Below are positions 1 to 64,000 of a stretch of DNA of 64,000 nucleotides, piece by piece. The notes beneath the pieces are model-generated. The model did not search any database and was not told the DNA's origin. It worked only from the letters and a program-made list of their open reading frames with translations. The stretch is from positions 62,001-126,000 of the forward strand of contig JANQLK010000031.1 of assembly GCA_028280615.1 (NCBI GenBank), in the 5' to 3' direction. Positions within the stretch are counted from its first letter, which is position 1. Every line of letters begins with the position of its first letter. The stretch comes from Woeseiaceae bacterium. Lineage in GTDB: Bacteria > Pseudomonadota > Gammaproteobacteria > Steroidobacterales > Woeseiaceae. The translations under genes and the position numbers were made by a program.

Positions 1-1142
1 GTGAACGCCGTCATCGTGACGGGCATGCGCCTCCCGATGCCCGCGAGCTCCTTGAGCTCGGTTTTCCTGCCGGCCACGTAGATTGCCCCGGCGGCGAAGA
101 ACAGCGTGATTTTGCCGAACGCGTGGCCGACCATGTGGACTGCCGCACCGATCTCGGCGAGCGGCTTCAGGATCGCCGCCGCCATGACGACATAGGACAG
201 CTGCGCGATCGTCGAGTAGGCGAGCAGGCGCTTCAAGTTCTGCTGGCGCATCGCGACGACGCTGGCTGCGATGATCGTGAACGCGCCCGCGTACAGCAGC
301 CAGCCGGCCGACGGTTCGGCGAACAGGTAGTCGACGCCGAATACGTAAACGATGATCTTGGTCACCGTGAAGACGCCGGCCTTGACGACCGCGACCGCGT
401 GCAGCAGTGCGCTGACCGGCGTCGGCGCGACCATCGCGGCAGGCAGCCAGCGGTGCACGGGCATCACGGCCGCCTTGCCGATGCCGAACACGTAGAGCCC
501 GAGCAACAGGCCCAGTGCCGGTCCTTGCACGTTGCCGGCGAGTATGCCGCCGGGCGAGAAGTCGCCCGTGCCGGCGACGGCGTAGGTCCAGATGATCGCC
601 GGCAGCAACAGCCCGATGGACGTCGCCAGCAGCACGCCCAGATAGACCCGCGCCGAGCGCACGGTCGCGCGATCGCCCTTGTGCGAGACGAGGGGATAGG
701 TCGCGAAGGTCAGGATCTCGTAGCAGAGGAACAGGGTTACGAGGTTGCCGGCGAACGCAATCCCCATCGTCGCCGCGAGCGAGACCGCGAACATCGCATA
801 GAAGCGCGTCTGGTTCTTCTCGTCGTTGCCGCGCATGTAGCCGATCGAGTAGACCGAGTTGACGATCCACAGGCTCGACGCGAGCGCCGCGAACAGCATG
901 CCGAGCGGCTCGACGCGAAACGCCAGGTCGACGCCGGGTACGAGCTTGGCCACGGTGACGCCCGGCCGCTCGCCGGCGAGGATCGCCGGCACGATGCGCC
1001 AGACGCTCCAGGCCAGCGCGCCGGATGTGAGCATCGTGACGGTCTCGCGGACGTTGGGCCCCAGGCGCCCGGCGAGCGCAATCAGCACGGCGCCCGTGGC
1101 CGGGATTACGAGCGACAATAGTATCGCCGTCTCGGCGCTCAT
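1..1142 (-). CDS. Mrp/complex I-like proton-translocating antiporter subunit (MrpD/ND5-like), 3' end outside window
   Basis: About 380 residues are visible; the C-terminus lies beyond the left edge. It is a polytopic membrane protein of the NuoL/M/N-MrpA/D family, which moves protons or cations across the inner membrane. Family features seen include a membrane Glu in CYEILTF, a Lys/His-rich stretch GKAAVMPVHRWLP and the following ALLHAVAVVKAGV, then an RLLAYSTIAQ segment. The ATG at 1142 overlaps the stop of the upstream mrpD-like gene as ATGA, so the two are translationally coupled. This is a second antiporter-type subunit after the MrpD-like one and probably takes the place of the large N-terminal part of a classical MrpA. 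It could equally be labelled MrpD2 or NuoL-like; the exact subtype is not decided by sequence alone. Confidence 0.88.
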   Translation of the reverse strand, partial: MSAETAILLSLVIPATGAVLIALAGRLGPNVRETVTMLTSGALAWSVWRIVPAILAGERPGVTVAKLVPGVDLAFRVEPLGMLFAALASSLWIVNSVYSIGYMRGNDEKNQTRFYAMFAVSLAATMGIAFAGNLVTLFLCYEILTFATYPLVSHKGDRATVRSARVYLGVLLATSIGLLLPAIIWTYAVAGTGDFSPGGILAGNVQGPALGLLLGLYVFGIGKAAVMPVHRWLPAAMVAPTPVSALLHAVAVVKAGVFTVTKIIVYVFGVDYLFAEPSAGWLLYAGAFTIIAASVVAMRQQNLKRLLAYSTIAQLSYVVMAAAILKPLAEIGAAVHMVGHAFGKITLFFAAGAIYVAGRKTELKELAGIGRRMPVTMTAF

Positions 1143-2629
1143 TTGAGATGCTCGAGAAGCGACAGGCTCGCGGCACGCGCGAGCGTTACGGGAAGCTCGG
1201 GCGCGAAGCCGAACACGAGGTTGGCACCGGCCGCCGCCCAGGCAGCGACGGCCAGCGACGGCGCCACGCGCACCGTTGCCGCGTTCTCCGCGGGCTCTCC
1301 GAAGGCCGCCGCCTCGACGACGCGCCAGACGTAGACGACGGCCATGAGCGAGCTGATCGCGATGACGCCGATCAGCGCGATACCGATGAGCCCGTGTTCG
1401 AGGGCCGCCGAAATCAGGTACCACTTGCTGATGAAGCCGGCCGTGCCGGGCACGCCGATGAGGCTCAAACCCGCGATGACGAATGCCGTGAACGTCCACG
1501 GCATCCGCCTCGCGATACCTCCGAGATGCTCGAGCCGCAGTGACTTCGCGGATGCCGCGAACGCGGCAAGGGCCAGAAAGACCGCCCCCTTCGCAAGCGC
1601 ATGATTGAAGATGTGCACGATACCGGCCGTGAGGCCCAGGACGCTGACAAAGCTCGCGCCGAGCAGGATGTAGCCGATCTGTGCGATCGACGAGAACGCG
1701 AACAGGCGCTTCGCGTTGTTCTCGAACATCGCGACGGCGGAGCCCGTGAGGATGCCGAGCACGGCAAGCGGCGCCAGGTAGGCTGTGAACTGCGCCGCGT
1801 GGCCTTCGAGATTGCCCTGGAAGACGAAGAAGTCGAAGCGCAGCAGCACGTACACCGATACCTTGGTCGCACACGCGGCGAGGAAAGCCGTCGCTACATG
1901 CGGCGCCCACGCGTAGGCGTTGGGCAGCCAGACATGCAGCGGGAACACGGCGGCCTTCAGGGCGAGGCCGATCGTGATGAAGCCGGCGGCGGCAAGGACC
2001 GGGCGCTGGTCGGCGACATCGCCGATGCGGAGTTCCATGTCGTGCAGATTGAGCGTGCCGGTCATCATGTAGACCAGGCCGACGCCGATCAGGTAGAACG
2101 TCGCGCCGACCGTGCCCATGACGAGATACTTGAGCACGGCAGGCAGCGCGCGCCGGTCCGGTCCGCCCGCGACGAGCACATAGCTCGCGAGCGACGAGAT
2201 TTCCATGAAGACGAAAATGTTGAATGCATCGCCGGCGACGGCAATGCCGCAAAGCCCCGCCAGCGCAAGCAGCCACGCCGCGAAGTAGTGCGGCTGCCGA
2301 TCCGTGCGAACCTCGGCCTCGAGGCTCGCCCGGCCCCCGGCAAGCGTGAGTGACGATGCGCCCGTGACAACCAGGAGCAGCAGCGCGCCGAAACTGTCGA
2401 TCTCGAGCGCGATGCCGTACGGTGCCCCCCAGCCGCCCATCGAATAGGCCAGAACGCTGCCGTCGGCGACCGCGAACGTCAGTTTGAGCGCGATTGCAAA
2501 CGACATGAGGCTTGCCGCGGTCGCCGCCGCCCACGCAAGCCCGCGCGGCGAGAGCAGTACGACGAAAGCCGCAGTCAGCATCGGCACCACGACCTGCAGT
2601 GCCGGCAGATGTGCCTCGACCCCGCTCAC
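1139..2629 (-). CDS. mrpD: Na+/H+ antiporter subunit D (MrpD/MnhD-like)
   Basis: A 496-residue polytopic membrane protein of the NuoN/MrpD family. It has the transmembrane Glu in FVFMEISSLASY, the LKAAVFPLHVWLPNAYAWAP segment that carries the conserved Lys and broken-helix region, a His-containing HIFNHALAKGAVFLA helix and the RLFAFSSIAQIGY segment. These are the usual proton-path elements of this family. Its start overlaps the end of the mrpC-like gene and its stop overlaps the next antiporter subunit, so it sits in the middle of one tightly coupled transcript. It should act in the inner membrane as part of the Mrp complex in Na+/H+ exchange, pH or salt homeostasis. Length is normal for the family. 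Confidence 0.93.
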   Translation of the reverse strand: MSGVEAHLPALQVVVPMLTAAFVVLLSPRGLAWAAATAASLMSFAIALKLTFAVADGSVLAYSMGGWGAPYGIALEIDSFGALLLLVVTGASSLTLAGGRASLEAEVRTDRQPHYFAAWLLALAGLCGIAVAGDAFNIFVFMEISSLASYVLVAGGPDRRALPAVLKYLVMGTVGATFYLIGVGLVYMMTGTLNLHDMELRIGDVADQRPVLAAAGFITIGLALKAAVFPLHVWLPNAYAWAPHVATAFLAACATKVSVYVLLRFDFFVFQGNLEGHAAQFTAYLAPLAVLGILTGSAVAMFENNAKRLFAFSSIAQIGYILLGASFVSVLGLTAGIVHIFNHALAKGAVFLALAAFAASAKSLRLEHLGGIARRMPWTFTAFVIAGLSLIGVPGTAGFISKWYLISAALEHGLIGIALIGVIAISSLMAVVYVWRVVEAAAFGEPAENAATVRVAPSLAVAAWAAAGANLVFGFAPELPVTLARAASLSLLEHLK

Positions 2630-2982
2630 CGCTGGTCGATCTCCGCGATTTCGCTTTCCTCGATCGTGCCGTATTCCTCGCGAATTCGAACGACGATCGC
2701 AAGGCCGAGCGCCGTGGTCGAAATGCCGACGACGATAGCGGTCAGGATCAGCACCTGCGGCAGCGGGTTCGCGTAGATCGAACCGCCGGCCGAATCCGAG
2801 AAGATCGGTGCCGTGCCCCCCTCGATGCGGCCCATCGTGATGTAGAGCAGGAAGACGGCTGACTGAAACAGCGATAGCCCGATCAGCTTCTTGATCAGGT
2901 TGATCTTCGCTATGACGGCGTAGAAGCCGATCATCAGCAGAACCGCGAACACCCAGTAGTTGAAGAGGCCGAGCAACTCCAC
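2626..2982 (-). CDS. mrpC: Na+/H+ antiporter subunit C (MrpC/NuoK-like)
   Basis: A 118-residue protein with three hydrophobic helices, matching the MrpC/MnhC/NuoK family in length and topology. The NLIKKLIGLSLFQSAVFLL stretch and the PQVLILTAIVVGISTTALGLA helix are typical of the family. It begins at a GTG directly after the TAG of the mrpB-like gene and ends overlapping the start of the mrpD-like gene. It is a small membrane subunit that packs against the antiporter subunits. A short acidic C-terminal tail (EESEIAEIDQR) follows the last helix. Confidence 0.93.
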   Translation of the reverse strand: MELLGLFNYWVFAVLLMIGFYAVIAKINLIKKLIGLSLFQSAVFLLYITMGRIEGGTAPIFSDSAGGSIYANPLPQVLILTAIVVGISTTALGLAIVVRIREEYGTIEESEIAEIDQR

Positions 2983-3969
2983 CTAGGAACCCTGGTGCTC
3001 ACGCGCCGCGAACGCGTGGAAGATCGACAGCAGCGTGCCCGTGACGGTGACGCCGACGCCGAACTCGACTAAGAGTATCCCGAGCTGCCGTGCCTTGACC
3101 GGATTGTCGACGAGCACCGAGTAGTCGAGGAAGTTGCCGCCTAAGAGCATGCAAGCGACGCCGACGCCGGTGTAGAAGATCGCGCCGCCGGCCATCATGA
3201 CCAGAAGTGCCCGCTGCGGCAGCACGTGGAGCGCGTGCCGTTCCCCCTCGAGCAGCGCATAGAGGATGATCGACGCCGCGATGATTGCGCCGGCCTGGAA
3301 CGCGCCGCCGGGTCCGTACTCGCCGTGAAACTGCACGTACAGCCCGAACAGCAGCACGAACGGAATCAGCAGCCGGCCGACCATCCGCGGGATCAGGTGG
3401 TGCTTCAGACCGAGATTGATCCGGGTCTCCTCCTCGCGCGTTCGCGTGACGCGCCCGCTGCCGAGCAGGAACAGGACGCCGATACCGGCCGCGAATACGA
3501 CGAATACCTCGCCCAGCGTGTCGTAGCCGCGGTAGCTCGCAAGCACGGCCGTGACGACGTTGGGAATGTCGATGAGCTCGGGCGTCTGTTTGAGATAGAA
3601 CGGCGCGACGTGCGTGTGCACGGGCGCTTCCGGATCGCCGAAGCGGGGCTTGTCGAAGGTCGCGTAGATCATAACGAGCGCGGCGACGACGGTGATCGCG
3701 AACGACAGGCCGGCCCTCATCGTCGGCGCCCGCTCGCGGCTCGTGGTCAGCGCGAGCGCGCCCAGGAACAGCACGGTCGAGATGCCGGCGCCCACCGCGG
3801 CTTCGGTCAGTGCGACGTCGGCGGCGTCGAGGACGAAGAAGTTCGCGGCAATCAGAAGGCTCGCGATGCCCATCAGCATGACGGCAACGAACAGGTTCTC
3901 GGCCTGGACGACCGCAACGGCCGTGATGACGAGCAGCGTCAGGAGAAAGATACCGAACAGCGCCGTCAC
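2983..3969 (-). CDS. mrpB: Fused subunit: MrpA C-terminal (DUF4040-like) domains plus MrpB/MnhB domain
   Basis: A 328-residue polytopic membrane protein. Residues about 1-90 resemble the DUF4040/MrpA C-terminal helices (the EAAVGAGISTVLFLGAL helix). The middle contains RGYDTLGEVFVVFAAGIGVL, the second MrpA-tail element. Residues about 200-320 are the MnhB domain, with PFVLLFGLYVQFHGEYGPGG and FQAGAIIAASIILYAL. This arrangement moves the end of classical MrpA onto MrpB, while the N-terminal antiporter module is carried by a separate gene at the left edge. The GTG start overlaps the mrpG-like stop (GTGA). The fusion is also known from other Mrp clusters that lack a full-length MrpA. Confidence 0.9.
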   Translation of the reverse strand: MTALFGIFLLTLLVITAVAVVQAENLFVAVMLMGIASLLIAANFFVLDAADVALTEAAVGAGISTVLFLGALALTTSRERAPTMRAGLSFAITVVAALVMIYATFDKPRFGDPEAPVHTHVAPFYLKQTPELIDIPNVVTAVLASYRGYDTLGEVFVVFAAGIGVLFLLGSGRVTRTREEETRINLGLKHHLIPRMVGRLLIPFVLLFGLYVQFHGEYGPGGAFQAGAIIAASIILYALLEGERHALHVLPQRALLVMMAGGAIFYTGVGVACMLLGGNFLDYSVLVDNPVKARQLGILLVEFGVGVTVTGTLLSIFHAFAAREHQGS

Positions 3970-4298
3970 GATGCCGCTCCTGGCTCATCGAGTTCCGGAT
4001 CGTCCAGCGGTCGCGTGCCCGCGAGCAGCGCCGCGCTCGCGAGAGCGTTCGACGACGTCGGGCTCGTCAGCAACAGGAACAGCAGAATTGCCGCGAGCTT
4101 GATCGTCGCGAGCGACAGGCCGGCCTGCAGCATGATGCCGACGATGACGAGGATTGCGCCCAGGCTGTCGGTGACGCTGGCCGCGTGCATGCGGGTATAG
4201 AGATCCGGCATACGAAGCGCGCCGATCCCGCCGGTCAGGACCGCGAGGCCGCCCAGTGTCAGCAGGACCCAGGACAGTCCGTCGAGCACGGTCGCCAT
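3966..4298 (-). CDS. mrpG: Na+/H+ antiporter subunit G (MrpG)
   Basis: A 110-residue protein with three hydrophobic helices and the family signature GIGALRMPDLYTRMHAAS followed by DSLGAILVIVGIML. I chose the ATG at 4298, which shares its A with the TGA of mrpF (TGATG), over a GTG one codon earlier. It is a small membrane subunit required for Mrp complex assembly in characterised systems. The C-terminal tail is rich in Asp and Glu and ends overlapping the GTG start of the mrpB-like gene. Confidence 0.93.
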   Translation of the reverse strand: MATVLDGLSWVLLTLGGLAVLTGGIGALRMPDLYTRMHAASVTDSLGAILVIVGIMLQAGLSLATIKLAAILLFLLLTSPTSSNALASAALLAGTRPLDDPELDEPGAAS

Positions 4299-4579
4299 CA
4301 CGGCCCCATCGTGTTGCTTCGGCGGCGGTCCCTCGCGCGGTTACGAAAGAACTCGAGCACCGCCAGCACGCCGATGAAGTTGATCAGCGCATAGGCGAGC
4401 GCGAGGTCCAGAAAGTCCGGACGGCCGTAGAGAAACGCGATCACGGAGAGCAGGAGAACGGTCTTGGTGCCGAACATGTTCACCGCGAGCACGCGGTCGT
4501 AGACGCTCGGGCCCAGCACTGCCCGGACCAGTGCGACGCCCATCGTCACCAGCAGCGCTAGAGAGACGGCGACGTACAT
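4298..4579 (-). CDS. mrpF: Na+/H+ antiporter subunit F (MrpF)
   Basis: A 93-residue protein with three helices. It carries the family stretch VLGPSVYDRVLAVNMFGTKT and a second helix containing PDFLDLALAYALINFIGVLA. Length and motif order match MrpF/MnhF. It starts one base after the mrpE-like stop and overlaps mrpG by TGATG, which supports a single operon in the order E-F-G-B-C-D. It is an inner-membrane subunit with no known enzymatic activity of its own. Confidence 0.93.
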   Translation of the reverse strand: MYVAVSLALLVTMGVALVRAVLGPSVYDRVLAVNMFGTKTVLLLSVIAFLYGRPDFLDLALAYALINFIGVLAVLEFFRNRARDRRRSNTMGP

Positions 4580-4580
4580 G

Positions 4581-5096
4581 TCAGCGTTTTCTCAGCGCCC
4601 GGATCCGGCGGTACATCTCGCCCTGCTCGAGCCCGCTGACACTTTTTCGGGTCAGCGCGTGCACGAGCATCCGGCCCTCGTGGACGTCGAGCGTCAGCGT
4701 GCCCGGTGTCAGCGTGATCGAGTTGCCGAGCACCGCCTGGTCGAGCGTGTCGAGTTCCTCGACGTTGAGCCTCACGGTGCGGGGCGCGACGTCGATCGTC
4801 GGTTTCAGTACCTGGCGGGCGACGTCGAGGCTCGAGAGCACGATTTCCTTGCCGAGCCAGCCCCAGAATCCGACGAGCCGCGGACCGTAGCGGAGTACGT
4901 CGGTATCGGCCGCCTCATGGCTGAAGTAACCCATCCGCCGCAGCACATAGACCGTCAGCGCGCAGGAGACGACGCCGAGGCCGAGCAAGAGAGGCTTGTA
5001 AAGGCCCGACCACAGGAGCCAGACGATGTAGAGGAGCGTCGCGATGATGGCAGCCCGGAGCAACGGGCCGCGCCGCGCTGATGGCGATCCCCGCAT
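4581..5096 (-). CDS. mrpE: Na+/H+ antiporter subunit E (MrpE)
   Basis: A 171-residue protein of the MrpE/MnhE family. Two N-terminal hydrophobic helices (residues about 14-50) are followed by a cytoplasmic domain containing GFWGWLGKEIVLSSLDVARQ and the conserved NSITLTPGTLTLDV stretch. It opens the mrp structural genes and begins 8 bases after the stop of the Rap1a-like gene on the same strand. In characterised Mrp systems MrpE is part of the membrane complex and affects activity more than assembly. Confidence 0.92.
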   Translation of the reverse strand: MRGSPSARRGPLLRAAIIATLLYIVWLLWSGLYKPLLLGLGVVSCALTVYVLRRMGYFSHEAADTDVLRYGPRLVGFWGWLGKEIVLSSLDVARQVLKPTIDVAPRTVRLNVEELDTLDQAVLGNSITLTPGTLTLDVHEGRMLVHALTRKSVSGLEQGEMYRRIRALRKR

Positions 5097-5104
5097 CGCC
5101 GATC

Positions 5105-5578
5105 TCAGTCCTCGATCTCGCAGGGATAGGTCGTCCGGAGCGTCGCGTAGACCAGGTCCCTGGCCAGCGGCATCTCGCGGACGAATTCTTCGTTGAGCAG
5201 CCTGTCGACGACGACCTCGACCACCGCGCTCAAGGGCACGGGATCGCCGAGGCAGAAGTCCGCATACACCGACGGACCGTAGCGGTTGACGCGTGATCGG
5301 ACCCGGGTCCGAAACGCCCGCTCCGAGAAGGTTTCGTTGCGATCCGCCTCGTCGGCAACGTTGTAGGTGACGCGCTCGTCGGTGACGACGGCGCCGTCGA
5401 TGAATCCCTGGATGTAGCGCACACAGAAGATGCCGTCTTCGCCGTCGGGGTCGTCCTCGTAGACGGCGCAGTGCAGCGTGAGTTCCTTCGTCGATAGAGG
5501 CTCGACCGCGTATACGGTGGAGGCCAGTGCGAGTGTCAGCAGTGTCGTCGCGAGGCTGGTCAGTCGGCGTGGATCCAC
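5105..5578 (-). CDS. Small exported Rap1a/Tai-like protein, probable first gene of the mrp transcript
   Basis: A 157-residue protein. I placed the start at the GTG at 5578 because a strong GGAGGAAAG ribosome binding site lies six bases upstream and a signal peptide follows (RRLTSLATTLLTLALASTVYA); a longer open frame upstream has no such support. The mature part has a cysteine pattern seen in the Rap1a/Tai family: HC near the start, FCVRYIQGFIDG, ADFCLGD and a terminal YPCE. That family was named for type VI secretion immunity proteins, but most members are uncharacterised exported proteins and no toxin or T6SS gene is here. It ends 8 bases before mrpE on the same strand, so it is probably co-transcribed with the antiporter. 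A second member lies at 20895-21254. Confidence 0.78.
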   Translation of the reverse strand: MDPRRLTSLATTLLTLALASTVYAVEPLSTKELTLHCAVYEDDPDGEDGIFCVRYIQGFIDGAVVTDERVTYNVADEADRNETFSERAFRTRVRSRVNRYGPSVYADFCLGDPVPLSAVVEVVVDRLLNEEFVREMPLARDLVYATLRTTYPCEIED

Positions 5579-5652
5579 TTCTTTCCTCCGTCTGGATGCG
5601 TCCTTCGTTGCTCGATCCTGATCGAGTAACGATCGGGAATGATACGAGAGTG

Positions 5653-5688
5653 TAGCCCGTATCCGTTGCCGATTCGCGGCAAGATCGC
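5653..5688. repeat. Diverged half-copy of the 28.6 kb inverted repeat
   Basis: These 36 bases match 28633-28668 at 31 of 36 positions, counted by eye, starting TAGCCCG and ending GATCGC. They contain a small perfect stem, TTGCCG-attcg-CGGCAA. The copy sits between the divergent Rap1a-like gene and the secreted protein starting at 5765. No second inverted arm is visible here, so this looks like a solitary REP-like unit. Confidence 0.6.
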
Positions 5689-5764
5689 GGGGCCCACTGA
5701 ACCCCGACGGTCCCGCTGCGGTCTGATCTGGAAGTCCTCGACTCATTCGAGGAAAGGGGGGAGC

Positions 5765-6631
5765 ATGTTTCGAAGCAGCTTTTTTGCAGTCCTGGCCGCT
5801 GCCTGCGGCGCGTGTTCGGGCCTTCCGGGTACCGATTCCGGGAGCCTCTGCGATGCCGATGCGGCGACGGCCGTTGCCAGAATGGTGGAGGCGCACGGCG
5901 GTCGGCGCGCGTGGCAGGAACTCGAGACGATCCATGTCGAACGTGAGCACACGTTCGCCGGCAGCGAACAGCCGATCCGGTTCAACATTCACGGACAGTA
6001 TCCGTCGCATCGGATCTTCCAGGAGTGGTCGGCGCCGGCGGGTACGCTGGCGTGGGACGGAGAGCGCGCCTGGTCCTCGGGATGGCCGCTGGCCGAACAG
6101 CTCATGCCGCGCTACGTCGCAGGCATCGGTTTCTATCTCGTCAACATGCCGTGGCTCGTCGAGCGCGACGCACGCGGCATCGCGTCCCTTGGATGCACGG
6201 GCAGGCTGCCCGGGCAGGAAGCGCGCACCTACCTTGTCGTCACAGCCGACTACGAACCCGATCCCATCCGCAAGCCCGCGTGGTTTGACGGACCGCGGGA
6301 CCGCTACGATCTGTTCATCGATCCCGAGACGTATCGCCTGAGCGGCGTCATGCAGCATTGGACCTACGCGGGCCGGCTGGACTCGGCGGGCCTGCCGCCA
6401 TCCGTCACGGCGATCTCGCAGCTGTTCGTGCCCGACGACTTCGTGGACCTTAACGGCCTCATCGTGCCGGGCCGGTACAAGGCGTATACGACCAACGGCG
6501 ACGTTGCCGCGACCGGACGCTTTTTCGACTACGACCTCGCGCGGCCCGTCGATGACAGCAGCTTCTCACCGGACGACTCCGAGCCGCTCGACTGGGATAC
6601 GTCCAGTTCATACATGAGGCGCCGTGAGTGA
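5765..6631 (+). CDS. Secreted, possibly lipid-anchored protein of unknown function
   Basis: A 288-residue protein. The ATG at 5765 follows an AGGAAAGGGGGGAGC purine-rich ribosome binding site and opens a signal peptide (MFRSSFFAVLAAACGACSG) whose cysteines could serve as a weak lipobox. An upstream in-frame start lacks these signals. The mature domain begins AVARMVEAHGGRRAWQELET, a pattern common at the start of outer-membrane-associated proteins that bind hydrophobic ligands, and alternates short beta-like stretches. There is no catalytic motif I can recognise. It is transcribed away from the mrp operon and stands alone, followed by a palindromic repeat. Function is not assigned. Confidence 0.75.
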   Translation: MFRSSFFAVLAAACGACSGLPGTDSGSLCDADAATAVARMVEAHGGRRAWQELETIHVEREHTFAGSEQPIRFNIHGQYPSHRIFQEWSAPAGTLAWDGERAWSSGWPLAEQLMPRYVAGIGFYLVNMPWLVERDARGIASLGCTGRLPGQEARTYLVVTADYEPDPIRKPAWFDGPRDRYDLFIDPETYRLSGVMQHWTYAGRLDSAGLPPSVTAISQLFVPDDFVDLNGLIVPGRYKAYTTNGDVAATGRFFDYDLARPVDDSSFSPDDSEPLDWDTSSSYMRRRE

Positions 6632-6721
6632 GCCGGCCGGCAGACGCCGCCGCGAGCTCGTGGCGCATCCCGGGACGGCTTCACTGATATCATGCGGTCA
6701 ACAGTCGCGGCGCGAGATCTT

Positions 6722-6884
6722 TAGTGTCCTGTTTGATTAATTCCTTGACTGATTCGCCGCGTCTTTTAGCGTCTGGCGGCGTTGCGGCTCCTCGCAATAG
6801 CTCGCTATTACTCGTCGCCGCGCCTTGCCAGACGCGAAAATCCGCTGCCGACTGCAGTCAACGAATCAACCAAACAGGACACTA
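6722..6884. repeat. Imperfect palindrome with 14-bp perfect terminal inverted repeats (MITE-like)
   Basis: The ends TAGTGTCCTGTTTG (6722-6735) and CAAACAGGACACTA (6871-6884) are perfect inverted repeats. The interior also pairs imperfectly: GCGTCTGGCGGCG near 6769 with a GCCAGACGC stretch near 6830, and the centre GCAATAGCTCGCTATT. The whole 163 bases can fold into one long hairpin and encode no protein. Size and structure fit a miniature inverted-repeat element. Its right end lies 7 bases from the ATG of the following gene. Confidence 0.65.
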
Positions 6885-6891
6885 GGCAGTC

Positions 6892-8721
6892 ATGGCAGGG
6901 TCGGCGAAACAACGAGCGGATAAGGACGCAGAAGCCCGGCAAACGATTCTCACCGCCATCGAGAACCGGCAGGTCGCCGATTTTTCGGTGCTGCCCGAGT
7001 CGGCGCGACGGATCCCCGCCGAGCTCCTTCAGGGTTTTCTGTCCGGCTCGGATGACACCTTTGGCGAACTCTGCTGCCCGTTGCGCATCCGCGGTGCGAG
7101 CATATCGGGGGCGCTGCTGCCGCCGTCGTCGCTCAGACGCGGCGCACGCCCGACCGTGCAGTTCAGCGAGTGCGAATTCGATTCCCCGGTCGATTTCAGC
7201 GGCGCCGATTTCCTGTCCCTGCGGTTCGTCGATTGCACGCTGCCCGCCTTCATCGGCGCAAGCCTGAGCGTCGGCGCGGGTCTCGACCTGTCCGGGTCGA
7301 AGCTGGCCGGTATCGGTGACTACGAGTCGGAGCTGACCCGGGTCGTCCCGGGCGCGATATGCCTGACCAATGCGCGAATCGGCGGCGAGCTGAATCTGTC
7401 GTCGACCGAACGACGCCGCTTCGAGGCCTTCGGCACGATCCGCCTGGACGGAGCGCGCGTCGATGGCGAGATCTCCGTCGGCGGAGCGCTGATCGACTGC
7501 GGCGGCGGGATCGCACTGAGCGCGCGGTCGGCCACCGTTGGAAGCAACGTCAATCTCGTGCCGGCCGCCGGCCATCGCTGCGAAATCACCGGCGAGGTCG
7601 TGTTCGTTGCGGCGCAAGTCACGGGCGACCTGGATTGCATGTCAGCCAGGCTCAACAATCCTGAAGGACGGGCGCTGCACTGCGAAGATCTCAAGGTCGA
7701 GTCGGTGTTCCTGAATGCGGACGACGAGGGTAATCCGTTCGAGGCGAGCGGGCGACTGAATTTCCTGACGGCGGTCGTCGGCGGCAGCTTCTTTCTGAGC
7801 AATGCGCGGCTTCTGCCGGGCCCCGACTATACGGGCCTGCTCATGAAGGGCGGTCCGGTCGCGCTCAACCTCCAGCAGGCCCGGATCTCGAACGGGCTCG
7901 CGCTGAACAACATCGGCGCGCTCGAACCCGGGGTTGGACCTGCGTCTGTGAATGACGCGCTCGAGCCGGTTCGCGGCTGGTTCCTCCTGACCGGGGTGCG
8001 CATGACCGCGCTGATCGACAATGTCGACACCGGCTGGCCCGAGCACGGCTTTCTCGACCTCGACGGTGCCGACTACCAGCGCATCCGCCACGTCTCGGCC
8101 GATCAGATCATCGCGAAACGGCTCGCATGGCTTCGCCGCCAGTTCCCCGAAGGCAGGCCGGACTCAACGAGCTTTCGGCCGCAACCTTACGAGCAGCTAA
8201 GCCGGGTTCTGCGTCAGCACGGACTGACCCGCGAGGCGAATGCGGTTGCCGTCGAGAAGATACGGATGCGGCTCGCGGCCCGCGTCGATCGCCCCCTCGC
8301 GCGAATGTTTCCGAAGCTGCTGATGCTCGTCAGCCAGCACGGCTATTCGACGAGCCGCGCCGTCCTTTCATTCCTCGTCTTCGTTGCCCTGGGCGCCGCG
8401 ATGTACGCGACGGCGCTGTACGGCTTCGAGCAGCCGTTCGTGCCGGTCGAGCACGATCCCGAGCCCGTCACCTACCAGGGCGCGTTCGGGCTCGTCTCGG
8501 TCAGCCTCGAGGAGGGATGCCCGGGCCTGGACGTGGTCCACTTTGCACTCGACGCCGCTCTGCCGGTCATCGATCTCGGCCAGGACATGCGCTGCCGGTT
8601 TACGCCAGAAGGTTCAGCGCGTTGGATCTGGCTGGTGCTGCACAGCCTGTTCGTCATCGCGGGCGCCGCGTTGTCGGCCGTGGTCATCCTGACGCTGACG
8701 GGTGTGTTGCGGCAGGATTGA
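6892..8721 (+). CDS. Predicted beta-helix membrane protein with two C-terminal transmembrane helices
   Basis: A 609-residue protein with no recognised family name. Residues about 60-380 repeat a pattern of short strands with the form L-x-x-A-x-[VI]-x-G-x-[LI], for example CLTNARIGGELNLSS, RLDGARVDGEISVGG and FLTAVVGGSFFLSN, about 20-25 residues apart. This suggests a right-handed beta-helix similar in idea to pentapeptide-repeat or bactofilin-like folds. The C-terminal third has a helix near residues 490-520 (GYSTSRAVLSFLVFVALGAA) and another at 575-605, with a loop between that contains two cysteines. The ATG at 6892 lies only 7 bases beyond the palindromic repeat and has no clear ribosome binding site. 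Role unknown. Confidence 0.8.
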   Translation: MAGSAKQRADKDAEARQTILTAIENRQVADFSVLPESARRIPAELLQGFLSGSDDTFGELCCPLRIRGASISGALLPPSSLRRGARPTVQFSECEFDSPVDFSGADFLSLRFVDCTLPAFIGASLSVGAGLDLSGSKLAGIGDYESELTRVVPGAICLTNARIGGELNLSSTERRRFEAFGTIRLDGARVDGEISVGGALIDCGGGIALSARSATVGSNVNLVPAAGHRCEITGEVVFVAAQVTGDLDCMSARLNNPEGRALHCEDLKVESVFLNADDEGNPFEASGRLNFLTAVVGGSFFLSNARLLPGPDYTGLLMKGGPVALNLQQARISNGLALNNIGALEPGVGPASVNDALEPVRGWFLLTGVRMTALIDNVDTGWPEHGFLDLDGADYQRIRHVSADQIIAKRLAWLRRQFPEGRPDSTSFRPQPYEQLSRVLRQHGLTREANAVAVEKIRMRLAARVDRPLARMFPKLLMLVSQHGYSTSRAVLSFLVFVALGAAMYATALYGFEQPFVPVEHDPEPVTYQGAFGLVSVSLEEGCPGLDVVHFALDAALPVIDLGQDMRCRFTPEGSARWIWLVLHSLFVIAGAALSAVVILTLTGVLRQD

Positions 8722-8731
8722 GGTAGCGGGC

Positions 8732-9310
8732 CTAGCCCTCCTCCCCGGTTGGCGTGTACGGCAGCTTCCAGAGCGGAAACACGCGCGAGAGGGCCGACAA
8801 ACCGAGCGAATGCCTGAGCCGGCCGTCGGCGATAGCTTCCCGAACCTCGTCGAGCGTCATGACATGCACGCGCAGCGCTTCGCCTTCATCGGGCTCTGGA
8901 TCCTGAACGAGCTCGACACCCTCGACGAGCCAGTGGTGGCACAGGTTGTCGAGTATCGCCGGGTTGGTCTGTACCGATCCGAGGTATCGCCAGGTGCCAC
9001 GGCCGTAGCCGGTCTCCTCGAGCAGTTCGCGCTTCGCCGTGGCCAGCGTCTCCTCGCCCGGGTCCACGGTGCCGGCGACGGGTTCCAGCGTGAGTTCGCC
9101 GATACCGAAGCGGTACTGCTCGACGAGCACGATGGCACCGTCGGCCGTGATCGCCACGACGGTCACCCAGTCGGGACTCTCGAGCACCATGCGCTGGAAC
9201 TCGGCACCGCTCGCTGGATGCTGCATCGCGTCGAGGCGCACGCGAAACAGCGGCAATTCGGGGCCGGGCTCGCTCTTCAACTTCTTCCAGCGCAGCGGAT
9301 CGTCTTCCAT
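8732..9310 (-). CDS. Nudix hydrolase, ADP-ribose pyrophosphatase-like
   Basis: A 192-residue protein with a complete Nudix box at residues 80-102: Gly80, Glu86, then RELLEETGY with the catalytic Glu cluster that binds Mg2+. Upstream strands IVLVEQYRFGIGELTLEPVAG are typical of the ADP-ribose/NDP-sugar diphosphatase branch (EQYR and the E-P-VAG before the box). Such enzymes hydrolyse nucleoside diphosphates linked to another moiety in the cytoplasm. It is convergent with the beta-helix gene and divergent from the sulfhydrylase gene. Substrate cannot be fixed from sequence. Confidence 0.9.
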   Translation of the reverse strand: MEDDPLRWKKLKSEPGPELPLFRVRLDAMQHPASGAEFQRMVLESPDWVTVVAITADGAIVLVEQYRFGIGELTLEPVAGTVDPGEETLATAKRELLEETGYGRGTWRYLGSVQTNPAILDNLCHHWLVEGVELVQDPEPDEGEALRVHVMTLDEVREAIADGRLRHSLGLSALSRVFPLWKLPYTPTGEEG

Positions 9311-9515
9311 CGCGGGGTTCCTCGGATCTCAAGACTCGATCGCGTCATGTTCTTCCCGCGCGACCAGCCCGTCAATGCACGCCGCGATCTGCTCAATACA
9401 GCACGGGATCAAACCCCGGATTGGCCGGTTATATCCTTCAAGAGCAAAACTATTTGCCTCACGTTGCCGCGCCGGTATGGTCGGGGCTCGACAGTCACCT
9501 ACAAGGACCAGCACC

Positions 9516-10790
9516 GTGAAAGACGAAACACTCGCGATACACGCCGGATTCAAGTCGGACCCTACCTCCAGCGCCGTATCGGTGCCGATCTACCAGACCG
9601 TCGCCTACGAGTTCGAGAACGCACAGCACGGTGCGGACCTGTTCAACCTCGCGGTGGAGGGCAACATCTACTCGCGGATCATGAATCCGACCGTCGACGT
9701 GCTCGAGAAGCGCTCGGCCGAACTCGAGCACGGTATCGCGGGACTGGGCTTAAGCGCCGGCAGCGCGGCGATCAACTACGCGATTCTCAACATCGCGGAG
9801 GCGGGCAACAACGTCGTCACGGTGCCGCAGCTGTACGGCGGTACCTACACGCTGTTCAAGCACATGCTGCCGAAGCTCGGCATCGAGTTTCGTTTCGCCG
9901 AGGACGATTCGCCGGAGGCGATGCGAAAACTCATCGACGACAAGACCTCGGCCATATTCTGCGAGTCGATCGGCAATCCGGCCGGCAACATCGTCGACAT
10001 CGAGGCGCTCGCGAGCATGGGACTGGAGCACGGCGTCCCGCTGCTCGTCGACAACACGGTTGCAACGCCGGCCCTGATCAAGCCGATCGACTGGGGCGCG
10101 AGCGTCGTCATCAACTCGATGACCAAGTACATGGGCGGCCACGGCAACTCGCTCGGCGGCGTCATCGTCGACAGCGGCCGGTTTCCATGGGCCGACCATG
10201 CCGAGAAGTTCCACATGCTGACCGAGCCGGAAGAGTCCTACCACGGCGTCGTGTACACGGAAGCCTTCGGCGAGGCGGCCTATATCGGCCGCGCGCGTAC
10301 CGTGCCGCTTCGCAATACGGGCTCGGCTCTGAGCCCGATGAATGCGTTCCTGATCCTGCAGGGCCTCGCGACCCTGCCGCTCAGGATGGAGCGCCACTGC
10401 GACAACGCTCTCGCCGTCGCGAAGCATTTGGAGGGGCACGATCGCGTCGAGTGGGTAAGCTTCGCTGGGCTGCCGTCGTCGCCGTACTACGAGCTCGCAA
10501 ACAAGTACACGAACGGCAAGCCGTCCGCACTGCTGACCTTCGGCATCAAGGGCGGCTTTGACGCGGGCGTGAGATTCTACGATGCCCTGAACCTGTTCTT
10601 AAGGCTCGTCAACATCGGCGACGTCAAGTCGCTGGCCTCGCATCCGGCGTCGACGACCCACCGCCAGCTCTCCGAAGCGGAGCTCGAGACCGCGGGGGTC
10701 ACACCGGACATGATTCGCCTGTGCATCGGCATCGAGCATATCGACGATATCCTCGCCGATATCGACCAGGCGCTGGCAGCGTCTGCGTGA
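9516..10790 (+). CDS. metY: O-acetylhomoserine sulfhydrylase / aminocarboxypropyltransferase
   Basis: A 424-residue PLP enzyme of the Cys/Met metabolism family. It makes homocysteine from O-acetylhomoserine and sulfide in the cytoplasm. The PLP lysine is Lys204 in NSMTKYMGGHGNS, preceded by the Asp of LLVDNTVATP. The N-terminal stretch KDETLAIHAGF and the GNIYSRIMNPT motif are typical of MetY. I chose the GTG at 9516, which follows AAGGA with an 8-base spacer and gives the usual N-terminus; the open frame extends much further upstream without homology. No SAM riboswitch could be recognised in the 205 bases between this gene and the Nudix gene. Confidence 0.93.
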   Translation: MKDETLAIHAGFKSDPTSSAVSVPIYQTVAYEFENAQHGADLFNLAVEGNIYSRIMNPTVDVLEKRSAELEHGIAGLGLSAGSAAINYAILNIAEAGNNVVTVPQLYGGTYTLFKHMLPKLGIEFRFAEDDSPEAMRKLIDDKTSAIFCESIGNPAGNIVDIEALASMGLEHGVPLLVDNTVATPALIKPIDWGASVVINSMTKYMGGHGNSLGGVIVDSGRFPWADHAEKFHMLTEPEESYHGVVYTEAFGEAAYIGRARTVPLRNTGSALSPMNAFLILQGLATLPLRMERHCDNALAVAKHLEGHDRVEWVSFAGLPSSPYYELANKYTNGKPSALLTFGIKGGFDAGVRFYDALNLFLRLVNIGDVKSLASHPASTTHRQLSEAELETAGVTPDMIRLCIGIEHIDDILADIDQALAASA

Positions 10791-10883
10791 GGTGCCTGCG
10801 GAGATCGGGCATTCTGAAATAAGCGCCGCACGCGACGGGTCTCTCTCGCTAACGGAGTTCAATGTTGGTCAGGGACCATAGCT

Positions 10884-11258
10884 GTGACACTACGCAAGAA
10901 ACTCGCGCCGTTCGCCGAGAACATCGCCGAATCGGGAGCAGCCTGTCTCGTGACGATGGTGCAGGGCAACCTGCTGCTGCTGGGCTTGAGTCACTGGATC
11001 ACGGCGTCGCAGACCGGGCTGTTCGCGGGCGGTGCGGCCGCGCTCGCGATCACGCTGACCAACATTCAGAATCGGCTGATCATGAGCATCATGCTCGGCG
11101 TGATCACGGGCTTCGTGGACTACTTCGTTCACGAAGGCATGTTCGGTGACGGCGCCACGGAGGCAATCGTCACGGGCGTCGGTGCCGCCGTACTGTCCTA
11201 CTTGGTTGGCACCGTGCTGGCGCGACTGCGCCAGCGCCGCGCCGACGCTGCGGGCTAG
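10884..11258 (+). CDS. Small integral membrane protein, function unknown
   Basis: A 124-residue protein starting at GTG 10884 after an AGGGA ribosome binding site. It has about three hydrophobic segments: ACLVTMVQGNLLLLGL, TGLFAGGAAALAITL and AIVTGVGAAVLSYLVGTVLA, plus a short SIMLGVITGFVDYFVHEG between. The tail is Arg-rich (LRQRRAD), as expected for a cytoplasmic end. I recognise no family. It is convergent with the BNR-repeat gene; the two stop codons overlap by a few bases. Confidence 0.7.
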   Translation: MTLRKKLAPFAENIAESGAACLVTMVQGNLLLLGLSHWITASQTGLFAGGAAALAITLTNIQNRLIMSIMLGVITGFVDYFVHEGMFGDGATEAIVTGVGAAVLSYLVGTVLARLRQRRADAAG

Positions 11259-14200
11259 TTGTTCAGCATCGGGTCGGCGCGCACGACGAGCATCCGGCTC
11301 TGCTCGCGTCCGTTGGCCCTGACGGTCACGCGGTACGTGCCGGGCGCTGCCCTCTCCGGGCGCAGCTCGCGTCCATAAAAGCCGAAGTAGGCGCGGTCCC
11401 CGACGATGCCCGAATAGGCCAGTAACTGCTCGCGCGCGCGGTAGAAGTCGCGCACGCTGGCGGCATCGTCGATACGTGCCCGTATCAGCCCCAGGTGATC
11501 GAGCAAGAGCCCACGCGCGTCGTCCCGGTTCGAATAGTCCTCGTCCTCGTAGAGCTGCGGATAGCGCTGCGTGGCGAGCAGGTCCTTCTGCATGTGACCG
11601 AGCAGCTCGACTTCGCGCGGGCTGCTCGCGGCCTCGAGTGCCTGCTCGATGTCGTCGGCAATGCGCTCGAGTCTGTCGCGGTGCCCGTCGAACTCGGCCT
11701 TCGTCGGCGGGAACGTGAAGTCCCAGTAGCTCCGGTTCATGCCCTCACGTCCGGCCTCCTGCCACCGGGCCACGCGGCCCGTGACGAGGTCCTCGACGCT
11801 GACCTCGACGTCCCGGCCGGGTTCCCGGTCCAGGTAGTAGGTGATCGATGCACCGTACTCGGGGTTCTCGCCGCGAAACTTGAGATGCGGCTGCTGGCGG
11901 CTCATCGACAGGTCGAGCCACCGGGTCGCGAGCGGCGGTTCGAACAGGTGCAGACGCTCGTCCTCGATGTCGTCGTGCCACTGCTGCAGCGGCGTCAGAT
12001 CGTCGACGATCCAGATCGACCGGCCGTGCGTGCCCGCGACGAGTGCGTTGTCGCGCGGATGAATCACGAGATCGTGCACGGCGACGGGCGGCAGGCCGTC
12101 CATGAACGGCGCCCAGGAATCGCCGCCGTCGCGTGACATGAATGCGCCGAACTCGGTGCCCGCGAACAGCAGGCTCAGGTTCACGTGATCCTCGACGATC
12201 GTGTACACCGAGTTGCCGGGCGTCCCGGCCGGGATGCCGTCGACGATGAGTTCCCAGCTCGCGCCGAAGTCGCGGGTGCGAAAGATGTACGGCTTGTAGT
12301 CGTCCCACCAGTGCCGGTCTGCCGTGACGTAGGCGGTCGCGGCGTCATGCTTCGATGCCTCGACCCGGCTGATCCAGCTGCCGTCGGGCAGGCCATCGAT
12401 ATTGCCGGTCACGTTCGTCCAGCTCGTGCCGCCGTCGCGGGTGACGTGGACGAGCCCGTCGTCGCTGCCGGTCCAGACGATGTCCGGGTCGATCGCCGAC
12501 TCGTCGATCGTGTAGATCGTATTGTGGTTCTCGGCGCCCGTCGCGTCCTTGGTCAGGCCGCCCGAGTTGCTGCTGTTGCGCGTCGCCGGATCGTTCCTCG
12601 TGAGATCGGGGCTGACGATGCGCCACGACTCGCCCTGGTCCACCGACTTGAACAGGTAGCTGCCGCCGACGTAGATCGTGTCGGGATTGTTCGGCGACAT
12701 CACGAGCGGCGCGTTCCAGTTGAAGCGGAACTGTGGCGGCAGAATCGCGCCGTTGATCGTACGGTTCTCGATGTCGCGCCAGAGCCAGCGCTCTTCGGGG
12801 TTGATCGAATAGTTGAGCGGCGCCTCGTCGAAGTCCGCGTCGTAGAGTTCGCCGAAATTGACGATCGTCTCCGGCGTCGGCGTGATGAACGTGTGCTGAT
12901 GCGTCTCCATGTTCATGCGGCCGAAGAAGCCGACGTGCGCGGTCGTGTACATCGTCCGCCAGTCGGTCGGATCGACCTGCATGTGGAAGCCGTCGCCGCC
13001 GTTGGCCTCGATGGCATGGTCGGTCAGGATGCCCTGACGGTCGCGGCTGTTGCTCGGGATCCCCCAGCCGCCGTTGTCCTGCAGGCCGCCGTAGACCCAG
13101 AACGGTTCGCGCATGTCGACGCCGATCGCGTAGTACTGGCCGATGGCCATGTTGTTGAACGAGAGCACGGTCTCGCCGCCATCGATCGACAGGTGCGCGC
13201 CCTGGTCGGTGGCCATATAAAAGATATCTTCGTCGTAGGGGGCCACCCAGAAATCGTGGTCGTCGCCGCCGCCGCCGTTCCAGGGCCTGCCGCGTTCATA
13301 GGTCTTGCCGCCGTCGGTCGAGTGGAAGAAGTCGCGCGCGATCACGTAGATCTTCTTGTCGTTCTTCGGATTGATGCGTATGCGGCCATGGTAGTAGGGC
13401 CGCGAGTTGTGGCGTAGCTGGTAGGTCCAGCTCTCGCCGCCGTCCTCGGAGCGGTACACGCCCGGTCCCGGGACGCTGAGGTCGTCGGGCAGTTCGTCGG
13501 AGGTTTCGACGTAGGCCATCATGATGTCGGGATCGTCGAGGTAGTAGTGCAGGTCGATCTGTCCCGTGTCGCCGGTCGGCAGGCCCTCGGTGATCTGCCT
13601 GAACGAGGCGCCGCCGTCGGTCGAACGGAAGATGCCGCCGTTCGGGCCGCCGCTTTGCATGTGGAACGCCGAGCGCCGGCGTTCGTAGAGCCCCACCGTG
13701 ACGACCTCGGGATTTTCGGGATGCAGCACGACGACGGTCGCGCCGACGCGGCCGCCCCGCGGCAGGCCGTTGGTGAGCAGCGTCCAGGTCTCGCCGCCGT
13801 CCGTGGTCTTGTAGAGACCGCGCTCGCCCGACGGACCGAACAGGCTGCCGATCGCGGCCACGTAGACGATGTTCGGGTCGCTTGGGTGCGGCTGGATCTC
13901 GGAGATCTGCCGGGTCTCCCTGAGGCCCATGTGTGTGAAGGTCTCGCCGCCGTCGGTCGACTTGTAGATCCCGTCGCCCCAGCCGACGCTGTTGCGGTTG
14001 GTGGCTTCGCCCGTTCCGACCCAGATCGTCTCCGGGTCGCCCTGGAAGAACGCGACGTCGCCGATCGACTGGCTGCCGTAGCTGTCGAAGATGCTGTCGA
14101 AGGACACGCCGCCGTTGGTCGACTTGAATACGCCGCCCGATGCCGTGCCGATCAGCACCGTTCGGTAGTCCGTGTTCAAAGCGTCGATCGCGGCGATTCG

Positions 14201-14338
14201 GCCCATCATGTTCGCGGGGCCGATGTTGCGCCACTCGAAGGCCGGCTCGCTCGTGGGTGTTTCGTCGTCGTCAGCCTCCTGCGCCAGGACTGGAAGCGCA
14301 ATGAAGAGGCCCAGGATCAGGGTGAGAGCGCGAGACAT
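11255..14338 (-). CDS. Secreted BNR/sortilin-like beta-propeller protein
   Basis: A 1027-residue protein with a signal peptide (MSRALTLILGLFIALPVLAQ) after a strong GGAGGAAACC ribosome binding site. It contains many Asp-box repeats of the form S-x-D-G-G-x-[ST]-[WF], for example KSTDGGETF, KTTDGGETW, RSEDGGESW and TRDGGTSW, spread from residue about 65 to 720. This gives one or two seven- to ten-bladed propellers of the VPS10/sortilin and BNR glycosidase type. A C-terminal region of about 200 residues ends in a beta-sandwich-like segment GTYRVTVRANG. Proteins of this length are often annotated as glycosyl hydrolases, but I see no catalytic set that proves it. It likely acts in the periplasm or outside the cell. 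Confidence 0.85.
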   Translation of the reverse strand: MSRALTLILGLFIALPVLAQEADDDETPTSEPAFEWRNIGPANMMGRIAAIDALNTDYRTVLIGTASGGVFKSTNGGVSFDSIFDSYGSQSIGDVAFFQGDPETIWVGTGEATNRNSVGWGDGIYKSTDGGETFTHMGLRETRQISEIQPHPSDPNIVYVAAIGSLFGPSGERGLYKTTDGGETWTLLTNGLPRGGRVGATVVVLHPENPEVVTVGLYERRRSAFHMQSGGPNGGIFRSTDGGASFRQITEGLPTGDTGQIDLHYYLDDPDIMMAYVETSDELPDDLSVPGPGVYRSEDGGESWTYQLRHNSRPYYHGRIRINPKNDKKIYVIARDFFHSTDGGKTYERGRPWNGGGGDDHDFWVAPYDEDIFYMATDQGAHLSIDGGETVLSFNNMAIGQYYAIGVDMREPFWVYGGLQDNGGWGIPSNSRDRQGILTDHAIEANGGDGFHMQVDPTDWRTMYTTAHVGFFGRMNMETHQHTFITPTPETIVNFGELYDADFDEAPLNYSINPEERWLWRDIENRTINGAILPPQFRFNWNAPLVMSPNNPDTIYVGGSYLFKSVDQGESWRIVSPDLTRNDPATRNSSNSGGLTKDATGAENHNTIYTIDESAIDPDIVWTGSDDGLVHVTRDGGTSWTNVTGNIDGLPDGSWISRVEASKHDAATAYVTADRHWWDDYKPYIFRTRDFGASWELIVDGIPAGTPGNSVYTIVEDHVNLSLLFAGTEFGAFMSRDGGDSWAPFMDGLPPVAVHDLVIHPRDNALVAGTHGRSIWIVDDLTPLQQWHDDIEDERLHLFEPPLATRWLDLSMSRQQPHLKFRGENPEYGASITYYLDREPGRDVEVSVEDLVTGRVARWQEAGREGMNRSYWDFTFPPTKAEFDGHRDRLERIADDIEQALEAASSPREVELLGHMQKDLLATQRYPQLYEDEDYSNRDDARGLLLDHLGLIRARIDDAASVRDFYRAREQLLAYSGIVGDRAYFGFYGRELRPERAAPGTYRVTVRANGREQSRMLVVRADPMLNN

Positions 14339-14488
14339 GGTTTCCTCCAGTGGGGCAATGGCGGGGTTGTTATGATTCGAAGGGCGCCACTGCGGCCAAT
14401 GAATGTAACAAAGAATGCATCGCGTCGGGGCAGGGCGTACTGCCGTAGCCGGAATTTTGCGATGCGATCGCCGCCATGACTCAGGACA

Positions 14489-16672
14489 CTAGCGCCACCC
14501 CGCCACGCGGCGCAGCTCGCGCAGCATGTTTCTCAGCTCCAGGATCACGCCCAGCATGAGCGTCGTGTTGCGCGTCGATATCCCGCCCGAGTACAGGTCG
14601 GCCAGGACCCGGCCGGTCAGCGTATCGAGCTCGCTGGAGATACCGTCCAGAGGCGCTTTGCGCGGGGCATCTTCGGGCAGCGCCTCACCGGACAGAGCGG
14701 AACAACTGTCCCCGAACAGCTCACGCAGTGTCGCGAGGCTATCGGCCACGCCGTCGGTCGGCGGGCTGTGCTCGTTGAGTACGTGCTCGCCGGCCAGCTC
14801 GACGAGCGCGCGCGAGGCCTGCAGCATGTCCCGCTCCGAGGCGAGCACGCCGAGCTGACTCATGAGCCAGGGCTCGACCTCGGGCTTGACCTGGTTCAGC
14901 CGGCGAACGAATTCGTTCTCGATGTCACGGGTACTGTCGAAATCGTCCTGCACCAGCGCGCGCAGGCGCTTCACTTTCCTGTGTTTGCGCCTGATCAGCA
15001 CGTTGAGCGCGGCGTCGACGACCTCTGCGTTTTTTTTGAGCGATTGCGACAGGTGCTGGTGCAGAGCAAGCGATTCGCGGTCCATGCGGTCCGGGCTCGT
15101 CAGGCGCATGACCGCCTCCATCCTCGTGCGCCGCTCGTGGTAGCGGAAACTGTGGAACAGCGCGAAGGCCGCGAGCACCACGAGGACGGCAATCGCGACG
15201 CCACCGAACAGCTTGATTAGCACCGCGAACGTCGCGCCCATGGCGAAGGCGCCCAGGGCCGTGACGAACCAGCCGCCAATCACGCTGAAGACGCCGGCCA
15301 GGCGATAGACGGCCGAGTCGCGCCCCCACGCGCGGTCTGCCAGCGACGTGCCCATTGCCACCATGAAACTTACGAACGTCGTCGACAGCGGCAGCTTCAG
15401 CGACGTGGCGAACACGATCAGTATGCTCGCGACCGTCAGGTTGACCGAGGCGCGCAGCATATCGAAGGCGGGCCGGTCGAGCTGCAGCGCGTGATCACGC
15501 TCCTGCTCGAAGCGCGAGGCCAGCTCGGCGCGCCATTGCCTGGGCACGGCCTGCATGGCCGCCTCGCCCGTCGCCAGAAACGTGCGCACGATGCCGCGCG
15601 ACACGGGGCCGGGCTTGAAGCGTTCGATGCCCTCGTCCTGGCGGCCGAGGTTCACCTCGGTCTGCGTGACCGAGCGCGCCTTGGACGACAGCCACAGCGT
15701 GGTCACCATGATGGCGCCCGCGCCGAGCAGGATCAGCGTGTTGCCCTTGACGGGTCCGCTCAGCGCCTCCATGGTCATCTGCCCCGGCGCGAGGCCGCTG
15801 CCCGACCACTCGCTGAAGGCCGCGAGACCCGCGAGCGGCACGCCGATGAAGTTGACGAGATCGTTGCTCGCGAACGCGAGTGCAAGCGAGAAGGTCCCGC
15901 CGAGCACGACCATTGCGAGAACGTCGACGCGCAGCGCATTGAGGATCGTCATGATGACGGTCCAGACCGCGAGCGCGCCGAGCATGATCCAGCCGGCATT
16001 CGACAGGATGTACTCGAGATCGGAGGGCGAGACGAGGCCTGTGCCCTTCAGGCCCTTGACGATCAGAAAGTAGCTGATGACCGTGAAGGCGACGGCACTC
16101 CAGCCGATCCGGATCGCGGTCGTGTGATTGCGTTTCTGGAACGTGAACAGCATGCGCGAGAAGAACTGCACGATCGTGCCGGCGACGAAGGCAAACGTGA
16201 TCGACAGTACGATACCGCCGATGATGATCAGCGCCCGGTCGGCCTTGACGTAGTCGATCAGGCTCGCGGCGTCCGGATCGTTCAGGATGATCAGGACCGC
16301 GACCGCCGTCGCCGCGCCGAGCAGTTCGAAGACGATCGAGACCGTTGTCGAGGTCGGCAGTGCGAAGGTGTTGAACAGGTCGAGCAGCAGCACGTCGGCA
16401 AGCATGACGGCCAGGAAGATCACCATGACGTCGGCGAACACGAAGAGGTCCGGGTTGAAGATGCCGCTGCGCGCGACTTCCATGATGCCCGACGAGAACA
16501 GCGAGCCTGCGAGCACGCCGCCGCCCGCCACGAGCAGGATCACGCGCCGGCTCGCGACGCGGCTGCCTATCGCCGAGTTCAGGAAGTTGACGGCATCGTT
16601 GCTGACACCCACGGACAGGTCGAGGATGGCGAGCAAAAAAAGCAGGCCCACGATCAGCTCGTAGTAGCCCAT
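14489..16672 (-). CDS. PiT-family inorganic phosphate transporter with long cytoplasmic tail
   Basis: A 727-residue protein. The N-terminal 500 residues hold about ten to twelve membrane helices with the two PiT family signatures: GVSNDAVNFLNSAIGSR near residue 22 and FASNDLVNFIGVPLAG near residue 268. These symport phosphate with H+ or Na+ in the inner membrane. The last 220 residues are helical and charged, with heptad-like stretches such as SLALHQHLSQSLKKNAEV, and may be PhoU-like, a form known in longer PiT proteins. It is a single gene with about 150 bases before the next minus-strand neighbour. No convincing Pho box was seen upstream. Confidence 0.92.
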   Translation of the reverse strand: MGYYELIVGLLFLLAILDLSVGVSNDAVNFLNSAIGSRVASRRVILLVAGGGVLAGSLFSSGIMEVARSGIFNPDLFVFADVMVIFLAVMLADVLLLDLFNTFALPTSTTVSIVFELLGAATAVAVLIILNDPDAASLIDYVKADRALIIIGGIVLSITFAFVAGTIVQFFSRMLFTFQKRNHTTAIRIGWSAVAFTVISYFLIVKGLKGTGLVSPSDLEYILSNAGWIMLGALAVWTVIMTILNALRVDVLAMVVLGGTFSLALAFASNDLVNFIGVPLAGLAAFSEWSGSGLAPGQMTMEALSGPVKGNTLILLGAGAIMVTTLWLSSKARSVTQTEVNLGRQDEGIERFKPGPVSRGIVRTFLATGEAAMQAVPRQWRAELASRFEQERDHALQLDRPAFDMLRASVNLTVASILIVFATSLKLPLSTTFVSFMVAMGTSLADRAWGRDSAVYRLAGVFSVIGGWFVTALGAFAMGATFAVLIKLFGGVAIAVLVVLAAFALFHSFRYHERRTRMEAVMRLTSPDRMDRESLALHQHLSQSLKKNAEVVDAALNVLIRRKHRKVKRLRALVQDDFDSTRDIENEFVRRLNQVKPEVEPWLMSQLGVLASERDMLQASRALVELAGEHVLNEHSPPTDGVADSLATLRELFGDSCSALSGEALPEDAPRKAPLDGISSELDTLTGRVLADLYSGGISTRNTTLMLGVILELRNMLRELRRVAGWR

Positions 16673-16764
16673 GACGTCTTATCCGAATACAAAATCCGGA
16701 ACAGACTATTACCGGCTTGTTACTGGAATAAGTCAGGCGCTCGGCGGCCTCGCCGGGCACCGCA

Positions 16765-17811
16765 TCAGTTAAGGCCGCGCAGCCAATGCAGCATGATCTC
16801 GGCCGCCCCGGCCCAGGCCGGCGTCCCGCCCTCGCGGGGATAGGCAGCGACGATATCGTCGTATCGATTGTCGCTATGTCCGATGTTCGCGCGCTCGACG
16901 AAAGTCGCCGTACCCGGCCGCAGTCGATTGACCGTCTCGACGATCAGCGCGTGGCCGTGCCGTGTCTCGAACTGGTCGAAGGCATTGAAGATCACGAGCA
17001 CGGGGGCGTCGAGATTCGCCCATGCGTCGAGAAAGTTGTGCGTCGCGGCCTGCTGGTGCCAGGCGTACGGCCGCCCGTAGTGGTCGGAATCGCCCAAACC
17101 CAGCGTGTCGTTCCGAACGCGCGCCATGTCGGGGCTGTCCTCCGCGACGTCGTCGGGGTGGCGGCCTTCGACGAGGTACTCGTAGTTGAACCGGGCCCGC
17201 GCCAGGAACTGCTCGTGAATCTCGGCAGGGGCGACCTGCTCGGGCCGCCGCTCGAGATAGATGCGATCGAAATTGAGCATGCGCTCGTAGTACGTCACGG
17301 CGCCGCCGCCCTGGACCATGATGCCCGCGATGTCGATGCCCGCATCCTGCAGCGATACCGCGACCAGCGGGGCCGTAGTCGAGCCCAGGCTGGAGCCGTA
17401 GACGTACACACGGCTGGCGTCGATTCGCCGGTCGTCCAGCAGCTCGGTGAAGGCCTCGACGTAGTGCGCGAGCTCCGTGTCGTAGTCGAGATTCGCGCAG
17501 TCCGGCCCCGTGCCGTCGAGTGCCGAGCGTTCGACGAGCACCAGCGCGAGGCCCGAGTCGCGTGCGAGCGCCGCGAGGAGCTCGCGTGAATTCGAGCCCT
17601 CGCGGTAGGCGAGCGAGCCGCAGGAGACCCATTGCATAAACAGGAGTGGGTGGCGCGGCGTCGCGTCACGCTCGGGCAGCGTAATCGTCGCCTGAAGACG
17701 TGAGCCGTCGCTGACTTCGATAATCCGGTCGAAGCTGTCCGCGCCGGGATAGGCCAGGGCCGAGGCGGCGGTGAACAGGGAAACGGCGGCGAGGCAGAGC
17801 AACGGGCGCAT
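16765..17811 (-). CDS. Secreted alpha/beta hydrolase
   Basis: A 348-residue protein with a signal peptide (MRPLLCLAAVSLFTAASALA). The nucleophile elbow is Y-G-S-S-L-G-S near residue 145, after the strand SRVYVYG. A candidate acid lies in LVIFNAFDQFETRHGH and a candidate His in NIGHSDNRYDD, giving a plausible Ser-Asp-His triad. The order resembles secreted dienelactone-hydrolase or lipase-like enzymes acting in the periplasm, but the substrate is not evident. It stands alone between the PiT transporter and the AraC regulator, all on the minus strand. Confidence 0.85.
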   Translation of the reverse strand: MRPLLCLAAVSLFTAASALAYPGADSFDRIIEVSDGSRLQATITLPERDATPRHPLLFMQWVSCGSLAYREGSNSRELLAALARDSGLALVLVERSALDGTGPDCANLDYDTELAHYVEAFTELLDDRRIDASRVYVYGSSLGSTTAPLVAVSLQDAGIDIAGIMVQGGGAVTYYERMLNFDRIYLERRPEQVAPAEIHEQFLARARFNYEYLVEGRHPDDVAEDSPDMARVRNDTLGLGDSDHYGRPYAWHQQAATHNFLDAWANLDAPVLVIFNAFDQFETRHGHALIVETVNRLRPGTATFVERANIGHSDNRYDDIVAAYPREGGTPAWAGAAEIMLHWLRGLN

Positions 17812-17916
17812 GGCGGGACTCCGGCAGGGTGAAATGGCCGCACAGCCTAGCTCGACCTACCGACCCGATCTTGCCGATTCCTTGAAGAATTCTTGCCGAA
17901 TTGCGAAATCGTCGCG

Positions 17917-19005
17917 TCAGGCGCGCGATTCGCGCGAGTGCGGCGCGCCGCTCCCGGCGTTCCGGCGAAACGCCGTCGGCGTCATCCCGACACGCGCCTT
18001 GAACGCCCGGTTGAAGGCCCCGATCGAGCCGTAGCCGACTTTCATTGCAATCGCCAGCACGGGCTGCCGGGCCTGCTCGGGACACGCCAGCTCTTCGCAG
18101 GCCTCGCGGATGCGCCGGGCGTTGAGGAAGTCGTTGAAGTTGCGGTAGCCCATGCCGCGATTGATGACCCGCCGGAGCACGTGCTCGCCCGTGCCCAGGT
18201 GCCGGGCGAGTCCGCCGATCGTCAGGCCCTCCTCGAGGAAGACACCGTCCACTTCGAGGGCTTGCTCGAGCCGTTTCAGGACGGCCGCCTCGTTGCGATT
18301 GAGCACCACCGCGGGCCTGGCGACGGCCGGATCGAGCCAGCTCTGCGCCCGCGCCTGGATGAGCGTCCAGCCGGCCGCGAGGAAACACAGCGTCGTGACC
18401 GCCATGTTGCCGAGCCTCGCGGGCAACGGCGTCGAGATGTCCAGCAGCAGGTTGCCGGTCTGGACACCGAGCGTCGCTGCGAGGTAGGCCCCCGTCGCGG
18501 CGATGAAACCCACGCGCAGGCGCCGGCGCCGCTCGACGAGGTCCGGGCCGAGTCCGTGCCAGGCTTCATAGACGCCGAGCAGCACGAGCACGAGCAAACC
18601 GCCCTCGACGCCGAACCCTGCCGCGGACTCCCAGAAGCCCGCCGACCCCGAGCGAAACGCGGGCAGGAATACGGTTTGCTGCCAGGTCCCGGCCGCGGCC
18701 ACCGTGGCGACGACAGCCAGGTGGCGGACTCCAATCTTGTGGCCGTCATTGAACAGCGCGCATGACAGGAGCCAGAACCAGGCTGCCTTGGTGACACACA
18801 GGGCCGTCAACAGGTAGCCGGCCGGACCCAGCAGCTCGCGCGCGCCGCTAACGGAGGTCACGAAGAAGGCCGCGATGGCCAGGCAGAACATCGCCGCCGG
18901 CACGGCGGCAGGCTTCTGTCGACCCGTCCCTAGCAGCAACAGCGCCAGCAACACTGCCGACATGACGGTGGCGGTTCGAAAAACGATCTCGAGCGTTGAT
19001 GCCAT
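17917..19005 (-). CDS. Membrane-bound AraC-family transcriptional regulator
   Basis: A 362-residue protein. Residues 1-230 contain about six to seven hydrophobic helices; residues 255-355 are a full AraC-type DNA-binding domain with two helix-turn-helix units (LTIGGLARHLGTGEHVLRRV and a second beginning AIAMKVGYGSIGAFNRAF). I chose the ATG at 19005, spaced 9 bases from AGGA, over a TTG three codons upstream. Such proteins sense a signal in or across the membrane and regulate genes from the inner membrane. Its target is unknown; the secreted hydrolase gene lies 105 bases downstream on the same strand and is a candidate partner. Confidence 0.9.
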   Translation of the reverse strand: MASTLEIVFRTATVMSAVLLALLLLGTGRQKPAAVPAAMFCLAIAAFFVTSVSGARELLGPAGYLLTALCVTKAAWFWLLSCALFNDGHKIGVRHLAVVATVAAAGTWQQTVFLPAFRSGSAGFWESAAGFGVEGGLLVLVLLGVYEAWHGLGPDLVERRRRLRVGFIAATGAYLAATLGVQTGNLLLDISTPLPARLGNMAVTTLCFLAAGWTLIQARAQSWLDPAVARPAVVLNRNEAAVLKRLEQALEVDGVFLEEGLTIGGLARHLGTGEHVLRRVINRGMGYRNFNDFLNARRIREACEELACPEQARQPVLAIAMKVGYGSIGAFNRAFKARVGMTPTAFRRNAGSGAPHSRESRA

Positions 19006-19112
19006 AGGCGTCAATCCTGTCCACTAGCGTATCTTGTTGGAACCGCGCCCGTGGCGGCAGGTTCCGCCACATCGGGTAGGTGAGCTTCTGCCGGTGTTGA
19101 TCGATACCAAGA

Positions 19113-19134
19113 AATGTAGTAACGTACCTACATT
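19113..19134 (+). promoter_or_regulatory. Candidate operator of the Phd/PIN toxin-antitoxin pair
   Basis: The arms AATGTAG (19113-19119) and CTACATT (19128-19134) are a perfect inverted repeat with an 8-base spacer, 21 bases before the antitoxin start. Phd-type antitoxins usually bind such palindromes to repress their own operon. This is inferred from position and symmetry only. Confidence 0.5.
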
Positions 19135-19155
19135 ATTTTGATCGGTACCTAAGAC

Positions 19156-19413
19156 ATGCCTATTACCACGTTTACCAGTCGAGATTTCAATCAGGACGTT
19201 AGCAAGGCAAAGCGAGCCACCAAGAAGGGCCCGGTCTTTATAACGGATCGCGGCCGCCCGGCACACGTGCTCTTGAGCGTTGAAGACTACGAGGCCTTCA
19301 CGCGTCAACAAGCCAGCATCGCCGATCTGTTGGCGATGCCGGATGCGGCCGATATCGAGTTTGATCCCCAGCCTTATAGAGGAAAGCTGTTTGACACTGC
19401 GGATTTGTCCTGA
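19156..19413 (+). CDS. Phd/YefM-family antitoxin
   Basis: An 85-residue protein with the Phd N-terminal fold: TSRDFNQDVSKAKRATKKGPVFITDRGRPAHVLLSVEDY is the DNA-binding and dimer region, followed by an acidic toxin-wrapping tail (LLAMPDAADIEFDPQP). It neutralises the PIN ribonuclease encoded next, whose GTG start directly follows its TGA. An upstream palindrome suggests autoregulation. Codon use and base composition are visibly less GC-rich than the surrounding core genes, consistent with acquisition by transfer. Confidence 0.9.
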   Translation: MPITTFTSRDFNQDVSKAKRATKKGPVFITDRGRPAHVLLSVEDYEAFTRQQASIADLLAMPDAADIEFDPQPYRGKLFDTADLS

Positions 19414-19833
19414 GTGTTCTTGCTGGATACCAACGTCGTCTCGGAGCTTCGTAAAGCCGCATCCGCGAAATGCGACGCAAACGTCAAAACCTGGGCAGAC
19501 ACGACGTCTGCGACAGCCCACTACCTGTCGGCTATTTCCGTTCTCGAAATTGAGATAGGCATCCTCTCACTTAGCCGGAGAGATGCCAGTCAAGGTGCTG
19601 TTCTGAGAGCCTGGATGGATCGGCACGTACTACCGGCATTCGATGACCGCGTCATTCCGGTCGATACCGCCGTTGCGCAGCGTTGCGCCAAGTTGCATGT
19701 ACCAGACCCAAAATCGGATCGCGATGCGCTGATTGCGGCCACCGCGCTGGTTCATGGGCTAACCGTAGTCACCCGGAATACTGATGACTTCGCAGCCACA
19801 GGCGTTGAGGTAGTCAACCCATGGAATCCATGA
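19414..19833 (+). CDS. vapC: PIN-domain ribonuclease toxin (VapC-type)
   Basis: A 139-residue PIN-domain protein starting at GTG immediately after the antitoxin stop. The acidic active-site set is complete: Asp5 in LLDTNVVSE, Glu45 in SVLEIEIG, Asp104 in SDRDALIAATA and Asp124/125 in TRNTDDF. VapC toxins cleave specific tRNA or rRNA sites and stop translation until neutralised by the partner antitoxin. It is intact by sequence. The partner is a Phd-type rather than a classical VapB antitoxin, a common pairing. Confidence 0.92.
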   Translation: MFLLDTNVVSELRKAASAKCDANVKTWADTTSATAHYLSAISVLEIEIGILSLSRRDASQGAVLRAWMDRHVLPAFDDRVIPVDTAVAQRCAKLHVPDPKSDRDALIAATALVHGLTVVTRNTDDFAATGVEVVNPWNP

Positions 19834-19996
19834 CTTTCGTTGCGGCGACGAATAGTGGGTTCGGTACTGATATCGTTAGCGACTGCCAGTGGTCGTTAAT
19901 CCGAATTGAGTGGAATCCTTTCCAGTCGCCATTCGCGCTTTCCAATCGATTACCCGGACGTACTCTCCGGTCCCTAAACTCCGCAGCGTCACGATA

Positions 19997-20293
19997 CTAG
20001 GCATTCGCAGCAAACCGGATCTTGTGCACATTCGAGAGGTTCGCGGATTTCTTCGCCTGCCAAAGATCGTAGTTGTCCTGCATGGCCAGCCAACTCTCAG
20101 GAGAGCGCCCAAGTGCCTTTGACAGGCGCAATGCCATCTCCGGACTAACCGCGCTGCGTTCAGCGACGACACGCGCCAAAGTGGAAGCAGCTACGCCCAG
20201 ATTTTCAGCCAGTGACCTGATACTGATACCAAACGGCTCGAGGTAGGTATCCCGGATAAACTCGCCCGGGTGCGGGGGATTATGCATAGCCAT
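19997..20293 (-). CDS. higA: HigA-family antitoxin
   Basis: A 98-residue protein with the HigA signature HNPPHPGEFIRDTYLEPFGI followed by an XRE-type helix-turn-helix (SIRSLAENLGVAASTLARVV) and SPEMALRLSKALGRSPESW. It binds DNA and the HigB toxin. I chose the ATG at 20293, which shares its A with the higB stop (TGATG), giving tight coupling. Toxin-before-antitoxin order is typical of higBA. It is convergent with the PIN toxin gene. Confidence 0.93.
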   Translation of the reverse strand: MAMHNPPHPGEFIRDTYLEPFGISIRSLAENLGVAASTLARVVAERSAVSPEMALRLSKALGRSPESWLAMQDNYDLWQAKKSANLSNVHKIRFAANA

Positions 20294-20571
20294 CAATGGT
20301 AGTCCTCGTAGTCCAACACGTACGCGTTGCCATCTTTGAATTCAAAAGTCAGCCTCCAGTTCCCGCTGACCCAAATCGACCAGCGGTTCCTGGCCCGCCC
20401 TTTGAGCGGATGCAATCGGTAACCCGGTACATCCATATCATCAATCGCTCGGGCAGTATCCAGGGCCGCCAACTGCAGACGAAGTCGAGCTGCGTGTTTG
20501 GCCTGGATGCCGGACTTGTTGCCTGTCTCGTAGTAGCGCTTCAGACCTTTGTGCTTGAACGACTTGATCAC
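20293..20571 (-). CDS. higB: HigB toxin, RelE-superfamily mRNA interferase
   Basis: A 92-residue protein. It begins IKSFKHKGLKRYYETG and contains the domain stretches YRLHPLKGRARNRWSIWVSGNWRLTFEF and the terminal DYEDYH, all typical of HigB. It cleaves translated mRNA at the ribosome. I placed the start at the GTG at 20571, giving the usual family N-terminus; an in-frame GTG two codons earlier (20577) abuts a -10 box. A promoter with -35 TTGTTG, 17-base spacer and TATACT lies directly upstream, which would put transcription start at or next to the GTG, so the message may be leaderless. Confidence 0.9.
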   Translation of the reverse strand: MIKSFKHKGLKRYYETGNKSGIQAKHAARLRLQLAALDTARAIDDMDVPGYRLHPLKGRARNRWSIWVSGNWRLTFEFKDGNAYVLDYEDYH

Positions 20572-20894
20572 CGACACAGTATAGCGTGTTGCGCATCGCG
20601 CAACAACGGCTGTAACTCGGCGTCTTATCGAGAAATAAGAAAACCAGCCTCACGAATGAGACCGGCTTGGCGTTTTGGTAGCGGGGCGTAATTATCCGAT
20701 TTCCGACAGCTGGCCCTCCGGCGCTGAACAGACGATTGTCGAGAGATACAGCTTGCCCATCTATAGGTTTGGCGTCGCAGGCGCGGCCTGTTGCTTACTG
20801 AGCGCCGCGAGTTCACGCAAAGAGGACCGTCCCCTACGCGAGCTGTTCAATTACCCTACAATGACAGCCCCGATACGAAGACTTGGAGGCCTTG
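20572..20894. other. 323-bp gene-free stretch between higB and the second Rap1a-like gene
   Basis: It holds the higBA promoter and operator (20578-20606), then a lopsided hairpin at 20644-20670 (CCAGCC-TCA / TGA-GGCTTGG) followed by CGTTTT, which reads as a weak terminator on the plus strand. The remainder is lower in G+C than the core genome. I see no further gene. The start region of the Rap1a-like gene, with TTGGAGG, closes the interval. Confidence 0.6.
20578..20606 (-). promoter_or_regulatory. higBA promoter with overlapping palindromic operator
   Basis: Read on the minus strand: -35 TTGTTG (20606-20601), 17-base spacer, -10 TATACT (20583-20578). The palindrome GTTGCGC-ATC-GCGCAAC (20588-20604) lies in the spacer and overlaps the -35 box, so bound HigA would block polymerase. 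The predicted first transcribed base coincides with the GTG at 20571. Confidence 0.6.
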
Positions 20895-21254
20895 ATGCCA
20901 AGCCGCGCGACGTTCGTTTCGATATTTATTCTTGCGACATGTTCACCAGCAAGTGCCTTTACCACTACAGCTGCCGAGCTTCTGTCGATATGCAAAAAGG
21001 GCGAAACGGAGAAGATGGTTTGCACGGCATTTATTGTAGGCGTGGTCCACGGCTTTGTAGATGCGAAGGAGCATATCCGCCTGACGACCAAACTAGAGCG
21101 CATTCCCGATCTGTTCTGCCCAAGTGAAGGTTGGACTGCCGGTCAGGGGCTTGAGGTTTTTGTCAACTGGGCCGAAAAGAATCCGGACAAACTAGAGTAT
21201 CAGCCTTCGGCTGTGGTGCTGTGGGCGCATCGAGAAGAGTATCCATGCGAGTGA
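20895..21254 (+). CDS. Exported Rap1a/Tai-like protein (second copy)
   Basis: A 119-residue protein. The ATG at 20895 follows TTGGAGG with a 5-base spacer and starts a signal peptide (MPSRATFVSIFILATCSPASA). The mature part has LLSICKKGE, CTAFIVGVVHGFVD, DLFCPSEG and a terminal EEYPCE, the same cysteine spacing and ending as the protein at 5105-5578. The family was named for T6SS immunity proteins and its members are exported; here no effector gene is adjacent. It lies in the low-GC patch with two toxin-antitoxin pairs. Function is not proven. Confidence 0.78.
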   Translation: MPSRATFVSIFILATCSPASAFTTTAAELLSICKKGETEKMVCTAFIVGVVHGFVDAKEHIRLTTKLERIPDLFCPSEGWTAGQGLEVFVNWAEKNPDKLEYQPSAVVLWAHREEYPCE

Positions 21255-21670
21255 ACTGGGTCGGCACTTGCATGATCTGAATCTAAACCGTTCGCCCAAT
21301 TTTGGCCAGATAACGGATGCTTAGTTCAATCTAAGAAGCATACAACGTCAAAAGCAGGGCCATGAGCTGCCAAAAATAAGTAACCGTTCCTGCCTTACGG
21401 ACGGCTAACAGACTGCAAAGGCTTCGTCGACCTGAGCTATTAGCCGAGCGAGTTCTGGTATTCGGTCTGGCAGCTCCAAATACACCGAGGCAAAATCTAG
21501 GTGGTCAACAACGGCTTTTTGCTGCCAAGCTTTGTTGGTGTAGCTATGTCCAGCCAACTTGTATGCGGAATCTGGAAACTTGGAGGGATGGTCGATAACC
21601 GACGCATCCTCATCTCGCGGGTTAAGACTGAGAGCCGCTTCGGCGGCCCTGAGCGCTGCCGGGGCCCAAG
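21255..21670. other. 416-bp region without an intact gene; low GC with remnant frame
   Basis: The left part contains a small hairpin at 21317-21341 (ATG-CTTAG-ttcaat-CTAAG-aag-CAT). The right part, 21405-21670, is open on the minus strand as described in the separate pseudogene entry. The plus strand shows no supported gene; an open frame at 21501-21692 has no recognisable domain and runs antisense to that remnant. Base composition is lower in G+C than the flanks. Confidence 0.5.
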
Positions 21671-21690
21671 CTACCAGGGCAGCAGCGCGT
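21405..21690 (-). pseudogene. Possible C-terminal remnant of an unknown protein
   Basis: A minus-strand frame stays open for about 90 codons and ends at TAG 21407-21405. Its translation looks protein-like: LNPRDEDASVIDHPSKFPD, then SYTNKAWQQKAVVDHLDF and VYLELPDRIPELARLI. It has no start codon in the gene-free interval and runs in another frame into the DsrE gene, so it cannot be an intact gene. I do not recognise the family. It may be the tail of a gene cut by a rearrangement or simply chance; confidence is low. Confidence 0.3.
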
Positions 21691-22225
21691 AGCCATCCGA
21701 CTGCAGCGTCGTCAGCATGGTCATTGCGGACAGCGCCACCTTTGCCTGCGGCAGGAGCTCGCGCTTCTCGACGCCACCAAAGCTCATCGACTGCCCGCAG
21801 ACGTAAAACGCGACGCCCGCCGCCTCGAGGCGCTCGACCAGTTCCCGGTTCGGGTTGTCGATCTCGTAGCGCGAGCGATAGGACCTGTCGTCGAGCAGGG
21901 TCTTGAGCGCGCTGCCGTGCACGACGACGGCCAGGTCCATGTTGTCGGCTGCCACGCCGTTCCTTGCATGCATGTTCATGAAGCGCGCTACGCTCACGAG
22001 CGTGCGGTTCAGCGCGTCAGGTTCGCCCGCGTAGTCGGCCGCATCGAAGGCCGCCTTGTAGACGAAGCCCTCCTCGAGCGGGATATCGCGGTCGTCGATC
22101 GGGTAGGTCGGGCCGTAGCCCTCGATGAGCGGACCGAGCCGCGGTTCATCCGCGGCGCCGTCGGCCATCGCGGGCAACGCGTACAGGAGGATAGGCAACA
22201 GCAACAGGCGGACGATGGACGGCAT
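21671..22225 (-). CDS. Exported DsrE/DsrF-like family protein
   Basis: A 184-residue protein with a signal peptide (MPSIVRLLLLPILLYALPAMA). The mature domain has the DsrE-like order: SVARFMNMHARNGV, then DLAVVVHGSALKTLLDD, and LEAAGVAFYVCGQSMSFGG with a single conserved cysteine, and ends with SAMTMLTTLQSDGYALLPW. Cytoplasmic DsrE proteins carry sulfur on this cysteine; periplasmic relatives are uncharacterised. It lies 65 bases after the RND adaptor gene on the same strand and may belong to its transcript. Confidence 0.88.
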   Translation of the reverse strand: MPSIVRLLLLPILLYALPAMADGAADEPRLGPLIEGYGPTYPIDDRDIPLEEGFVYKAAFDAADYAGEPDALNRTLVSVARFMNMHARNGVAADNMDLAVVVHGSALKTLLDDRSYRSRYEIDNPNRELVERLEAAGVAFYVCGQSMSFGGVEKRELLPQAKVALSAMTMLTTLQSDGYALLPW

Positions 22226-22290
22226 TGCAGTGACTCGGTTCGCGGCGGATGGCGCGAGTATAGCCCGGCCGGCCCTGGCCCGGATCCGGG

Positions 22291-23394
22291 CTAACGCGCG
22301 CCGACGGCCTCGATGATGTCGACCGACTGGCCCGCCGACAGCCGTTCAGCACCGCGCACGATGATCTGTTCGCCGGCCTCGATGCCGCCCGCGATACCGA
22401 CCCAAAGCCCGACGATCGCGTTGATTTCGACCGTGACCTGCTGGGCGGCGCCGTCGACGACCTTGTATACGAAAGTCTGGCGGCCACGTTCGACGAGCGC
22501 GTCGCGCGGCACCGCGACCGTGGACACGGGCGAGTCGCCCGGCAGGCTCACCTGCACGGGCGTGCCCACGAGCCACGCACCGTCCTCGACGATGAGCCGC
22601 ACCTCGACCATGCGCGACACCGCGTCACCCACCGGCACGACCGTGCGCACCTCGTGCTCGCGGACGATGCCGCCGTTTCTGACCAGCACGTTCATGCCGG
22701 GCCGGATGTAGCGCGTCAGCGCAATCGACGCCGGTAGCGCCACTTCGATGCGATGGGTATCGACCAGGCGCAGCACGTCCTCGCCGACGCTCACGAACTC
22801 GCCGACCGATGCCAGCCGTTCGGTGACGTGGCCCGCGAAGGCCGCGCGAATCGTCGTCCGCTTGAGGTCCGCGCGGGCCCGGTCGAGCGCCGCCTCCGCG
22901 TCGCTCAGCGCATGCTGTGCCTGGTTCCGCTGCGCGGCGGCTTCGTCGAGCAGCGTCTTCGAGACGCTGTTGTTCACCGCCAGTTCCTCGTTGCGTTCGA
23001 GCTGGCGCTGGCGGTAGGCGTAGTCGGCTTCGAGCCTCGCGACGTTCGCCTCGGCGCGCCGCACCTGGATTCGGATCAGCTCGGGGTCGATGCGGGCAAT
23101 CACTTCGCCGGCTTCGACGTCGGCACCGACCTCTGCGAGCCAGGTCAGTACGCCCTCGACCTCGCTCGCGATACGCGAGTCGTTGAGACTCACGACCGTG
23201 CCGGAGACGTCGACCATCGGCGCCATCTCGCGCAGCTCCGCGGCCGCGACTTCGACGCGCGCGGGCGGCATCTGGAAACCGCCGTCCTGGGCCGAGACGT
23301 TCGTAACGCTCGTGGACAGGCACACGACAAGCGCCGCCAGCGCGACGCCGGACAGGCGCCTCTTAAGGTCGGGTAGCACGGGATACATCTCCAT
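22291..23394 (-). CDS. RND efflux periplasmic adaptor (membrane fusion protein)
   Basis: A 367-residue protein of the AcrA/MexA class. A signal peptide or anchor (residues 13-35) is followed by a lipoyl half-motif (VSGTVVSLNDSRIASEVEG), a coiled-coil hairpin at residues about 105-175 rich in RRAEANVARLEADY and AEAALDRARADLKRTTI, the second lipoyl half (AAFAGHVTERLASVGEFV) and beta-barrel and membrane-proximal domains. It links the inner-membrane pump to an outer membrane channel. It starts 7 bases after the permease stop, so the order is permease then adaptor, the reverse of the usual arrangement. No dedicated TolC is adjacent; the TolC at 42.7 kb belongs to another locus. Confidence 0.92.
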   Translation of the reverse strand: MEMYPVLPDLKRRLSGVALAALVVCLSTSVTNVSAQDGGFQMPPARVEVAAAELREMAPMVDVSGTVVSLNDSRIASEVEGVLTWLAEVGADVEAGEVIARIDPELIRIQVRRAEANVARLEADYAYRQRQLERNEELAVNNSVSKTLLDEAAAQRNQAQHALSDAEAALDRARADLKRTTIRAAFAGHVTERLASVGEFVSVGEDVLRLVDTHRIEVALPASIALTRYIRPGMNVLVRNGGIVREHEVRTVVPVGDAVSRMVEVRLIVEDGAWLVGTPVQVSLPGDSPVSTVAVPRDALVERGRQTFVYKVVDGAAQQVTVEINAIVGLWVGIAGGIEAGEQIIVRGAERLSAGQSVDIIEAVGAR

Positions 23395-23401
23395 CAGGGA
23401 A

Positions 23402-26400
23402 CTAATCCGCGGTCAAAGCGCCCGCGGGAACCCCCGCCTCGCGAACCCTGGCCGTCAGTTGCAGCAGGCTCGGCAGCAGGAACAGCGTGAACAGTGTCGA
23501 CACGGCCATTCCGCCGACGATTGCCGCGGCCATACCGCGATAAATCTCGCTGCCGGCACCGGGCACGATCAACAGCGGCAGCATGCCGAACAGGCTCGTG
23601 AGCGTGCTCATGAAGATCGGCCGCAGCCGGTAGCGGAGGGCCTGGCGGACGGCCTCCTGGCGGTCGAGACCGGTCGCCTCCGCCGCGCGTGTCTGCGCGA
23701 CCAGCAGGATCGCGTTGTTGACGACGAGTCCCAACAGGATGATGAAGCCGATCATGCCGAGCAGGTCGAGCGGCTGGAAGTTGATCATGTTGACGACCGA
23801 GATCGCGAACACGCCGCCGACGGCCGCGAGCGGTATCGAAATGACGACGAGCACGGCGTCCTTAAGGGATCGGAACAGCCCGGCCATGATCAGCACGAGC
23901 AGTCCGATCGCCGTTAAGAAATTGGCGCCGAGCGTGCCGATCGCGCGCTCCAGGTCCTGCACACTGCCGGCATACTGGATCGTGCCGTCCGGGGGCATGA
24001 GCTCCTCGAGCTCCGGTCCGATATTGGTTTCGAGTTCGTTGATCAACGCTTCGAGCGACATGCCATCCGGCGGGTTGACGATCACGCTGTACACACGGGA
24101 TCGGTTGACGCGCACGATCTGGGCCGGTGACGGGGCGACCGAGATGGACGCAAGTTCGCCGAGCGGCACGAGGCCGCCGGCCGGTGTCGCGACGGGCAGC
24201 GCGGCCATCTCTTCCGGCGTCTCGAAGCGCGTTGTCTTCAGGTAGATGTCCACTCGCTCGCGGCCCGTGAAGTACTCACCGAGCCACACGCCCTGGCCGA
24301 GTTCCATGATGATGCGGGTCAGGTCCTGCCGCGTCCAGCCGACCTCGGCGAGCCGCACGTCGTCGGGGACGAATCGGAGTTCGTTGGCCTCGGCGAACGG
24401 GTCGGGGTTCGGCTGCGCCGACGAACCGGGCATCTTCTGCGGGATGATCTGCATGGCCCGCGCGACGACGGGCTTGAGCGCTTCGACGTCGGTTGACGCG
24501 AGCCGCATCTCGACCGAGTTCGAGCTCTCGAAGCCACCAAACAGGCTGCGTCTCAGCGTGAAGCCGAACATGTCCGGCACGCCGGACACGATCTCGCTCT
24601 GGACGGTTGCCTGGAACTCGTCGAGGTTGACGCCCTCGGCCGGGTTGATCGCCAGCCAGCCGCCGGCACCGCCCGGGAACGACCACAGGAAATAGTCGCG
24701 GACGGCCGGCTCCTTCTCGCCGCTCAGGTGCGGCTCGAGGCGGTCGATGAACAGCTGTGCGATTTCGCGGTCGGCGGTCTCGACGTTGGTGCCGGGCGGG
24801 AAGAACAGGAAGGAATCGACGGTGTCGCGCTTCACGGGCGGCAGGTAGTTGCTCTCGGGCCAGAGGAGCAACGTGAACAGCACCGAACCCGCCATGAGTC
24901 CGCCGATCCACGCAAGCCGCCGGGCCTGCGTGCCGGTCAGCGCAACGATCTTGTCGGCCATGCGGTCCCACCGCGTGGCATCGCTCGGTTTCGGCGGCAG
25001 GTTCTTGAGCCAGTAGCGTGAGGCCGTCGGCAGGATCGTGATGGCGACGAGCAGCGACGCCGAGACGCCGATGGCGATCGTGAGCGCGAGATCGGCGAAC
25101 ATCTGGCCTTCGGCATCCTTCAGAAACATGATCGGAATGAAGATCGCGACGGTCGTTGCCGTCGATGCGAGCAGCGCACCCCAGACCTGCGCCGATCCCG
25201 AATCGCTGGCGTCCGCGGCCGACTCGCCTTTCTCCCTGAGCCGCACGATGTTCTCGAGCACGACGATCGCCGCGTCGAGCACCATGCCCGTGGCGAAGGC
25301 GAGACCCGCGAGCGAGATGACGTTGAGCGAGCGGCCCGCAAGCGACAGCACGACGAAGGTCGTCAGCAGCGATATCGGGATGGCCAGCGCGATGATCAGC
25401 GTGGCTCGCCACTGCCTCAGGAACAGCCACAGCACGCCGACGGCAAGCAGGATGCCCGCGCCCAGGTTGCCGGTCAGCAGGTTGATGGAGCGCTTGATGT
25501 ACACCGACGGGTCGAAGCTGTAGGCGGCGAGCAGCCCTCGATCGGCGAAGTCCGTCGCGTTGAGCTCGTCCATGCGTTTCTTGACGCCCTCCAGCGCCTC
25601 GAGGACGTTGGCGTCGTTGGTCTTGTTGATCGAGAAGCGCGCCGCCGGCTTGCCGTTGTGATAGATGAATCCCTCGCGCTTGGGTGGGCCGTAGTCGACC
25701 GTCGCGACGTCGCCGAGCTTGATCGGCAATCCGCCGCGCCACTCCAGGATCAGGTTTTGGAGCTCGTCGACGTCGTAGCGGCCCTCGATACGCAGCGTGT
25801 AGCTGCGCCGGCCGACGTCGACGACGCCCGACGAGATATTCGCCGAGCGGCCGATGCGGTCGGCCGCGCGCGCGATGTCGATGCCGAGCTCGGCCGCCTT
25901 GTAGGGATCGATGATGATCTGCAGCTGGTCGCTGGCGTTGCCGCTGGCGTCGAACATGCTGACGCGTGAGACGCCGTACAGACTCGCGATCTCGGGCCGG
26001 ATGACTTCCCTGAGGTAGCGCTTGTTCTGGATCAGCGCAGCCTCGTCGCCGTCGAGCTGCTCGATGAAGTATTCGATGAGCTGGTCGTTGGCATCGCCCC
26101 ATTCGCCCAGGCTGACGTTGGGCCGGTCGGCGTTGCCGGGCAGCGGCCTGAGCCGGTTCAGGCGGCTGATGATGTCGATCAGCGCGCGCGTCATGTCGGT
26201 CTCGAGCGCAAACTCGAGCTGGATCCACGAGAAGTTCGGCATGTTGTACGCGAACATGTCGGTCATGTTCGGCGTGCCCTGCAGCACCTCTTCGATGGGT
26301 ACCGTGATCTCGGATTCGATCTCGCGCGGGCTTGCGCCCGGCCACGCGGCGCTGACCGTGACGACCGGTTTCTCGATCTGGGGCAGGAGCTGCGCCGGAA

Positions 26401-26494
26401 TCCGGAATATCGAGAGTATGCCGAGCAGGACGACGACGGCCGCCACAATCGCAACGGCCGCAGGATTGGCAAGACTCGCACGTGTCAGCCGCAT
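23402..26494 (-). CDS. RND-family efflux permease (AcrB-like)
   Basis: A 1030-residue protein of normal RND length, with an N-terminal helix, large periplasmic loop, helices 2-7, a second loop and helices 8-12. The TM4 motif reads MVLDAAIVVLENI: the first of the two AcrB proton-relay aspartates is kept, the second is Ala. In TM10 the AcrB Lys is replaced by Asn (VVNNAILLVAQ). Such substitutions occur in several non-AcrB RND subfamilies, so the pump is probably active but its coupling details differ. Substrates are unknown. It is first in a two- or three-gene operon with the adaptor and the DsrE-like protein. Confidence 0.93.
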   Translation of the reverse strand: MRLTRASLANPAAVAIVAAVVVLLGILSIFRIPAQLLPQIEKPVVTVSAAWPGASPREIESEITVPIEEVLQGTPNMTDMFAYNMPNFSWIQLEFALETDMTRALIDIISRLNRLRPLPGNADRPNVSLGEWGDANDQLIEYFIEQLDGDEAALIQNKRYLREVIRPEIASLYGVSRVSMFDASGNASDQLQIIIDPYKAAELGIDIARAADRIGRSANISSGVVDVGRRSYTLRIEGRYDVDELQNLILEWRGGLPIKLGDVATVDYGPPKREGFIYHNGKPAARFSINKTNDANVLEALEGVKKRMDELNATDFADRGLLAAYSFDPSVYIKRSINLLTGNLGAGILLAVGVLWLFLRQWRATLIIALAIPISLLTTFVVLSLAGRSLNVISLAGLAFATGMVLDAAIVVLENIVRLREKGESAADASDSGSAQVWGALLASTATTVAIFIPIMFLKDAEGQMFADLALTIAIGVSASLLVAITILPTASRYWLKNLPPKPSDATRWDRMADKIVALTGTQARRLAWIGGLMAGSVLFTLLLWPESNYLPPVKRDTVDSFLFFPPGTNVETADREIAQLFIDRLEPHLSGEKEPAVRDYFLWSFPGGAGGWLAINPAEGVNLDEFQATVQSEIVSGVPDMFGFTLRRSLFGGFESSNSVEMRLASTDVEALKPVVARAMQIIPQKMPGSSAQPNPDPFAEANELRFVPDDVRLAEVGWTRQDLTRIIMELGQGVWLGEYFTGRERVDIYLKTTRFETPEEMAALPVATPAGGLVPLGELASISVAPSPAQIVRVNRSRVYSVIVNPPDGMSLEALINELETNIGPELEELMPPDGTIQYAGSVQDLERAIGTLGANFLTAIGLLVLIMAGLFRSLKDAVLVVISIPLAAVGGVFAISVVNMINFQPLDLLGMIGFIILLGLVVNNAILLVAQTRAAEATGLDRQEAVRQALRYRLRPIFMSTLTSLFGMLPLLIVPGAGSEIYRGMAAAIVGGMAVSTLFTLFLLPSLLQLTARVREAGVPAGALTAD

Positions 26495-26564
26495 GGGACC
26501 CCCCTCGACCCGGTTATTCCTGGATTCGGTCTTAACGCCGCGAATGGACTTGGACCGCCGCGGC

Positions 26565-26589
26565 GCGCATTCGTTGCACTCGAATGCGC
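26565..26589. other. Perfect 9-bp hairpin upstream of the RND operon
   Basis: GCGCATTCG (26565-26573) and CGAATGCGC (26581-26589) are perfect inverted arms with a 7-base loop. It lies 71 bases upstream of the permease start and 130 bases beyond the end of the Na/Pi transporter gene, both on the minus strand. No T-run follows, so it could be an operator or a transcript end rather than a classic terminator. Confidence 0.4.
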
Positions 26590-26718
26590 CGCCGTCATGG
26601 CCGTGAATTCGGGTCTAACGTCCTAAGGATACTAGGAGATGCGGCCCTCTGCTGAGCGGACGGGGGCTTTCGTCGACCGCAGCGTCACGGGTCAGAGCGG
26701 CCCGCCCACCTCAGGCCG

Positions 26719-28536
26719 CTACTCTGACGGTCGCACGGGGATCTCATCCGGAGGCTCCGGCGTGGCAGCTTCCCTGGGTTGGCCTTCGCCGAGGTCCTCC
26801 GCGTTCGGGTGGCGCGCGACCGCAAGCCGCGCGATGCGCCGCGCGAGCGTATTGATGCGCCTGAAGATACTGATGATCTCGGTCTCAATCTCGAACGTCT
26901 CCATTCGATTCGGCTCCTCGGCGACGAGCCGGGCGACGATCAGCGCGGTCGCCTCGTCGGCGAGGGCCACGACGGTCTTCTTGCTCTCGAAGACGTCGAT
27001 GGCGTCACCGGGATCGCCGCTCTCGAGTGCGACGAGGGCCTGCCGGTAGGAACGGCAGACCTCCTCGGCCAGCGCCTCGAGCGCCTCGGCCGTCGACGGG
27101 CTTACGACGAGTCGCTTGCGAAACCGCTTCCCGGCGACGGCAAGCAGATCCTTCTCGATGACGTCGCCGATGTTCTCCAGGTAGTTGGCGATACCGACGA
27201 AGTCGTTCAGATACTGCGGCTGCGGGGTGATCAGTCCTTTCTGGGAGAGCCGCCCGAGATAACCGATGATCGCTTCGTACAGCCGGTCGACCTTGTCGTC
27301 GGCTCTGGCAAGCGCTTCAACGTCCCGTTCGGATCCGCGCATGGCCGTATCCAGCGACCCCTCGACCATCGAACCGACGTATCCGCCCAGGCGAACGAGC
27401 TCGCGGCGGGTCTGGTCGAGCGCCATCGCCGGCTGCTCGAGGAACAGGTCGTCGAGGTACTTCGGCTGTATGCCCTCAGGCGGCGGCGGAGCCGGAACGA
27501 GCCGCGTGACCAGCTTCGCGAGCGGGCCCGTAAACCAGATGAACAGCACGAGGTTCGCGATGTTGAAAATCGTATGTGCGTTCGCGATTTGCCGCGGCGT
27601 GTCCGCGGCGGCGCGCACAAGCGCGCTGGCATCCGCCGTTACCGGCGACACCGCGCGGACGAGGTCGGCAAACTGCGGTATGAAAAACACCCAGGCCAGC
27701 ACGCCTGCAACGTTGAAGATCACGTGTGCCCAGGCGGCCTGCAGCGCCTCGCGGGGCCGCCCGAACGACGACAGCATCGCCGTGACGCAGGTGCCGATGT
27801 TGGCGCCGAAGATCAGCCCGATCCCGGTCTCGAGCGAAATGAGCCCCTGGCTCGCGAGCACGATCACGATGCCCGTGGTCGCCGACGAACTCTGCACGAC
27901 AGCCGTGAACAGCGCACCGACGCCGATCGACAGGAGCGGATTGCGCATGTTCCGCATCAGCTCGATGAACGGCGGCCAGTCGCGAACCGGGCCCGTCGCG
28001 ATGCTCATGAGTTCCATGCCGAAGAAGATGAGGCCGAGGCCCATCAGCGCCATGCCCCATTGCCGGACACGTTCGCGGCGCGCCAGGACCTCGGTAAAAA
28101 AGCCGGCGGCGATCATGAGCAGGCCATACTTGTAGACCTGGAACGCGATGATCTGCGCCGTGACGGTAGTGCCGACGTTGGCGCCCAGAATGACGCCGAC
28201 GGACTGGCTGAGCGTCAGGAGATTGGCCGAGATGAAGCCGACGATCAGGACCGTCGTGACCGACGATGACTGGACGACGGCCGTGATAGCGGCGCCGGCG
28301 ATGGCGGCCGTGAAGCGATTGGTGGTCAGGCGCGCGAGCAGCGCCTTCATGCCGCCGCCCGCGACGGTTTTCAGAGCCTCCGTCATGCGGCGCATGCCAT
28401 ACAGGAACAGCGCCAGCCCGCCGCCGAGCTGGGTAACGATGACACCGATGTCGAGTTCGCTGGTCACACTGGCATTTGACGACGTCTCGGCCGCCAGCGA
28501 CGGTCGGCCTTGTCTCCCGAAACACGCGCGTTGCAT
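26719..28536 (-). CDS. Na/Pi cotransporter family protein with PhoU-like C-terminal domain
   Basis: A 605-residue protein. Two inverted membrane repeats each carry the family QSSS motif: AVVQSSSVTTVLIVG and AVVQSSSATTGIVIV, with GANVGTTVTAQ and GANIGTCVTAM after them. This is the NptA/SLC34 type sodium-phosphate cotransporter fold. Residues about 360-560 form PhoU-like helices (ALDQTRRELVRLGGYVG, ENIGDVIEKDL). The ATG at 28536 gives a 23-residue leader that looks non-homologous; a GTG at 28467 (VTSELDIGVI) is an equally likely start. Neither has a clear ribosome binding site. With the PiT protein it is the second phosphate carrier in this window. Confidence 0.9.
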   Translation of the reverse strand: MQRACFGRQGRPSLAAETSSNASVTSELDIGVIVTQLGGGLALFLYGMRRMTEALKTVAGGGMKALLARLTTNRFTAAIAGAAITAVVQSSSVTTVLIVGFISANLLTLSQSVGVILGANVGTTVTAQIIAFQVYKYGLLMIAAGFFTEVLARRERVRQWGMALMGLGLIFFGMELMSIATGPVRDWPPFIELMRNMRNPLLSIGVGALFTAVVQSSSATTGIVIVLASQGLISLETGIGLIFGANIGTCVTAMLSSFGRPREALQAAWAHVIFNVAGVLAWVFFIPQFADLVRAVSPVTADASALVRAAADTPRQIANAHTIFNIANLVLFIWFTGPLAKLVTRLVPAPPPPEGIQPKYLDDLFLEQPAMALDQTRRELVRLGGYVGSMVEGSLDTAMRGSERDVEALARADDKVDRLYEAIIGYLGRLSQKGLITPQPQYLNDFVGIANYLENIGDVIEKDLLAVAGKRFRKRLVVSPSTAEALEALAEEVCRSYRQALVALESGDPGDAIDVFESKKTVVALADEATALIVARLVAEEPNRMETFEIETEIISIFRRINTLARRIARLAVARHPNAEDLGEGQPREAATPEPPDEIPVRPSE

Positions 28537-28631
28537 GTTTCCGAAACGTTACCTCAAAAAGACGGTAGCAAATGACGCAGGCAGTTTACGTACGCAAAAA
28601 CCTGTACAGGCCTGCTCGGGAGGCAAGCGGG

Positions 28632-28798
28632 CTAGCCCGCATCCGTCACCGATTCGCGGGATGATCGCACAGGATTTTGTTCGCACAGGGTTTTTTCCGA
28701 AGGCGCGTAATACTTACCGTATTGCCAACTGAGGAAAAAACCCTGTGCGGACAAAAGACAAGCGAGGGCCCGTGCAATCGGTGACGGATGCGGGCTAG
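28632..28798. repeat. 167-bp inverted repeat with 23-bp perfect outer arms
   Basis: The outer arms at 28632-28654 and 28776-28798 are perfect inverted repeats of 23 bases (beginning CTAGCCCGCATCCGTC). Inner arms at 28675-28698 and 28733-28756 match at 23 of 24 positions and centre on CACAGGGTTTTTTCC. The whole forms a long two-part hairpin. The left outer region resembles 5653-5688 at 31 of 36 positions, so this is a dispersed element, probably a REP doublet or a small non-coding mobile element. Confidence 0.75.
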
Positions 28799-28803
28799 AA
28801 GAC

Positions 28804-28834
28804 GAGGCCGGCCCCATCCATGGCTGCCGGCCTC
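28804..28834 (+). terminator. Hairpin with short T-run, possible terminator
   Basis: GAGGCCGGC (28804-28812) pairs perfectly with GCCGGCCTC (28826-28834) and is followed by TTTAT on the plus strand. It lies 18 bases past the stop of the minus-strand fasciclin gene, so it may also act as that gene's 3' end, but on that strand the T-run is missing. Confidence 0.45.
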
Positions 28835-28852
28835 TTTATCGTGGTGCGTTGA

Positions 28853-29452
28853 TCAGAACTGCGGCAGGAAGACGCTGTCGATCAGGTAGACGATGCCGTT
28901 CGTCGTGCGGACCGGCTGGCAGGAAACCAGGTTCGACTGGTTGATTTCCGTGCCCTCGCGGTCGCGGCTCACGAACAGCGACTGTCCCTGAACCGTGTCG
29001 ATCTCTGAGATACGCGTGTTGAACACGCGTCGCGGGTCGGTCTTGGAGCCCGAACCGGCGGCGACGTGGTAGGTCAGCACCGCCTGCAGGCCGACGAGGT
29101 TGCCCTCTTCATCGGTCACGCCGAGCAGGCCGTTCAGGACGCTTTCGGGGATCGCTGCGAAGGCCGTGTTGATCGGTGCATAGACCGTGAAGTCCGCGTG
29201 GGGGTCGTTCAGGACGTCGACGAGGCCGGCGGCGACGACGGCGTTGGCCAGTTCGCTCAGGTCCGGCGTCGCCAGCGCCGCGTCGACGATCGTGCCGTCG
29301 AAATGTGCGGCCGGTGTGAATGCGCATCTGAAGTAGTCGCGAATCTGCGAGCGGCGATCGCGCCAGTCTTCGAAGTCATCGTCGGCGAACGCGGGGGCCG
29401 CGAAGGCGGCCAGCGATGTGAATGCGAGAGCGGTGAATATCGTTTTTTTCAT
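28853..29452 (-). CDS. Secreted fasciclin-domain protein
   Basis: A 199-residue protein. I placed the start at the ATG at 29452 (MKKTIFTALAFTSLAAFAAPAFA), a clean signal peptide with AAGGAG 9 bases upstream, rather than 12 codons earlier. One fasciclin (FAS1) domain fills the rest: DGTIVDAALATPDLSELANAV, the H1 motif DFTVYAPINTAFAAIP, LTYHVAAGS and the final NGIVYLIDSVFLP. FAS1 domains mediate adhesion or bind ligands outside the cell. A variable loop between residues 25 and 50 is rich in Asp and Arg. It is a single gene. Confidence 0.92.
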   Translation of the reverse strand: MKKTIFTALAFTSLAAFAAPAFADDDFEDWRDRRSQIRDYFRCAFTPAAHFDGTIVDAALATPDLSELANAVVAAGLVDVLNDPHADFTVYAPINTAFAAIPESVLNGLLGVTDEEGNLVGLQAVLTYHVAAGSGSKTDPRRVFNTRISEIDTVQGQSLFVSRDREGTEINQSNLVSCQPVRTTNGIVYLIDSVFLPQF

Positions 29453-29584
29453 AGTCTCTAACTCCTTGAAGGCTGTTGGGAGGTCCATCCGGGTAGAGAC
29501 GAGATCATGAATCGGCCGTATTCTCGGGCGGTGACAACGCTGTAACGCGATGTAACAAAATGCTTCGCTGGTCCGGCCGTCCGC

Positions 29585-30961
29585 CTACTCGGCCAGCACC
29601 GCGTCCAGTACGGCGGGATCGCGCCAGCGTGAGCCCAGGAGCCTTCGCAGGTAGACGATCGCGATCGCGACGACCATCACGCCGAAGGCGACCCATGAGA
29701 CCTTCGGCCCGAAGTCGAAAACCTTGATGATCAGGAACTGCGCCACGAGCATCGCCCAGTGCAGGGATACCGATGCGATCATGATCCAGCGCGTGTCGCC
29801 GGCGCCGCGCAGGATGCCGCCCGAGACGATGATGACGGCGTCGGCCATGACGTAGCAGGACAGGCCGATCATCATGAACGCCGCAATCTCGCGGATCGCG
29901 GCGAAGTCGCCCTCGGGAGGTGCGAACACGTCGACGAGCGCATGCCTGAACACGCTGTAGACGATCGCCAGCGTCGCCGAGTACAGGAGCGCGACGCCGA
30001 ATGCCGCCGTCATGACCTCGTTGGTTCGGGCCATGTCGCGCGCACCGACGAAGCGGCCGATCAGGCTGATTACGCCGACATTGAGGCCGATCATCGGCAC
30101 GAACGAGAGAATGTCCCAGTTGAAGACGATGGCCGCGGCCGCGGATTCGGCGATGCCGTACGACTGGAACATCAGCAGGAACAGGTTGAACGCGGCCACG
30201 TTGAGGAACATCTCGAGTCCGGACGGAAAGCCCAGTCGCCAGTAGCGGCGCAGGATGCCCGTGTCGACGACGAAGGAACGCGCAACACCGAAAGTCGCGC
30301 GGTGCTCCTTCGCAAGGTAGAACGCAACGAAAAGCGCGAGCGCCATGACCGTGGCGGCGACGGTCGACCAGCCGGCGCCGACGATGCCGAGCGCCGGAAA
30401 GCCGAACTTGCCGAATACCATCGCATAGCTCAGCGGCACGTTGACGATGAGCCCGAATACGTCACAGATCATGACGACGTAGGTGCGGCCGATGCCCGCA
30501 AAGTACGACGAAAAGCAGACCTTGCTGAGCGTCGCGAGGACACCCGACATCAGGATCAGGTAGTACGTCCGGGACAGCCCGGTCTGTTCCGGGGCATGTC
30601 CCATCGTGTCGAAAATACCGGACACGAGAAACGCGATCAGCGTCAGAAACGGAATGCTCATGGCCGTCATGAGCAGCCCCTGGGTAACCACCTTAGGACA
30701 CTTGCCCGGCTCGCCGGCGCCCAGGTACTGGGCAGCCATCGCGTTGCCGTATGCCAGGAGGCCCGAGAAGAAGCAGAACGAAAAGAACGACGCGACGCCA
30801 CCGCCAAGCGCCGCCGCCATGTGCACGGGATCGATCTGCGACATGAAGTAGCGGTCGGTGAATATCATGACCGCGAACGTGCCCTGCGACACGACCATCG
30901 GCAGGGCGAGCTTCAAGAGCTCGACCGTCGCGGCGCGGCTGAAGTGCTTCAAGGGCGACAT
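29585..30961 (-). CDS. MATE-family multidrug/cation antiporter
   Basis: A 458-residue protein with twelve predicted helices in two halves. It begins RAATVELLKLALPMVVSQGT and carries family stretches such as YGNAMAAQYLGAGEPGKCP, GIVGAGWSTVAATVMA and SVSGG-like GGILRGAGDTRW near residue 385. MATE transporters export cationic compounds in exchange for Na+ or H+. It is on the minus strand, 24 bases beyond the stop of the next gene upstream, so the two may share a transcript. The substrate is not predictable. Confidence 0.92.
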   Translation of the reverse strand: MSPLKHFSRAATVELLKLALPMVVSQGTFAVMIFTDRYFMSQIDPVHMAAALGGGVASFFSFCFFSGLLAYGNAMAAQYLGAGEPGKCPKVVTQGLLMTAMSIPFLTLIAFLVSGIFDTMGHAPEQTGLSRTYYLILMSGVLATLSKVCFSSYFAGIGRTYVVMICDVFGLIVNVPLSYAMVFGKFGFPALGIVGAGWSTVAATVMALALFVAFYLAKEHRATFGVARSFVVDTGILRRYWRLGFPSGLEMFLNVAAFNLFLLMFQSYGIAESAAAAIVFNWDILSFVPMIGLNVGVISLIGRFVGARDMARTNEVMTAAFGVALLYSATLAIVYSVFRHALVDVFAPPEGDFAAIREIAAFMMIGLSCYVMADAVIIVSGGILRGAGDTRWIMIASVSLHWAMLVAQFLIIKVFDFGPKVSWVAFGVMVVAIAIVYLRRLLGSRWRDPAVLDAVLAE

Positions 30962-30985
30962 GGCAAGGTACGCGGGGGCTAGAGG

Positions 30986-32050
30986 TCAGTCACGCAAGAG
31001 GTAAGTCCCCACGTCGTCGCCGCCGATCTCCCACTGCGAGGAGTCGCGGCGCCGGTTCGGGCCGAACGAATACACGAAGGCGACGGCGCGTCCGCCCGTG
31101 CACTTGTGCCGGATCCAGTACGGTGAATTCCACGGATCCAGAAGATAGTCCGCCCGGCTCGCATCGCCGCCGGTACGAACGCGTTCCGCAAACGCGCCCT
31201 CGACGAGATAGGGCTGATTGTACTCGCGCATGAACGTGTACAGACGCTTGTGGATGCCGCAGCGCGTCGCAACGCGCGGACCGCTGAAGTCGGCGGCGAG
31301 TGCCTGCGTCTCGGCCTCGGCGGCCGCGGTCCTCGTCGCATCCGAACCGTGCGCCAGCGTCAGCACGCCGAGCGTGGCGACGGCGGCGGCGACGGAAGCC
31401 ATGGTCCGAATGGCGGCATTCGGCGTGCTTTCGGCCTCGCTGCCCGATAGCGCGGCCACGCCGGCGCCGAGGAACGCGGCGCCCGTGGCCGCCTCGACCC
31501 ACTCGCCCGTGAACCGCGCCGGGTACCAGGCATAGACCACGGCGATCACGAAGAAACCGGGCGCGAGCCAGGCCGGCGGCGGCACGATTCGCCACGCGGC
31601 AAGCCGCGCCGCCAGCGCCGGAAGCGTCGCGAGAAGTCCGAGCACGACGCCGTAGCCGATCAGCACAACGTGCATTCCGAGCATGCGGAGGTCCGTGTCC
31701 ACGACGTTGTGCAGGTTGAATTCCTGCTGGAAGTTCTTTTCGAGGAAGTAGTCGGGCGGCTGGTAGCCTACCAGGCGCTGACCCCAGGAAATCTCCTCGA
31801 GCGCGACGAACGAGCAGAACATCCCGAGGCCGACGGCGAACCACGGCAGCCCGCCGCGCCGCCGGCGGTCGCCGGCGGCGTACTGGAAAAAGCTGTAGGC
31901 GGCCGCCACGAACAACCAGAACGTCAGCCATTCGAGCAGCCGGTCCTCCTGCGCCAACGCGTAGTAAAGGTCGCCGTCGGTTACGTAGGCCGCCGCGCCG
32001 ATCGCGAAGATCGCGAGGACTGTGAGGTTCGCAGTGATCGCTGCCCGCAT
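30986..32050 (-). CDS. Polytopic membrane protein with pseudopilin-like C-terminal domain
   Basis: A 354-residue protein. The first 235 residues hold about seven hydrophobic helices and a conserved-looking cytoplasmic or interfacial motif, ALEEISWGQRLVGYQPP followed by QQEFNLHNVVD, which recurs in an uncharacterised bacterial membrane family. Residues about 285-354 resemble the C-terminal part of type II secretion GspG-like pseudopilins: YLLDPWNSPYWIR, then VYSFGPNRRRDSS and GGDDVGTY, the calcium-site region. It is divergent from the ATP-grasp operon, 72 bases away, and upstream of the MATE gene. Its function is unknown; the fusion is unusual. Confidence 0.75.
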   Translation of the reverse strand: MRAAITANLTVLAIFAIGAAAYVTDGDLYYALAQEDRLLEWLTFWLFVAAAYSFFQYAAGDRRRRGGLPWFAVGLGMFCSFVALEEISWGQRLVGYQPPDYFLEKNFQQEFNLHNVVDTDLRMLGMHVVLIGYGVVLGLLATLPALAARLAAWRIVPPPAWLAPGFFVIAVVYAWYPARFTGEWVEAATGAAFLGAGVAALSGSEAESTPNAAIRTMASVAAAVATLGVLTLAHGSDATRTAAAEAETQALAADFSGPRVATRCGIHKRLYTFMREYNQPYLVEGAFAERVRTGGDASRADYLLDPWNSPYWIRHKCTGGRAVAFVYSFGPNRRRDSSQWEIGGDDVGTYLLRD

Positions 32051-32122
32051 GTGGCGACCTTAGCACGGCGGCTCGCCCCTGATGCCGTGCCTCCGGAGCG
32101 CGATAGCGCGTAGACTTCCCGT

Positions 32123-33346
32123 ATGTCAACGCACGCCATCTTCGTCGCGCCGTTCTTCATGGAAGCCACGCTCAGGTTTCTCGGCGGCGCCGCCGGGCTT
32201 GCCGGCGTCGACCTGACCCTGATCAGCCAGGAGCCGCTCGAGAAGCTGCCGCCCGGTATTCGCGAACGGCTGGCCGGCCACTGGCGGGTCGACAACGCAC
32301 TCGACCCGGTCCAGCTCGTCGACGCGGCGAAGGCATTGCAGCAGCGCTGCGGCGCGGCGACGCGCATCTTCGGGCCCCTCGAGCAGCTGCAGGTACCGCT
32401 TGCCGTCGCCCGCCAGGCGCTGGGCCTCGAGGGCCACGGGCCCGAGGTCGCCAACAACTTCCGCGACAAGTCGCGCATGAAAGACGTCCTGCGCGCGGCC
32501 AGTGTCCCCTGTGCGCGGCATGTGCTCGCAGGCGACCGCGAAACGGCGCTCCGCTTCGCGGGCGAGGTCGGATTTCCCGTGGTCGCGAAGCCGCCGGCCG
32601 GCGCGGGCGGTAAGAGCACCTGGCGCATCGACAGCGTCGAACAGCTCGCCGAGCTGCTCGAGCGCCACCCGCCCGATCCACGCCAGCCGACCCTGTACGA
32701 GGAGTTCGTCACGGGTACCGAACACTCCTTCGACAGCGTGATGTGCGACGGTGAGCTCGTCTGGCACTCGATCTCGCGCTACCTTCCGTCGCCGCTCGAG
32801 GTCCTCGAGAACCCCTGGATCCAGTGGGTCGTGATATTGCCCAGGGACATCGGCGGCAAGGAGTACGATCCGATCCGCCAGGCCGGCGAGGCCGGCCTGA
32901 AAGCGCTCGGCCTCGTCACAGGCCTGAGCCACATGGAGTGGTTCAGGCTCATGGACGGCCGCATCGCCATCTCCGAAGTCGGGGCCCGGCCGCCCGGCGC
33001 GCAGATCACGTCGCTGCTGTCGTACGCGCACGACATCGATTTCTACCGCGCGTGGCCCAAGCTGATGGTGTTCGGCGAGTTTCCCGCGCCGCCCAGGCAG
33101 TATGCCGCGGGCGCCGCCTATTTTCGCGGCCAGGGCCGTGGACGCGTGCGGCGTATTCACGGGCTCGACCGAGCCCAGCAGCGCTTCGGCGAGATCGTCA
33201 TGGAGGCGAAGCTGCCGCAGGAAGGGCAGCCGCCGTCGGACTCCTACGAGGGCGACGGCTACGTCATCGTACGACACCCCGACACGGCGGTCGTCGAGCA
33301 CGCGCTGACCGAAATCGTCAAGACGGTGCGCGTCGAACTCGCGTGA
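32123..33346 (+). CDS. ATP-grasp ligase (paralogue A)
   Basis: A 407-residue protein with a Rossmann-like pre-ATP-grasp domain (residues 1-110), then RDKSRMKDVLRAASVPC, the P-loop-like VAKPPAGAGGKSTWR and EEFVTGTEHSFDSV of the ATP-grasp lobes. The metal-binding region reads HMEWF and, 11 residues on, SEVGARPPG. In canonical ATP-grasp enzymes the second residue pair is Glu-x-Asn; here Asn is Gly. The family joins a carboxylate to an amine or thiol using ATP. It is the first gene of a plus-strand operon with an S51-like protein, two esterases and a second ligase, and is paralogous to the genes at 38034 and 40796. Confidence 0.9.
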   Translation: MSTHAIFVAPFFMEATLRFLGGAAGLAGVDLTLISQEPLEKLPPGIRERLAGHWRVDNALDPVQLVDAAKALQQRCGAATRIFGPLEQLQVPLAVARQALGLEGHGPEVANNFRDKSRMKDVLRAASVPCARHVLAGDRETALRFAGEVGFPVVAKPPAGAGGKSTWRIDSVEQLAELLERHPPDPRQPTLYEEFVTGTEHSFDSVMCDGELVWHSISRYLPSPLEVLENPWIQWVVILPRDIGGKEYDPIRQAGEAGLKALGLVTGLSHMEWFRLMDGRIAISEVGARPPGAQITSLLSYAHDIDFYRAWPKLMVFGEFPAPPRQYAAGAAYFRGQGRGRVRRIHGLDRAQQRFGEIVMEAKLPQEGQPPSDSYEGDGYVIVRHPDTAVVEHALTEIVKTVRVELA

Positions 33347-33410
33347 GCTAGGTTCTGGTCTACAATCCGGCCTCCGACCGAATAGCCCGCCGCCTCGGCC
33401 ATCGCCAGTC

Positions 33411-34355
33411 ATGACCACGGATACTCCAGTTCGCATCCTGCTCGGCCCGCAGCGGCCGCTCAAGAACGTCGGCGACGCCGTGGCGCGATCCGGCCTGCCC
33501 GACGGACCGCTGGCCGTGATCTCGGCGGCATGGCAGGAGGCCGAGGGCTATATCGACGACGTCAGGGAAATCGTCGACCGGCCGCTCGAGGACTTAGACC
33601 TGTACCGCCGCGCGGCCGACGTCGAGGCCCGGGATTCCGATCTTGCGACGGCGGCGCGCGAGCGCCAGGAGCGCCTGATCGAGCAGCAGCACATTTATCG
33701 CCTGCGCCTCAAGCAGCTCAGCATCGCGGCACGACAGATGCTGCGCGCCAAAGGCGATGCCGACATGATCGCGGCGGAGCAGCGCCATGCCATCGCTCAG
33801 CTGCGCGCGCTGGATCGGCACCACCTGCATCGGACGGAGAGAACCTGGAGCCGTTTCAGAGCGAGCTTTCATCCCGACAATCACGAGCTGCTCGCCCGGC
33901 AGTCGGCGGAGATCGAGGCGCAGCTGCGCCGCTCGGCCGGCGTGCTGATAACGGGCGGCAACGTCGCAATACTCCTGAATCGGCTGCGCCTGTTCGGCCT
34001 CGACCGGATGCTCGAGGAGATCCCGATCATTGCCTGGTCCGCGGGCGCCATGGTGCTCACCGAGCGCATCGTGCTGTTTCACGAGCGCTCCCCGGAAGGG
34101 CGGCGCGACGCCGAAGTATTCGGTGCCGGCTGCGGCATTCTGCCCGGCTACGTGTTCCTGCCCGATACGAGGCACCGCCTGCGCGTCCAGGAGCGCACGC
34201 GAGTCGGACTCATGTCGCGGCGCTTCTCGCCCGACGTCTGCGTAAGCCTCGACAGCGGCGCGGAACTGCACATTGACGCCGCCGGTCTTCGCTACGCCAA
34301 CGCCGTTGGCCGGCTCGGCCGCGACGGCCGCCTTCGCGAGCTGGTCGCCGCATGA
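33411..34355 (+). CDS. Peptidase S51 / cyanophycinase-like protein
   Basis: A 314-residue protein. The core follows the class I glutamine amidotransferase-like S51 fold: VLITGGNVAILLNRLRLFGL, then IIAWSAGAMVLTERIVLFHE, where the Ser of W-S-A-G-A-M is the expected nucleophile, and a late GCGILPGYVFLPDTRHRL. Residues about 55-165 are a long charged helical insertion that is not usual in the small dipeptidase E members. S51 enzymes cleave Asp-containing dipeptides or cyanophycin. It lies between ATP-grasp A and an esterase with which it overlaps (ATGA). Here it may hydrolyse the ligase product. The exact substrate is unknown. Confidence 0.8.
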   Translation: MTTDTPVRILLGPQRPLKNVGDAVARSGLPDGPLAVISAAWQEAEGYIDDVREIVDRPLEDLDLYRRAADVEARDSDLATAARERQERLIEQQHIYRLRLKQLSIAARQMLRAKGDADMIAAEQRHAIAQLRALDRHHLHRTERTWSRFRASFHPDNHELLARQSAEIEAQLRRSAGVLITGGNVAILLNRLRLFGLDRMLEEIPIIAWSAGAMVLTERIVLFHERSPEGRRDAEVFGAGCGILPGYVFLPDTRHRLRVQERTRVGLMSRRFSPDVCVSLDSGAELHIDAAGLRYANAVGRLGRDGRLRELVAA

Positions 34356-35488
34356 ATCCGGCGCTCGGCAGCCTGTTTCGCGACGGCGACCCGGCGCCTG
34401 ACGATCTCGACGCGTTTCTCGCCGAGGAGACCTTTCCGCTCGTGAACGGCAGCGACATCACGTTCGTCTACCGTGGCGGAGCCGACGCCGTCTACCTGCG
34501 CTGCTGGATCGCGGGCCTCGACACGGCGCAGCCGTTTCAGCTGCAGGGCGAGACCGATCTGTGGGCCGTCACGATCGATCTGCCGAAGGGTTCGAGAATC
34601 GAATACAAGTTCGAGGTCGCCCGCGGCGACGATCGCGAGCTGATCCTCGACCCGCACAATCCGCTCAGGGCACACGACCCCTTCGGTGCGAACTCGGTCT
34701 GCCAGGCCGCGGGCTACGAGCGGCCGGCCTGGACCGAGCACGACCCGGACGCGCGCGAGGGCCGCCTGGTCGGCGCCAGCATCGAGAGTTCGGCGTTCGG
34801 TGCCCGGCGTGACTTCCAGGTCTACGTGCCCGCCCGGTTTCGTGATAGCCGACGCTATCCGCTGTTGATCGTCCACGACGGCGCCGACTACGTGAATTTC
34901 GCCGCCCTGAAGACCGTGCTCGACAACCTGATCACGGCGCTCGAGATCCCGCCGCTCATCGTTGCCCTGATCCAGTCGCCCGACCGGCTCGTCGAGTACG
35001 GCGCCGACGACCGCCATGCGACGCACCTCGCCGACGAGCTCCTGCCGTTCATGGCGGAACACTACCCGCTGATCGACGACCCGCGATCGCGCGGCATCAT
35101 GGGTGCGAGCTTCGGCGGCGTCGCGTCGCTGCACGCCGCCTGGCGCAACCCGGGGCTGTTCGATCGGCTGCTTCTGCAGTCGGGCTCGTTCGCCTTCAGC
35201 GACATCGGCCGCCACAGCCGCGGCCCGGTCTTCGATCCGGTTGCCGAGTTCATGAACGCGTTCCGCGAGAATCCAGGCTGTCCGGCGAGCAGGATCTACA
35301 TGAGCTGCGGGATCTATGAGTCACTGATCTACGAAAACCGTTCGCTCGTCCCGCGCCTGCAGGCGCAGGGCATCGACGTGCGGTTCGAGGAAGCCCGCGA
35401 TGCGCACAACTGGGAGAACTGGCGCGACCGGCTTCGAAACGGCTTGTCGTGGCTGTTCCCGGGGCCGCTGTGGCTCATCTATGAATAG
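34352..35488 (+). CDS. Esterase with N-terminal CBM48-like domain (enterochelin-esterase-like)
   Basis: A 378-residue protein. Residues about 35-125 form an immunoglobulin-like domain of the type found at the front of enterochelin esterases and glycan enzymes (VTFVYRGGADAVYLRCW-like, KGSRIEYKFEVARG). Residues 145-378 are a putative esterase domain: LLIVHDGADYVNF, the nucleophile elbow GASFGGVASLHAAWRNP, and the catalytic His in EARDAHNWENWRDRL. It is intact. It overlaps the S51-like gene by ATGA and is followed 52 bases later by a second ATP-grasp gene. It could release or transfer acyl groups of the pathway product. No signal peptide is visible, so it should be cytoplasmic. Confidence 0.87.
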   Translation: MNPALGSLFRDGDPAPDDLDAFLAEETFPLVNGSDITFVYRGGADAVYLRCWIAGLDTAQPFQLQGETDLWAVTIDLPKGSRIEYKFEVARGDDRELILDPHNPLRAHDPFGANSVCQAAGYERPAWTEHDPDAREGRLVGASIESSAFGARRDFQVYVPARFRDSRRYPLLIVHDGADYVNFAALKTVLDNLITALEIPPLIVALIQSPDRLVEYGADDRHATHLADELLPFMAEHYPLIDDPRSRGIMGASFGGVASLHAAWRNPGLFDRLLLQSGSFAFSDIGRHSRGPVFDPVAEFMNAFRENPGCPASRIYMSCGIYESLIYENRSLVPRLQAQGIDVRFEEARDAHNWENWRDRLRNGLSWLFPGPLWLIYE

Positions 35489-35540
35489 TCAGCGCTTGCG
35501 CCTATAGTAAAAGGCGCAGAGACGTAGGGATAACAATAAT

Positions 35541-36776
35541 ATGGCGACGAGAACGCGACACATCGGCCTGTCGCTTGGGGCCGATATCTGCTGGCCCATC
35601 TGCTACGAGGCCCTGTTCAGGAAGCTGGACCTGAACCTCGACATCGGCGGCGAGACCGTCAACTTCGAGGTCGAGCGCGTTGCAATCGAACCGTTCGACC
35701 TTATGCAGCCCGTCAAGTATGACGTGGTCATCGACCGGTTGACGCACTGGTATCACACGTCGCGCGAGTGGATCAAAAAGGCGATCCTGACCGACGACCT
35801 GTACGTCTTCAACAATCCCTGGTCGCTGCAGGCGATGGAAAAACACACCTCGTACTGCGCGATGATGCGGCTCGGATTCCCGGTGCCGGACACGTGGCTC
35901 ATACCACCGAAGTCCTACGTCGAATCGCCGGACCTGCTTTCGACCCTTAGGAAATACGCCAGGCTCTTCGACCTCGGCGAAATCGGCGAGAAGATCGGCT
36001 ACCCGCTGTTCATGAAGCCCTACGACGGCGGCGCGTGGGTCGGCGTCACGGCGATCCGGGACGGCGAGGCATTGAAGAACGCCTACGACGAAAGCGGCAC
36101 GCGCCTGATGCATCTGCAGCACGGCGTGAAACCGTTCGATGCGTTCGTTCGCTGCGTGGGCTTAGGCCCGCAGTTCCGCTACGTCAACTACGATCCCGAC
36201 GCGCCGCTGCACGACCGCTACCGGATGGACAGGGACTTTTTGTCCGAGGCCGACAAGAAGACGCTCGCGCAGATGACGATCGTCATCAACGCGTTTTTCG
36301 GCTGGGACTTCAATTCCTGCGAGGCGCTGCGCTCAAACGGGGTCTGGCGGCCGATCGACTTCGCCAACGCCTGCCCGGACTCGCAGGTGACGTCGCTGCA
36401 CTATCATTTTCCGTGGCTGATTAAGTCGAACATTCGCTGGTCGGCGTTCTGCGCAGCGACCGACCGCTCCATGCACGCCAATCTCAACTGGGGAAACTAC
36501 TTCGAGATCGCGGGCAGGGACCTGCCGTTCGAGGACAAGCTAGAGCAGTATGCAAAGCTCGCGCACGACTATTTCCAGGTCGACGACTTCGAAGCGTTCT
36601 GCGAGAAGCACCTGCCGCATCTCGACGAAGTCGCTCACGAGTTCTTCGGTTCGGACACCGTGCGCGACGCGATTCGGCAGAAAGTCGAAGCGCTGTATCC
36701 CGAACATGAGTGGGACGAGTTCACCGAGCTTTTCTGGCAGCGCATCCAGACCTGGCGTTCCGAGAGCGCTGCGTAG
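35541..36776 (+). CDS. ATP-grasp-like ligase of a different type (B)
   Basis: A 411-residue protein. It does not share the sequence pattern of the three 405-residue paralogues. Recognisable elements are EKIGYPLFMKPYDGGAWVGV, the ATP-binding glycine-rich strand; FVRCVGLGPQFRYVNYDP; and a C-terminal NACPDSQVTSLHYHFPWLI. The FFGWDFNSCEALRSNG and WRPIDFANA stretch stands where the metal ligands are expected, with Asp and Asn. I take it as an ATP-grasp carboxylate-amine ligase relative. It is followed 4 bases later by an esterase gene. The two proteins likely act together. Family identity is less certain than for the other ligases. Confidence 0.75.
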   Translation: MATRTRHIGLSLGADICWPICYEALFRKLDLNLDIGGETVNFEVERVAIEPFDLMQPVKYDVVIDRLTHWYHTSREWIKKAILTDDLYVFNNPWSLQAMEKHTSYCAMMRLGFPVPDTWLIPPKSYVESPDLLSTLRKYARLFDLGEIGEKIGYPLFMKPYDGGAWVGVTAIRDGEALKNAYDESGTRLMHLQHGVKPFDAFVRCVGLGPQFRYVNYDPDAPLHDRYRMDRDFLSEADKKTLAQMTIVINAFFGWDFNSCEALRSNGVWRPIDFANACPDSQVTSLHYHFPWLIKSNIRWSAFCAATDRSMHANLNWGNYFEIAGRDLPFEDKLEQYAKLAHDYFQVDDFEAFCEKHLPHLDEVAHEFFGSDTVRDAIRQKVEALYPEHEWDEFTELFWQRIQTWRSESAA

Positions 36777-36780
36777 CGGC

Positions 36781-37509
36781 ATGAACAAGGAAATTACCCG
36801 CTGGTACACGCCGCGCCTCGAGCAGGAGGTCCAGCTCGTTCGCTGGGGCCACTACGGTACGCCCGTGATGCTGTTCCCGACCGCGGGCGGCGATGCCGAG
36901 GAGATAGAGCGCTTTCACCTGATCGGCGTGCTCGAGCCGCTGATCAGCGCCGGCCGGATCAAGGTGTACTCGACCGACAGCATCGCCGGGCGGACCTGGT
37001 TCGAGGGCGTACACTCGGCGGAATTCTGCTCGCGTGTCCAGAACCTGTTCGACGATTTCATCTACAGAGAGGTGACGCCCGCGATTCGCAGCGACTGCAA
37101 GTCCGACGATATCGAGATCATCGCGGCCGGGGCGTCGATCGGCGCGTTCAACAGCGTCGCAACGGTTTGCCGCCACCCGGACGCCTACAGGATGGCAATC
37201 GCGATGAGCGGCACGTTCGACCTCTCGAAGTACCTCGAAGGCACGATGAACCAGGATTTCTACTTCTCGTCGCCGCTGCACTACCTGCCGCAGCTCGAGG
37301 GCCCGCAGCTCGAAATGCTGCGCACGCGTTTCATCCTGCTGCCGAGCGGCGAGGGCGACTACGAGGACATCGGCGAGTCGTGGCGAATCGCCAACCTGCT
37401 CGGCGCCAAGGGCGTGCCGAACCGCGTCGACTCCTGGGGCCCCGAGTACCGCCACGACTGGGTGACGTGGCGGGCGATGCTGCCGAAGTACCTCGACGAG
37501 TTCGCTTAA
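36781..37509 (+). CDS. Putative esterase, alpha/beta hydrolase
   Basis: A 242-residue protein starting at ATG 36781, 4 bases after the preceding ligase stop. It contains TPVMLFPTAGGDAEEIERF, the nucleophile elbow G-A-S-I-G in AAGASIGAFNSVATV near residue 122 and a terminal YRHDWVTWRAMLPKYL with the catalytic His. There is no signal peptide. It is the last gene of the plus-strand operon and faces the GNAT gene; their stops overlap. A role on the product of the adjacent ligase is suggested by the tight linkage. Confidence 0.87.
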   Translation: MNKEITRWYTPRLEQEVQLVRWGHYGTPVMLFPTAGGDAEEIERFHLIGVLEPLISAGRIKVYSTDSIAGRTWFEGVHSAEFCSRVQNLFDDFIYREVTPAIRSDCKSDDIEIIAAGASIGAFNSVATVCRHPDAYRMAIAMSGTFDLSKYLEGTMNQDFYFSSPLHYLPQLEGPQLEMLRTRFILLPSGEGDYEDIGESWRIANLLGAKGVPNRVDSWGPEYRHDWVTWRAMLPKYLDEFA

Positions 37510-37988
37510 ACCTCGGCCTGCGGCCCGATATCGAGCCGCATGTCCACGCGATGCATGCCCGGGCCCCAGCCGTTTTCGGTCGTCCTGACGACGGTCGCGC
37601 CGAAGCGTTCGAAGAACGGCGCGGAGCGATGGCTTGCGGCGATCCTGAGGATCGTTGTATCCGACCCGCGGCAATCCTCGACGACGCGCTCGAGCATTCG
37701 TGAGCCGATGCCTTGGCCCTGCGTCCCCGGATCGATCAGGATCCAGTTGAGCTCGCGCGTCTGGGCGGCCGCTTGCGACAGGCCGAATGCGCCGACGACG
37801 CGGCCCTTTTCCTCGCAGACCCGATAGCCTGCCGCGCCGCCGTCGAGATACGCCAGGTAGTCCACGCGCTCATTGGGGCTGAAAAATTCAGGGGTGTTCG
37901 CGTCGAACATCGCGACGCATCGCCTCTGGTCCCGCGGCTCGTAAGGCCTGAAGGCGAGGTCCGTCATGCCGTTCATTGTCGCAGACAT
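37506..37988 (-). CDS. GNAT-family N-acetyltransferase
   Basis: A 160-residue protein with the GNAT acetyl-CoA site: GAFGLSQAAAQTRELNWILID followed by GTQGQGIGSRMLERVVED (motif A, Q/R-x-x-G-x-G/A) and SHRSAPFFERFGATVVRTT (motif B). Three in-frame ATGs lie within the first eight codons and the start is not decided; I give the longest. It acylates an amine in the cytoplasm. It lies 45 bases after ATP-grasp C on the same strand, so they probably share a transcript and it may modify a substrate or product of the ligases. Confidence 0.88.
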   Translation of the reverse strand: MSATMNGMTDLAFRPYEPRDQRRCVAMFDANTPEFFSPNERVDYLAYLDGGAAGYRVCEEKGRVVGAFGLSQAAAQTRELNWILIDPGTQGQGIGSRMLERVVEDCRGSDTTILRIAASHRSAPFFERFGATVVRTTENGWGPGMHRVDMRLDIGPQAEV

Positions 37989-38033
37989 CGGATGACCGGA
38001 AGGCGGCCCCGCGCAGCCCGGCGTGCGCCGCCG

Positions 38034-39251
38034 CTACTCCGCATACATCGTCAGATCGGTCCCCACCGCATCGGCCATCGCCAGCGTCTCGTCGAGGTCC
38101 GGGTGCCTGAGCATGATGAAGCCGTCCGAGACCAGCGTCTTCATCCAGTCGCGGCGCGGCGTGCCGGGTTTCAGGAGCGTGTTCCAGACGACGTGCTCGC
38201 CGAACCGCCGCTGCAGCGCCTCGGTGCCCTCGATGTGCGTGATCCGGCCGATGCCCTTGGCACGCTTGTAAATCGTGGCGACGTTGTACCGGCGTTCGGG
38301 ATTCGCGTCGAGCGTGCCCCGCGTCACGGCCGAGCCCCAGGCGCGGAACACGTCGAAGTCGCAGGCGTATTTCATCTGGTCGACCTGGTGGGCGCCTGGC
38401 GGGCGGCCGCCGATTTCGCCGAACACCACTTCGCCGTCGTCTTTCAGGTACCACTCCATGTGCGTGAACCCGGTCTGGAACTCGAGCGCATCGATGACCT
38501 CGAAGCCCATCTTCACGCCGCCCGCGAGTTTCGGGTCGTCGACGTCGCGGAGCGCGATGACCTGCGGACTGATCCATTCGTTGCTGCGGGCGATCAGCGG
38601 CCGCGGCCGGTAGGTGGCGATGTTGTAGTAGGCAATTCTGCCGTCGATCGTGATCGTGTCGAACGTGTACTCCTCGCCGTCGACGAACTCCTCGACGCTG
38701 ACCAGCGGCACGTGCCGAAGCCGGGGCAACACGGCACGCAGCTCGTCGGCATCGTTGACGCGATAGGTGTCCGCCGAGCCCGCGCCGGCAATTGGTTTCA
38801 AAATCAGCGGGAAACCGATGGACTCGGCGGCCTCCCAGCAGGCGGCGATCGAGTCGGCCGCGACGTGTCTGGGGGTGCGGATGCCCGCCGCGTCGAGCGC
38901 CGATTTCATTGCCTCCTTGTCGCGAAAGCGGTGCGCCTGCTCGATCGACAGGCCCTCGACGCCGAAGTGCCGGCGGAGCTCCGCAGCCAGCATAATGCCG
39001 GGCTCCCAGAGGCACTCGATGCGGTCGAGCGCGTGGCCGCGGAGCTTCTCGGTAAGCTCCCCGATGACCCGGGCCGAATCCCACAGCGACGAGACCTGGA
39101 CGTACTCCGACAGCGATCGCCTGACGAGTTCCGGCAGCCCGGCAGCCGGCGAATCGCCGACGCCGTAGACTCGCGCGCCGCACTCGGCCAGGCCGCGCGT
39201 GAACTCGGGCATGTCGGCCGGATAGCCCGGTGATAAGATGAGAACGTTCAC
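38034..39251 (-). CDS. ATP-grasp ligase (paralogue C)
   Basis: A 405-residue protein. I chose the GTG at 39251, which has GAGG spaced 7 bases upstream, over a TTG one codon before. It shares the order of paralogues A and D: Rossmann-like N-terminal domain (VNVLILSPGYPADMPEF), FRDKEAMKSALDAAGI, LILKPIAGAGSADTYRV, EEFVDGEEYTFDTI and HMEWYLKDDGEVVFGEIGGRPPG. Again the second metal-ligand position is Gly, not Asn. It lies divergently from the glycogen synthase gene with 78 bases between, and leads the GNAT gene. Function: ATP-dependent carboxylate ligation, substrate unknown. Confidence 0.9.
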   Translation of the reverse strand: MNVLILSPGYPADMPEFTRGLAECGARVYGVGDSPAAGLPELVRRSLSEYVQVSSLWDSARVIGELTEKLRGHALDRIECLWEPGIMLAAELRRHFGVEGLSIEQAHRFRDKEAMKSALDAAGIRTPRHVAADSIAACWEAAESIGFPLILKPIAGAGSADTYRVNDADELRAVLPRLRHVPLVSVEEFVDGEEYTFDTITIDGRIAYYNIATYRPRPLIARSNEWISPQVIALRDVDDPKLAGGVKMGFEVIDALEFQTGFTHMEWYLKDDGEVVFGEIGGRPPGAHQVDQMKYACDFDVFRAWGSAVTRGTLDANPERRYNVATIYKRAKGIGRITHIEGTEALQRRFGEHVVWNTLLKPGTPRRDWMKTLVSDGFIMLRHPDLDETLAMADAVGTDLTMYAE

Positions 39252-39329
39252 CAAGATGCCTCGTTACAAGACGGGAGCAACAATAACAACGTCAGGATAG
39301 CACTGGCGGAGTACCGAATCGGATAGTCC

Positions 39330-40799
39330 TTGGCACAGCAAAAACTCAAGATCTGCCTGTTGAGCTCTGAACTGGCGCCGCTCGCGAAGACGGGCGGTCT
39401 CGCCGATGTCTCGTCGGCGCTCGCGACCTACCTGCACGAAGACGGCCACGATGTGCGCGTGCTCATTCCACGTTATTCGCGCATCGACGAGACCGCTTTG
39501 AAGATCGAGCCCGTAGCCGAACTCACGGACCTCGAGGTAGCGCTCGGCCAGCGCCGCGTGCGTTACTCGATCGATCGAACGACGATTGCGGGCAGGAGGA
39601 CGCCCGTGCATCTGCTTCGCTGCCCCGAGTTTTACGCGCGCGACGGGATCTACACGAACGACGAAGACGAGTACCTGCGTTTCGTGCTGCTGTCGATCGC
39701 GGGCATCCAGATGTGCCAGCGCCTGAGTTTTGCGCCGCACATCATGAGCTGCCACGACTGGCAGACCGGCCTCGTTCCGCTGTATCTCAAGTCGACGTTT
39801 GCCTGGGACAAGCTGTTCGCGAATACGAAGTCGGTGCTCACGATTCACAACATCGGCTATCAGGGCTGGTTCCCGAGCTGGGTGCTGGACAATCTGGCGC
39901 TCAAGGGCGCGGAGCATCACCTGCACCAGGACGACCTCAAGCACGGTGTCGTCAATTTCCTGAAGACCGGCGTGCTGTATGCGGACGTGATCTCGACGGT
40001 CAGCCCGACTTACGCCCGTGAAATCCAGGGCGACGACTACGGCATGGGCCTGAACGACCTCCTGAGGCAGCGCGGCGGCAGCGTCATCGGCATCCTGAAC
40101 GGCGTCGACTACGACGAGTGGAACCCGGCCACGGACAGTCTCCTGCCTGCGAACTACTCGCCCGAGGACATGAGCGGCAAGGCGGTTTGCAAGTCGGTGC
40201 TCATGAAGGAGCTCGGCCTCGACGAGCGGCCGGGCCGGCCGCTGCTGGGCGTCGTCAGCCGACTGGTCGGCCAGAAGGGCATCGATCTCATTGCCGAGGT
40301 CGTGCCGCGCCTCCTCGGCCGGCGCGATTTCTCGTTCGCGATCCTGGGCAGCGGCGAGCAGCGGCTCGAACAGATGCTTCACGCCCTGGAGCGCGCGTTT
40401 CCGGGCCGCGTGTGTTTCTATCGCGGCTTCAATAACAAGCTCGCGCACATGATCGAGGCGGGCAGCGACATGTTCCTGATGCCGTCACGCTACGAGCCCT
40501 GCGGCCTCAACCAGATGTACAGCCTGAAGTACGGCACCGTGCCGATCGTCCGCGAAACCGGCGGCCTCGTCGACTCGGTCGACCCGATCGACGAAATCAG
40601 CGAATCCGGGACGGGCATCCTGTTTCGTGACTACAATGCCGCGGGACTCGAGTGGGCGATCAACCGCGGCCTCGACCTGTTCGACAACCAGGAACTCTGG
40701 AACAAGATCGTCGCCAACGGCATGGCCCGGGATTTCTCGTGGCGCCGCCAGGGCGGCCACTACGTCAACCTGTTCAAGAAGCTGAGCAACCTGAAATGA
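39330..40799 (+). CDS. glgA: Glycogen (starch) synthase, GT5 family
   Basis: A 489-residue protein starting at TTG 39330. It has the GlgA signature SSELAPLAKTGGLADVSSAL near the N-terminus, HDWQTGLVPLYL, TIHNIGYQGWFP, and the C-terminal donor-site stretch FLMPSRYEPCGLNQMYSLKYG followed by ETGGLVDSV. It transfers glucose from ADP-glucose (or UDP-glucose) to an alpha-1,4-glucan. All catalytic motifs are present. Unusually, it has no branching enzyme, phosphorylase or GlgC beside it and instead overlaps an ATP-grasp gene by ATGA. That suggests that its acceptor or role is tied to the ligase pathway. Confidence 0.93.
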   Translation: MAQQKLKICLLSSELAPLAKTGGLADVSSALATYLHEDGHDVRVLIPRYSRIDETALKIEPVAELTDLEVALGQRRVRYSIDRTTIAGRRTPVHLLRCPEFYARDGIYTNDEDEYLRFVLLSIAGIQMCQRLSFAPHIMSCHDWQTGLVPLYLKSTFAWDKLFANTKSVLTIHNIGYQGWFPSWVLDNLALKGAEHHLHQDDLKHGVVNFLKTGVLYADVISTVSPTYAREIQGDDYGMGLNDLLRQRGGSVIGILNGVDYDEWNPATDSLLPANYSPEDMSGKAVCKSVLMKELGLDERPGRPLLGVVSRLVGQKGIDLIAEVVPRLLGRRDFSFAILGSGEQRLEQMLHALERAFPGRVCFYRGFNNKLAHMIEAGSDMFLMPSRYEPCGLNQMYSLKYGTVPIVRETGGLVDSVDPIDEISESGTGILFRDYNAAGLEWAINRGLDLFDNQELWNKIVANGMARDFSWRRQGGHYVNLFKKLSNLK

Positions 40800-42019
40800 A
40801 CATCATTTTCGTCGAACCGGCTTTTCCGAATAACCAGCGCGAGTTCGTTCGCGCCCTGCATGCCGCCGGGGCCAATGTGTTCGGCATCGGCGAGCGGCCC
40901 GTCGAGTACCTGCCCGACGACCTCAAGAGCTGGATGACCGACTACGTGCAGATCCGTTCGGTCGTGCACGAGTCGTCGCTGCTCGCGGCCGTCAAGGCCA
41001 TCCAGAACGCGGGCGTGTGGGTGGACCGGCTCGAGGCGACGATCGAGGCGCACATCATGGCCGCCGCCAAAGTGCGCGAGGCCACGGGCATCCCGGGCAC
41101 CTCGACCGAGACGGCATTCCTGTGCCGCGACAAGCCGGCAATGAAGGAGGCGCTGCGCAAGGCGGGCATACCCTGCGCGCAGTCGACGCGCGCGAGAACG
41201 CCCCAGGATGCGCGCGACTTCGCCGCGGCGGTGGGTTACCCGCTGATCGTCAAGCCGCCCGACGGCGCGGGCGCCGCGGGCACGTTTCGCGCCGATGACG
41301 ACGCGGGGCTCGAGCGTGTCATTCAGGATTCGGGACTCGCTGACGGACACACGGTTGCCGTCGAGGAGTTCATCGAGGGTCACGAGGGTTTCATCGATAC
41401 GATCACGATCGCAGGCGACGTCGGTCACGAGTTCATTACCCACTACTACCCGAACGTGCTCGAGGCCATGCGGCATCGCTGGATTTCGCCGCAGATGGTG
41501 GCGACCAATCGCATCGACGAGCCGGGCTACCGGGAGGTGCGCGAGATGACCCGCAAGGTCATCAGGATTCTCGACATCGGCACGTCGGCGACGCATATGG
41601 AATGGTTCTTCGGACCCAAGGGCCTGAAGTTCTCGGAGATCGGCTGCCGTCCGCCCGGTGTCGGCCAGTGGGACGTCTACAATGCCGCCAACGACTTCGA
41701 CCTGTACTTCGAATGGGCCTGTGCACTCGCACACGGTAAAACGCACACGCCCCCGTCGCGGCGCTTCGCCGCCGGCATGATCGCGCTGCGGCCCGAAGGC
41801 GACGGCCGCATCTCGGGCTACTCCGGTGTCGACGAGATCGGCAATCGTTTCGGCGACTGCATCGTCGCCGCGCACCTGCCCGATCCCGGAACGCCGACCC
41901 AGCCCGTCGAGGCCGGCTACATGGCGAACGCCTGGATGCGCGTACGCCATCCGGACTATGACGCGCTGCGTGGAATCCTCGATACGATCGGCCAGACCGT
42001 GAAAGTGCATGTCGGCTAG
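40796..42019 (+). CDS. ATP-grasp ligase (paralogue D), coupled to glgA
   Basis: A 407-residue protein starting at ATG 40796, which overlaps the glgA stop (ATGA). Domain order is as in paralogues A and C: MNIIFVEPAFPNNQREFV at the N-terminus, CRDKPAMKEALRKAGIPC, LIVKPPDGAGAAGTFRA, EEFIEGHEGFIDTI and HMEWFFGPKGLKFSEIGCRPPG. The Asn ligand is again replaced by Gly. Three copies of this family within 10 kb, each beside a different partner, suggest division of labour on related substrates. Cytoplasmic, substrate unknown. Confidence 0.9.
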   Translation: MNIIFVEPAFPNNQREFVRALHAAGANVFGIGERPVEYLPDDLKSWMTDYVQIRSVVHESSLLAAVKAIQNAGVWVDRLEATIEAHIMAAAKVREATGIPGTSTETAFLCRDKPAMKEALRKAGIPCAQSTRARTPQDARDFAAAVGYPLIVKPPDGAGAAGTFRADDDAGLERVIQDSGLADGHTVAVEEFIEGHEGFIDTITIAGDVGHEFITHYYPNVLEAMRHRWISPQMVATNRIDEPGYREVREMTRKVIRILDIGTSATHMEWFFGPKGLKFSEIGCRPPGVGQWDVYNAANDFDLYFEWACALAHGKTHTPPSRRFAAGMIALRPEGDGRISGYSGVDEIGNRFGDCIVAAHLPDPGTPTQPVEAGYMANAWMRVRHPDYDALRGILDTIGQTVKVHVG

Positions 42020-42655
42020 CAATGGAGTAGCCGGGCGGGCTTCATGCCGCCGCTCCCAAGACGTGCCGTAGGAGCGGCATCTTGCCGCGATATGCCATTG
42101 ACGATATTGGCGCCTGATCGCGGCTGGAAGCCGCTCCTACGATGATTTCGTAGTTTTTGTACAGCCTTCTAACAGGCCACGTCCGGAATTACGGCGCCGT
42201 TCGTCGCATGTCTGGAATGAACGGGCGGCGCTTTTCGCATCCGGACCGCAAGCCCGCCGGATCGCGACGCGACTACGATTATCCTTGACGCTGCCTTCAG
42301 GAAAATGAAGGGCTTATGGTAAGTGTTTCATGTGTTGCGACGTGTATACTGAGTCCATACGCCGGCCGGGTATCACGGGGCGATTACTCGACCTTGGAAC
42401 GAAGCGAGAGGAATCCGAGCCGGCACCAAAAAACAACAAGAGTACGGATCGATCAGAATCCGAACGACAGCGTGCCATCCGCATCGTCTGTCGCCTGTCG
42501 GCGGCAGAAGCCGACTTCCTGTGCCGGAACACATGCCCGATCGCGCGACCGGCACGGGCCGCCCCCGATTTCTCGCTACCGCCTTACACCGCTCTCGCCG
42601 GCCAGGCGCACGCCGGCCGGGGGACGTCCGCGTCAAAAGGACCTGAGGACCAACG
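42020..42655. other. 636-bp gene-free interval upstream of the secretion locus
   Basis: It holds the REP-type palindrome at 42067-42141, then an AT-poor region with TATACT at 42345-42350 but no good -35 box. If that is the promoter, the TolC message has a leader of about 300 bases. Short inverted repeats occur within it, for example CGGAT-ATCCG near 42445 and GCCGG-CCGGC near 42597. An open frame at 42330-42659 overlaps the TolC start (ATGA) but has no recognisable domain and is rich in Arg and Pro; I do not call it. RBS GAGGA precedes the TolC ATG. Confidence 0.55.
42067..42141. repeat. REP-type palindrome
   Basis: CGTAGGAGCGGC (42067-42078) and GCCGCTCCTACG (42130-42141) are perfect 12-base inverted arms, and the inner GCCGCGAT / ATCGCGGC stretches also pair. 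Sequences beginning GTAGGAGCGGC are typical repetitive extragenic palindromes of gammaproteobacteria. It lies just after the last gene of the glgA unit and can serve as its transcript end. Confidence 0.75.
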
Positions 42656-44080
42656 ATGAAGCACAGAGCGATCTGGCAGTTCCCGAGCGTTTCAACCGTC
42701 CCGGTGCCGTGGGCAGTGCCGCTGCTCTTGCTGTCAATCCTCGCCCATGCTCAGGAAGTCGACTACCCGAAGGTCGCCGACGTCGAGATCGACGCACCCG
42801 ACTACGCGGTGCGCGGCCGCGACACGATGCTCGACGTATACCTGCGCGCCAAGTCCTTCGACGCGGAGTACATGCGTGCGCGCCAGCAGCACGCCGCCGA
42901 CAGCGAGAGCTACAAGCAGGCGCGCGGTCGCCTGCTGCCCGAACTGTCGGTCTACGCTGAGGAGCGGCGCACGGACCAGGACATCGTCGCCTCTGACATC
43001 GAAGTCATCGGCAGCGGCCGAACCAAGTTCGATACCACGGTCTACGGCGCGAACCTGAGCATGCCGCTGTTCGACCGGGAACGATTCATGGCGCTAAGCC
43101 AGTCGAAGCGCGAACTCGCGCTCGCTGACGCCCGCCTGCTGCAGGCCGAGCAGGCGCTGCTCCTGAAGGTCGCCGAGCGCTACCTGTCCGTGCTCGCGGC
43201 GGAGGACAACCTCGAATTCTCCGAGCGCGAAGAGGCGGCCGTCCGCGAGCAGGTCACGACCGCAGAGACGCGCTTCGAGGCCGACGTCGGCCGCGAGGTC
43301 GATTTCCTCGAGGCGAAGGCCAGGGCGTCCAGCGTCTATGCCGACAAAGTATCGGCAGAGAACATTCTCGACGACGCGATCGAAGGCATCCGCGAACTGA
43401 GCGGCGCGGGCGCCGAAAACTATGCACGTCTCTCCGAGGACATCGAGATTCTCCCGGCCGAACCGAACGTGCTCGATCCGTGGATCCAGTCGGCGATGGA
43501 GGGCAGCCTCGCCGTGCAGATCCAGCGCCAGGCGCTGTGGGTCGCGTCCTACGAGATCAAGCGCCAGCAAAGCAACCGTTACCCGACGTTCTCGCTGTAC
43601 GCGCGCGCCGACAAGAACGACCAGGGCGGCAGCCTGTTCGGCGGCGCGAGCGACGTCGAAACCCTCGAGTACGGCGTGCGCTTCAACATGAGCCTGTTCG
43701 AGGGCGGCGCGACGAGCTCCAGGATCCGTGAAGCGGCGTACCGCTATAACTCCGAACTCGAAACGCTGCAGGAAAACATGCGCCAGACGACGCGCGAGAC
43801 CCGGTCGGCGTTCAACGATCTCAGAACGTCGATCACGCGCATCGACTCGCTGGAAACGTCGGTAGCGGCGCAGGAGGCCGTCGTCGAATCGAAGCGCAAG
43901 GGATACCCGGCGTTGTTCACGATCCGCGACGTGCTCGATTCGGAGCGCGATCTCTACTCGATCAAGCGCGACCTCGCCAAGGCGCGCTACGACTATCTGC
44001 TCGCCGACTTCAGGCTCAAGGCGGCAGTCGGATCCCTGAGCGAACAGGACCTCGAGCGCATCAACGCGCTGTTCGAGTAG
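42656..44080 (+). CDS. TolC-family outer membrane protein for type I secretion
   Basis: A 474-residue protein with a signal peptide (residues 1-32, ending LSILAHAQ) after a GAGGA ribosome binding site. Two outer membrane efflux protein repeats are seen: ARQQHAADSESYKQARGRLLPELSVYAEER with long helices to residue 240, and the second half ending YPALFTIRDVLDSERDLYSIKRDLAKARYDYLLADFRLK. TolC-like trimers form the exit duct across the outer membrane. It is 42 bases upstream of the giant LEPR-XLL protein gene, which identifies its likely cargo. Confidence 0.9.
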   Translation: MKHRAIWQFPSVSTVPVPWAVPLLLLSILAHAQEVDYPKVADVEIDAPDYAVRGRDTMLDVYLRAKSFDAEYMRARQQHAADSESYKQARGRLLPELSVYAEERRTDQDIVASDIEVIGSGRTKFDTTVYGANLSMPLFDRERFMALSQSKRELALADARLLQAEQALLLKVAERYLSVLAAEDNLEFSEREEAAVREQVTTAETRFEADVGREVDFLEAKARASSVYADKVSAENILDDAIEGIRELSGAGAENYARLSEDIEILPAEPNVLDPWIQSAMEGSLAVQIQRQALWVASYEIKRQQSNRYPTFSLYARADKNDQGGSLFGGASDVETLEYGVRFNMSLFEGGATSSRIREAAYRYNSELETLQENMRQTTRETRSAFNDLRTSITRIDSLETSVAAQEAVVESKRKGYPALFTIRDVLDSERDLYSIKRDLAKARYDYLLADFRLKAAVGSLSEQDLERINALFE

Positions 44081-44122
44081 GCGGGCACGGGAGCTACGGA
44101 CGGCGGGTAAGGACTTACGAGC

Positions 44123-47100
44123 ATGAGCTGCGACAAGAAAACAATGCAACGCAATCTCCGCCGGGCTCGCCGCAAGGAGGTCAGGTACGAGCCGCTCGAG
44201 CCGCGCGTCCTCTTGTCGGCGGATATCGTGCCGCTCGAGGTCGACGCGAAAGAGGCAATGCTTGCGGCCGACGAACTGATCGTCGACGTCGACCTGGACC
44301 AGGTCGAAGAGGCATCCCGCTTCGTCATCGAGGGACTCGAGCCCGTGGAAGTGCCCGAGGCGATCGTCACCGAGGTCGACGATCCGGAGGCGGTCCCGAG
44401 CGACGCGCCAAGCCCGGACGAAAACGAGCCCTCCGCCGACATCGAGGCGCCCCCCGTCGAATCGCCCGTTCCCCTGCCGGCAGGCGATGCCCAGCAGCTG
44501 CTTGCCGCCTACTGGCAGGGTCTCAAGCCTTCGGTCGCGGCCGAGGCGCAGCCGGAGGTACGGCGCGAAGTCATCGTCGTCGACAGCGCCGTCGAGGACC
44601 GCGACACGCTGATAAGAGGGCTCATCGACGATTACGTCGCGACCCAGCCTGCAACGTCGGGTGAGCAGACCGTCGAGGTCGTCGACGAGCCGGCCGGCGA
44701 CTCGCGTTTCGCCCTCGACCGGACCGTCCGCATAGCGACGGCCGACGACCGGACCGCGGCCGAGGTTCGCATCGTCGTGCTCGACGGAGCGAGCGATGGC
44801 CTCGACCAGCTCAGCGATCTCCTGTCGAGCCATGAGAACCTCGCGGCGCTGCACCTGATCGCCCATGGCTCGAGCGGCGCGCTACGTCTCGGCAGCAACA
44901 CGGTCAACAGCGAAACCCTGGCGCGCCGTGCCAACCAGGTCAAGGGCTGGGGCGGCGCGTTCAAGGCCGACGGCGACATTCTTCTGTACGGCTGCAATGT
45001 CAGCGATGACGGCTACGGCGTTGAGTTCACGCGCGCACTCGGTGAATTGACCGAGGCGGACATCGCCTCGTCCGACGACGTGACCGGCGCCGGCGGCGAC
45101 TGGCAGCTCGAGAGCCGGACCGGCGACGTGACCGCGGCGGCGCTCGCGGCGCCCGGCTGGGCGGGCAGCCTCGCGCTCGTCGACTCGATACCGGGCATCG
45201 CCGACGTGTCGGAGCTCGCCGACGAGATCCTCGACGTGCTGGACCGCCTCGCGGCGCTGGCCGACGCTCTCGGGAGCCTTACGATTCCCGCCGAGCTCGG
45301 CGCCGACGTCACGGACTTCGCCTTCCTCGACGATCTCGCTGCCGTGCTCTCGTTCGCGGGCGATGCCGCGCCGACCGGCACGACGATTGCGGAGATCGTG
45401 ACGGATCTCCAGGGTAAGCTCGATACGGCGCTCGCGGGCACGAGCTTCGACGGCGCGCTCTCGATCAGCGCGGGCTTCGATGACGTCGCCGAGGAGCTGC
45501 GCTTCAAGCTCACGGGCGATATCCTCGCGAGCGTCGATTCCACGATCGCATCCGCGAGCGCGAGCTTCGAGCAGGCAATCGCGGCGATCGCCGGCGATCC
45601 GGATCTCGCGGCCCTGCTGTCGGGCGACGTTGCGGGCGTCGACCTGCCGGACATCACGGGCGACATCAGTCTCTCGACGCTGCTGCGCCTCGATGTCGAC
45701 TTCGGCCTGAGCTTGAGTGCCTACCTCGCAAGCGATACGCCGTTGACCGACGCCGAGCTGTTCGTCGGCGTCAACGAACTCGAAGCCGAGCTTCGGATGA
45801 CCGTGTCCGATCTCGACGCGGCCGACCTCGTGCCGGGCGATGTGTCGCTGGGCGTCGAGGATGCGAGCCTGACGCTCGGCGCGACCGTGGCGGCATCGTT
45901 CGCGGCCGGAGACGGCCAGGGACGCCTCGATGCGGCCGCGATCCAGGCGACTGCCGCCGCGGACCTGTTCGACTTCTCGGACAATGCGGCCTTCCGGGCG
46001 ACCCTGCCCGTCGTCGCCGGTATCGACGGGCTCGGCGAGCTCGCGAGCCTCGGTCAGCCGATCGTCTACGTTGACGACGCGACGATGGGCGACGATGCGA
46101 TCGACGTCAGGCTGGACTTCATCCTGGGCGATGAACTCAGGTCCGCGCTCACGGGCCTGTTCACCGGCTTCGAACTGGATCTCGATTCGCTCGACCTCGT
46201 CAACCTGCTTCCCGAGCTGCCGTTCGAGCTGCCCGGTGTCGATTTCGGAAGCTTAGGGCTCCAGCCGCTGCTCGACGCGCTGAATGGGCTATTCGACTTC
46301 TCGGCGCTCGGCGACGCGCTGACGGATTTCTATGAGCTGTTCGACGCGCTCACGCTGTTTAAGGGCCTGGGCCTGCCCGGCTTCGACTGGGACGCGCCGG
46401 ACTTCGACTGGCAGGGCATCTTCGGCGTGCCCGACTTCGACGGCTTCAAGCTGCGCTACGACGCGGTGCTCGAGCGCCTGCTGCCGGGCTTCGACCTGCC
46501 GAGTCTCGGCTTCGAGCAGTTCAAGCTGGATATCGCGGCGCTCGACCTTTCCGACCTGCGCGCGGCGTTCGCATCGCTACTCGATGACCTCGAGGCGGCT
46601 TTCGACTTCGAGCTGTCGGCCGACTTCGAACTCGACGAGCTCTTGACGGCCATCGACCTCAATCTGGGTGAACTGCCGACGCTGAACGGCCTGTCCGCGT
46701 TCCTCGAGGGCATGCTGCCGGTAATCACGGGCTTCGACGCGGACCTGGGTCCCCTGCGCTTCGACATCCGTTTCGATGCCGACAGCCGCGAAGTCGCCGT
46801 CGACTTCGACCTCGACGTACATCGCGTCGATCGGGACATCTTCGGCAACGACAATATCGATGCGCTGACCGACGAGATCAACGCGCTGCTCGCGAATCTC
46901 GCCGACGCCGATTTTCTCGAATCCCTGGGCATCGATGCGTCCGAGCTCGGGGATTTCAATTTCGACTTGCCCGCGCCGCCGGCCGAAGTTCCCGCCTTCG
47001 ACCTCCGTACGGATATCGGCCTCGCATTCACCGTGGGCGCGAGCCTCGCAAGCCTTATCGACGGCAACGGCTTCGACAGTGATCGCGACGGATTCTTCGA

Positions 47101-50100
47101 GCTCCACGAACTCGACACGGTGCTGACGCTCGGCACCACGGACCTCGCCTTCGACGTCGAGCTGCTCGACGACCTGACGCTGAACGTCCTGGAAGGCACG
47201 GACCTCAGCGTCGGCGGCACGCTGTCCGGCCGGCCGAGCGGCCGCGTGGCGCTCGGCGATCTCGCCGGACTCGACGCCGTCGTCAGTCTCGACGCGACCG
47301 TGCCGTTCGACAGTCACCTGCTCGTGGGCCTGTCCGGCAACTTCGCGGGCGGCGTGTTCGACGCGCTCGGCGAGCTCGGCGCGCCCGCGATTCGCCTGTA
47401 TGACCCGAACCTGCTCGACAACGGTATCGCGAGCGCCGGCGATTTCCTGTCCGACCTGAACCTCGAAATCGATTTCGTGCTCGGCGCCGACTTCCGCGCC
47501 GCCATCGGCAACCTGTTCGCGGATTTCGACCTCGATCTCACTGCGATCGATCTGCCGCTGCCGGACGTGGATCTGCCCATCGATCTCGGTCTGGCGTTCG
47601 GCGAGTTCATGAACGACCTGCTCGGCAAGATTCGCTCGCTCGTCGACGTCGACCTGCTGTCGGCCCTGATCACCGACTTCCTGGATCTGTACGATGCGCT
47701 CGAGATGTTCGAGGCGACTGCGCTGCCGGGCTTCGACTGGGCCGGCGTGAGCTGGCCCGACGTCTTTGGCGTCGCGGATTTCGACGCGTTCCTCGATCGC
47801 TACGGCGACGTGCTGGCCCGGCTACTGCCCGACGTCGACGTACCCTCACTGGACTTTCCGTCCTTTGAGCTGGCCGTGGCCGATCTCGATCTCGGCGACC
47901 TGCGCGCGGCCTTTGGCGACCTGCTCGAAAGCCTCGAGCGCGCGTTTGACTTCGAACTGTCGCCTGACTTCGATCTCAACGAGCTGCTCGAGGCGATAGG
48001 GTTTCACCTGGGGCAGCTGCCGACCATCTCGGCTCTCGGCGCCTACCTGTCCGAGCTGCTCGTCGAAGCCGCGGATCTCGACGTCGAGCTGGGACCGCTG
48101 GATCTGGGCGTCCGCTACCTGAGCTATGAGCTGCCGGGCGGCGAGACGGCCCGCGAGCTCCGCTTCGAGTTCGGCACGGCGCTCGCGGATGCGCTACGCG
48201 GACTGACTTTCGCTGACATCGCCGACGGACTGCAGCAAACCATCAACGAAGGGCTCCGGGCGCTGGACGGTGTCGGCCTCGGCGGCGAGACGATCGACCT
48301 GCCCGATAACATCGCCGACCTGTTCCCGGGCGGCTTCGATCCGCTCGTCGATCTGGCCGCGCGGCTGGACTTCGCGGCTGCGCTGGTCTTGAGAATCGAG
48401 GACCTGTTCGAAGGCAACGCCTCGGACCTCGACCGGAACGACCTGTACTTCGAATGGACCGGGTTCGACGCCGCGCTCGACATCACGCTGCGCGAGCTGG
48501 GCCTTACGCTCGGTGACGGCGGCTTCTCGGGCAGCGTGCTCGACGAGGCCTACCTGAGCCTGCCGACGCTCGTGTCGGGCGCGCTGGTCGTGTCGCCGAC
48601 CGATCCGCGCGGCAATCAGATCGCGCTCTTCGCGGACGGGGGCAGCCGGCCGACCATCGCCGACCTGCCGTCGCTCATCGACTGGAACGCCGACATCGGC
48701 TTCGACAGCTTCCTGCCGTTCGACCTCGAGATTGCGGGTTTCGAGCTCGGCGACATCGGCATTCCCTCGATCTCGCTGTTCGACGCGGCGCTCGGTGAGG
48801 GCGACCCGATCGACGTGGATTTCGATCTCCTGCTCGCCGACGGTCTGCGCGCGACGATCACCGACGTGCTCGACGACATGGCGAACGGCATTCGCTCGGC
48901 CGTGGACGCGATCGACCTGTCGAGCCTCGGCGTCGCGGGCATCCAGGGCGCCGTGGACGATATCCTCGCCGAATTCGACTCGCTTGCGGACCTGGGCAGC
49001 TTCGCCGGCGACTACTTCACGCTCGCCGACGCCTTCGCTTCCGATCCCGACGACAGCTTGAGCGAGCTCGGCAACATCCTGGGCCTTAATCGCGACTTCG
49101 ATTCCTCGGACGCGGGCGACCGCGAGGCGCTGCGACGGGAACTCAATTTCCAGAACGGCACCGCGATCGAGAGCATCGACGAAGACGAGGTCGCGAACTA
49201 CAACGTCGAGATTCTCTCGCTCGTCGATCCGTCTTTCGACATCGGCGACTGGGTGTCCGCGCTGTCCGACCTGCTCGGCCTCGACGACGTCGCGAGTTAC
49301 GACGACATTCGCCTCGACGCGCTCAACTGGTTCAAGACGCCGGCTTCGGTCAAGGGCCTGCTGGACTTCGTGACGACGCTCTTGCCGGACACGATCGGCG
49401 GCGAAAGCGGCGGCCTCTCGTTCGGCGTCGACTTCGACAACCGGACGCTGGATCTCGGCATTGCCCTGAACCCGTCCTTCGAAACGACCGTGGCCGATAT
49501 CGTCGCGGCGCTGTCCGACCTGATCGCCGGCGCGGCCGCCGACCTCGGCGACATCGACAGCGTACTCGGCGGCGATCGCGTGGACGAGACCGGCAGCTTC
49601 CTGCCCGACTTCGGTGACCTCGCGGCCGGCATCCGCCTGCTGGCCGATTTCGCCTTCGACGTAAACGCGCAGGTAGACCTGTCGGATTTCTCGAGCTTCA
49701 CGATCGCCGACGACGTGACGATCGGCGTTACGGAGCTCAACGCGGGCCTCGCCGTCGTGGGCGAGAACCTCGACTTCATCGTGTCGGTCGGCGGCCTGGA
49801 CATAGGCATCGAGAACGCGAGCCTCGGGCTCAACGTCGACGTCGAGATGCTCGGCCTCGCCGATTCGGGCGCCGGCAGCAATTTCTCGGGCACGCTGGCC
49901 GAATTCCGCGCCGTGATCGCGGGCCTCGACACGCTGATCCCGTCGCTGTTCGGCGACTACGCGGCCGAGCTGCCGTTCATCCTCGATATCCCGATATCCG
50001 GCAGCGAGGATCTCGCGCTCGACGAGTTCGTGCAGCCGATCTTTTCGATCGAGGACGAGTTCGAGTACACCTACGACACCGACAGCTTCGTCGAGGTGGA

Positions 50101-53100
50101 CGGCTTCGACCCGGCGCTGTCGCTGGCGCTGGGCGTGAACCTTGGGAATACGGTCGGCGAGCCGCTCGAATCGCTGCTCGATGAGCTCGCCGATCTCGGC
50201 GTGACGAGTTACAAGCTGCCGCTCGTCAACCAGTCGCTCGAAGACATCCTGCGCATCGAGACTTTCTTAAGCAACGTCGTGGCCGCGTTTAAGGCGCTGC
50301 CGCTTTTGACCGTCTCACTCGATCGCGCCGGCAACGGCGACCTGTCGATCGGCATCGACCAGGCGTTCCTCGACGAGTTCTCCGAGCAGTTCACGGGCGT
50401 GCTCAAGACGGCCATCGCCGACCTGCTGCGGATCTCCGAGAACGCCGTCGTCGGCGACGGCCTCGTCGTCGTGTATGCCAATGGCGAACTCGACCTGTCG
50501 CTGGACCTCGGGCTGGCAATCGATGCCGGCGTCGAGATCGACATCGACCTGGCCGAGCTGATCTCGAATTTCGTCGCCGGCGCGAACCTGGACGACTTCC
50601 TGCAGCTCGAGGCCTCGGCCGATATCGGTATACGCGGCGACGTGAGCTTCGGCTTCGACCTGACCTACCGGCTCGAGGACCAGCTGTTCGGTAACCTTGC
50701 CGCCGGCGAGGACGCCGTGCAGCTCGGCGACCTGGGCTTGGGTATATCGCTCGATCAGTTCGGCGCCGAGAACATCAACGCCCGGGCCGGCGTCGACATC
50801 CCGCAGGAGTTCATCGATTCGATCGGCAGCGACGAGGTCGAGGCGATCATCGAGCGCCTCGAGGAGCTCGCGCAAATCGCAATCGAGGGCGGCTCGGCCT
50901 CGTTCCTCGTCGCCGACGCCGCGAATCCGGGTGAGTTCCTCGACCTGTTCACGTTCGACTACGACAGCGCGGGCGGAAGCTGGACGCCGGAGCTCAACGC
51001 GGGCTTCACCGTCGACCTGCCCGTATTCATTGCCGACGGCCTGCGGCTGACCTGGACCGAGACCGATGACCAGGGCAACGAGACGAGCTTCGATTCGATC
51101 AGTCTCGAGGGTGCATTCAACGGCACCGACCTGTCGAGCTTCTCGATCGACCCGCCGGCCCTGCCCGAGGTGAGCCAGATCGGCGACCAGATCAAGCTCA
51201 TGCTGCTGATCAACAGCCCGGCCTATCTCGTCTCCGCCGTCGACCAGGTTGCGAGCCTGTTCGATCGCGACGATCCGGACAGCATCTTCAACCGCCTGCT
51301 GTACGGCGACGGCGGCCTCGGCGAGAAGCTCGCCGAGCTCGAAATTCCGCTGGTCGGCGACATCGTCGCCGACGTCGCCGAGGCGCTGGAGGGCGTCGTC
51401 AACGAGGTCATCGACGGATTCAGTACCGTGCTAATGGGGATCGCGGCCGGCCTCGAAGCGATCGGCATTGACGAGGACACGACGCTCGACGAATTGATCC
51501 AGGACGCCATCGCGGAGATGTTCACGGCCATCGAAAGCGCGATCCAGTCGGTGCTCGACGGCCTGGGCCTCGATGTGACCGTGCCGGCGCTGCTCACGAA
51601 CCTGAACTTCTCGGAGCTCAACGAGTTCCTGGGCGACCGCGGCACGACGACGGATGCGTTCCGGAGCTACCTGGCCGACGAGGGGCAGGACGACCTGACC
51701 GCGATCGGCGATGCCGATTTCGACCGCTTTCTCGAGGACTTCCTCGCGACGCTCGGCATCTTCGACGACGTACCCTCAGGGATCGCCAAGGGCCTGGACG
51801 CCAACCGCGGCAGCAACTACGTGCGCGTCTCCGAGGACGACCTGGCCGAGGGCCGCCTCGAGTTCGAGTTCCAGCTCGGCTTGACGATCTTTGAGAAGTC
51901 GGTCGACATCGACTTCGAGGCCGCCGTGCCCGGCCTGCCGCTCGAGCTCGAGGTTGGCGACAACAGCATGATCAACTTCTCCTCGGAGCTGACGCTCGAC
52001 CTGGGCTTCGGCTTCGACGTGACCGCGAGCTCGATCGGCGACTTCATGTACGTCGCCACCGACCGCGGCGGCGTGTTCGACGGCACGACGAACGACTACG
52101 GCGAGTTCAAGTTCACGCTCGGCGCCGACCTGGGCGACGAGTTTTCGGCGATGGCGAACCTCGGATTCCTGCAGGCGGCCGTCGGCTACAACCTGAGCGG
52201 GGACCCGGAGTTCGCGGGCATCGACGGCTTCGACAAGACCATGCTCGAGGGCAGCATCATCGTCGACTTCGTCGATTCCACGCTGGACGCCGACGGCGAG
52301 ATCGACGAGCAGATGAGCCTCGGCGATCTCGCGAGCTTCAGCGTCGCGGACAACCTGGTCGGCGTCGCGGACATTCGCGCGCAGTCGGACCTGCGCGCGC
52401 GGCTCGGTCTCGGCACACAGCTCGGCGACATCGACTACTCGGGCGACCTGCAGAACTTCGACGGCGTGGACGGCCTGATCGTCGGCGGCGGCGTCGACGT
52501 GCGCTACCAGCAGCAGTACGGCCGCAGCCTGTTCGGCGGCGACCCGGGCATCGTAAACGGCGCCGAGCTGATCTTCGAAAACCTGCACTTAGACGTCGGC
52601 TTCCTGGCCGAACTCATCGCACCCGTGCTCGACGCGATCAACGAGTACATCGCGCCGCCGATCGATGCGATCGCGGAGCTGCTCGAGATCGAGGTCGGAC
52701 TGCTCGGCGACATCGGGCTCGTGCCGGGCGACAACTACAGCGGCACGGCGATCGGCGATCCGGACACGACCGAGCTCGTCGACGTGCTCGTGCTCGTGGC
52801 CGACATCCTGAGCGCCGTGCCCGACCCGCGCGCCCGCGCGGCCGGCACGGCCATCGACGCGCTCGTGCAGCTCGTCGGGGTCGGCAAGTCGATCGTCGAC
52901 GTCGCGGCACAGCTCGGCGACGTCGCCGACCAGGGCATCCTGAACTTCGGCACGATCCGGCTCGGCGACCGGCTGACCTCCGATCAGGACCTGATCGACC
53001 TGCTCGGCATTGCCTCGCTCGACGAGATCTTCGACATCGAGACGCGGGTTGCGCCCGATGCAGAGGACAATGCGGTCGACGACGATCAGCTGCAGCAGGA

Positions 53101-56100
53101 CCTGCGCAACAACTTCGATCGCGCCGACAGTCCGTTCAACAGCAACCCGAACAATCCGAACAACGACCTCAAGCTGCCGTCCACGCGGCCCGACGTCGAG
53201 GTCCAGTTCAACGTCACGCTGCCGGTACTCGAAAGCCCGCTGTCGGCGCTGAACCTCGTGATCGGCAAGCCGACCGACATCGTCAATTTCGCGTTCGACT
53301 TTTCGCTCGAGTTCGGCGCCGAGACCAAGGTGCCGCTGGCCGGCCCGCTGTCGGCGCTGTTCGACTTGGGCTTCGCGCTCGGCGCCGATATCGATATCGG
53401 CTTCAACACCCGCGGTATCGCCGAGACGATCGGCGACCTTGCGGTCGGCGAGTTCCCGGACGACGCGAGCTTCCTGCTCGACGGGCTGCTCGAGGGCGTG
53501 TACTTCGACGATCACGTCGTCGGCGGCGTCGACAATCCCGAGATCTGGGTCGACGCCAAGCTGCTCGCGGGGCTCAGCGCCGGTATCCCGGGCCTCGTCG
53601 AGGCCAGCGTGTACGGCGGCGTGACCGGCGAGCTGAACATCGACTGGGCCGACAACCTCGCCAATACCGACACGCTGGGCCGCTTCTATCTCGACGAGCT
53701 CATCGATACGGTCAGCCAGCGCGGCCTCGAGTGTATTTTCGATATCAGCGGCTCGCTGGACGCCGAGCTGGGCTGGTCGGTCTGGGTGGGGCTCGATGCC
53801 GGCTTCTTCACGGTCACGGTCTTCGAGGACAGCGATGTGTTCCTGCGCGAGAACATCGTTACCTTCATCCACACCTGCAACGTCAAGAGTCCGGCGCTTG
53901 CCTCGCTGGGCAGCGACGGCGAGCTCAGGCTCAACATCGGCGACCGCGCGTCGTTCCGCGCGGCCGAGCAGTTCCAGCCGGCCGGGCTGCCGGCCGGCAC
54001 CAACTTCGTCGACTACGATCCGAACGATCCCGAGTACGCGGGTACGATACGCAGCACGTCGGCGAACTATGCCGTGGCCTACAAGGTCACCGAGGATACG
54101 CACGACTTCGAGGACGGTGCGGGCGAGGTCGATGCCATCGTCGTCGAATCCGAGGGCATCAAGCAGTATTTCCGCAAGGCCGACGTCAACAAGATCTCCG
54201 GCGCCGGCCGCGGCGTGCAGACCGTGTTCGACGTCGACGGCAACCCGATCGGCACGCGCGGCGACCTGATCGTACTCGACCTCGACGCGCCCGATATCGA
54301 AGTCGATATCTCCGGCGGCAACGAGGCCGACCAGTTCCGTGCGGACGGCGTATACAAGTCGGTGACGATCGACGGCGGCGGCGGCAACGACGTGCTCGTC
54401 GCGGCCGGCATCACGGATGCCGAGTCGGTCACGCTCCTGGGCGGCACGGGCAACGACCAGATCGCGGGCAGCGCGCTCGCCGACCTGATCGTCGGCGGCG
54501 CGGGCGACGACATCCTCGCGGGCGGCGCGGGCGACGACGTCATCTGGGGCTACAACGAAAACAACGCGGGCGCGCTCGGCAACCAGACCGATCGCGACAA
54601 GATCCGCGGCGACGAAGGCGCGGACCGCATCAACGCCGGGCCGCAGAACGACGTCGTCTCCTGGGTCCGGGGCGACGGCTCCGACCTGCTGGTCACGGGC
54701 GGCGATACGGCGGCCCAGGATGCATTGAACCTGGTCGGCTACGAGACGGACGCGGATACGGGCGCCGCGGACGCGGTCACGCTGAGTCGCGCGAATACCG
54801 ACATCGTGCTCGACTGGAACGGTGTCGAGGGCTTCACGTTCAGCAACTTCGCGTCGATCAGTGTCGACGTCGGCGCGGGCGCGGACACGGTCGTCGTCGA
54901 CGATCTGTCGAATACGACGGTCGGCGCCGTCAACGTGGACCTCGGCGGCTCGTCGAGCCTCTCGACCGAGAGCGTGTGGCTGGACCAGGACGGCAACGTC
55001 ATCCGCTACACGGACAACGTGCCGGCCGTGTATCGCGCCGACGTCTTCGAGACCTATGCCGAAGATACGTTCACGGAGCAGGTCAACGGCGACTGGATTT
55101 CATCCGACCAGGTGAACTACGTCGAGATCGATCGCAAGCGCTACAGCTTCGATGGGCAGGACTTCATCGAAGACGACGAGGGCGATTTCTTCCGCACCGT
55201 CGACGACGAGTACGTGGCGGTCGCGGGCCAGACGCGCTACCTGCGCTTCCTGAAGGGCGAGGTCATCCTCGATGCCGACGGCAACAGGACGTTGCTGCAC
55301 GCGGCGGGCGACCCGATCCTGAACCCCGACGGCAGCGCCGTGATCAGGCACGCGGCGGGCGACATCGTCCGCGAAGAAATCCAGGCGCGGCGAATCGCGG
55401 CCGGCGACCTGTTCGGCGATCTCGAAGCCGAGGTCAGGGGCGAAACGCGCCTCGTCAGCACGCGGAGCTCCGACGGCGACCAGGATACGCTCACGTTCAT
55501 CGGCAGCGACCAGGCCGACGGCATCGAGCTGTTCAGCAAGCGCAACCTCGTGTTCGGCGATATCGACTACGGCCTTGAGTGGAATGGCGTCGTCGACAAC
55601 CCGGGCTTCTCCGAGGACTTCGTTCTGAATCTCGCGCAGCTCGATTCCTTCGACGCGTTCATCGTCGACGCCGGGGCGGGCGACGACGTCATCGACGCGC
55701 GCACGCTGCAGGACGTCATACCGACCAACGTCGACTCGCGGGTCGGCCAGGACGGCGAGGCGGACCCCGAAGCGAATCCGGAATCGAGCATCGATCGCCA
55801 GCTCCTGCTCCTGACCCTGTACGGCAACGACGGCGCCGACCGGATTCTGGGCTCCGAGCTCTCCGAAACCATCGTCGGCGGCCGCGGCGCCGATACGATC
55901 TTCGGCAATGCCGGTGTCGATATCTACCAGAGCCCGCTGTACCCGGAGACGGGCGCGCTGATTCACGAGCATGTGAACGGCGAACTCCAGGTCGACACGC
56001 TCGTGGCGCAGCGCGATGCCGACTTCAAGCTCACGGACACAGAGCTGCACATCGGCGACAGCGAGGTCGAGAATCTCGCCAACCTGTTCGAGGCGGTCGT

Positions 56101-59100
56101 GCTGGTGGGCGGCGCGAGCAACAACACGTTCACGATCGGCCGCATCGGCGACACGCAGACGCCGACCGACGTCTGGCGCTACGACCTGATCATGGACGGC
56201 GGCGCGGGCGCCGACAGCTACGACGTGTGGCTGAGCGGCTTCGGCCGGCCGGCCGGCATCTTCGACGACGATCCACCGGCCGAGATTCGCCTGCTCGACG
56301 GCGGCAGCAACACGGGACCCGACGGGCAGTCGGTGTTCGAGGAACTCGGCCTCGACGACGAGGGACTGAGAATCCTGGGCGGCGGCGCCGGACTCACGTA
56401 TCGCGCCGGCAAGGACCAGGGCCTCGATCTCCGGACCGACGTCCTCACGATCAACGCGGCCGACGACGACGACGCGTTCCATTTCGACGCGGTCGACAAG
56501 AACGGCCGCGCGCTCGCGGGCTACAACGCCGACGGCAGGCAGGTCGATGCCAACGGCGATCTGCTCGATCTCGACGGCTTCGTCGAGCGCATCGATGCGG
56601 CCGATGACCTCGAGGCCGTGTTCCAGAGCATCAACGCCGACGAGATCGCCGAGAACCTCGATACCGTCGACGACAGCATCGCGAATCCGGACATACGCGG
56701 TGTCAGCGTCGGCGGCGACGTGCTCAGGCAGCGTGTCTACTACAACTCCGCCGAGCAGGTCGTCGTGCACGGCTGGGGCGGCGACGACCTGTTCATCGTC
56801 GACAACAACACCGAGCAGCTCAAGGTCTATGGCGACGTCGGTGAGGACAGCTTCTTCATCGGCAACGTCAAGCGCACGGTAGAGTGGACGCCTCCGGGTC
56901 AGGACTCGCCGATCGACATCATCGACGGCGAGACCGGCATCAGCGACGGCGTCACCGTGCAGTCGGAATTCTTCGGCGGCGAGCAGGACGACTACTTCGA
57001 GGTCAACCGCAACCGCGGCCGGCTGTCCCTGTACGGCGACAACGGCGACGACACGTTTTTCCTGCGCGCACACCTGATCGGCGACGGCACCGAAATCGAG
57101 TCCGAGAAGGTCAGCGCCTCGGCCGGCGACGAGAACGGCGAGGTTGCGGACAGTGACAACGACGCGCTCGTCAACTACCTGCGCAACAACGAGGTCGACA
57201 TCATCGGCGGCGGCGGTTTCGACACGCTGGTTGTCGCCGGCACGGCGCTTGCCGACGATTTCTACGTGTTCACGGAGTTCGTCGACGGCGTCGAGGTGCA
57301 GCGCATCTACGGCGCCGGTCTCGCAATCTCGCGAATCGACAGCGTCGAACGGCTCATGATCCTGACCGCGGGCGGTGACGACAACGTCTACCTGTACGGC
57401 ACGCTCGCGGGCCAGGAGCTGTTGGTCAACACGGGCGGCGGCGACGATACGATCTACGTCGGCGGCGACACGCAGCGGTTCGAGGTCGAGATTCCGGCCG
57501 CGACCAACGTCGAGGTCGTGCCCCTGTTCGAGCAGGTCCGGTCGTTCGCCGACAGCGTCATCGAGACCAATTTCTTCGACTACTACTCTCCGGTCAAGGG
57601 ATACGAAGCCTTCATCCCGGCTTTCCGGCTGCCCGTTGGCGAGACCGCCCTGCCGCGCGACGTGCTCGAAGAGTGGTTCGATTTCTTCGGCAACTTCTGG
57701 TACTTCTCGGCGATCGGCTGGGCGTACAACTTCCAGTACATCAACGCGGGCTTCGACAACTTCGTCGACTTCTTCTCCGAGGTCATTCGCAGCCGCTTCT
57801 ACGGCGAACCGGACACGGTCGCCCTCAACGCGGCGTTCATCGAGTTCACCGAGCTCAACCTGATCGAGCCCTTCCCGCAGTACAACATCGAGCTGCCCGC
57901 GTTCACGCTCGACCTGACGGCCAATTCGGTGCGCGACCTGGGCTCGCTGGCGGGCCCGGTCCGGCTCACCGACATCGGCGGCAACGACCGGATCATCATC
58001 GACAACTCGCTGGCCGACGACGGCGCCGAGAACCTTCTGCTGTCGGAGCGGCTGATCGAAAAGGCCGAGTTCACGGTCGAAGAGGATCCGGGCGTGCTCG
58101 CCGATCTGTTCAGCGGCGACGAACGCTTCAGCTCGGGCTACATCGATGCCGGCGAAGTCGCGGGCAGTCTGTCCTCGCAGATTCGCCGCGACAACCAGGT
58201 CAAGAATCCGGGACTCGTCACGCGCATGCTGGACGGCGACGCGGACGGCCTCGAATCCGTGTCGCTGGCGGCCGGGCAGAAGATCTACGAGTTCGACAAC
58301 GAGGCCGACGTCAATGCCTATCTCTCGCAGTTCACCGAGTTGCCGCCCGATGCCCAGAGCGCGCTGAACTCCGCGGTCACGGTGTATCAGCCCGTGCCCT
58401 CGTATCGCCCGGAGAATCTCGTCGCCGTCTACGAGTACGGCTGGGAGGAGCCGCCGCTCGAATACACGCAGACGGACCCCGACGGCGAGCTCCTTGCGAT
58501 CCGCGTCACCGATACCTCGACGGGTTCGTTGGTCGCCGTGTTCACGTCGAACGCTTCGGCGTCCGCGCTTACGCAGTACGACGACTGGCGGCGTGCGCCG
58601 GAGAACCAGATCGATCCGGCCGTGAACTACTACACCTATTCGCGCGTCGAGAACGGCGTCGTGCAGATCAGCTGGGTGTACAAGCGCACGGCCAACCTCG
58701 ACGAAAACGGGCGCCCGACAGGCGGCTTCGAAGACGAGCTCCTGGTCGAATTCCGCGAGGAGAACTTTTTGTCGGCCGCGAGCGACGCCGGCTTGAGCGT
58801 CGCCTTCGACGAGGCGGGCATCGAGGCCTATGTGACCGCCGTCTTCGGCGTCGAGGTGCGGCCGCAGGCGGACGTCCAGATCGATCCGCCCGAGTGGCCG
58901 AAGCGCTTCGAGGCGAACGTGGCGGACAGCGACGGCAACCGCTTCAGAATCGAGGTGGTCGGCTTCGCGAATGCGGCAGCCCCCGACGAGATCGTCGGCT
59001 GGTCGGTGTATGCGCTCGACGTGCTGACGCTCGACGTGCCGAATGCCTTCGTCACGGGCCGGGCCGTGGACTCGAACGGCGTCGAGATTCCGTGGATCTA

Positions 59101-61957
59101 CACGCCGCATGACACGATCTTGTACGACTACGACGACGGTGCGCTGGCCGAACAGCGCAGCCTCTACTACGCGGGCTTCGAGAGCATCGACATCGAGCTC
59201 GGCGACGCCGACAACCGCATCGAGGTCGAAAGCACCTCCTACCTCGACGACATGACGATCCGTACGGGAGCCGGCAGCGACGTCATCCGCTTCGGTGAGG
59301 TTGTAGGCGAGGACGCCGACGGCGACGAGATCGAATCGCTGGCCGGCATCGCTGCCGATGTTGTCGTCGATGCGGGCAATGACGACATCTCGACCGACCT
59401 GATACAGCTGTCGGCCAGCAACAATACCGGGGCGCTGGTCGGCGAAATCAGCGATGAGCTGATCACGGGCTTCGAGCTCGGCGGCGGTATCAGCTATCGA
59501 AACGCCGACTATCTCGAGGTTACGACGGGTTCGGCGGCGGACGAAGTTACCGTGACGGCGACGCACGAAGACATCGTCACGTTCCTCAACACGGGCGATG
59601 CCGACGATGTCGTGTTGCTCAGGAGCGCGCTCGACAGCGTGGATCCGATCGAGGGCGAACTACGCATCGACGTCGGCGGCGGCGGCGACAACCGGCTGCT
59701 CGTCGTCGATACGGGCGACCTGAGCGGCGACCGCATCGAGCTCGACATCGAGGCGGGTATCGTGAGCCCGCTCGACGGCGCCAGCGATCTGTTCGGCCGC
59801 GTCGCCGGCATGTCGCCGGGGCTGATCTACTATCGCGGTGACGACGAGACCGCGTTCCAGCTTGGCGACGGCCTCGTGCTGCGCACGAGTTCGGGCGACG
59901 ACGAGGTGGCCGTGCGCAACCTCTATCGCGGCAACCTGACCGAGCTGTTCACGGGACTGGGCGACGATGCCGTGATCGTGGACGGCTTCTCGATAGCCGG
60001 TCGTGCGGCCGACCTTCCCGATCTCACGGTCTACGGTGAAGCCGGCGACGATTTCGTCGACGCATCGGCCGCGCCGATCGGCGTCACACTGTACGGCAAC
60101 CTGCCGGACATCGACGTCGCGGCGGGCGGGTCAGACGACGACACGCTGCTCGGCAGCGCCCACGCAGACCGGATTCAGTCGAACGGCGGCGACGACATCG
60201 TCGTGGGCAATGACGGCGCGGACACGATCGATGCGGGCGACGGCAACAACGTCGTCCTCGGCGATCGGGGCGTCGTCGCCATGAGCCTGCCGCTCGGTAT
60301 CGGGCCGAACGGCGAGCGCGTTTCGATCGCAAGCGGCGATCCGGAGGTTGGCGGCGCCGACACGATTCTCGCGGGCGACGGCGACAACGTCATCATCGCA
60401 GGTGCGGGCGGCGACACCGTGACGACGGGCAGCGGCGATAACATCGTTTTCGGCGACCACGGCAGAGTCAGCTACTCGGGCGCGGACCTCGACACGGTCG
60501 CGAGCATAGACGACGCACTGGGCGGGGACGATACGCTGACGAGCGGCCCCGGCGACAGCGTGCAGATCGGCGGCGCCGGCGACGATGCCCTGCTGATCGT
60601 CGAACCGCGGGACGGTTCGCCCGAGGGGGCGAGCGGTATCGCCTTCCGCGATCGGATCGCCGCCATCCTGCAGAACGGAAACCCGGTGTTCTCCAATGCA
60701 GCCGAGCCGGACGTCCAGTTCGGCGACAACGGCTTTGTCGACTATGACGATGGCCGCATCGTGCGGATCGAGTCGCAGTCGGACGGCACGGGCGGCGCCG
60801 ACACGCTCGTGGCGGCCAACGGCACGAACGTGCAGATCGGCGGCTACGGCGACGACACGCTGATCGGGGGCTCCGGACGCGACATCCAGATCGGTGACGG
60901 CGGCGTCCTCGAGTTCCTCGACGGCCTGCCGCTGCTCGTGCAGACCGTGGCGCCCGGCACCGGCGGCAACGACAGCATTGACGGCGGTTCGGGCATCGAC
61001 GTGCAGATGGGCGGCGCCGGGGCAGACGCGATCAACGGCGGCGCGGGCACCGACTACCAGCTCGGCGACGTGGGAATCGCGAAGTTCCGCGACGGCGGCC
61101 TGGTCTCGTTCGAAACCGCGCCGTTCTTCATCGGCGACGCCGACAACATCGTCAGCGGCACGGGCAACGATCTGCTGTTCGGCGGCGAGGGCAGCGATAC
61201 GTTCAACGCCACGTTCATCGACGACACGATCATCGGCTACTACGGACGGGTCCTGCTCGATCCGGACGGGACCATCATCAGCGTTGTCATCCTGGGCGTG
61301 AACGGAACCGATCTCGTCGGCAGCGAGCTCGGCACCCTGCTGCTGCCGCTGTCGGACGTGCAGACCCTCGAGGAGGCGCTGAGCGTCCGCACGCGGTTCA
61401 ACGGGGGCGCTGGTCTCAATCTCGACGCGAGTGTCGACCCGGCGCTGTTCCCGACTTCGGCGCCGCCGACGACGGGCGCGAGCGGTCCGGCCGAAGCGGC
61501 CTGTCCGCCGGACCGGCCCGACGGCAACCAGTACACGGTTGTCCCGGGCGACACGCTCTCCGAGATCATGCAGAGCTTCGGCCTCCGGTACCCGCGGGAC
61601 CTCGACGGCGTCCTCGAGAACAACGGCCTGATCGAGGACCCCGACCACGTGGAGGCGGGCTGGACGCTGACGATCGGCGACGAGGCGGGGCAGTGCGCGC
61701 CCGCCGGCGGGCCGTCGACGAGCGAGCTGCAAACCTCCGCGGAGCACCCGAAGCCGGCTGAAGGCGAGGAAGACGGGTCTACGGCGGCCGCCGCGCTGGC
61801 AGCCGCGGCGGGGCTCAATGGATGGAAGCTCACTCGCAGGAAGGCGACGGTCGAGCTGGACGAGGCTCTGCTCGAGGAGCTGGATACGAAGGCTGCCAGG
61901 CGTCGTTTCGCACGCTGGAAAGGACAGCGCATCGTGAGCGGTAAGGTCTGGCGCTAA
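44123..61957 (+). CDS. Giant LEPR-XLL / DUF4347 surface protein with RTX-like repeats and LysM
   Basis: A 5944-residue protein with no cleavable signal peptide, as expected for a type I substrate. Order: basic N-terminus with LEPRVLLSA at residues 25-33; DUF4347 at about 205-350 (LHLIAHGSSGALRLGSN, DILLYGCNVSDDGYG); a run of about 450-residue modules with starts near residues 645, 1089, 1548 and 2028; a long Asp-rich middle; RTX-like nonapeptide blocks at about 3415-3476 (GGAGDDILAGGAGDDVIWG) and 5336-5698 (GGDDIVVGNDGADTIDAG); LysM at about 5802-5853 (YTVVPGDTLSEIMQSFG); then a short Ala-rich segment and a basic tail. Such proteins are exported by TolC and HlyD-type systems and fold with calcium outside. 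Adhesion or biofilm function is likely but not shown. Confidence 0.92.
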   Translation: MSCDKKTMQRNLRRARRKEVRYEPLEPRVLLSADIVPLEVDAKEAMLAADELIVDVDLDQVEEASRFVIEGLEPVEVPEAIVTEVDDPEAVPSDAPSPDENEPSADIEAPPVESPVPLPAGDAQQLLAAYWQGLKPSVAAEAQPEVRREVIVVDSAVEDRDTLIRGLIDDYVATQPATSGEQTVEVVDEPAGDSRFALDRTVRIATADDRTAAEVRIVVLDGASDGLDQLSDLLSSHENLAALHLIAHGSSGALRLGSNTVNSETLARRANQVKGWGGAFKADGDILLYGCNVSDDGYGVEFTRALGELTEADIASSDDVTGAGGDWQLESRTGDVTAAALAAPGWAGSLALVDSIPGIADVSELADEILDVLDRLAALADALGSLTIPAELGADVTDFAFLDDLAAVLSFAGDAAPTGTTIAEIVTDLQGKLDTALAGTSFDGALSISAGFDDVAEELRFKLTGDILASVDSTIASASASFEQAIAAIAGDPDLAALLSGDVAGVDLPDITGDISLSTLLRLDVDFGLSLSAYLASDTPLTDAELFVGVNELEAELRMTVSDLDAADLVPGDVSLGVEDASLTLGATVAASFAAGDGQGRLDAAAIQATAAADLFDFSDNAAFRATLPVVAGIDGLGELASLGQPIVYVDDATMGDDAIDVRLDFILGDELRSALTGLFTGFELDLDSLDLVNLLPELPFELPGVDFGSLGLQPLLDALNGLFDFSALGDALTDFYELFDALTLFKGLGLPGFDWDAPDFDWQGIFGVPDFDGFKLRYDAVLERLLPGFDLPSLGFEQFKLDIAALDLSDLRAAFASLLDDLEAAFDFELSADFELDELLTAIDLNLGELPTLNGLSAFLEGMLPVITGFDADLGPLRFDIRFDADSREVAVDFDLDVHRVDRDIFGNDNIDALTDEINALLANLADADFLESLGIDASELGDFNFDLPAPPAEVPAFDLRTDIGLAFTVGASLASLIDGNGFDSDRDGFFELHELDTVLTLGTTDLAFDVELLDDLTLNVLEGTDLSVGGTLSGRPSGRVALGDLAGLDAVVSLDATVPFDSHLLVGLSGNFAGGVFDALGELGAPAIRLYDPNLLDNGIASAGDFLSDLNLEIDFVLGADFRAAIGNLFADFDLDLTAIDLPLPDVDLPIDLGLAFGEFMNDLLGKIRSLVDVDLLSALITDFLDLYDALEMFEATALPGFDWAGVSWPDVFGVADFDAFLDRYGDVLARLLPDVDVPSLDFPSFELAVADLDLGDLRAAFGDLLESLERAFDFELSPDFDLNELLEAIGFHLGQLPTISALGAYLSELLVEAADLDVELGPLDLGVRYLSYELPGGETARELRFEFGTALADALRGLTFADIADGLQQTINEGLRALDGVGLGGETIDLPDNIADLFPGGFDPLVDLAARLDFAAALVLRIEDLFEGNASDLDRNDLYFEWTGFDAALDITLRELGLTLGDGGFSGSVLDEAYLSLPTLVSGALVVSPTDPRGNQIALFADGGSRPTIADLPSLIDWNADIGFDSFLPFDLEIAGFELGDIGIPSISLFDAALGEGDPIDVDFDLLLADGLRATITDVLDDMANGIRSAVDAIDLSSLGVAGIQGAVDDILAEFDSLADLGSFAGDYFTLADAFASDPDDSLSELGNILGLNRDFDSSDAGDREALRRELNFQNGTAIESIDEDEVANYNVEILSLVDPSFDIGDWVSALSDLLGLDDVASYDDIRLDALNWFKTPASVKGLLDFVTTLLPDTIGGESGGLSFGVDFDNRTLDLGIALNPSFETTVADIVAALSDLIAGAAADLGDIDSVLGGDRVDETGSFLPDFGDLAAGIRLLADFAFDVNAQVDLSDFSSFTIADDVTIGVTELNAGLAVVGENLDFIVSVGGLDIGIENASLGLNVDVEMLGLADSGAGSNFSGTLAEFRAVIAGLDTLIPSLFGDYAAELPFILDIPISGSEDLALDEFVQPIFSIEDEFEYTYDTDSFVEVDGFDPALSLALGVNLGNTVGEPLESLLDELADLGVTSYKLPLVNQSLEDILRIETFLSNVVAAFKALPLLTVSLDRAGNGDLSIGIDQAFLDEFSEQFTGVLKTAIADLLRISENAVVGDGLVVVYANGELDLSLDLGLAIDAGVEIDIDLAELISNFVAGANLDDFLQLEASADIGIRGDVSFGFDLTYRLEDQLFGNLAAGEDAVQLGDLGLGISLDQFGAENINARAGVDIPQEFIDSIGSDEVEAIIERLEELAQIAIEGGSASFLVADAANPGEFLDLFTFDYDSAGGSWTPELNAGFTVDLPVFIADGLRLTWTETDDQGNETSFDSISLEGAFNGTDLSSFSIDPPALPEVSQIGDQIKLMLLINSPAYLVSAVDQVASLFDRDDPDSIFNRLLYGDGGLGEKLAELEIPLVGDIVADVAEALEGVVNEVIDGFSTVLMGIAAGLEAIGIDEDTTLDELIQDAIAEMFTAIESAIQSVLDGLGLDVTVPALLTNLNFSELNEFLGDRGTTTDAFRSYLADEGQDDLTAIGDADFDRFLEDFLATLGIFDDVPSGIAKGLDANRGSNYVRVSEDDLAEGRLEFEFQLGLTIFEKSVDIDFEAAVPGLPLELEVGDNSMINFSSELTLDLGFGFDVTASSIGDFMYVATDRGGVFDGTTNDYGEFKFTLGADLGDEFSAMANLGFLQAAVGYNLSGDPEFAGIDGFDKTMLEGSIIVDFVDSTLDADGEIDEQMSLGDLASFSVADNLVGVADIRAQSDLRARLGLGTQLGDIDYSGDLQNFDGVDGLIVGGGVDVRYQQQYGRSLFGGDPGIVNGAELIFENLHLDVGFLAELIAPVLDAINEYIAPPIDAIAELLEIEVGLLGDIGLVPGDNYSGTAIGDPDTTELVDVLVLVADILSAVPDPRARAAGTAIDALVQLVGVGKSIVDVAAQLGDVADQGILNFGTIRLGDRLTSDQDLIDLLGIASLDEIFDIETRVAPDAEDNAVDDDQLQQDLRNNFDRADSPFNSNPNNPNNDLKLPSTRPDVEVQFNVTLPVLESPLSALNLVIGKPTDIVNFAFDFSLEFGAETKVPLAGPLSALFDLGFALGADIDIGFNTRGIAETIGDLAVGEFPDDASFLLDGLLEGVYFDDHVVGGVDNPEIWVDAKLLAGLSAGIPGLVEASVYGGVTGELNIDWADNLANTDTLGRFYLDELIDTVSQRGLECIFDISGSLDAELGWSVWVGLDAGFFTVTVFEDSDVFLRENIVTFIHTCNVKSPALASLGSDGELRLNIGDRASFRAAEQFQPAGLPAGTNFVDYDPNDPEYAGTIRSTSANYAVAYKVTEDTHDFEDGAGEVDAIVVESEGIKQYFRKADVNKISGAGRGVQTVFDVDGNPIGTRGDLIVLDLDAPDIEVDISGGNEADQFRADGVYKSVTIDGGGGNDVLVAAGITDAESVTLLGGTGNDQIAGSALADLIVGGAGDDILAGGAGDDVIWGYNENNAGALGNQTDRDKIRGDEGADRINAGPQNDVVSWVRGDGSDLLVTGGDTAAQDALNLVGYETDADTGAADAVTLSRANTDIVLDWNGVEGFTFSNFASISVDVGAGADTVVVDDLSNTTVGAVNVDLGGSSSLSTESVWLDQDGNVIRYTDNVPAVYRADVFETYAEDTFTEQVNGDWISSDQVNYVEIDRKRYSFDGQDFIEDDEGDFFRTVDDEYVAVAGQTRYLRFLKGEVILDADGNRTLLHAAGDPILNPDGSAVIRHAAGDIVREEIQARRIAAGDLFGDLEAEVRGETRLVSTRSSDGDQDTLTFIGSDQADGIELFSKRNLVFGDIDYGLEWNGVVDNPGFSEDFVLNLAQLDSFDAFIVDAGAGDDVIDARTLQDVIPTNVDSRVGQDGEADPEANPESSIDRQLLLLTLYGNDGADRILGSELSETIVGGRGADTIFGNAGVDIYQSPLYPETGALIHEHVNGELQVDTLVAQRDADFKLTDTELHIGDSEVENLANLFEAVVLVGGASNNTFTIGRIGDTQTPTDVWRYDLIMDGGAGADSYDVWLSGFGRPAGIFDDDPPAEIRLLDGGSNTGPDGQSVFEELGLDDEGLRILGGGAGLTYRAGKDQGLDLRTDVLTINAADDDDAFHFDAVDKNGRALAGYNADGRQVDANGDLLDLDGFVERIDAADDLEAVFQSINADEIAENLDTVDDSIANPDIRGVSVGGDVLRQRVYYNSAEQVVVHGWGGDDLFIVDNNTEQLKVYGDVGEDSFFIGNVKRTVEWTPPGQDSPIDIIDGETGISDGVTVQSEFFGGEQDDYFEVNRNRGRLSLYGDNGDDTFFLRAHLIGDGTEIESEKVSASAGDENGEVADSDNDALVNYLRNNEVDIIGGGGFDTLVVAGTALADDFYVFTEFVDGVEVQRIYGAGLAISRIDSVERLMILTAGGDDNVYLYGTLAGQELLVNTGGGDDTIYVGGDTQRFEVEIPAATNVEVVPLFEQVRSFADSVIETNFFDYYSPVKGYEAFIPAFRLPVGETALPRDVLEEWFDFFGNFWYFSAIGWAYNFQYINAGFDNFVDFFSEVIRSRFYGEPDTVALNAAFIEFTELNLIEPFPQYNIELPAFTLDLTANSVRDLGSLAGPVRLTDIGGNDRIIIDNSLADDGAENLLLSERLIEKAEFTVEEDPGVLADLFSGDERFSSGYIDAGEVAGSLSSQIRRDNQVKNPGLVTRMLDGDADGLESVSLAAGQKIYEFDNEADVNAYLSQFTELPPDAQSALNSAVTVYQPVPSYRPENLVAVYEYGWEEPPLEYTQTDPDGELLAIRVTDTSTGSLVAVFTSNASASALTQYDDWRRAPENQIDPAVNYYTYSRVENGVVQISWVYKRTANLDENGRPTGGFEDELLVEFREENFLSAASDAGLSVAFDEAGIEAYVTAVFGVEVRPQADVQIDPPEWPKRFEANVADSDGNRFRIEVVGFANAAAPDEIVGWSVYALDVLTLDVPNAFVTGRAVDSNGVEIPWIYTPHDTILYDYDDGALAEQRSLYYAGFESIDIELGDADNRIEVESTSYLDDMTIRTGAGSDVIRFGEVVGEDADGDEIESLAGIAADVVVDAGNDDISTDLIQLSASNNTGALVGEISDELITGFELGGGISYRNADYLEVTTGSAADEVTVTATHEDIVTFLNTGDADDVVLLRSALDSVDPIEGELRIDVGGGGDNRLLVVDTGDLSGDRIELDIEAGIVSPLDGASDLFGRVAGMSPGLIYYRGDDETAFQLGDGLVLRTSSGDDEVAVRNLYRGNLTELFTGLGDDAVIVDGFSIAGRAADLPDLTVYGEAGDDFVDASAAPIGVTLYGNLPDIDVAAGGSDDDTLLGSAHADRIQSNGGDDIVVGNDGADTIDAGDGNNVVLGDRGVVAMSLPLGIGPNGERVSIASGDPEVGGADTILAGDGDNVIIAGAGGDTVTTGSGDNIVFGDHGRVSYSGADLDTVASIDDALGGDDTLTSGPGDSVQIGGAGDDALLIVEPRDGSPEGASGIAFRDRIAAILQNGNPVFSNAAEPDVQFGDNGFVDYDDGRIVRIESQSDGTGGADTLVAANGTNVQIGGYGDDTLIGGSGRDIQIGDGGVLEFLDGLPLLVQTVAPGTGGNDSIDGGSGIDVQMGGAGADAINGGAGTDYQLGDVGIAKFRDGGLVSFETAPFFIGDADNIVSGTGNDLLFGGEGSDTFNATFIDDTIIGYYGRVLLDPDGTIISVVILGVNGTDLVGSELGTLLLPLSDVQTLEEALSVRTRFNGGAGLNLDASVDPALFPTSAPPTTGASGPAEAACPPDRPDGNQYTVVPGDTLSEIMQSFGLRYPRDLDGVLENNGLIEDPDHVEAGWTLTIGDEAGQCAPAGGPSTSELQTSAEHPKPAEGEEDGSTAAAALAAAAGLNGWKLTRRKATVELDEALLEELDTKAARRRFARWKGQRIVSGKVWR

Positions 61958-62016
61958 CGGGCCGGAACGCCATTGACGGATCGAGGCCCGACTATTATTC
62001 ACTGTTTAAGGATCGA

Positions 62017-62385
62017 ATGATGAGTACCAAAACCAAAGGCGAAACAGCGGTTGCGATGACCGGCGACGACAAGTCCGCCAAGGAACGCACGGTCAAAGTC
62101 GTCTGGGACGACAGCAAGATGCAGATGAGCTACGCCAACGTCTGCAACGTGTCGAGCACCAGGGAGGAGTTCAATCTCCTGTTCGGTACGAACCAGTCGT
62201 GGACGGCCTCGCAGCAGAGCGTGCGTATCGCGCTCAGCAACCGCATCATTCTCAATCCGCACGCGGCCAAGCGTCTGGCCAGACTGCTGTCGACCGCGGT
62301 CGAGCAATACGAGGAGAAGATGGGCGAGATTGCCGTCGAGACGGGAACCCCGCAGCCGAGCATCGACGAGTCCCAGAAACACTGA
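62017..62385 (+). CDS. DUF3467-family small protein
   Basis: A 122-residue protein with no signal peptide. The central region KMQMSYANVCNVSSTREEFNLLFG and RIILNPHAAKRLARLLSTAVEQYEEKMG are the DUF3467 pattern, a small cytoplasmic fold. Two adjacent ATGs (62017, 62020) follow AAGGA; I give the first, the second is also possible. It lies between the giant protein and the GAF-HlyD adaptor on the same strand, so it is probably part of the export locus. Its role there is unknown. Confidence 0.85.
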   Translation: MMSTKTKGETAVAMTGDDKSAKERTVKVVWDDSKMQMSYANVCNVSSTREEFNLLFGTNQSWTASQQSVRIALSNRIILNPHAAKRLARLLSTAVEQYEEKMGEIAVETGTPQPSIDESQKH

Positions 62386-62400
62386 TGGCGTAGCCGGTTC

Positions 62401-62418
62401 GGCGCGAAAGCTCGCGCC
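62401..62418. other. Short hairpin before the adaptor gene
   Basis: GGCGCGA-aagc-TCGCGCC is a perfect 7-base stem with a 4-base loop, 15 bases after the DUF3467 stop and 32 before the adaptor ATG. It is followed by TTCCCG, so a true terminator is doubtful; it may only attenuate read-through. Confidence 0.35.
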
Positions 62419-62450
62419 TTCCCGTCGGGCTCGAGCATGTTGCCGGTTTA

Positions 62451-64000
62451 ATGACCATGGACCATAGCCTCAAATCGTACGACGAGACCGCCGGCGAGGC
62501 CGAATTCGATTCGGCCGAGACGTCCGTGCTGCTCGCGAAGGTGTCGCGTGCGACCGAGCCGGACGAGTTCGCCTTCGACTGGCTCGAGACCCAGTGCCGG
62601 GCGCTCGACAATGTCGTCGCGGCCGTGCTGCTCGTGCGCGACGAGCGCGCGACCGCGTTCAAGCCGCTGGCGAAGTACCCGCTGGACGCGCGCGTCAATA
62701 CGCTGGCCGAGGTCGCCTACGGCGTCATCGACGAGGAGTGCGGCCTGCTCGTGCCGCTCGACGAGGCGAATCTCGGCGACGTCTACGCGGTCGCCTACCC
62801 CGTGCACGTCAACGGCGAGCTGCGCGGCATCGTCGCCCTGGAGGTGCGCGCCCCCGACCCGAACGTGCTCGAGGCCGTCATGGGGCAGCTGCAGTGGTCG
62901 GTGGGCTGGATCACGCTGTACTTCGTCGAACGCAAGTCCCGCGACGCGGACGCCGAGGCGCTTCGCAGCAGGCGCGCACTCGCGATCCTCGCGGACATCC
63001 AGGCAGAGGACGACTTCGTGTCCGCCTGCCGCGCGCTCGTTACGTCGCTCGCGACCGAGCTCGACTGCGATCGCGTAAGCCTGGGCTTCCCGTCCGGCAA
63101 AGCGGTGCGGGTTCAGGCGGTTTCGCACACGGCGGAGTTCGGCCGCAACATGAGCCTCGCGAGCGCCATCGGGGATGCGATGCTCGAGGCGCTGTTGCTC
63201 GGGCGTGACGTCATGCTGCCGGCGTCGGATACCCAGGTGTCGGCGCCGGATCACGACGCACTCAAGACCGCGCACGGCAGCGACAGCATCGTAAGCGTAC
63301 CGATCTACGTGGCCGACCGGTTCCGCTGTGTGCTGACCCTCGAACGCTCACGCGGTTTGCCGCTCGGCACGGACACGGTCGAATTCGTTCGCGCGGTCGG
63401 CGTGCTCTGCGCGCCGACGCTCGAGGATCGGCAGCTCGCGCAGCGTTCGCTGATCGCGGTCGCGCGAGACAGATTCGGCACGCAGCTGACACGGCTCACG
63501 GGCCCGAACTACGTCGGCAGGAAACTCGCCGCCGCGAGCTTCGTCGCGCTGGCGCTGTTCTTCGCCTTCGCGACCGGAACGTACCGGATTTCGGCGGAGA
63601 CCGAGCTCGAAGGCATCGTACAGCGCGTCATGGCGGCACCCTTCGACGGTTACATCGCGGAGTCGACGGTGCGCGCCGGCGATCTCGTCAGCGCCGGCGA
63701 CGTCGTGGCGCGGCTCGAAGACGAGGAACTGCGTCTCGAGCGGCAGCGCCACCTGAGCGAGCGATCCCAGTACCGCCATGAGTACAACGACGCCTATGCG
63801 AACAACGAGCGGTCGTCGGTCAACATCGGCCGCGCGCGCATGAACCAGGCCAGTGCCGCGCTTGCGTTGACCGAGCAGAAGCTCGCCCGCAGCAACATCG
63901 TTGCGCCGTTCGACGGGGTCGTCATTGACGGCGACCTGAGCCAGCGGCTCGGCGGATTCGTCGAGCAGGGCGAGGTGCTGTTCGAGATCGCGCCGCTCGA
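62451..64000 (+). CDS. GAF-domain HlyD-type secretion adaptor, 3' end outside window
   Basis: About 516 residues are visible; the C-terminus is beyond the right edge. The first 330 residues are cytoplasmic and contain two GAF-like domains: one near 30-150 (AVLLVRDERATAFKPLAKYP, GVIDEECGLLVPL) and one near 180-320 (ALVTSLATELDCDRVSLGF, DSIVSVPIYVADRFRCVLTLER). A membrane helix follows at about 353-378, then a HlyD-like lipoyl half-motif (APFDGYIAESTVRAGDLV), a coiled coil and the second half (IVAPFDGVVIDGDLSQRLGGFV). It joins the inner-membrane part to TolC. The start is ATG 62451 or 62457; neither has a clear ribosome binding site. GAF domains would let it bind a small molecule or partner. 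Confidence 0.88.
   Translation, partial: MTMDHSLKSYDETAGEAEFDSAETSVLLAKVSRATEPDEFAFDWLETQCRALDNVVAAVLLVRDERATAFKPLAKYPLDARVNTLAEVAYGVIDEECGLLVPLDEANLGDVYAVAYPVHVNGELRGIVALEVRAPDPNVLEAVMGQLQWSVGWITLYFVERKSRDADAEALRSRRALAILADIQAEDDFVSACRALVTSLATELDCDRVSLGFPSGKAVRVQAVSHTAEFGRNMSLASAIGDAMLEALLLGRDVMLPASDTQVSAPDHDALKTAHGSDSIVSVPIYVADRFRCVLTLERSRGLPLGTDTVEFVRAVGVLCAPTLEDRQLAQRSLIAVARDRFGTQLTRLTGPNYVGRKLAAASFVALALFFAFATGTYRISAETELEGIVQRVMAAPFDGYIAESTVRAGDLVSAGDVVARLEDEELRLERQRHLSERSQYRHEYNDAYANNERSSVNIGRARMNQASAALALTEQKLARSNIVAPFDGVVIDGDLSQRLGGFVEQGEVLFEIAPL

Follow-up and report, generated by a model that had tools for sequence, protein, structure and literature searches.

Of the nine genes at positions 32123-42019 of the window (the whole stretch of 64,000 nucleotides that was analysed), all but the GNAT gene F form a functional gene set. 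The favoured reading, which we consider about as likely as not, is that two modules of the set direct carrier-free synthesis and turnover of a small compound with amide and probably also ester bonds, coupled to alpha-glucan metabolism. Its direct basis is the gene content, the conserved linkage, three ligase clades, conserved residues and an association with glycogen genes.

All nine genes listed in the first-pass annotation were found in the window sequence, where coding third-position GC and family matches agreed (Table 1). Two starts were corrected: that of gene E is most probably 36781, at a distance of 4 bases from the stop of D, and that of gene I most probably 40796. By strand the genes fall into three units, A-B-C-D-E (+), F-G (-) and H-I (+), and not into the single nine-gene unit that had been proposed; the conserved set divides into a core and an extension. 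Intergenic gaps inside the window cluster are 4-75 bases, and short median spacings recur in relatives for B-C (-4, n=48), D-E (-4, n=66), H-I (-4, n=27) and A-B (2.5 bases, n=22), but not for C-D (50.5 bases, n=72) or E-I (1503, n=32). As possible sites of a graspetide (RiPP) precursor gene there are these gaps and the 636 bases 3' of I, which hold only short frames besides those entering from the sides.

Table 1. Genes of the cluster, with positions in the window.
Gene and product	Position	Strand	Evidence
A, LAL-type ATP-grasp ligase, 407 aa	32123..33346	+	L-amino acid ligase C-terminal domain 2 just under cut-off
B, S51-like protein, 314 aa	33411..34355	+	Peptidase_S51 PF03575, 4.9e-8; Ser210 kept
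C, two-domain esterase, enterochelin-esterase type, 378 aa	34352..35488	+	E-set/Enterochelin_N-like domain and PF00756 (1.1e-22)
D, divergent ATP-grasp protein, 411 aa, hallmark gene	35541..36776	+	Fold model, conserved residues
E, second serine esterase, 242 aa counted from the conserved start	36781..37509	+	PF00756, 2.6e-8
F, GNAT acetyltransferase, passenger	37506..37988	-	GNAT family match
G, LAL-type ATP-grasp ligase, 406 aa	38034..39254	-	ATP-grasp family match, own clade
H, GlgA, ADP-glucose-type glycogen synthase, 489 aa	39330..40799	+	TIGR02095
I, LAL-type ATP-grasp ligase, 407 aa from ATG at 40796	40796..42019	+	ATP-grasp family match, own clade

Conservation was assessed with D as the hallmark. 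A relative of D was encoded by 509 of 511 pattern stretches, and in the best 80 of these 509 loci (D identity 62-81%) C was present in 78, E in 70, I in 57, B in 51, G and H in 33 each and A in 30, counts which are lower bounds as many contigs end close to the gene set. For the 41 of these 80 loci that are flanked by 6 kb or more on each side, the corresponding counts were C 41, E 38, I 33, B 29, G 22, A 21 and H 20, with E absent from three (L022, L052 and L083). Judged by record titles, the 80 loci come from at least five phyla, with sediment bacteria among the carriers; most records are metagenome-assembled, so that binning errors are possible. Among 60 related genomes, C and D occurred together in 14, the window genome included, and neither was found in the other 46; 12 of the 14 carried I with an identity of 60% or higher, and the other 46 yielded only a 44-residue piece in G001. 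No plasmid-borne D was matched in 72,556 records, and in a phylum-wide draw of 299 genomes the sole match was the window genome itself. The check that the first-pass annotation had named, conserved linkage and partners, did not refute the pathway idea; the partners hold together in records of several phyla, and it is this conservation that identifies them as a functional set.

The core comprises C-D-E, often I, with a GCS2 ligase or B, and the extension comprises A-G-H with further ligases. Ligase I is the one of A, G and I that is also retained in the core-only form; neither A nor G was found in the 13 core-only genomes searched, as part of a genome search covering 22 genomes. Acidobacteria Mor1 retains I-H|A-G approximately 490 kb away from B-C-D. 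Counting against the two-module reading, genome G051 carries B-C-D-E without an I orthologue and has GlgA in a separate glycogen operon, and G030 has H and I without A or G. Named strains such as Oceanibium sediminis and Aliiruegeria lutimaris carry the core form.

The proposal of three ATP-grasp paralogues and a fourth ligase of another type was upheld. ATP-grasp family matches were obtained for A, G and I, and D has the ATP-grasp fold in a model; all four carry conserved ATP/Mg residues and belong to the superfamily. A, G and I form three separate clades (FastTree support 1.0, 0.999 and 1.0), and residues K116, K156, E272 and E285 of A are kept in at least 98% of 31 rows. The nearest solved relative of I was the L-amino acid ligase 4wd3 (E 1.2e-23), with which its profile aligns along positions 45-290. 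In their ATP-grasp domain and invariant or near-invariant Lys and Glu residues A, G and I resemble the L-amino acid ligases (4wd3, BacD and BL00235), an assignment suggested by homology; they differ from these in being three separate types within one cluster and in mostly carrying ExG-R-PPG, where the usual motif is presumably ExN-R, with the Asn as third Mg ligand. At the position of this Asn, A and G carry Gly or Ala, and the window I carries Gly. The sequence match of D was weak (Ddl C-terminal domain, E 0.0019, under cut-off). Its model (mean pLDDT 86.9) was closest to ArgX (E 1.8e-10, query TM 0.45), and K101, K159, E261, D273 and N276 were invariant in 38 rows. D thus has the predicted fold of the ArgX, LysX, RimK and Ddl ligases, but is almost without sequence similarity to them (best profile E 2.2e-4) and carries a long helical C-terminal part. 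The window and the 80 loci, 81 sequences in all, contained no frame of the LysW carrier type.

B had been described as S51/cyanophycinase-like, which is correct as to family, with S210 kept in 49/49 rows, but a normal S51 enzyme is not supported: position 252, which we take by eye, from the cyanophycinase pattern, to be the S51 His, is His in 19/49 rows and Asp in 19/49, including the window. H224, kept in 47/49 rows, may be a substitute catalytic His. The B profile had no PDB relatives at 0.01, and the single sequence matched Lmo0363, an S51-like protein, at 0.0082. No CphA-type protein of a cyanophycin system was found among the nine genes or the identified recurring neighbours.

In esterase C, S253 and H352 were invariant in 34 rows, and the fold across both domains was near that of Fes (query TM 0.68-0.76), with which C shares an esterase domain and probably the E-set/Enterochelin_N-like domain N-terminal to it. 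Ranked by E-value, CBM48 feruloyl esterases came first (8bf3, 1.7e-24; query TM 0.58). Enterochelin_N matched all 24 C members tested (of 78) at E <=1 (best 7.4e-9); the window C scored 18.6 bits against a cut-off of 27.1, with its PF00756 domain over cut-off. Glucan binding by the N-terminal domain is doubtful: for the window C neither CBM_20 nor CBM_48 reached its cut-off, and a larger number of members fit Enterochelin_N. No PDB relatives of the E profile were found at 1e-5.

Gene H scored 529.9 bits against TIGR02095 (cut-off 328.45) and, with the motifs AKxGGL and EPxGL conserved in 35 rows, is a GlgA of the ADP-glucose type. It is a second GlgA in its genome, which also has a separate operon GlgC-GlgA-GlgB-GlgP. 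In the 41 flank-complete loci a glycogen gene (H counted) was present in 22/22 with A or G versus 2/19 without, GlgA in 20/22 versus 1/19, and GlgB, C or P in 10/22 versus 1/19; Fisher values overstate this association, since much of it is shared descent. GlgC was found in 14/14 D-bearing relatives versus 31/46 others. In several loci GlgC, GlgB or GlgP is interleaved with the ligase genes: in L141, from the same genus, A-B-C-D is followed, past an opposite-strand G, by H-I-BesA-PurDlike-GlgC-GlgB in one direction, and in L020 and L029 GlgB is placed between I and BesA. Even GlgA proteins with an identity as low as 28-34% are found repeatedly beside A and G, and in two loci a distant GlgA takes the place of H, adjoining G-A-A in L131 and GlgB-G-A-I in L089. 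Counter-examples are L050 and L074, where A, G and GlgB occur with GlgA absent from the locus and from a further 18 kb on that side, and G001 and G023, which retain an H-type GlgA without D. In the GlgA tree, from which 9 of 72 collected rows were omitted (eight second copies, from L101 and L122-L128, and the truncated L032), the cassette GlgA is not cleanly separate from other GlgA; G001 and G023 nest inside it, and G045, G058, G051 and G039 are basal. GlgA is nevertheless no bystander in the extended form, and the glucan link, which had been a guess, gains weight from the GlgC, GlgB and GlgP genes that relatives carry in these loci. The arrangement is like a bacterial glycogen operon in these genes, and unlike one in its interleaved ligases and esterases and in the separate standard operon of the window genome.

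The GNAT protein F, initially counted in the set, was rejected as a member: homologues (E <=1e-10) occurred in only 3/60 relatives, the window genome counted, one off the cluster contig and one in a genome without D, and F was never the best match in other loci. TolC (42656-44080), MATE and the upstream membrane protein were likewise never the best match in the 90 loci compared, ten of which are only approximately 4 kb long. Recurring neighbours comprised 29 clusters present in at least two loci, with the family search covering clusters 6-28; clusters 18, 20 and 27 had no Pfam match. Those identified include, in addition to ligases and glycogen enzymes, NtrC, a histidine kinase, a lysyl-type tRNA synthetase, an SDR, an AMP-binding protein (three loci), GST, SGL, LysR, DHOD, YaeQ, a DNA polymerase delta-like protein and a protein with an N-methylation motif. 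A MalK-type ABC ATPase (cluster 19) occurred in four loci, several kb off or near D, and the absence of a recurring transporter is therefore not claimed.

Of the earlier pathway proposal, the functional set was supported and the glucan link strengthened, while the GNAT member, a normal S51 enzyme and the single unit were not supported. In the two-module pathway that we favour, the core would consist of C-D-E, usually I, and a GCS2 ligase or B. From knowledge of the families, D and I would activate carboxylates as acyl phosphates and couple them to amines, and C and E would cut ester bonds in the product or an intermediate, presumably within the cell; by analogy with enterobactin esterase, C may cleave the ester of an N-acylated amino acid. 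The extended module (A, G and GlgA, to which relatives often add GlgB, GlgC, GlgP and two more ligases) would carry out further condensations tied to an alpha-glucan made by GlgA from ADP-glucose, and the compound would be synthesised on a glycogen-like glucan, be bound to it, or be stored and mobilised together with it. Attachment to the glucan is hypothetical. A specific form of it, a modified glycogen in which ligase-assembled amino acids or small peptides are esterified to the glucan of the dedicated GlgA and freed by two intracellular esterases, giving one carbon and nitrogen granule, is rather unlikely.

It is possible, though somewhat doubtful, that the product is instead a free peptide-like solute (a nitrogen store or compatible solute), with glycogen genes linked only by co-regulation of carbon and nitrogen stores and no chemical link to the glucan. 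The separate glycogen operon of the window genome is consistent with this, as is the fact that most core-only loci are without a linked glycogen gene, which also indicates that the basic reaction can do without glucan. However, the H-I spacing (30 bases or fewer in 22/27 loci) and the recurrence of such distant GlgA proteins with A and G are tighter than co-regulation needs.

The resemblance of D to RimK and ArgX in fold could also point to protein tagging, for example of a glycogen enzyme, in the manner of RimK or tubulin ligases, with B and the esterases detaching the tag; this is improbable, as the nearest solved relatives of I form dipeptides and several different ligases with esterases would better suit a small compound. 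Still less probable is a product resembling a siderophore, whose ester backbone C would open in the way Fes opens enterobactin: the fold and N-terminal domain of C would fit, but the identified recurring neighbours included no gene for an NRPS, for catechol or hydroxamate formation or for a siderophore receptor. That the genes are chance neighbours or hitch-hikers within one genus, as F is a passenger, is very improbable indeed given that the linkage extends across records of several phyla, that genes overlap by 4 bases and that C and D are identically distributed in 60 genomes.

ATP-grasp amidoligase neighbourhoods reportedly combine several ligases, GCS2-type ligases included, with peptidases and hydrolases; the present set resembles them in this, and differs in its GlgA, to our knowledge linked to none of them. 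No description of the cluster was found in an open-licence library; it may be mentioned in the account of these neighbourhoods by Iyer et al. 2009. As the core form is carried by named strains, part of the set is directly testable. Bacterial glycogen is generally regarded as a plain glucose polymer, and a gene set of several phyla in which many amide ligases and two esterases are tied to GlgA, GlgB and GlgC suggests either that the storage glucan is modified or that carbon and nitrogen are stored jointly. The long form of the set points to a pathway, apparently not described before, in which peptide-like chemistry meets a storage sugar.

Coding signal was found in nine open reading frames, read in three strand units (see table). 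By family searches, three of the genes encode ATP-grasp ligases (A, G and I) and two encode PF00756 esterases (C and E); B is an S51-like protein, F a GNAT protein and H the glycogen synthase GlgA. The nine genes of the first-pass annotation were thus confirmed by open frames with coding signal and by family membership. The sequence of D has a weak likeness to D-Ala ligases, and its predicted structure (AlphaFold2, 38 sequences, mean pLDDT 86.9) matched ArgX, RimK and Ddl (best E 1.8e-10, query TM 0.45). The giant frame downstream looks like a secreted giant surface protein. The TolC gene was not seen alongside the ligase set in the other loci compared.

Coordinates of the gene set and of other features (window positions unless a locus is named)
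Feature	Position	Strand	Remark
Nine-gene set	32123-42019	A-E +; G and F -; H-I +	
Na/Pi cotransporter with PhoU domain	26719-28536	-	past MATE gene
Fasciclin-domain protein	28853-29488	-	past MATE gene
TolC-like outer membrane protein	42656-44080		ahead of giant frame
Giant open frame, 5944 aa	44123-61957	+	DUF4347 near start; RTX repeats in second half
GCS2-like protein with CBS domains, locus L082	12018-13976		close to E
H-type GlgA flanked by pieces of A, G and I, locus L133	about 6200-9040		genome G001, no D

The genes had been proposed to form one pathway, and linkage of the ligases, esterases and GlgA was tested by scanning a species-genome collection with D, which gave 509 relatives. 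Partners of D recurred across the best 80 of the 509 loci (C in 78, E in 70, I in 57, B in 51, G and H in 33 each, A in 30), as they did in the 41 of these 80 with at least 6 kb on either side (C 41, E 38, I 33, B 29, G 22, A 21, H 20, another GlgA 1). F was missing from the set in other loci, and the GNAT enzyme was not retained as a pathway gene. Gene spacing was kept across loci for A-B, B-C, D-E and H-I, and A, G and I formed three distinct clades in a tree.

D was present in 14 of 60 relatives, own genome counted, and in the own genome only among 299 genomes drawn evenly across the phylum. C (E up to 1e-40) occurred in exactly the same 14, and I at 60% identity or more in 12 of them, being absent at that identity from D-bearing G039 and G051; in G022 it was split into two pieces on two contigs. 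In the 46 relatives without D, I was seen only as a 44-residue piece in G001, where the remnant at L133 looks like a set in decay.

Loci of Rhodobacteraceae type and of Granulosicoccus carried the core C-D-E, mostly with I and often with an adjoining GCS2 ligase (GCS2 in 14 of the best 80 loci overall; a separately counted GCS2 with CBS domains in 3). In the long form, these genes are joined by A, G and GlgA. When 13 genomes of the core type (G358-G370) were searched with A at a threshold of 1e-20, four gave no match and nine gave one, and since all nine matches coincided with the position of I, neither A nor G was found in these genomes. Granulosicoccus, a gammaproteobacterium, was placed among alphaproteobacterial rows in the midpoint-rooted FastTree tree of D, which we read as horizontal transfer of the unit. 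In Acidobacteria Mor1 (L129), I-H/A-G lies about 490 kb from B-C-D; the halves can therefore part yet stay whole. G042 carries C and D twice (contigs C57 and C110), with GlgC nearby on the same contig as each copy. The CBS-bearing GCS2-like protein, also close to E in L066 and L050, is perhaps a ligase under adenine-nucleotide regulation. A MalK-type ABC ATPase was found in four core-form or related loci, in three of which its distance suggests a chance neighbour.

Conserved positions were K101, K159, E261, D273 and N276 in D (38 rows), K113, K153, E269 and E281 in I (31 rows), S253 and H352 in C (34 rows) and S119 and H225 in E (27 rows; numbering from 36781), all predicted from family knowledge to be catalytic. 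The S51 identity given earlier to B held as to family match and Ser210, but the position which we take to be the S51 catalytic His was not retained. The nearest known fold to C was Fes by TM score and the CBM48 feruloyl esterases by E-value; because Fes cleaves esters of N-acylated serine, an N-acyl amino acid ester would be the expected substrate of C. No signal peptide was seen by eye in B, C or E.

Within the 41 flank-complete loci, and with shared descent ignored, any glycogen gene (H counted) was present in 22/22 loci with A or G compared to 2/19 without, GlgA in 20/22 compared to 1/19, and GlgB, GlgC or GlgP in 10/22 compared to 1/19. The exceptions were L050 and L074 (A, G and GlgB present, GlgA absent from the locus) and L013 and L023 (a glycogen gene, neither A nor G). 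Among the best 80 of 509 loci, GlgC was found in 12, GlgB in 11, GlgP in 7, a BesA/PGM1-like ligase in 11 and a PurD-like ATP-grasp protein in 5; L141, from the window's genus, holds the consecutive one-strand run H-I-BesA-PurDlike-GlgC-GlgB. GlgA proteins adjoining the ligases shared only 28% (L131) and 34% (L089) identity with H. The H proteins of G030 and G015, relatives from the window's genus, are identical to those of L013 and L022, both named as Woeseiaceae, which makes a Woeseiaceae genome the most likely source of the window. GlgC was present in 14/14 D-bearing relatives compared to 31/46 others. A second, low-scoring GlgA was detected in 6 of the 14 (as fragments in G054), a count possibly too low as incomplete genomes may hide more; the other eight had only one GlgA over the cut-off, or two in G042. 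The window's genome has a separate glycogen operon, GlgC-GlgA-GlgB-GlgP (L137, contig C29), and H is therefore its second GlgA. The operon GlgA scored 254.8 bits, under the TIGR02095 cut-off of 328.45, and GlgA proteins scoring similarly recur in same-genus genomes.

Judged by gene linkage alone, the long form appears to be coupled to alpha-glucan synthesis; that its product is a free solute, instead of being chemically tied to the glucan, is a strong rival explanation of this linkage. The gene set itself is real and conserved, and serves to make and break amides and probably esters.
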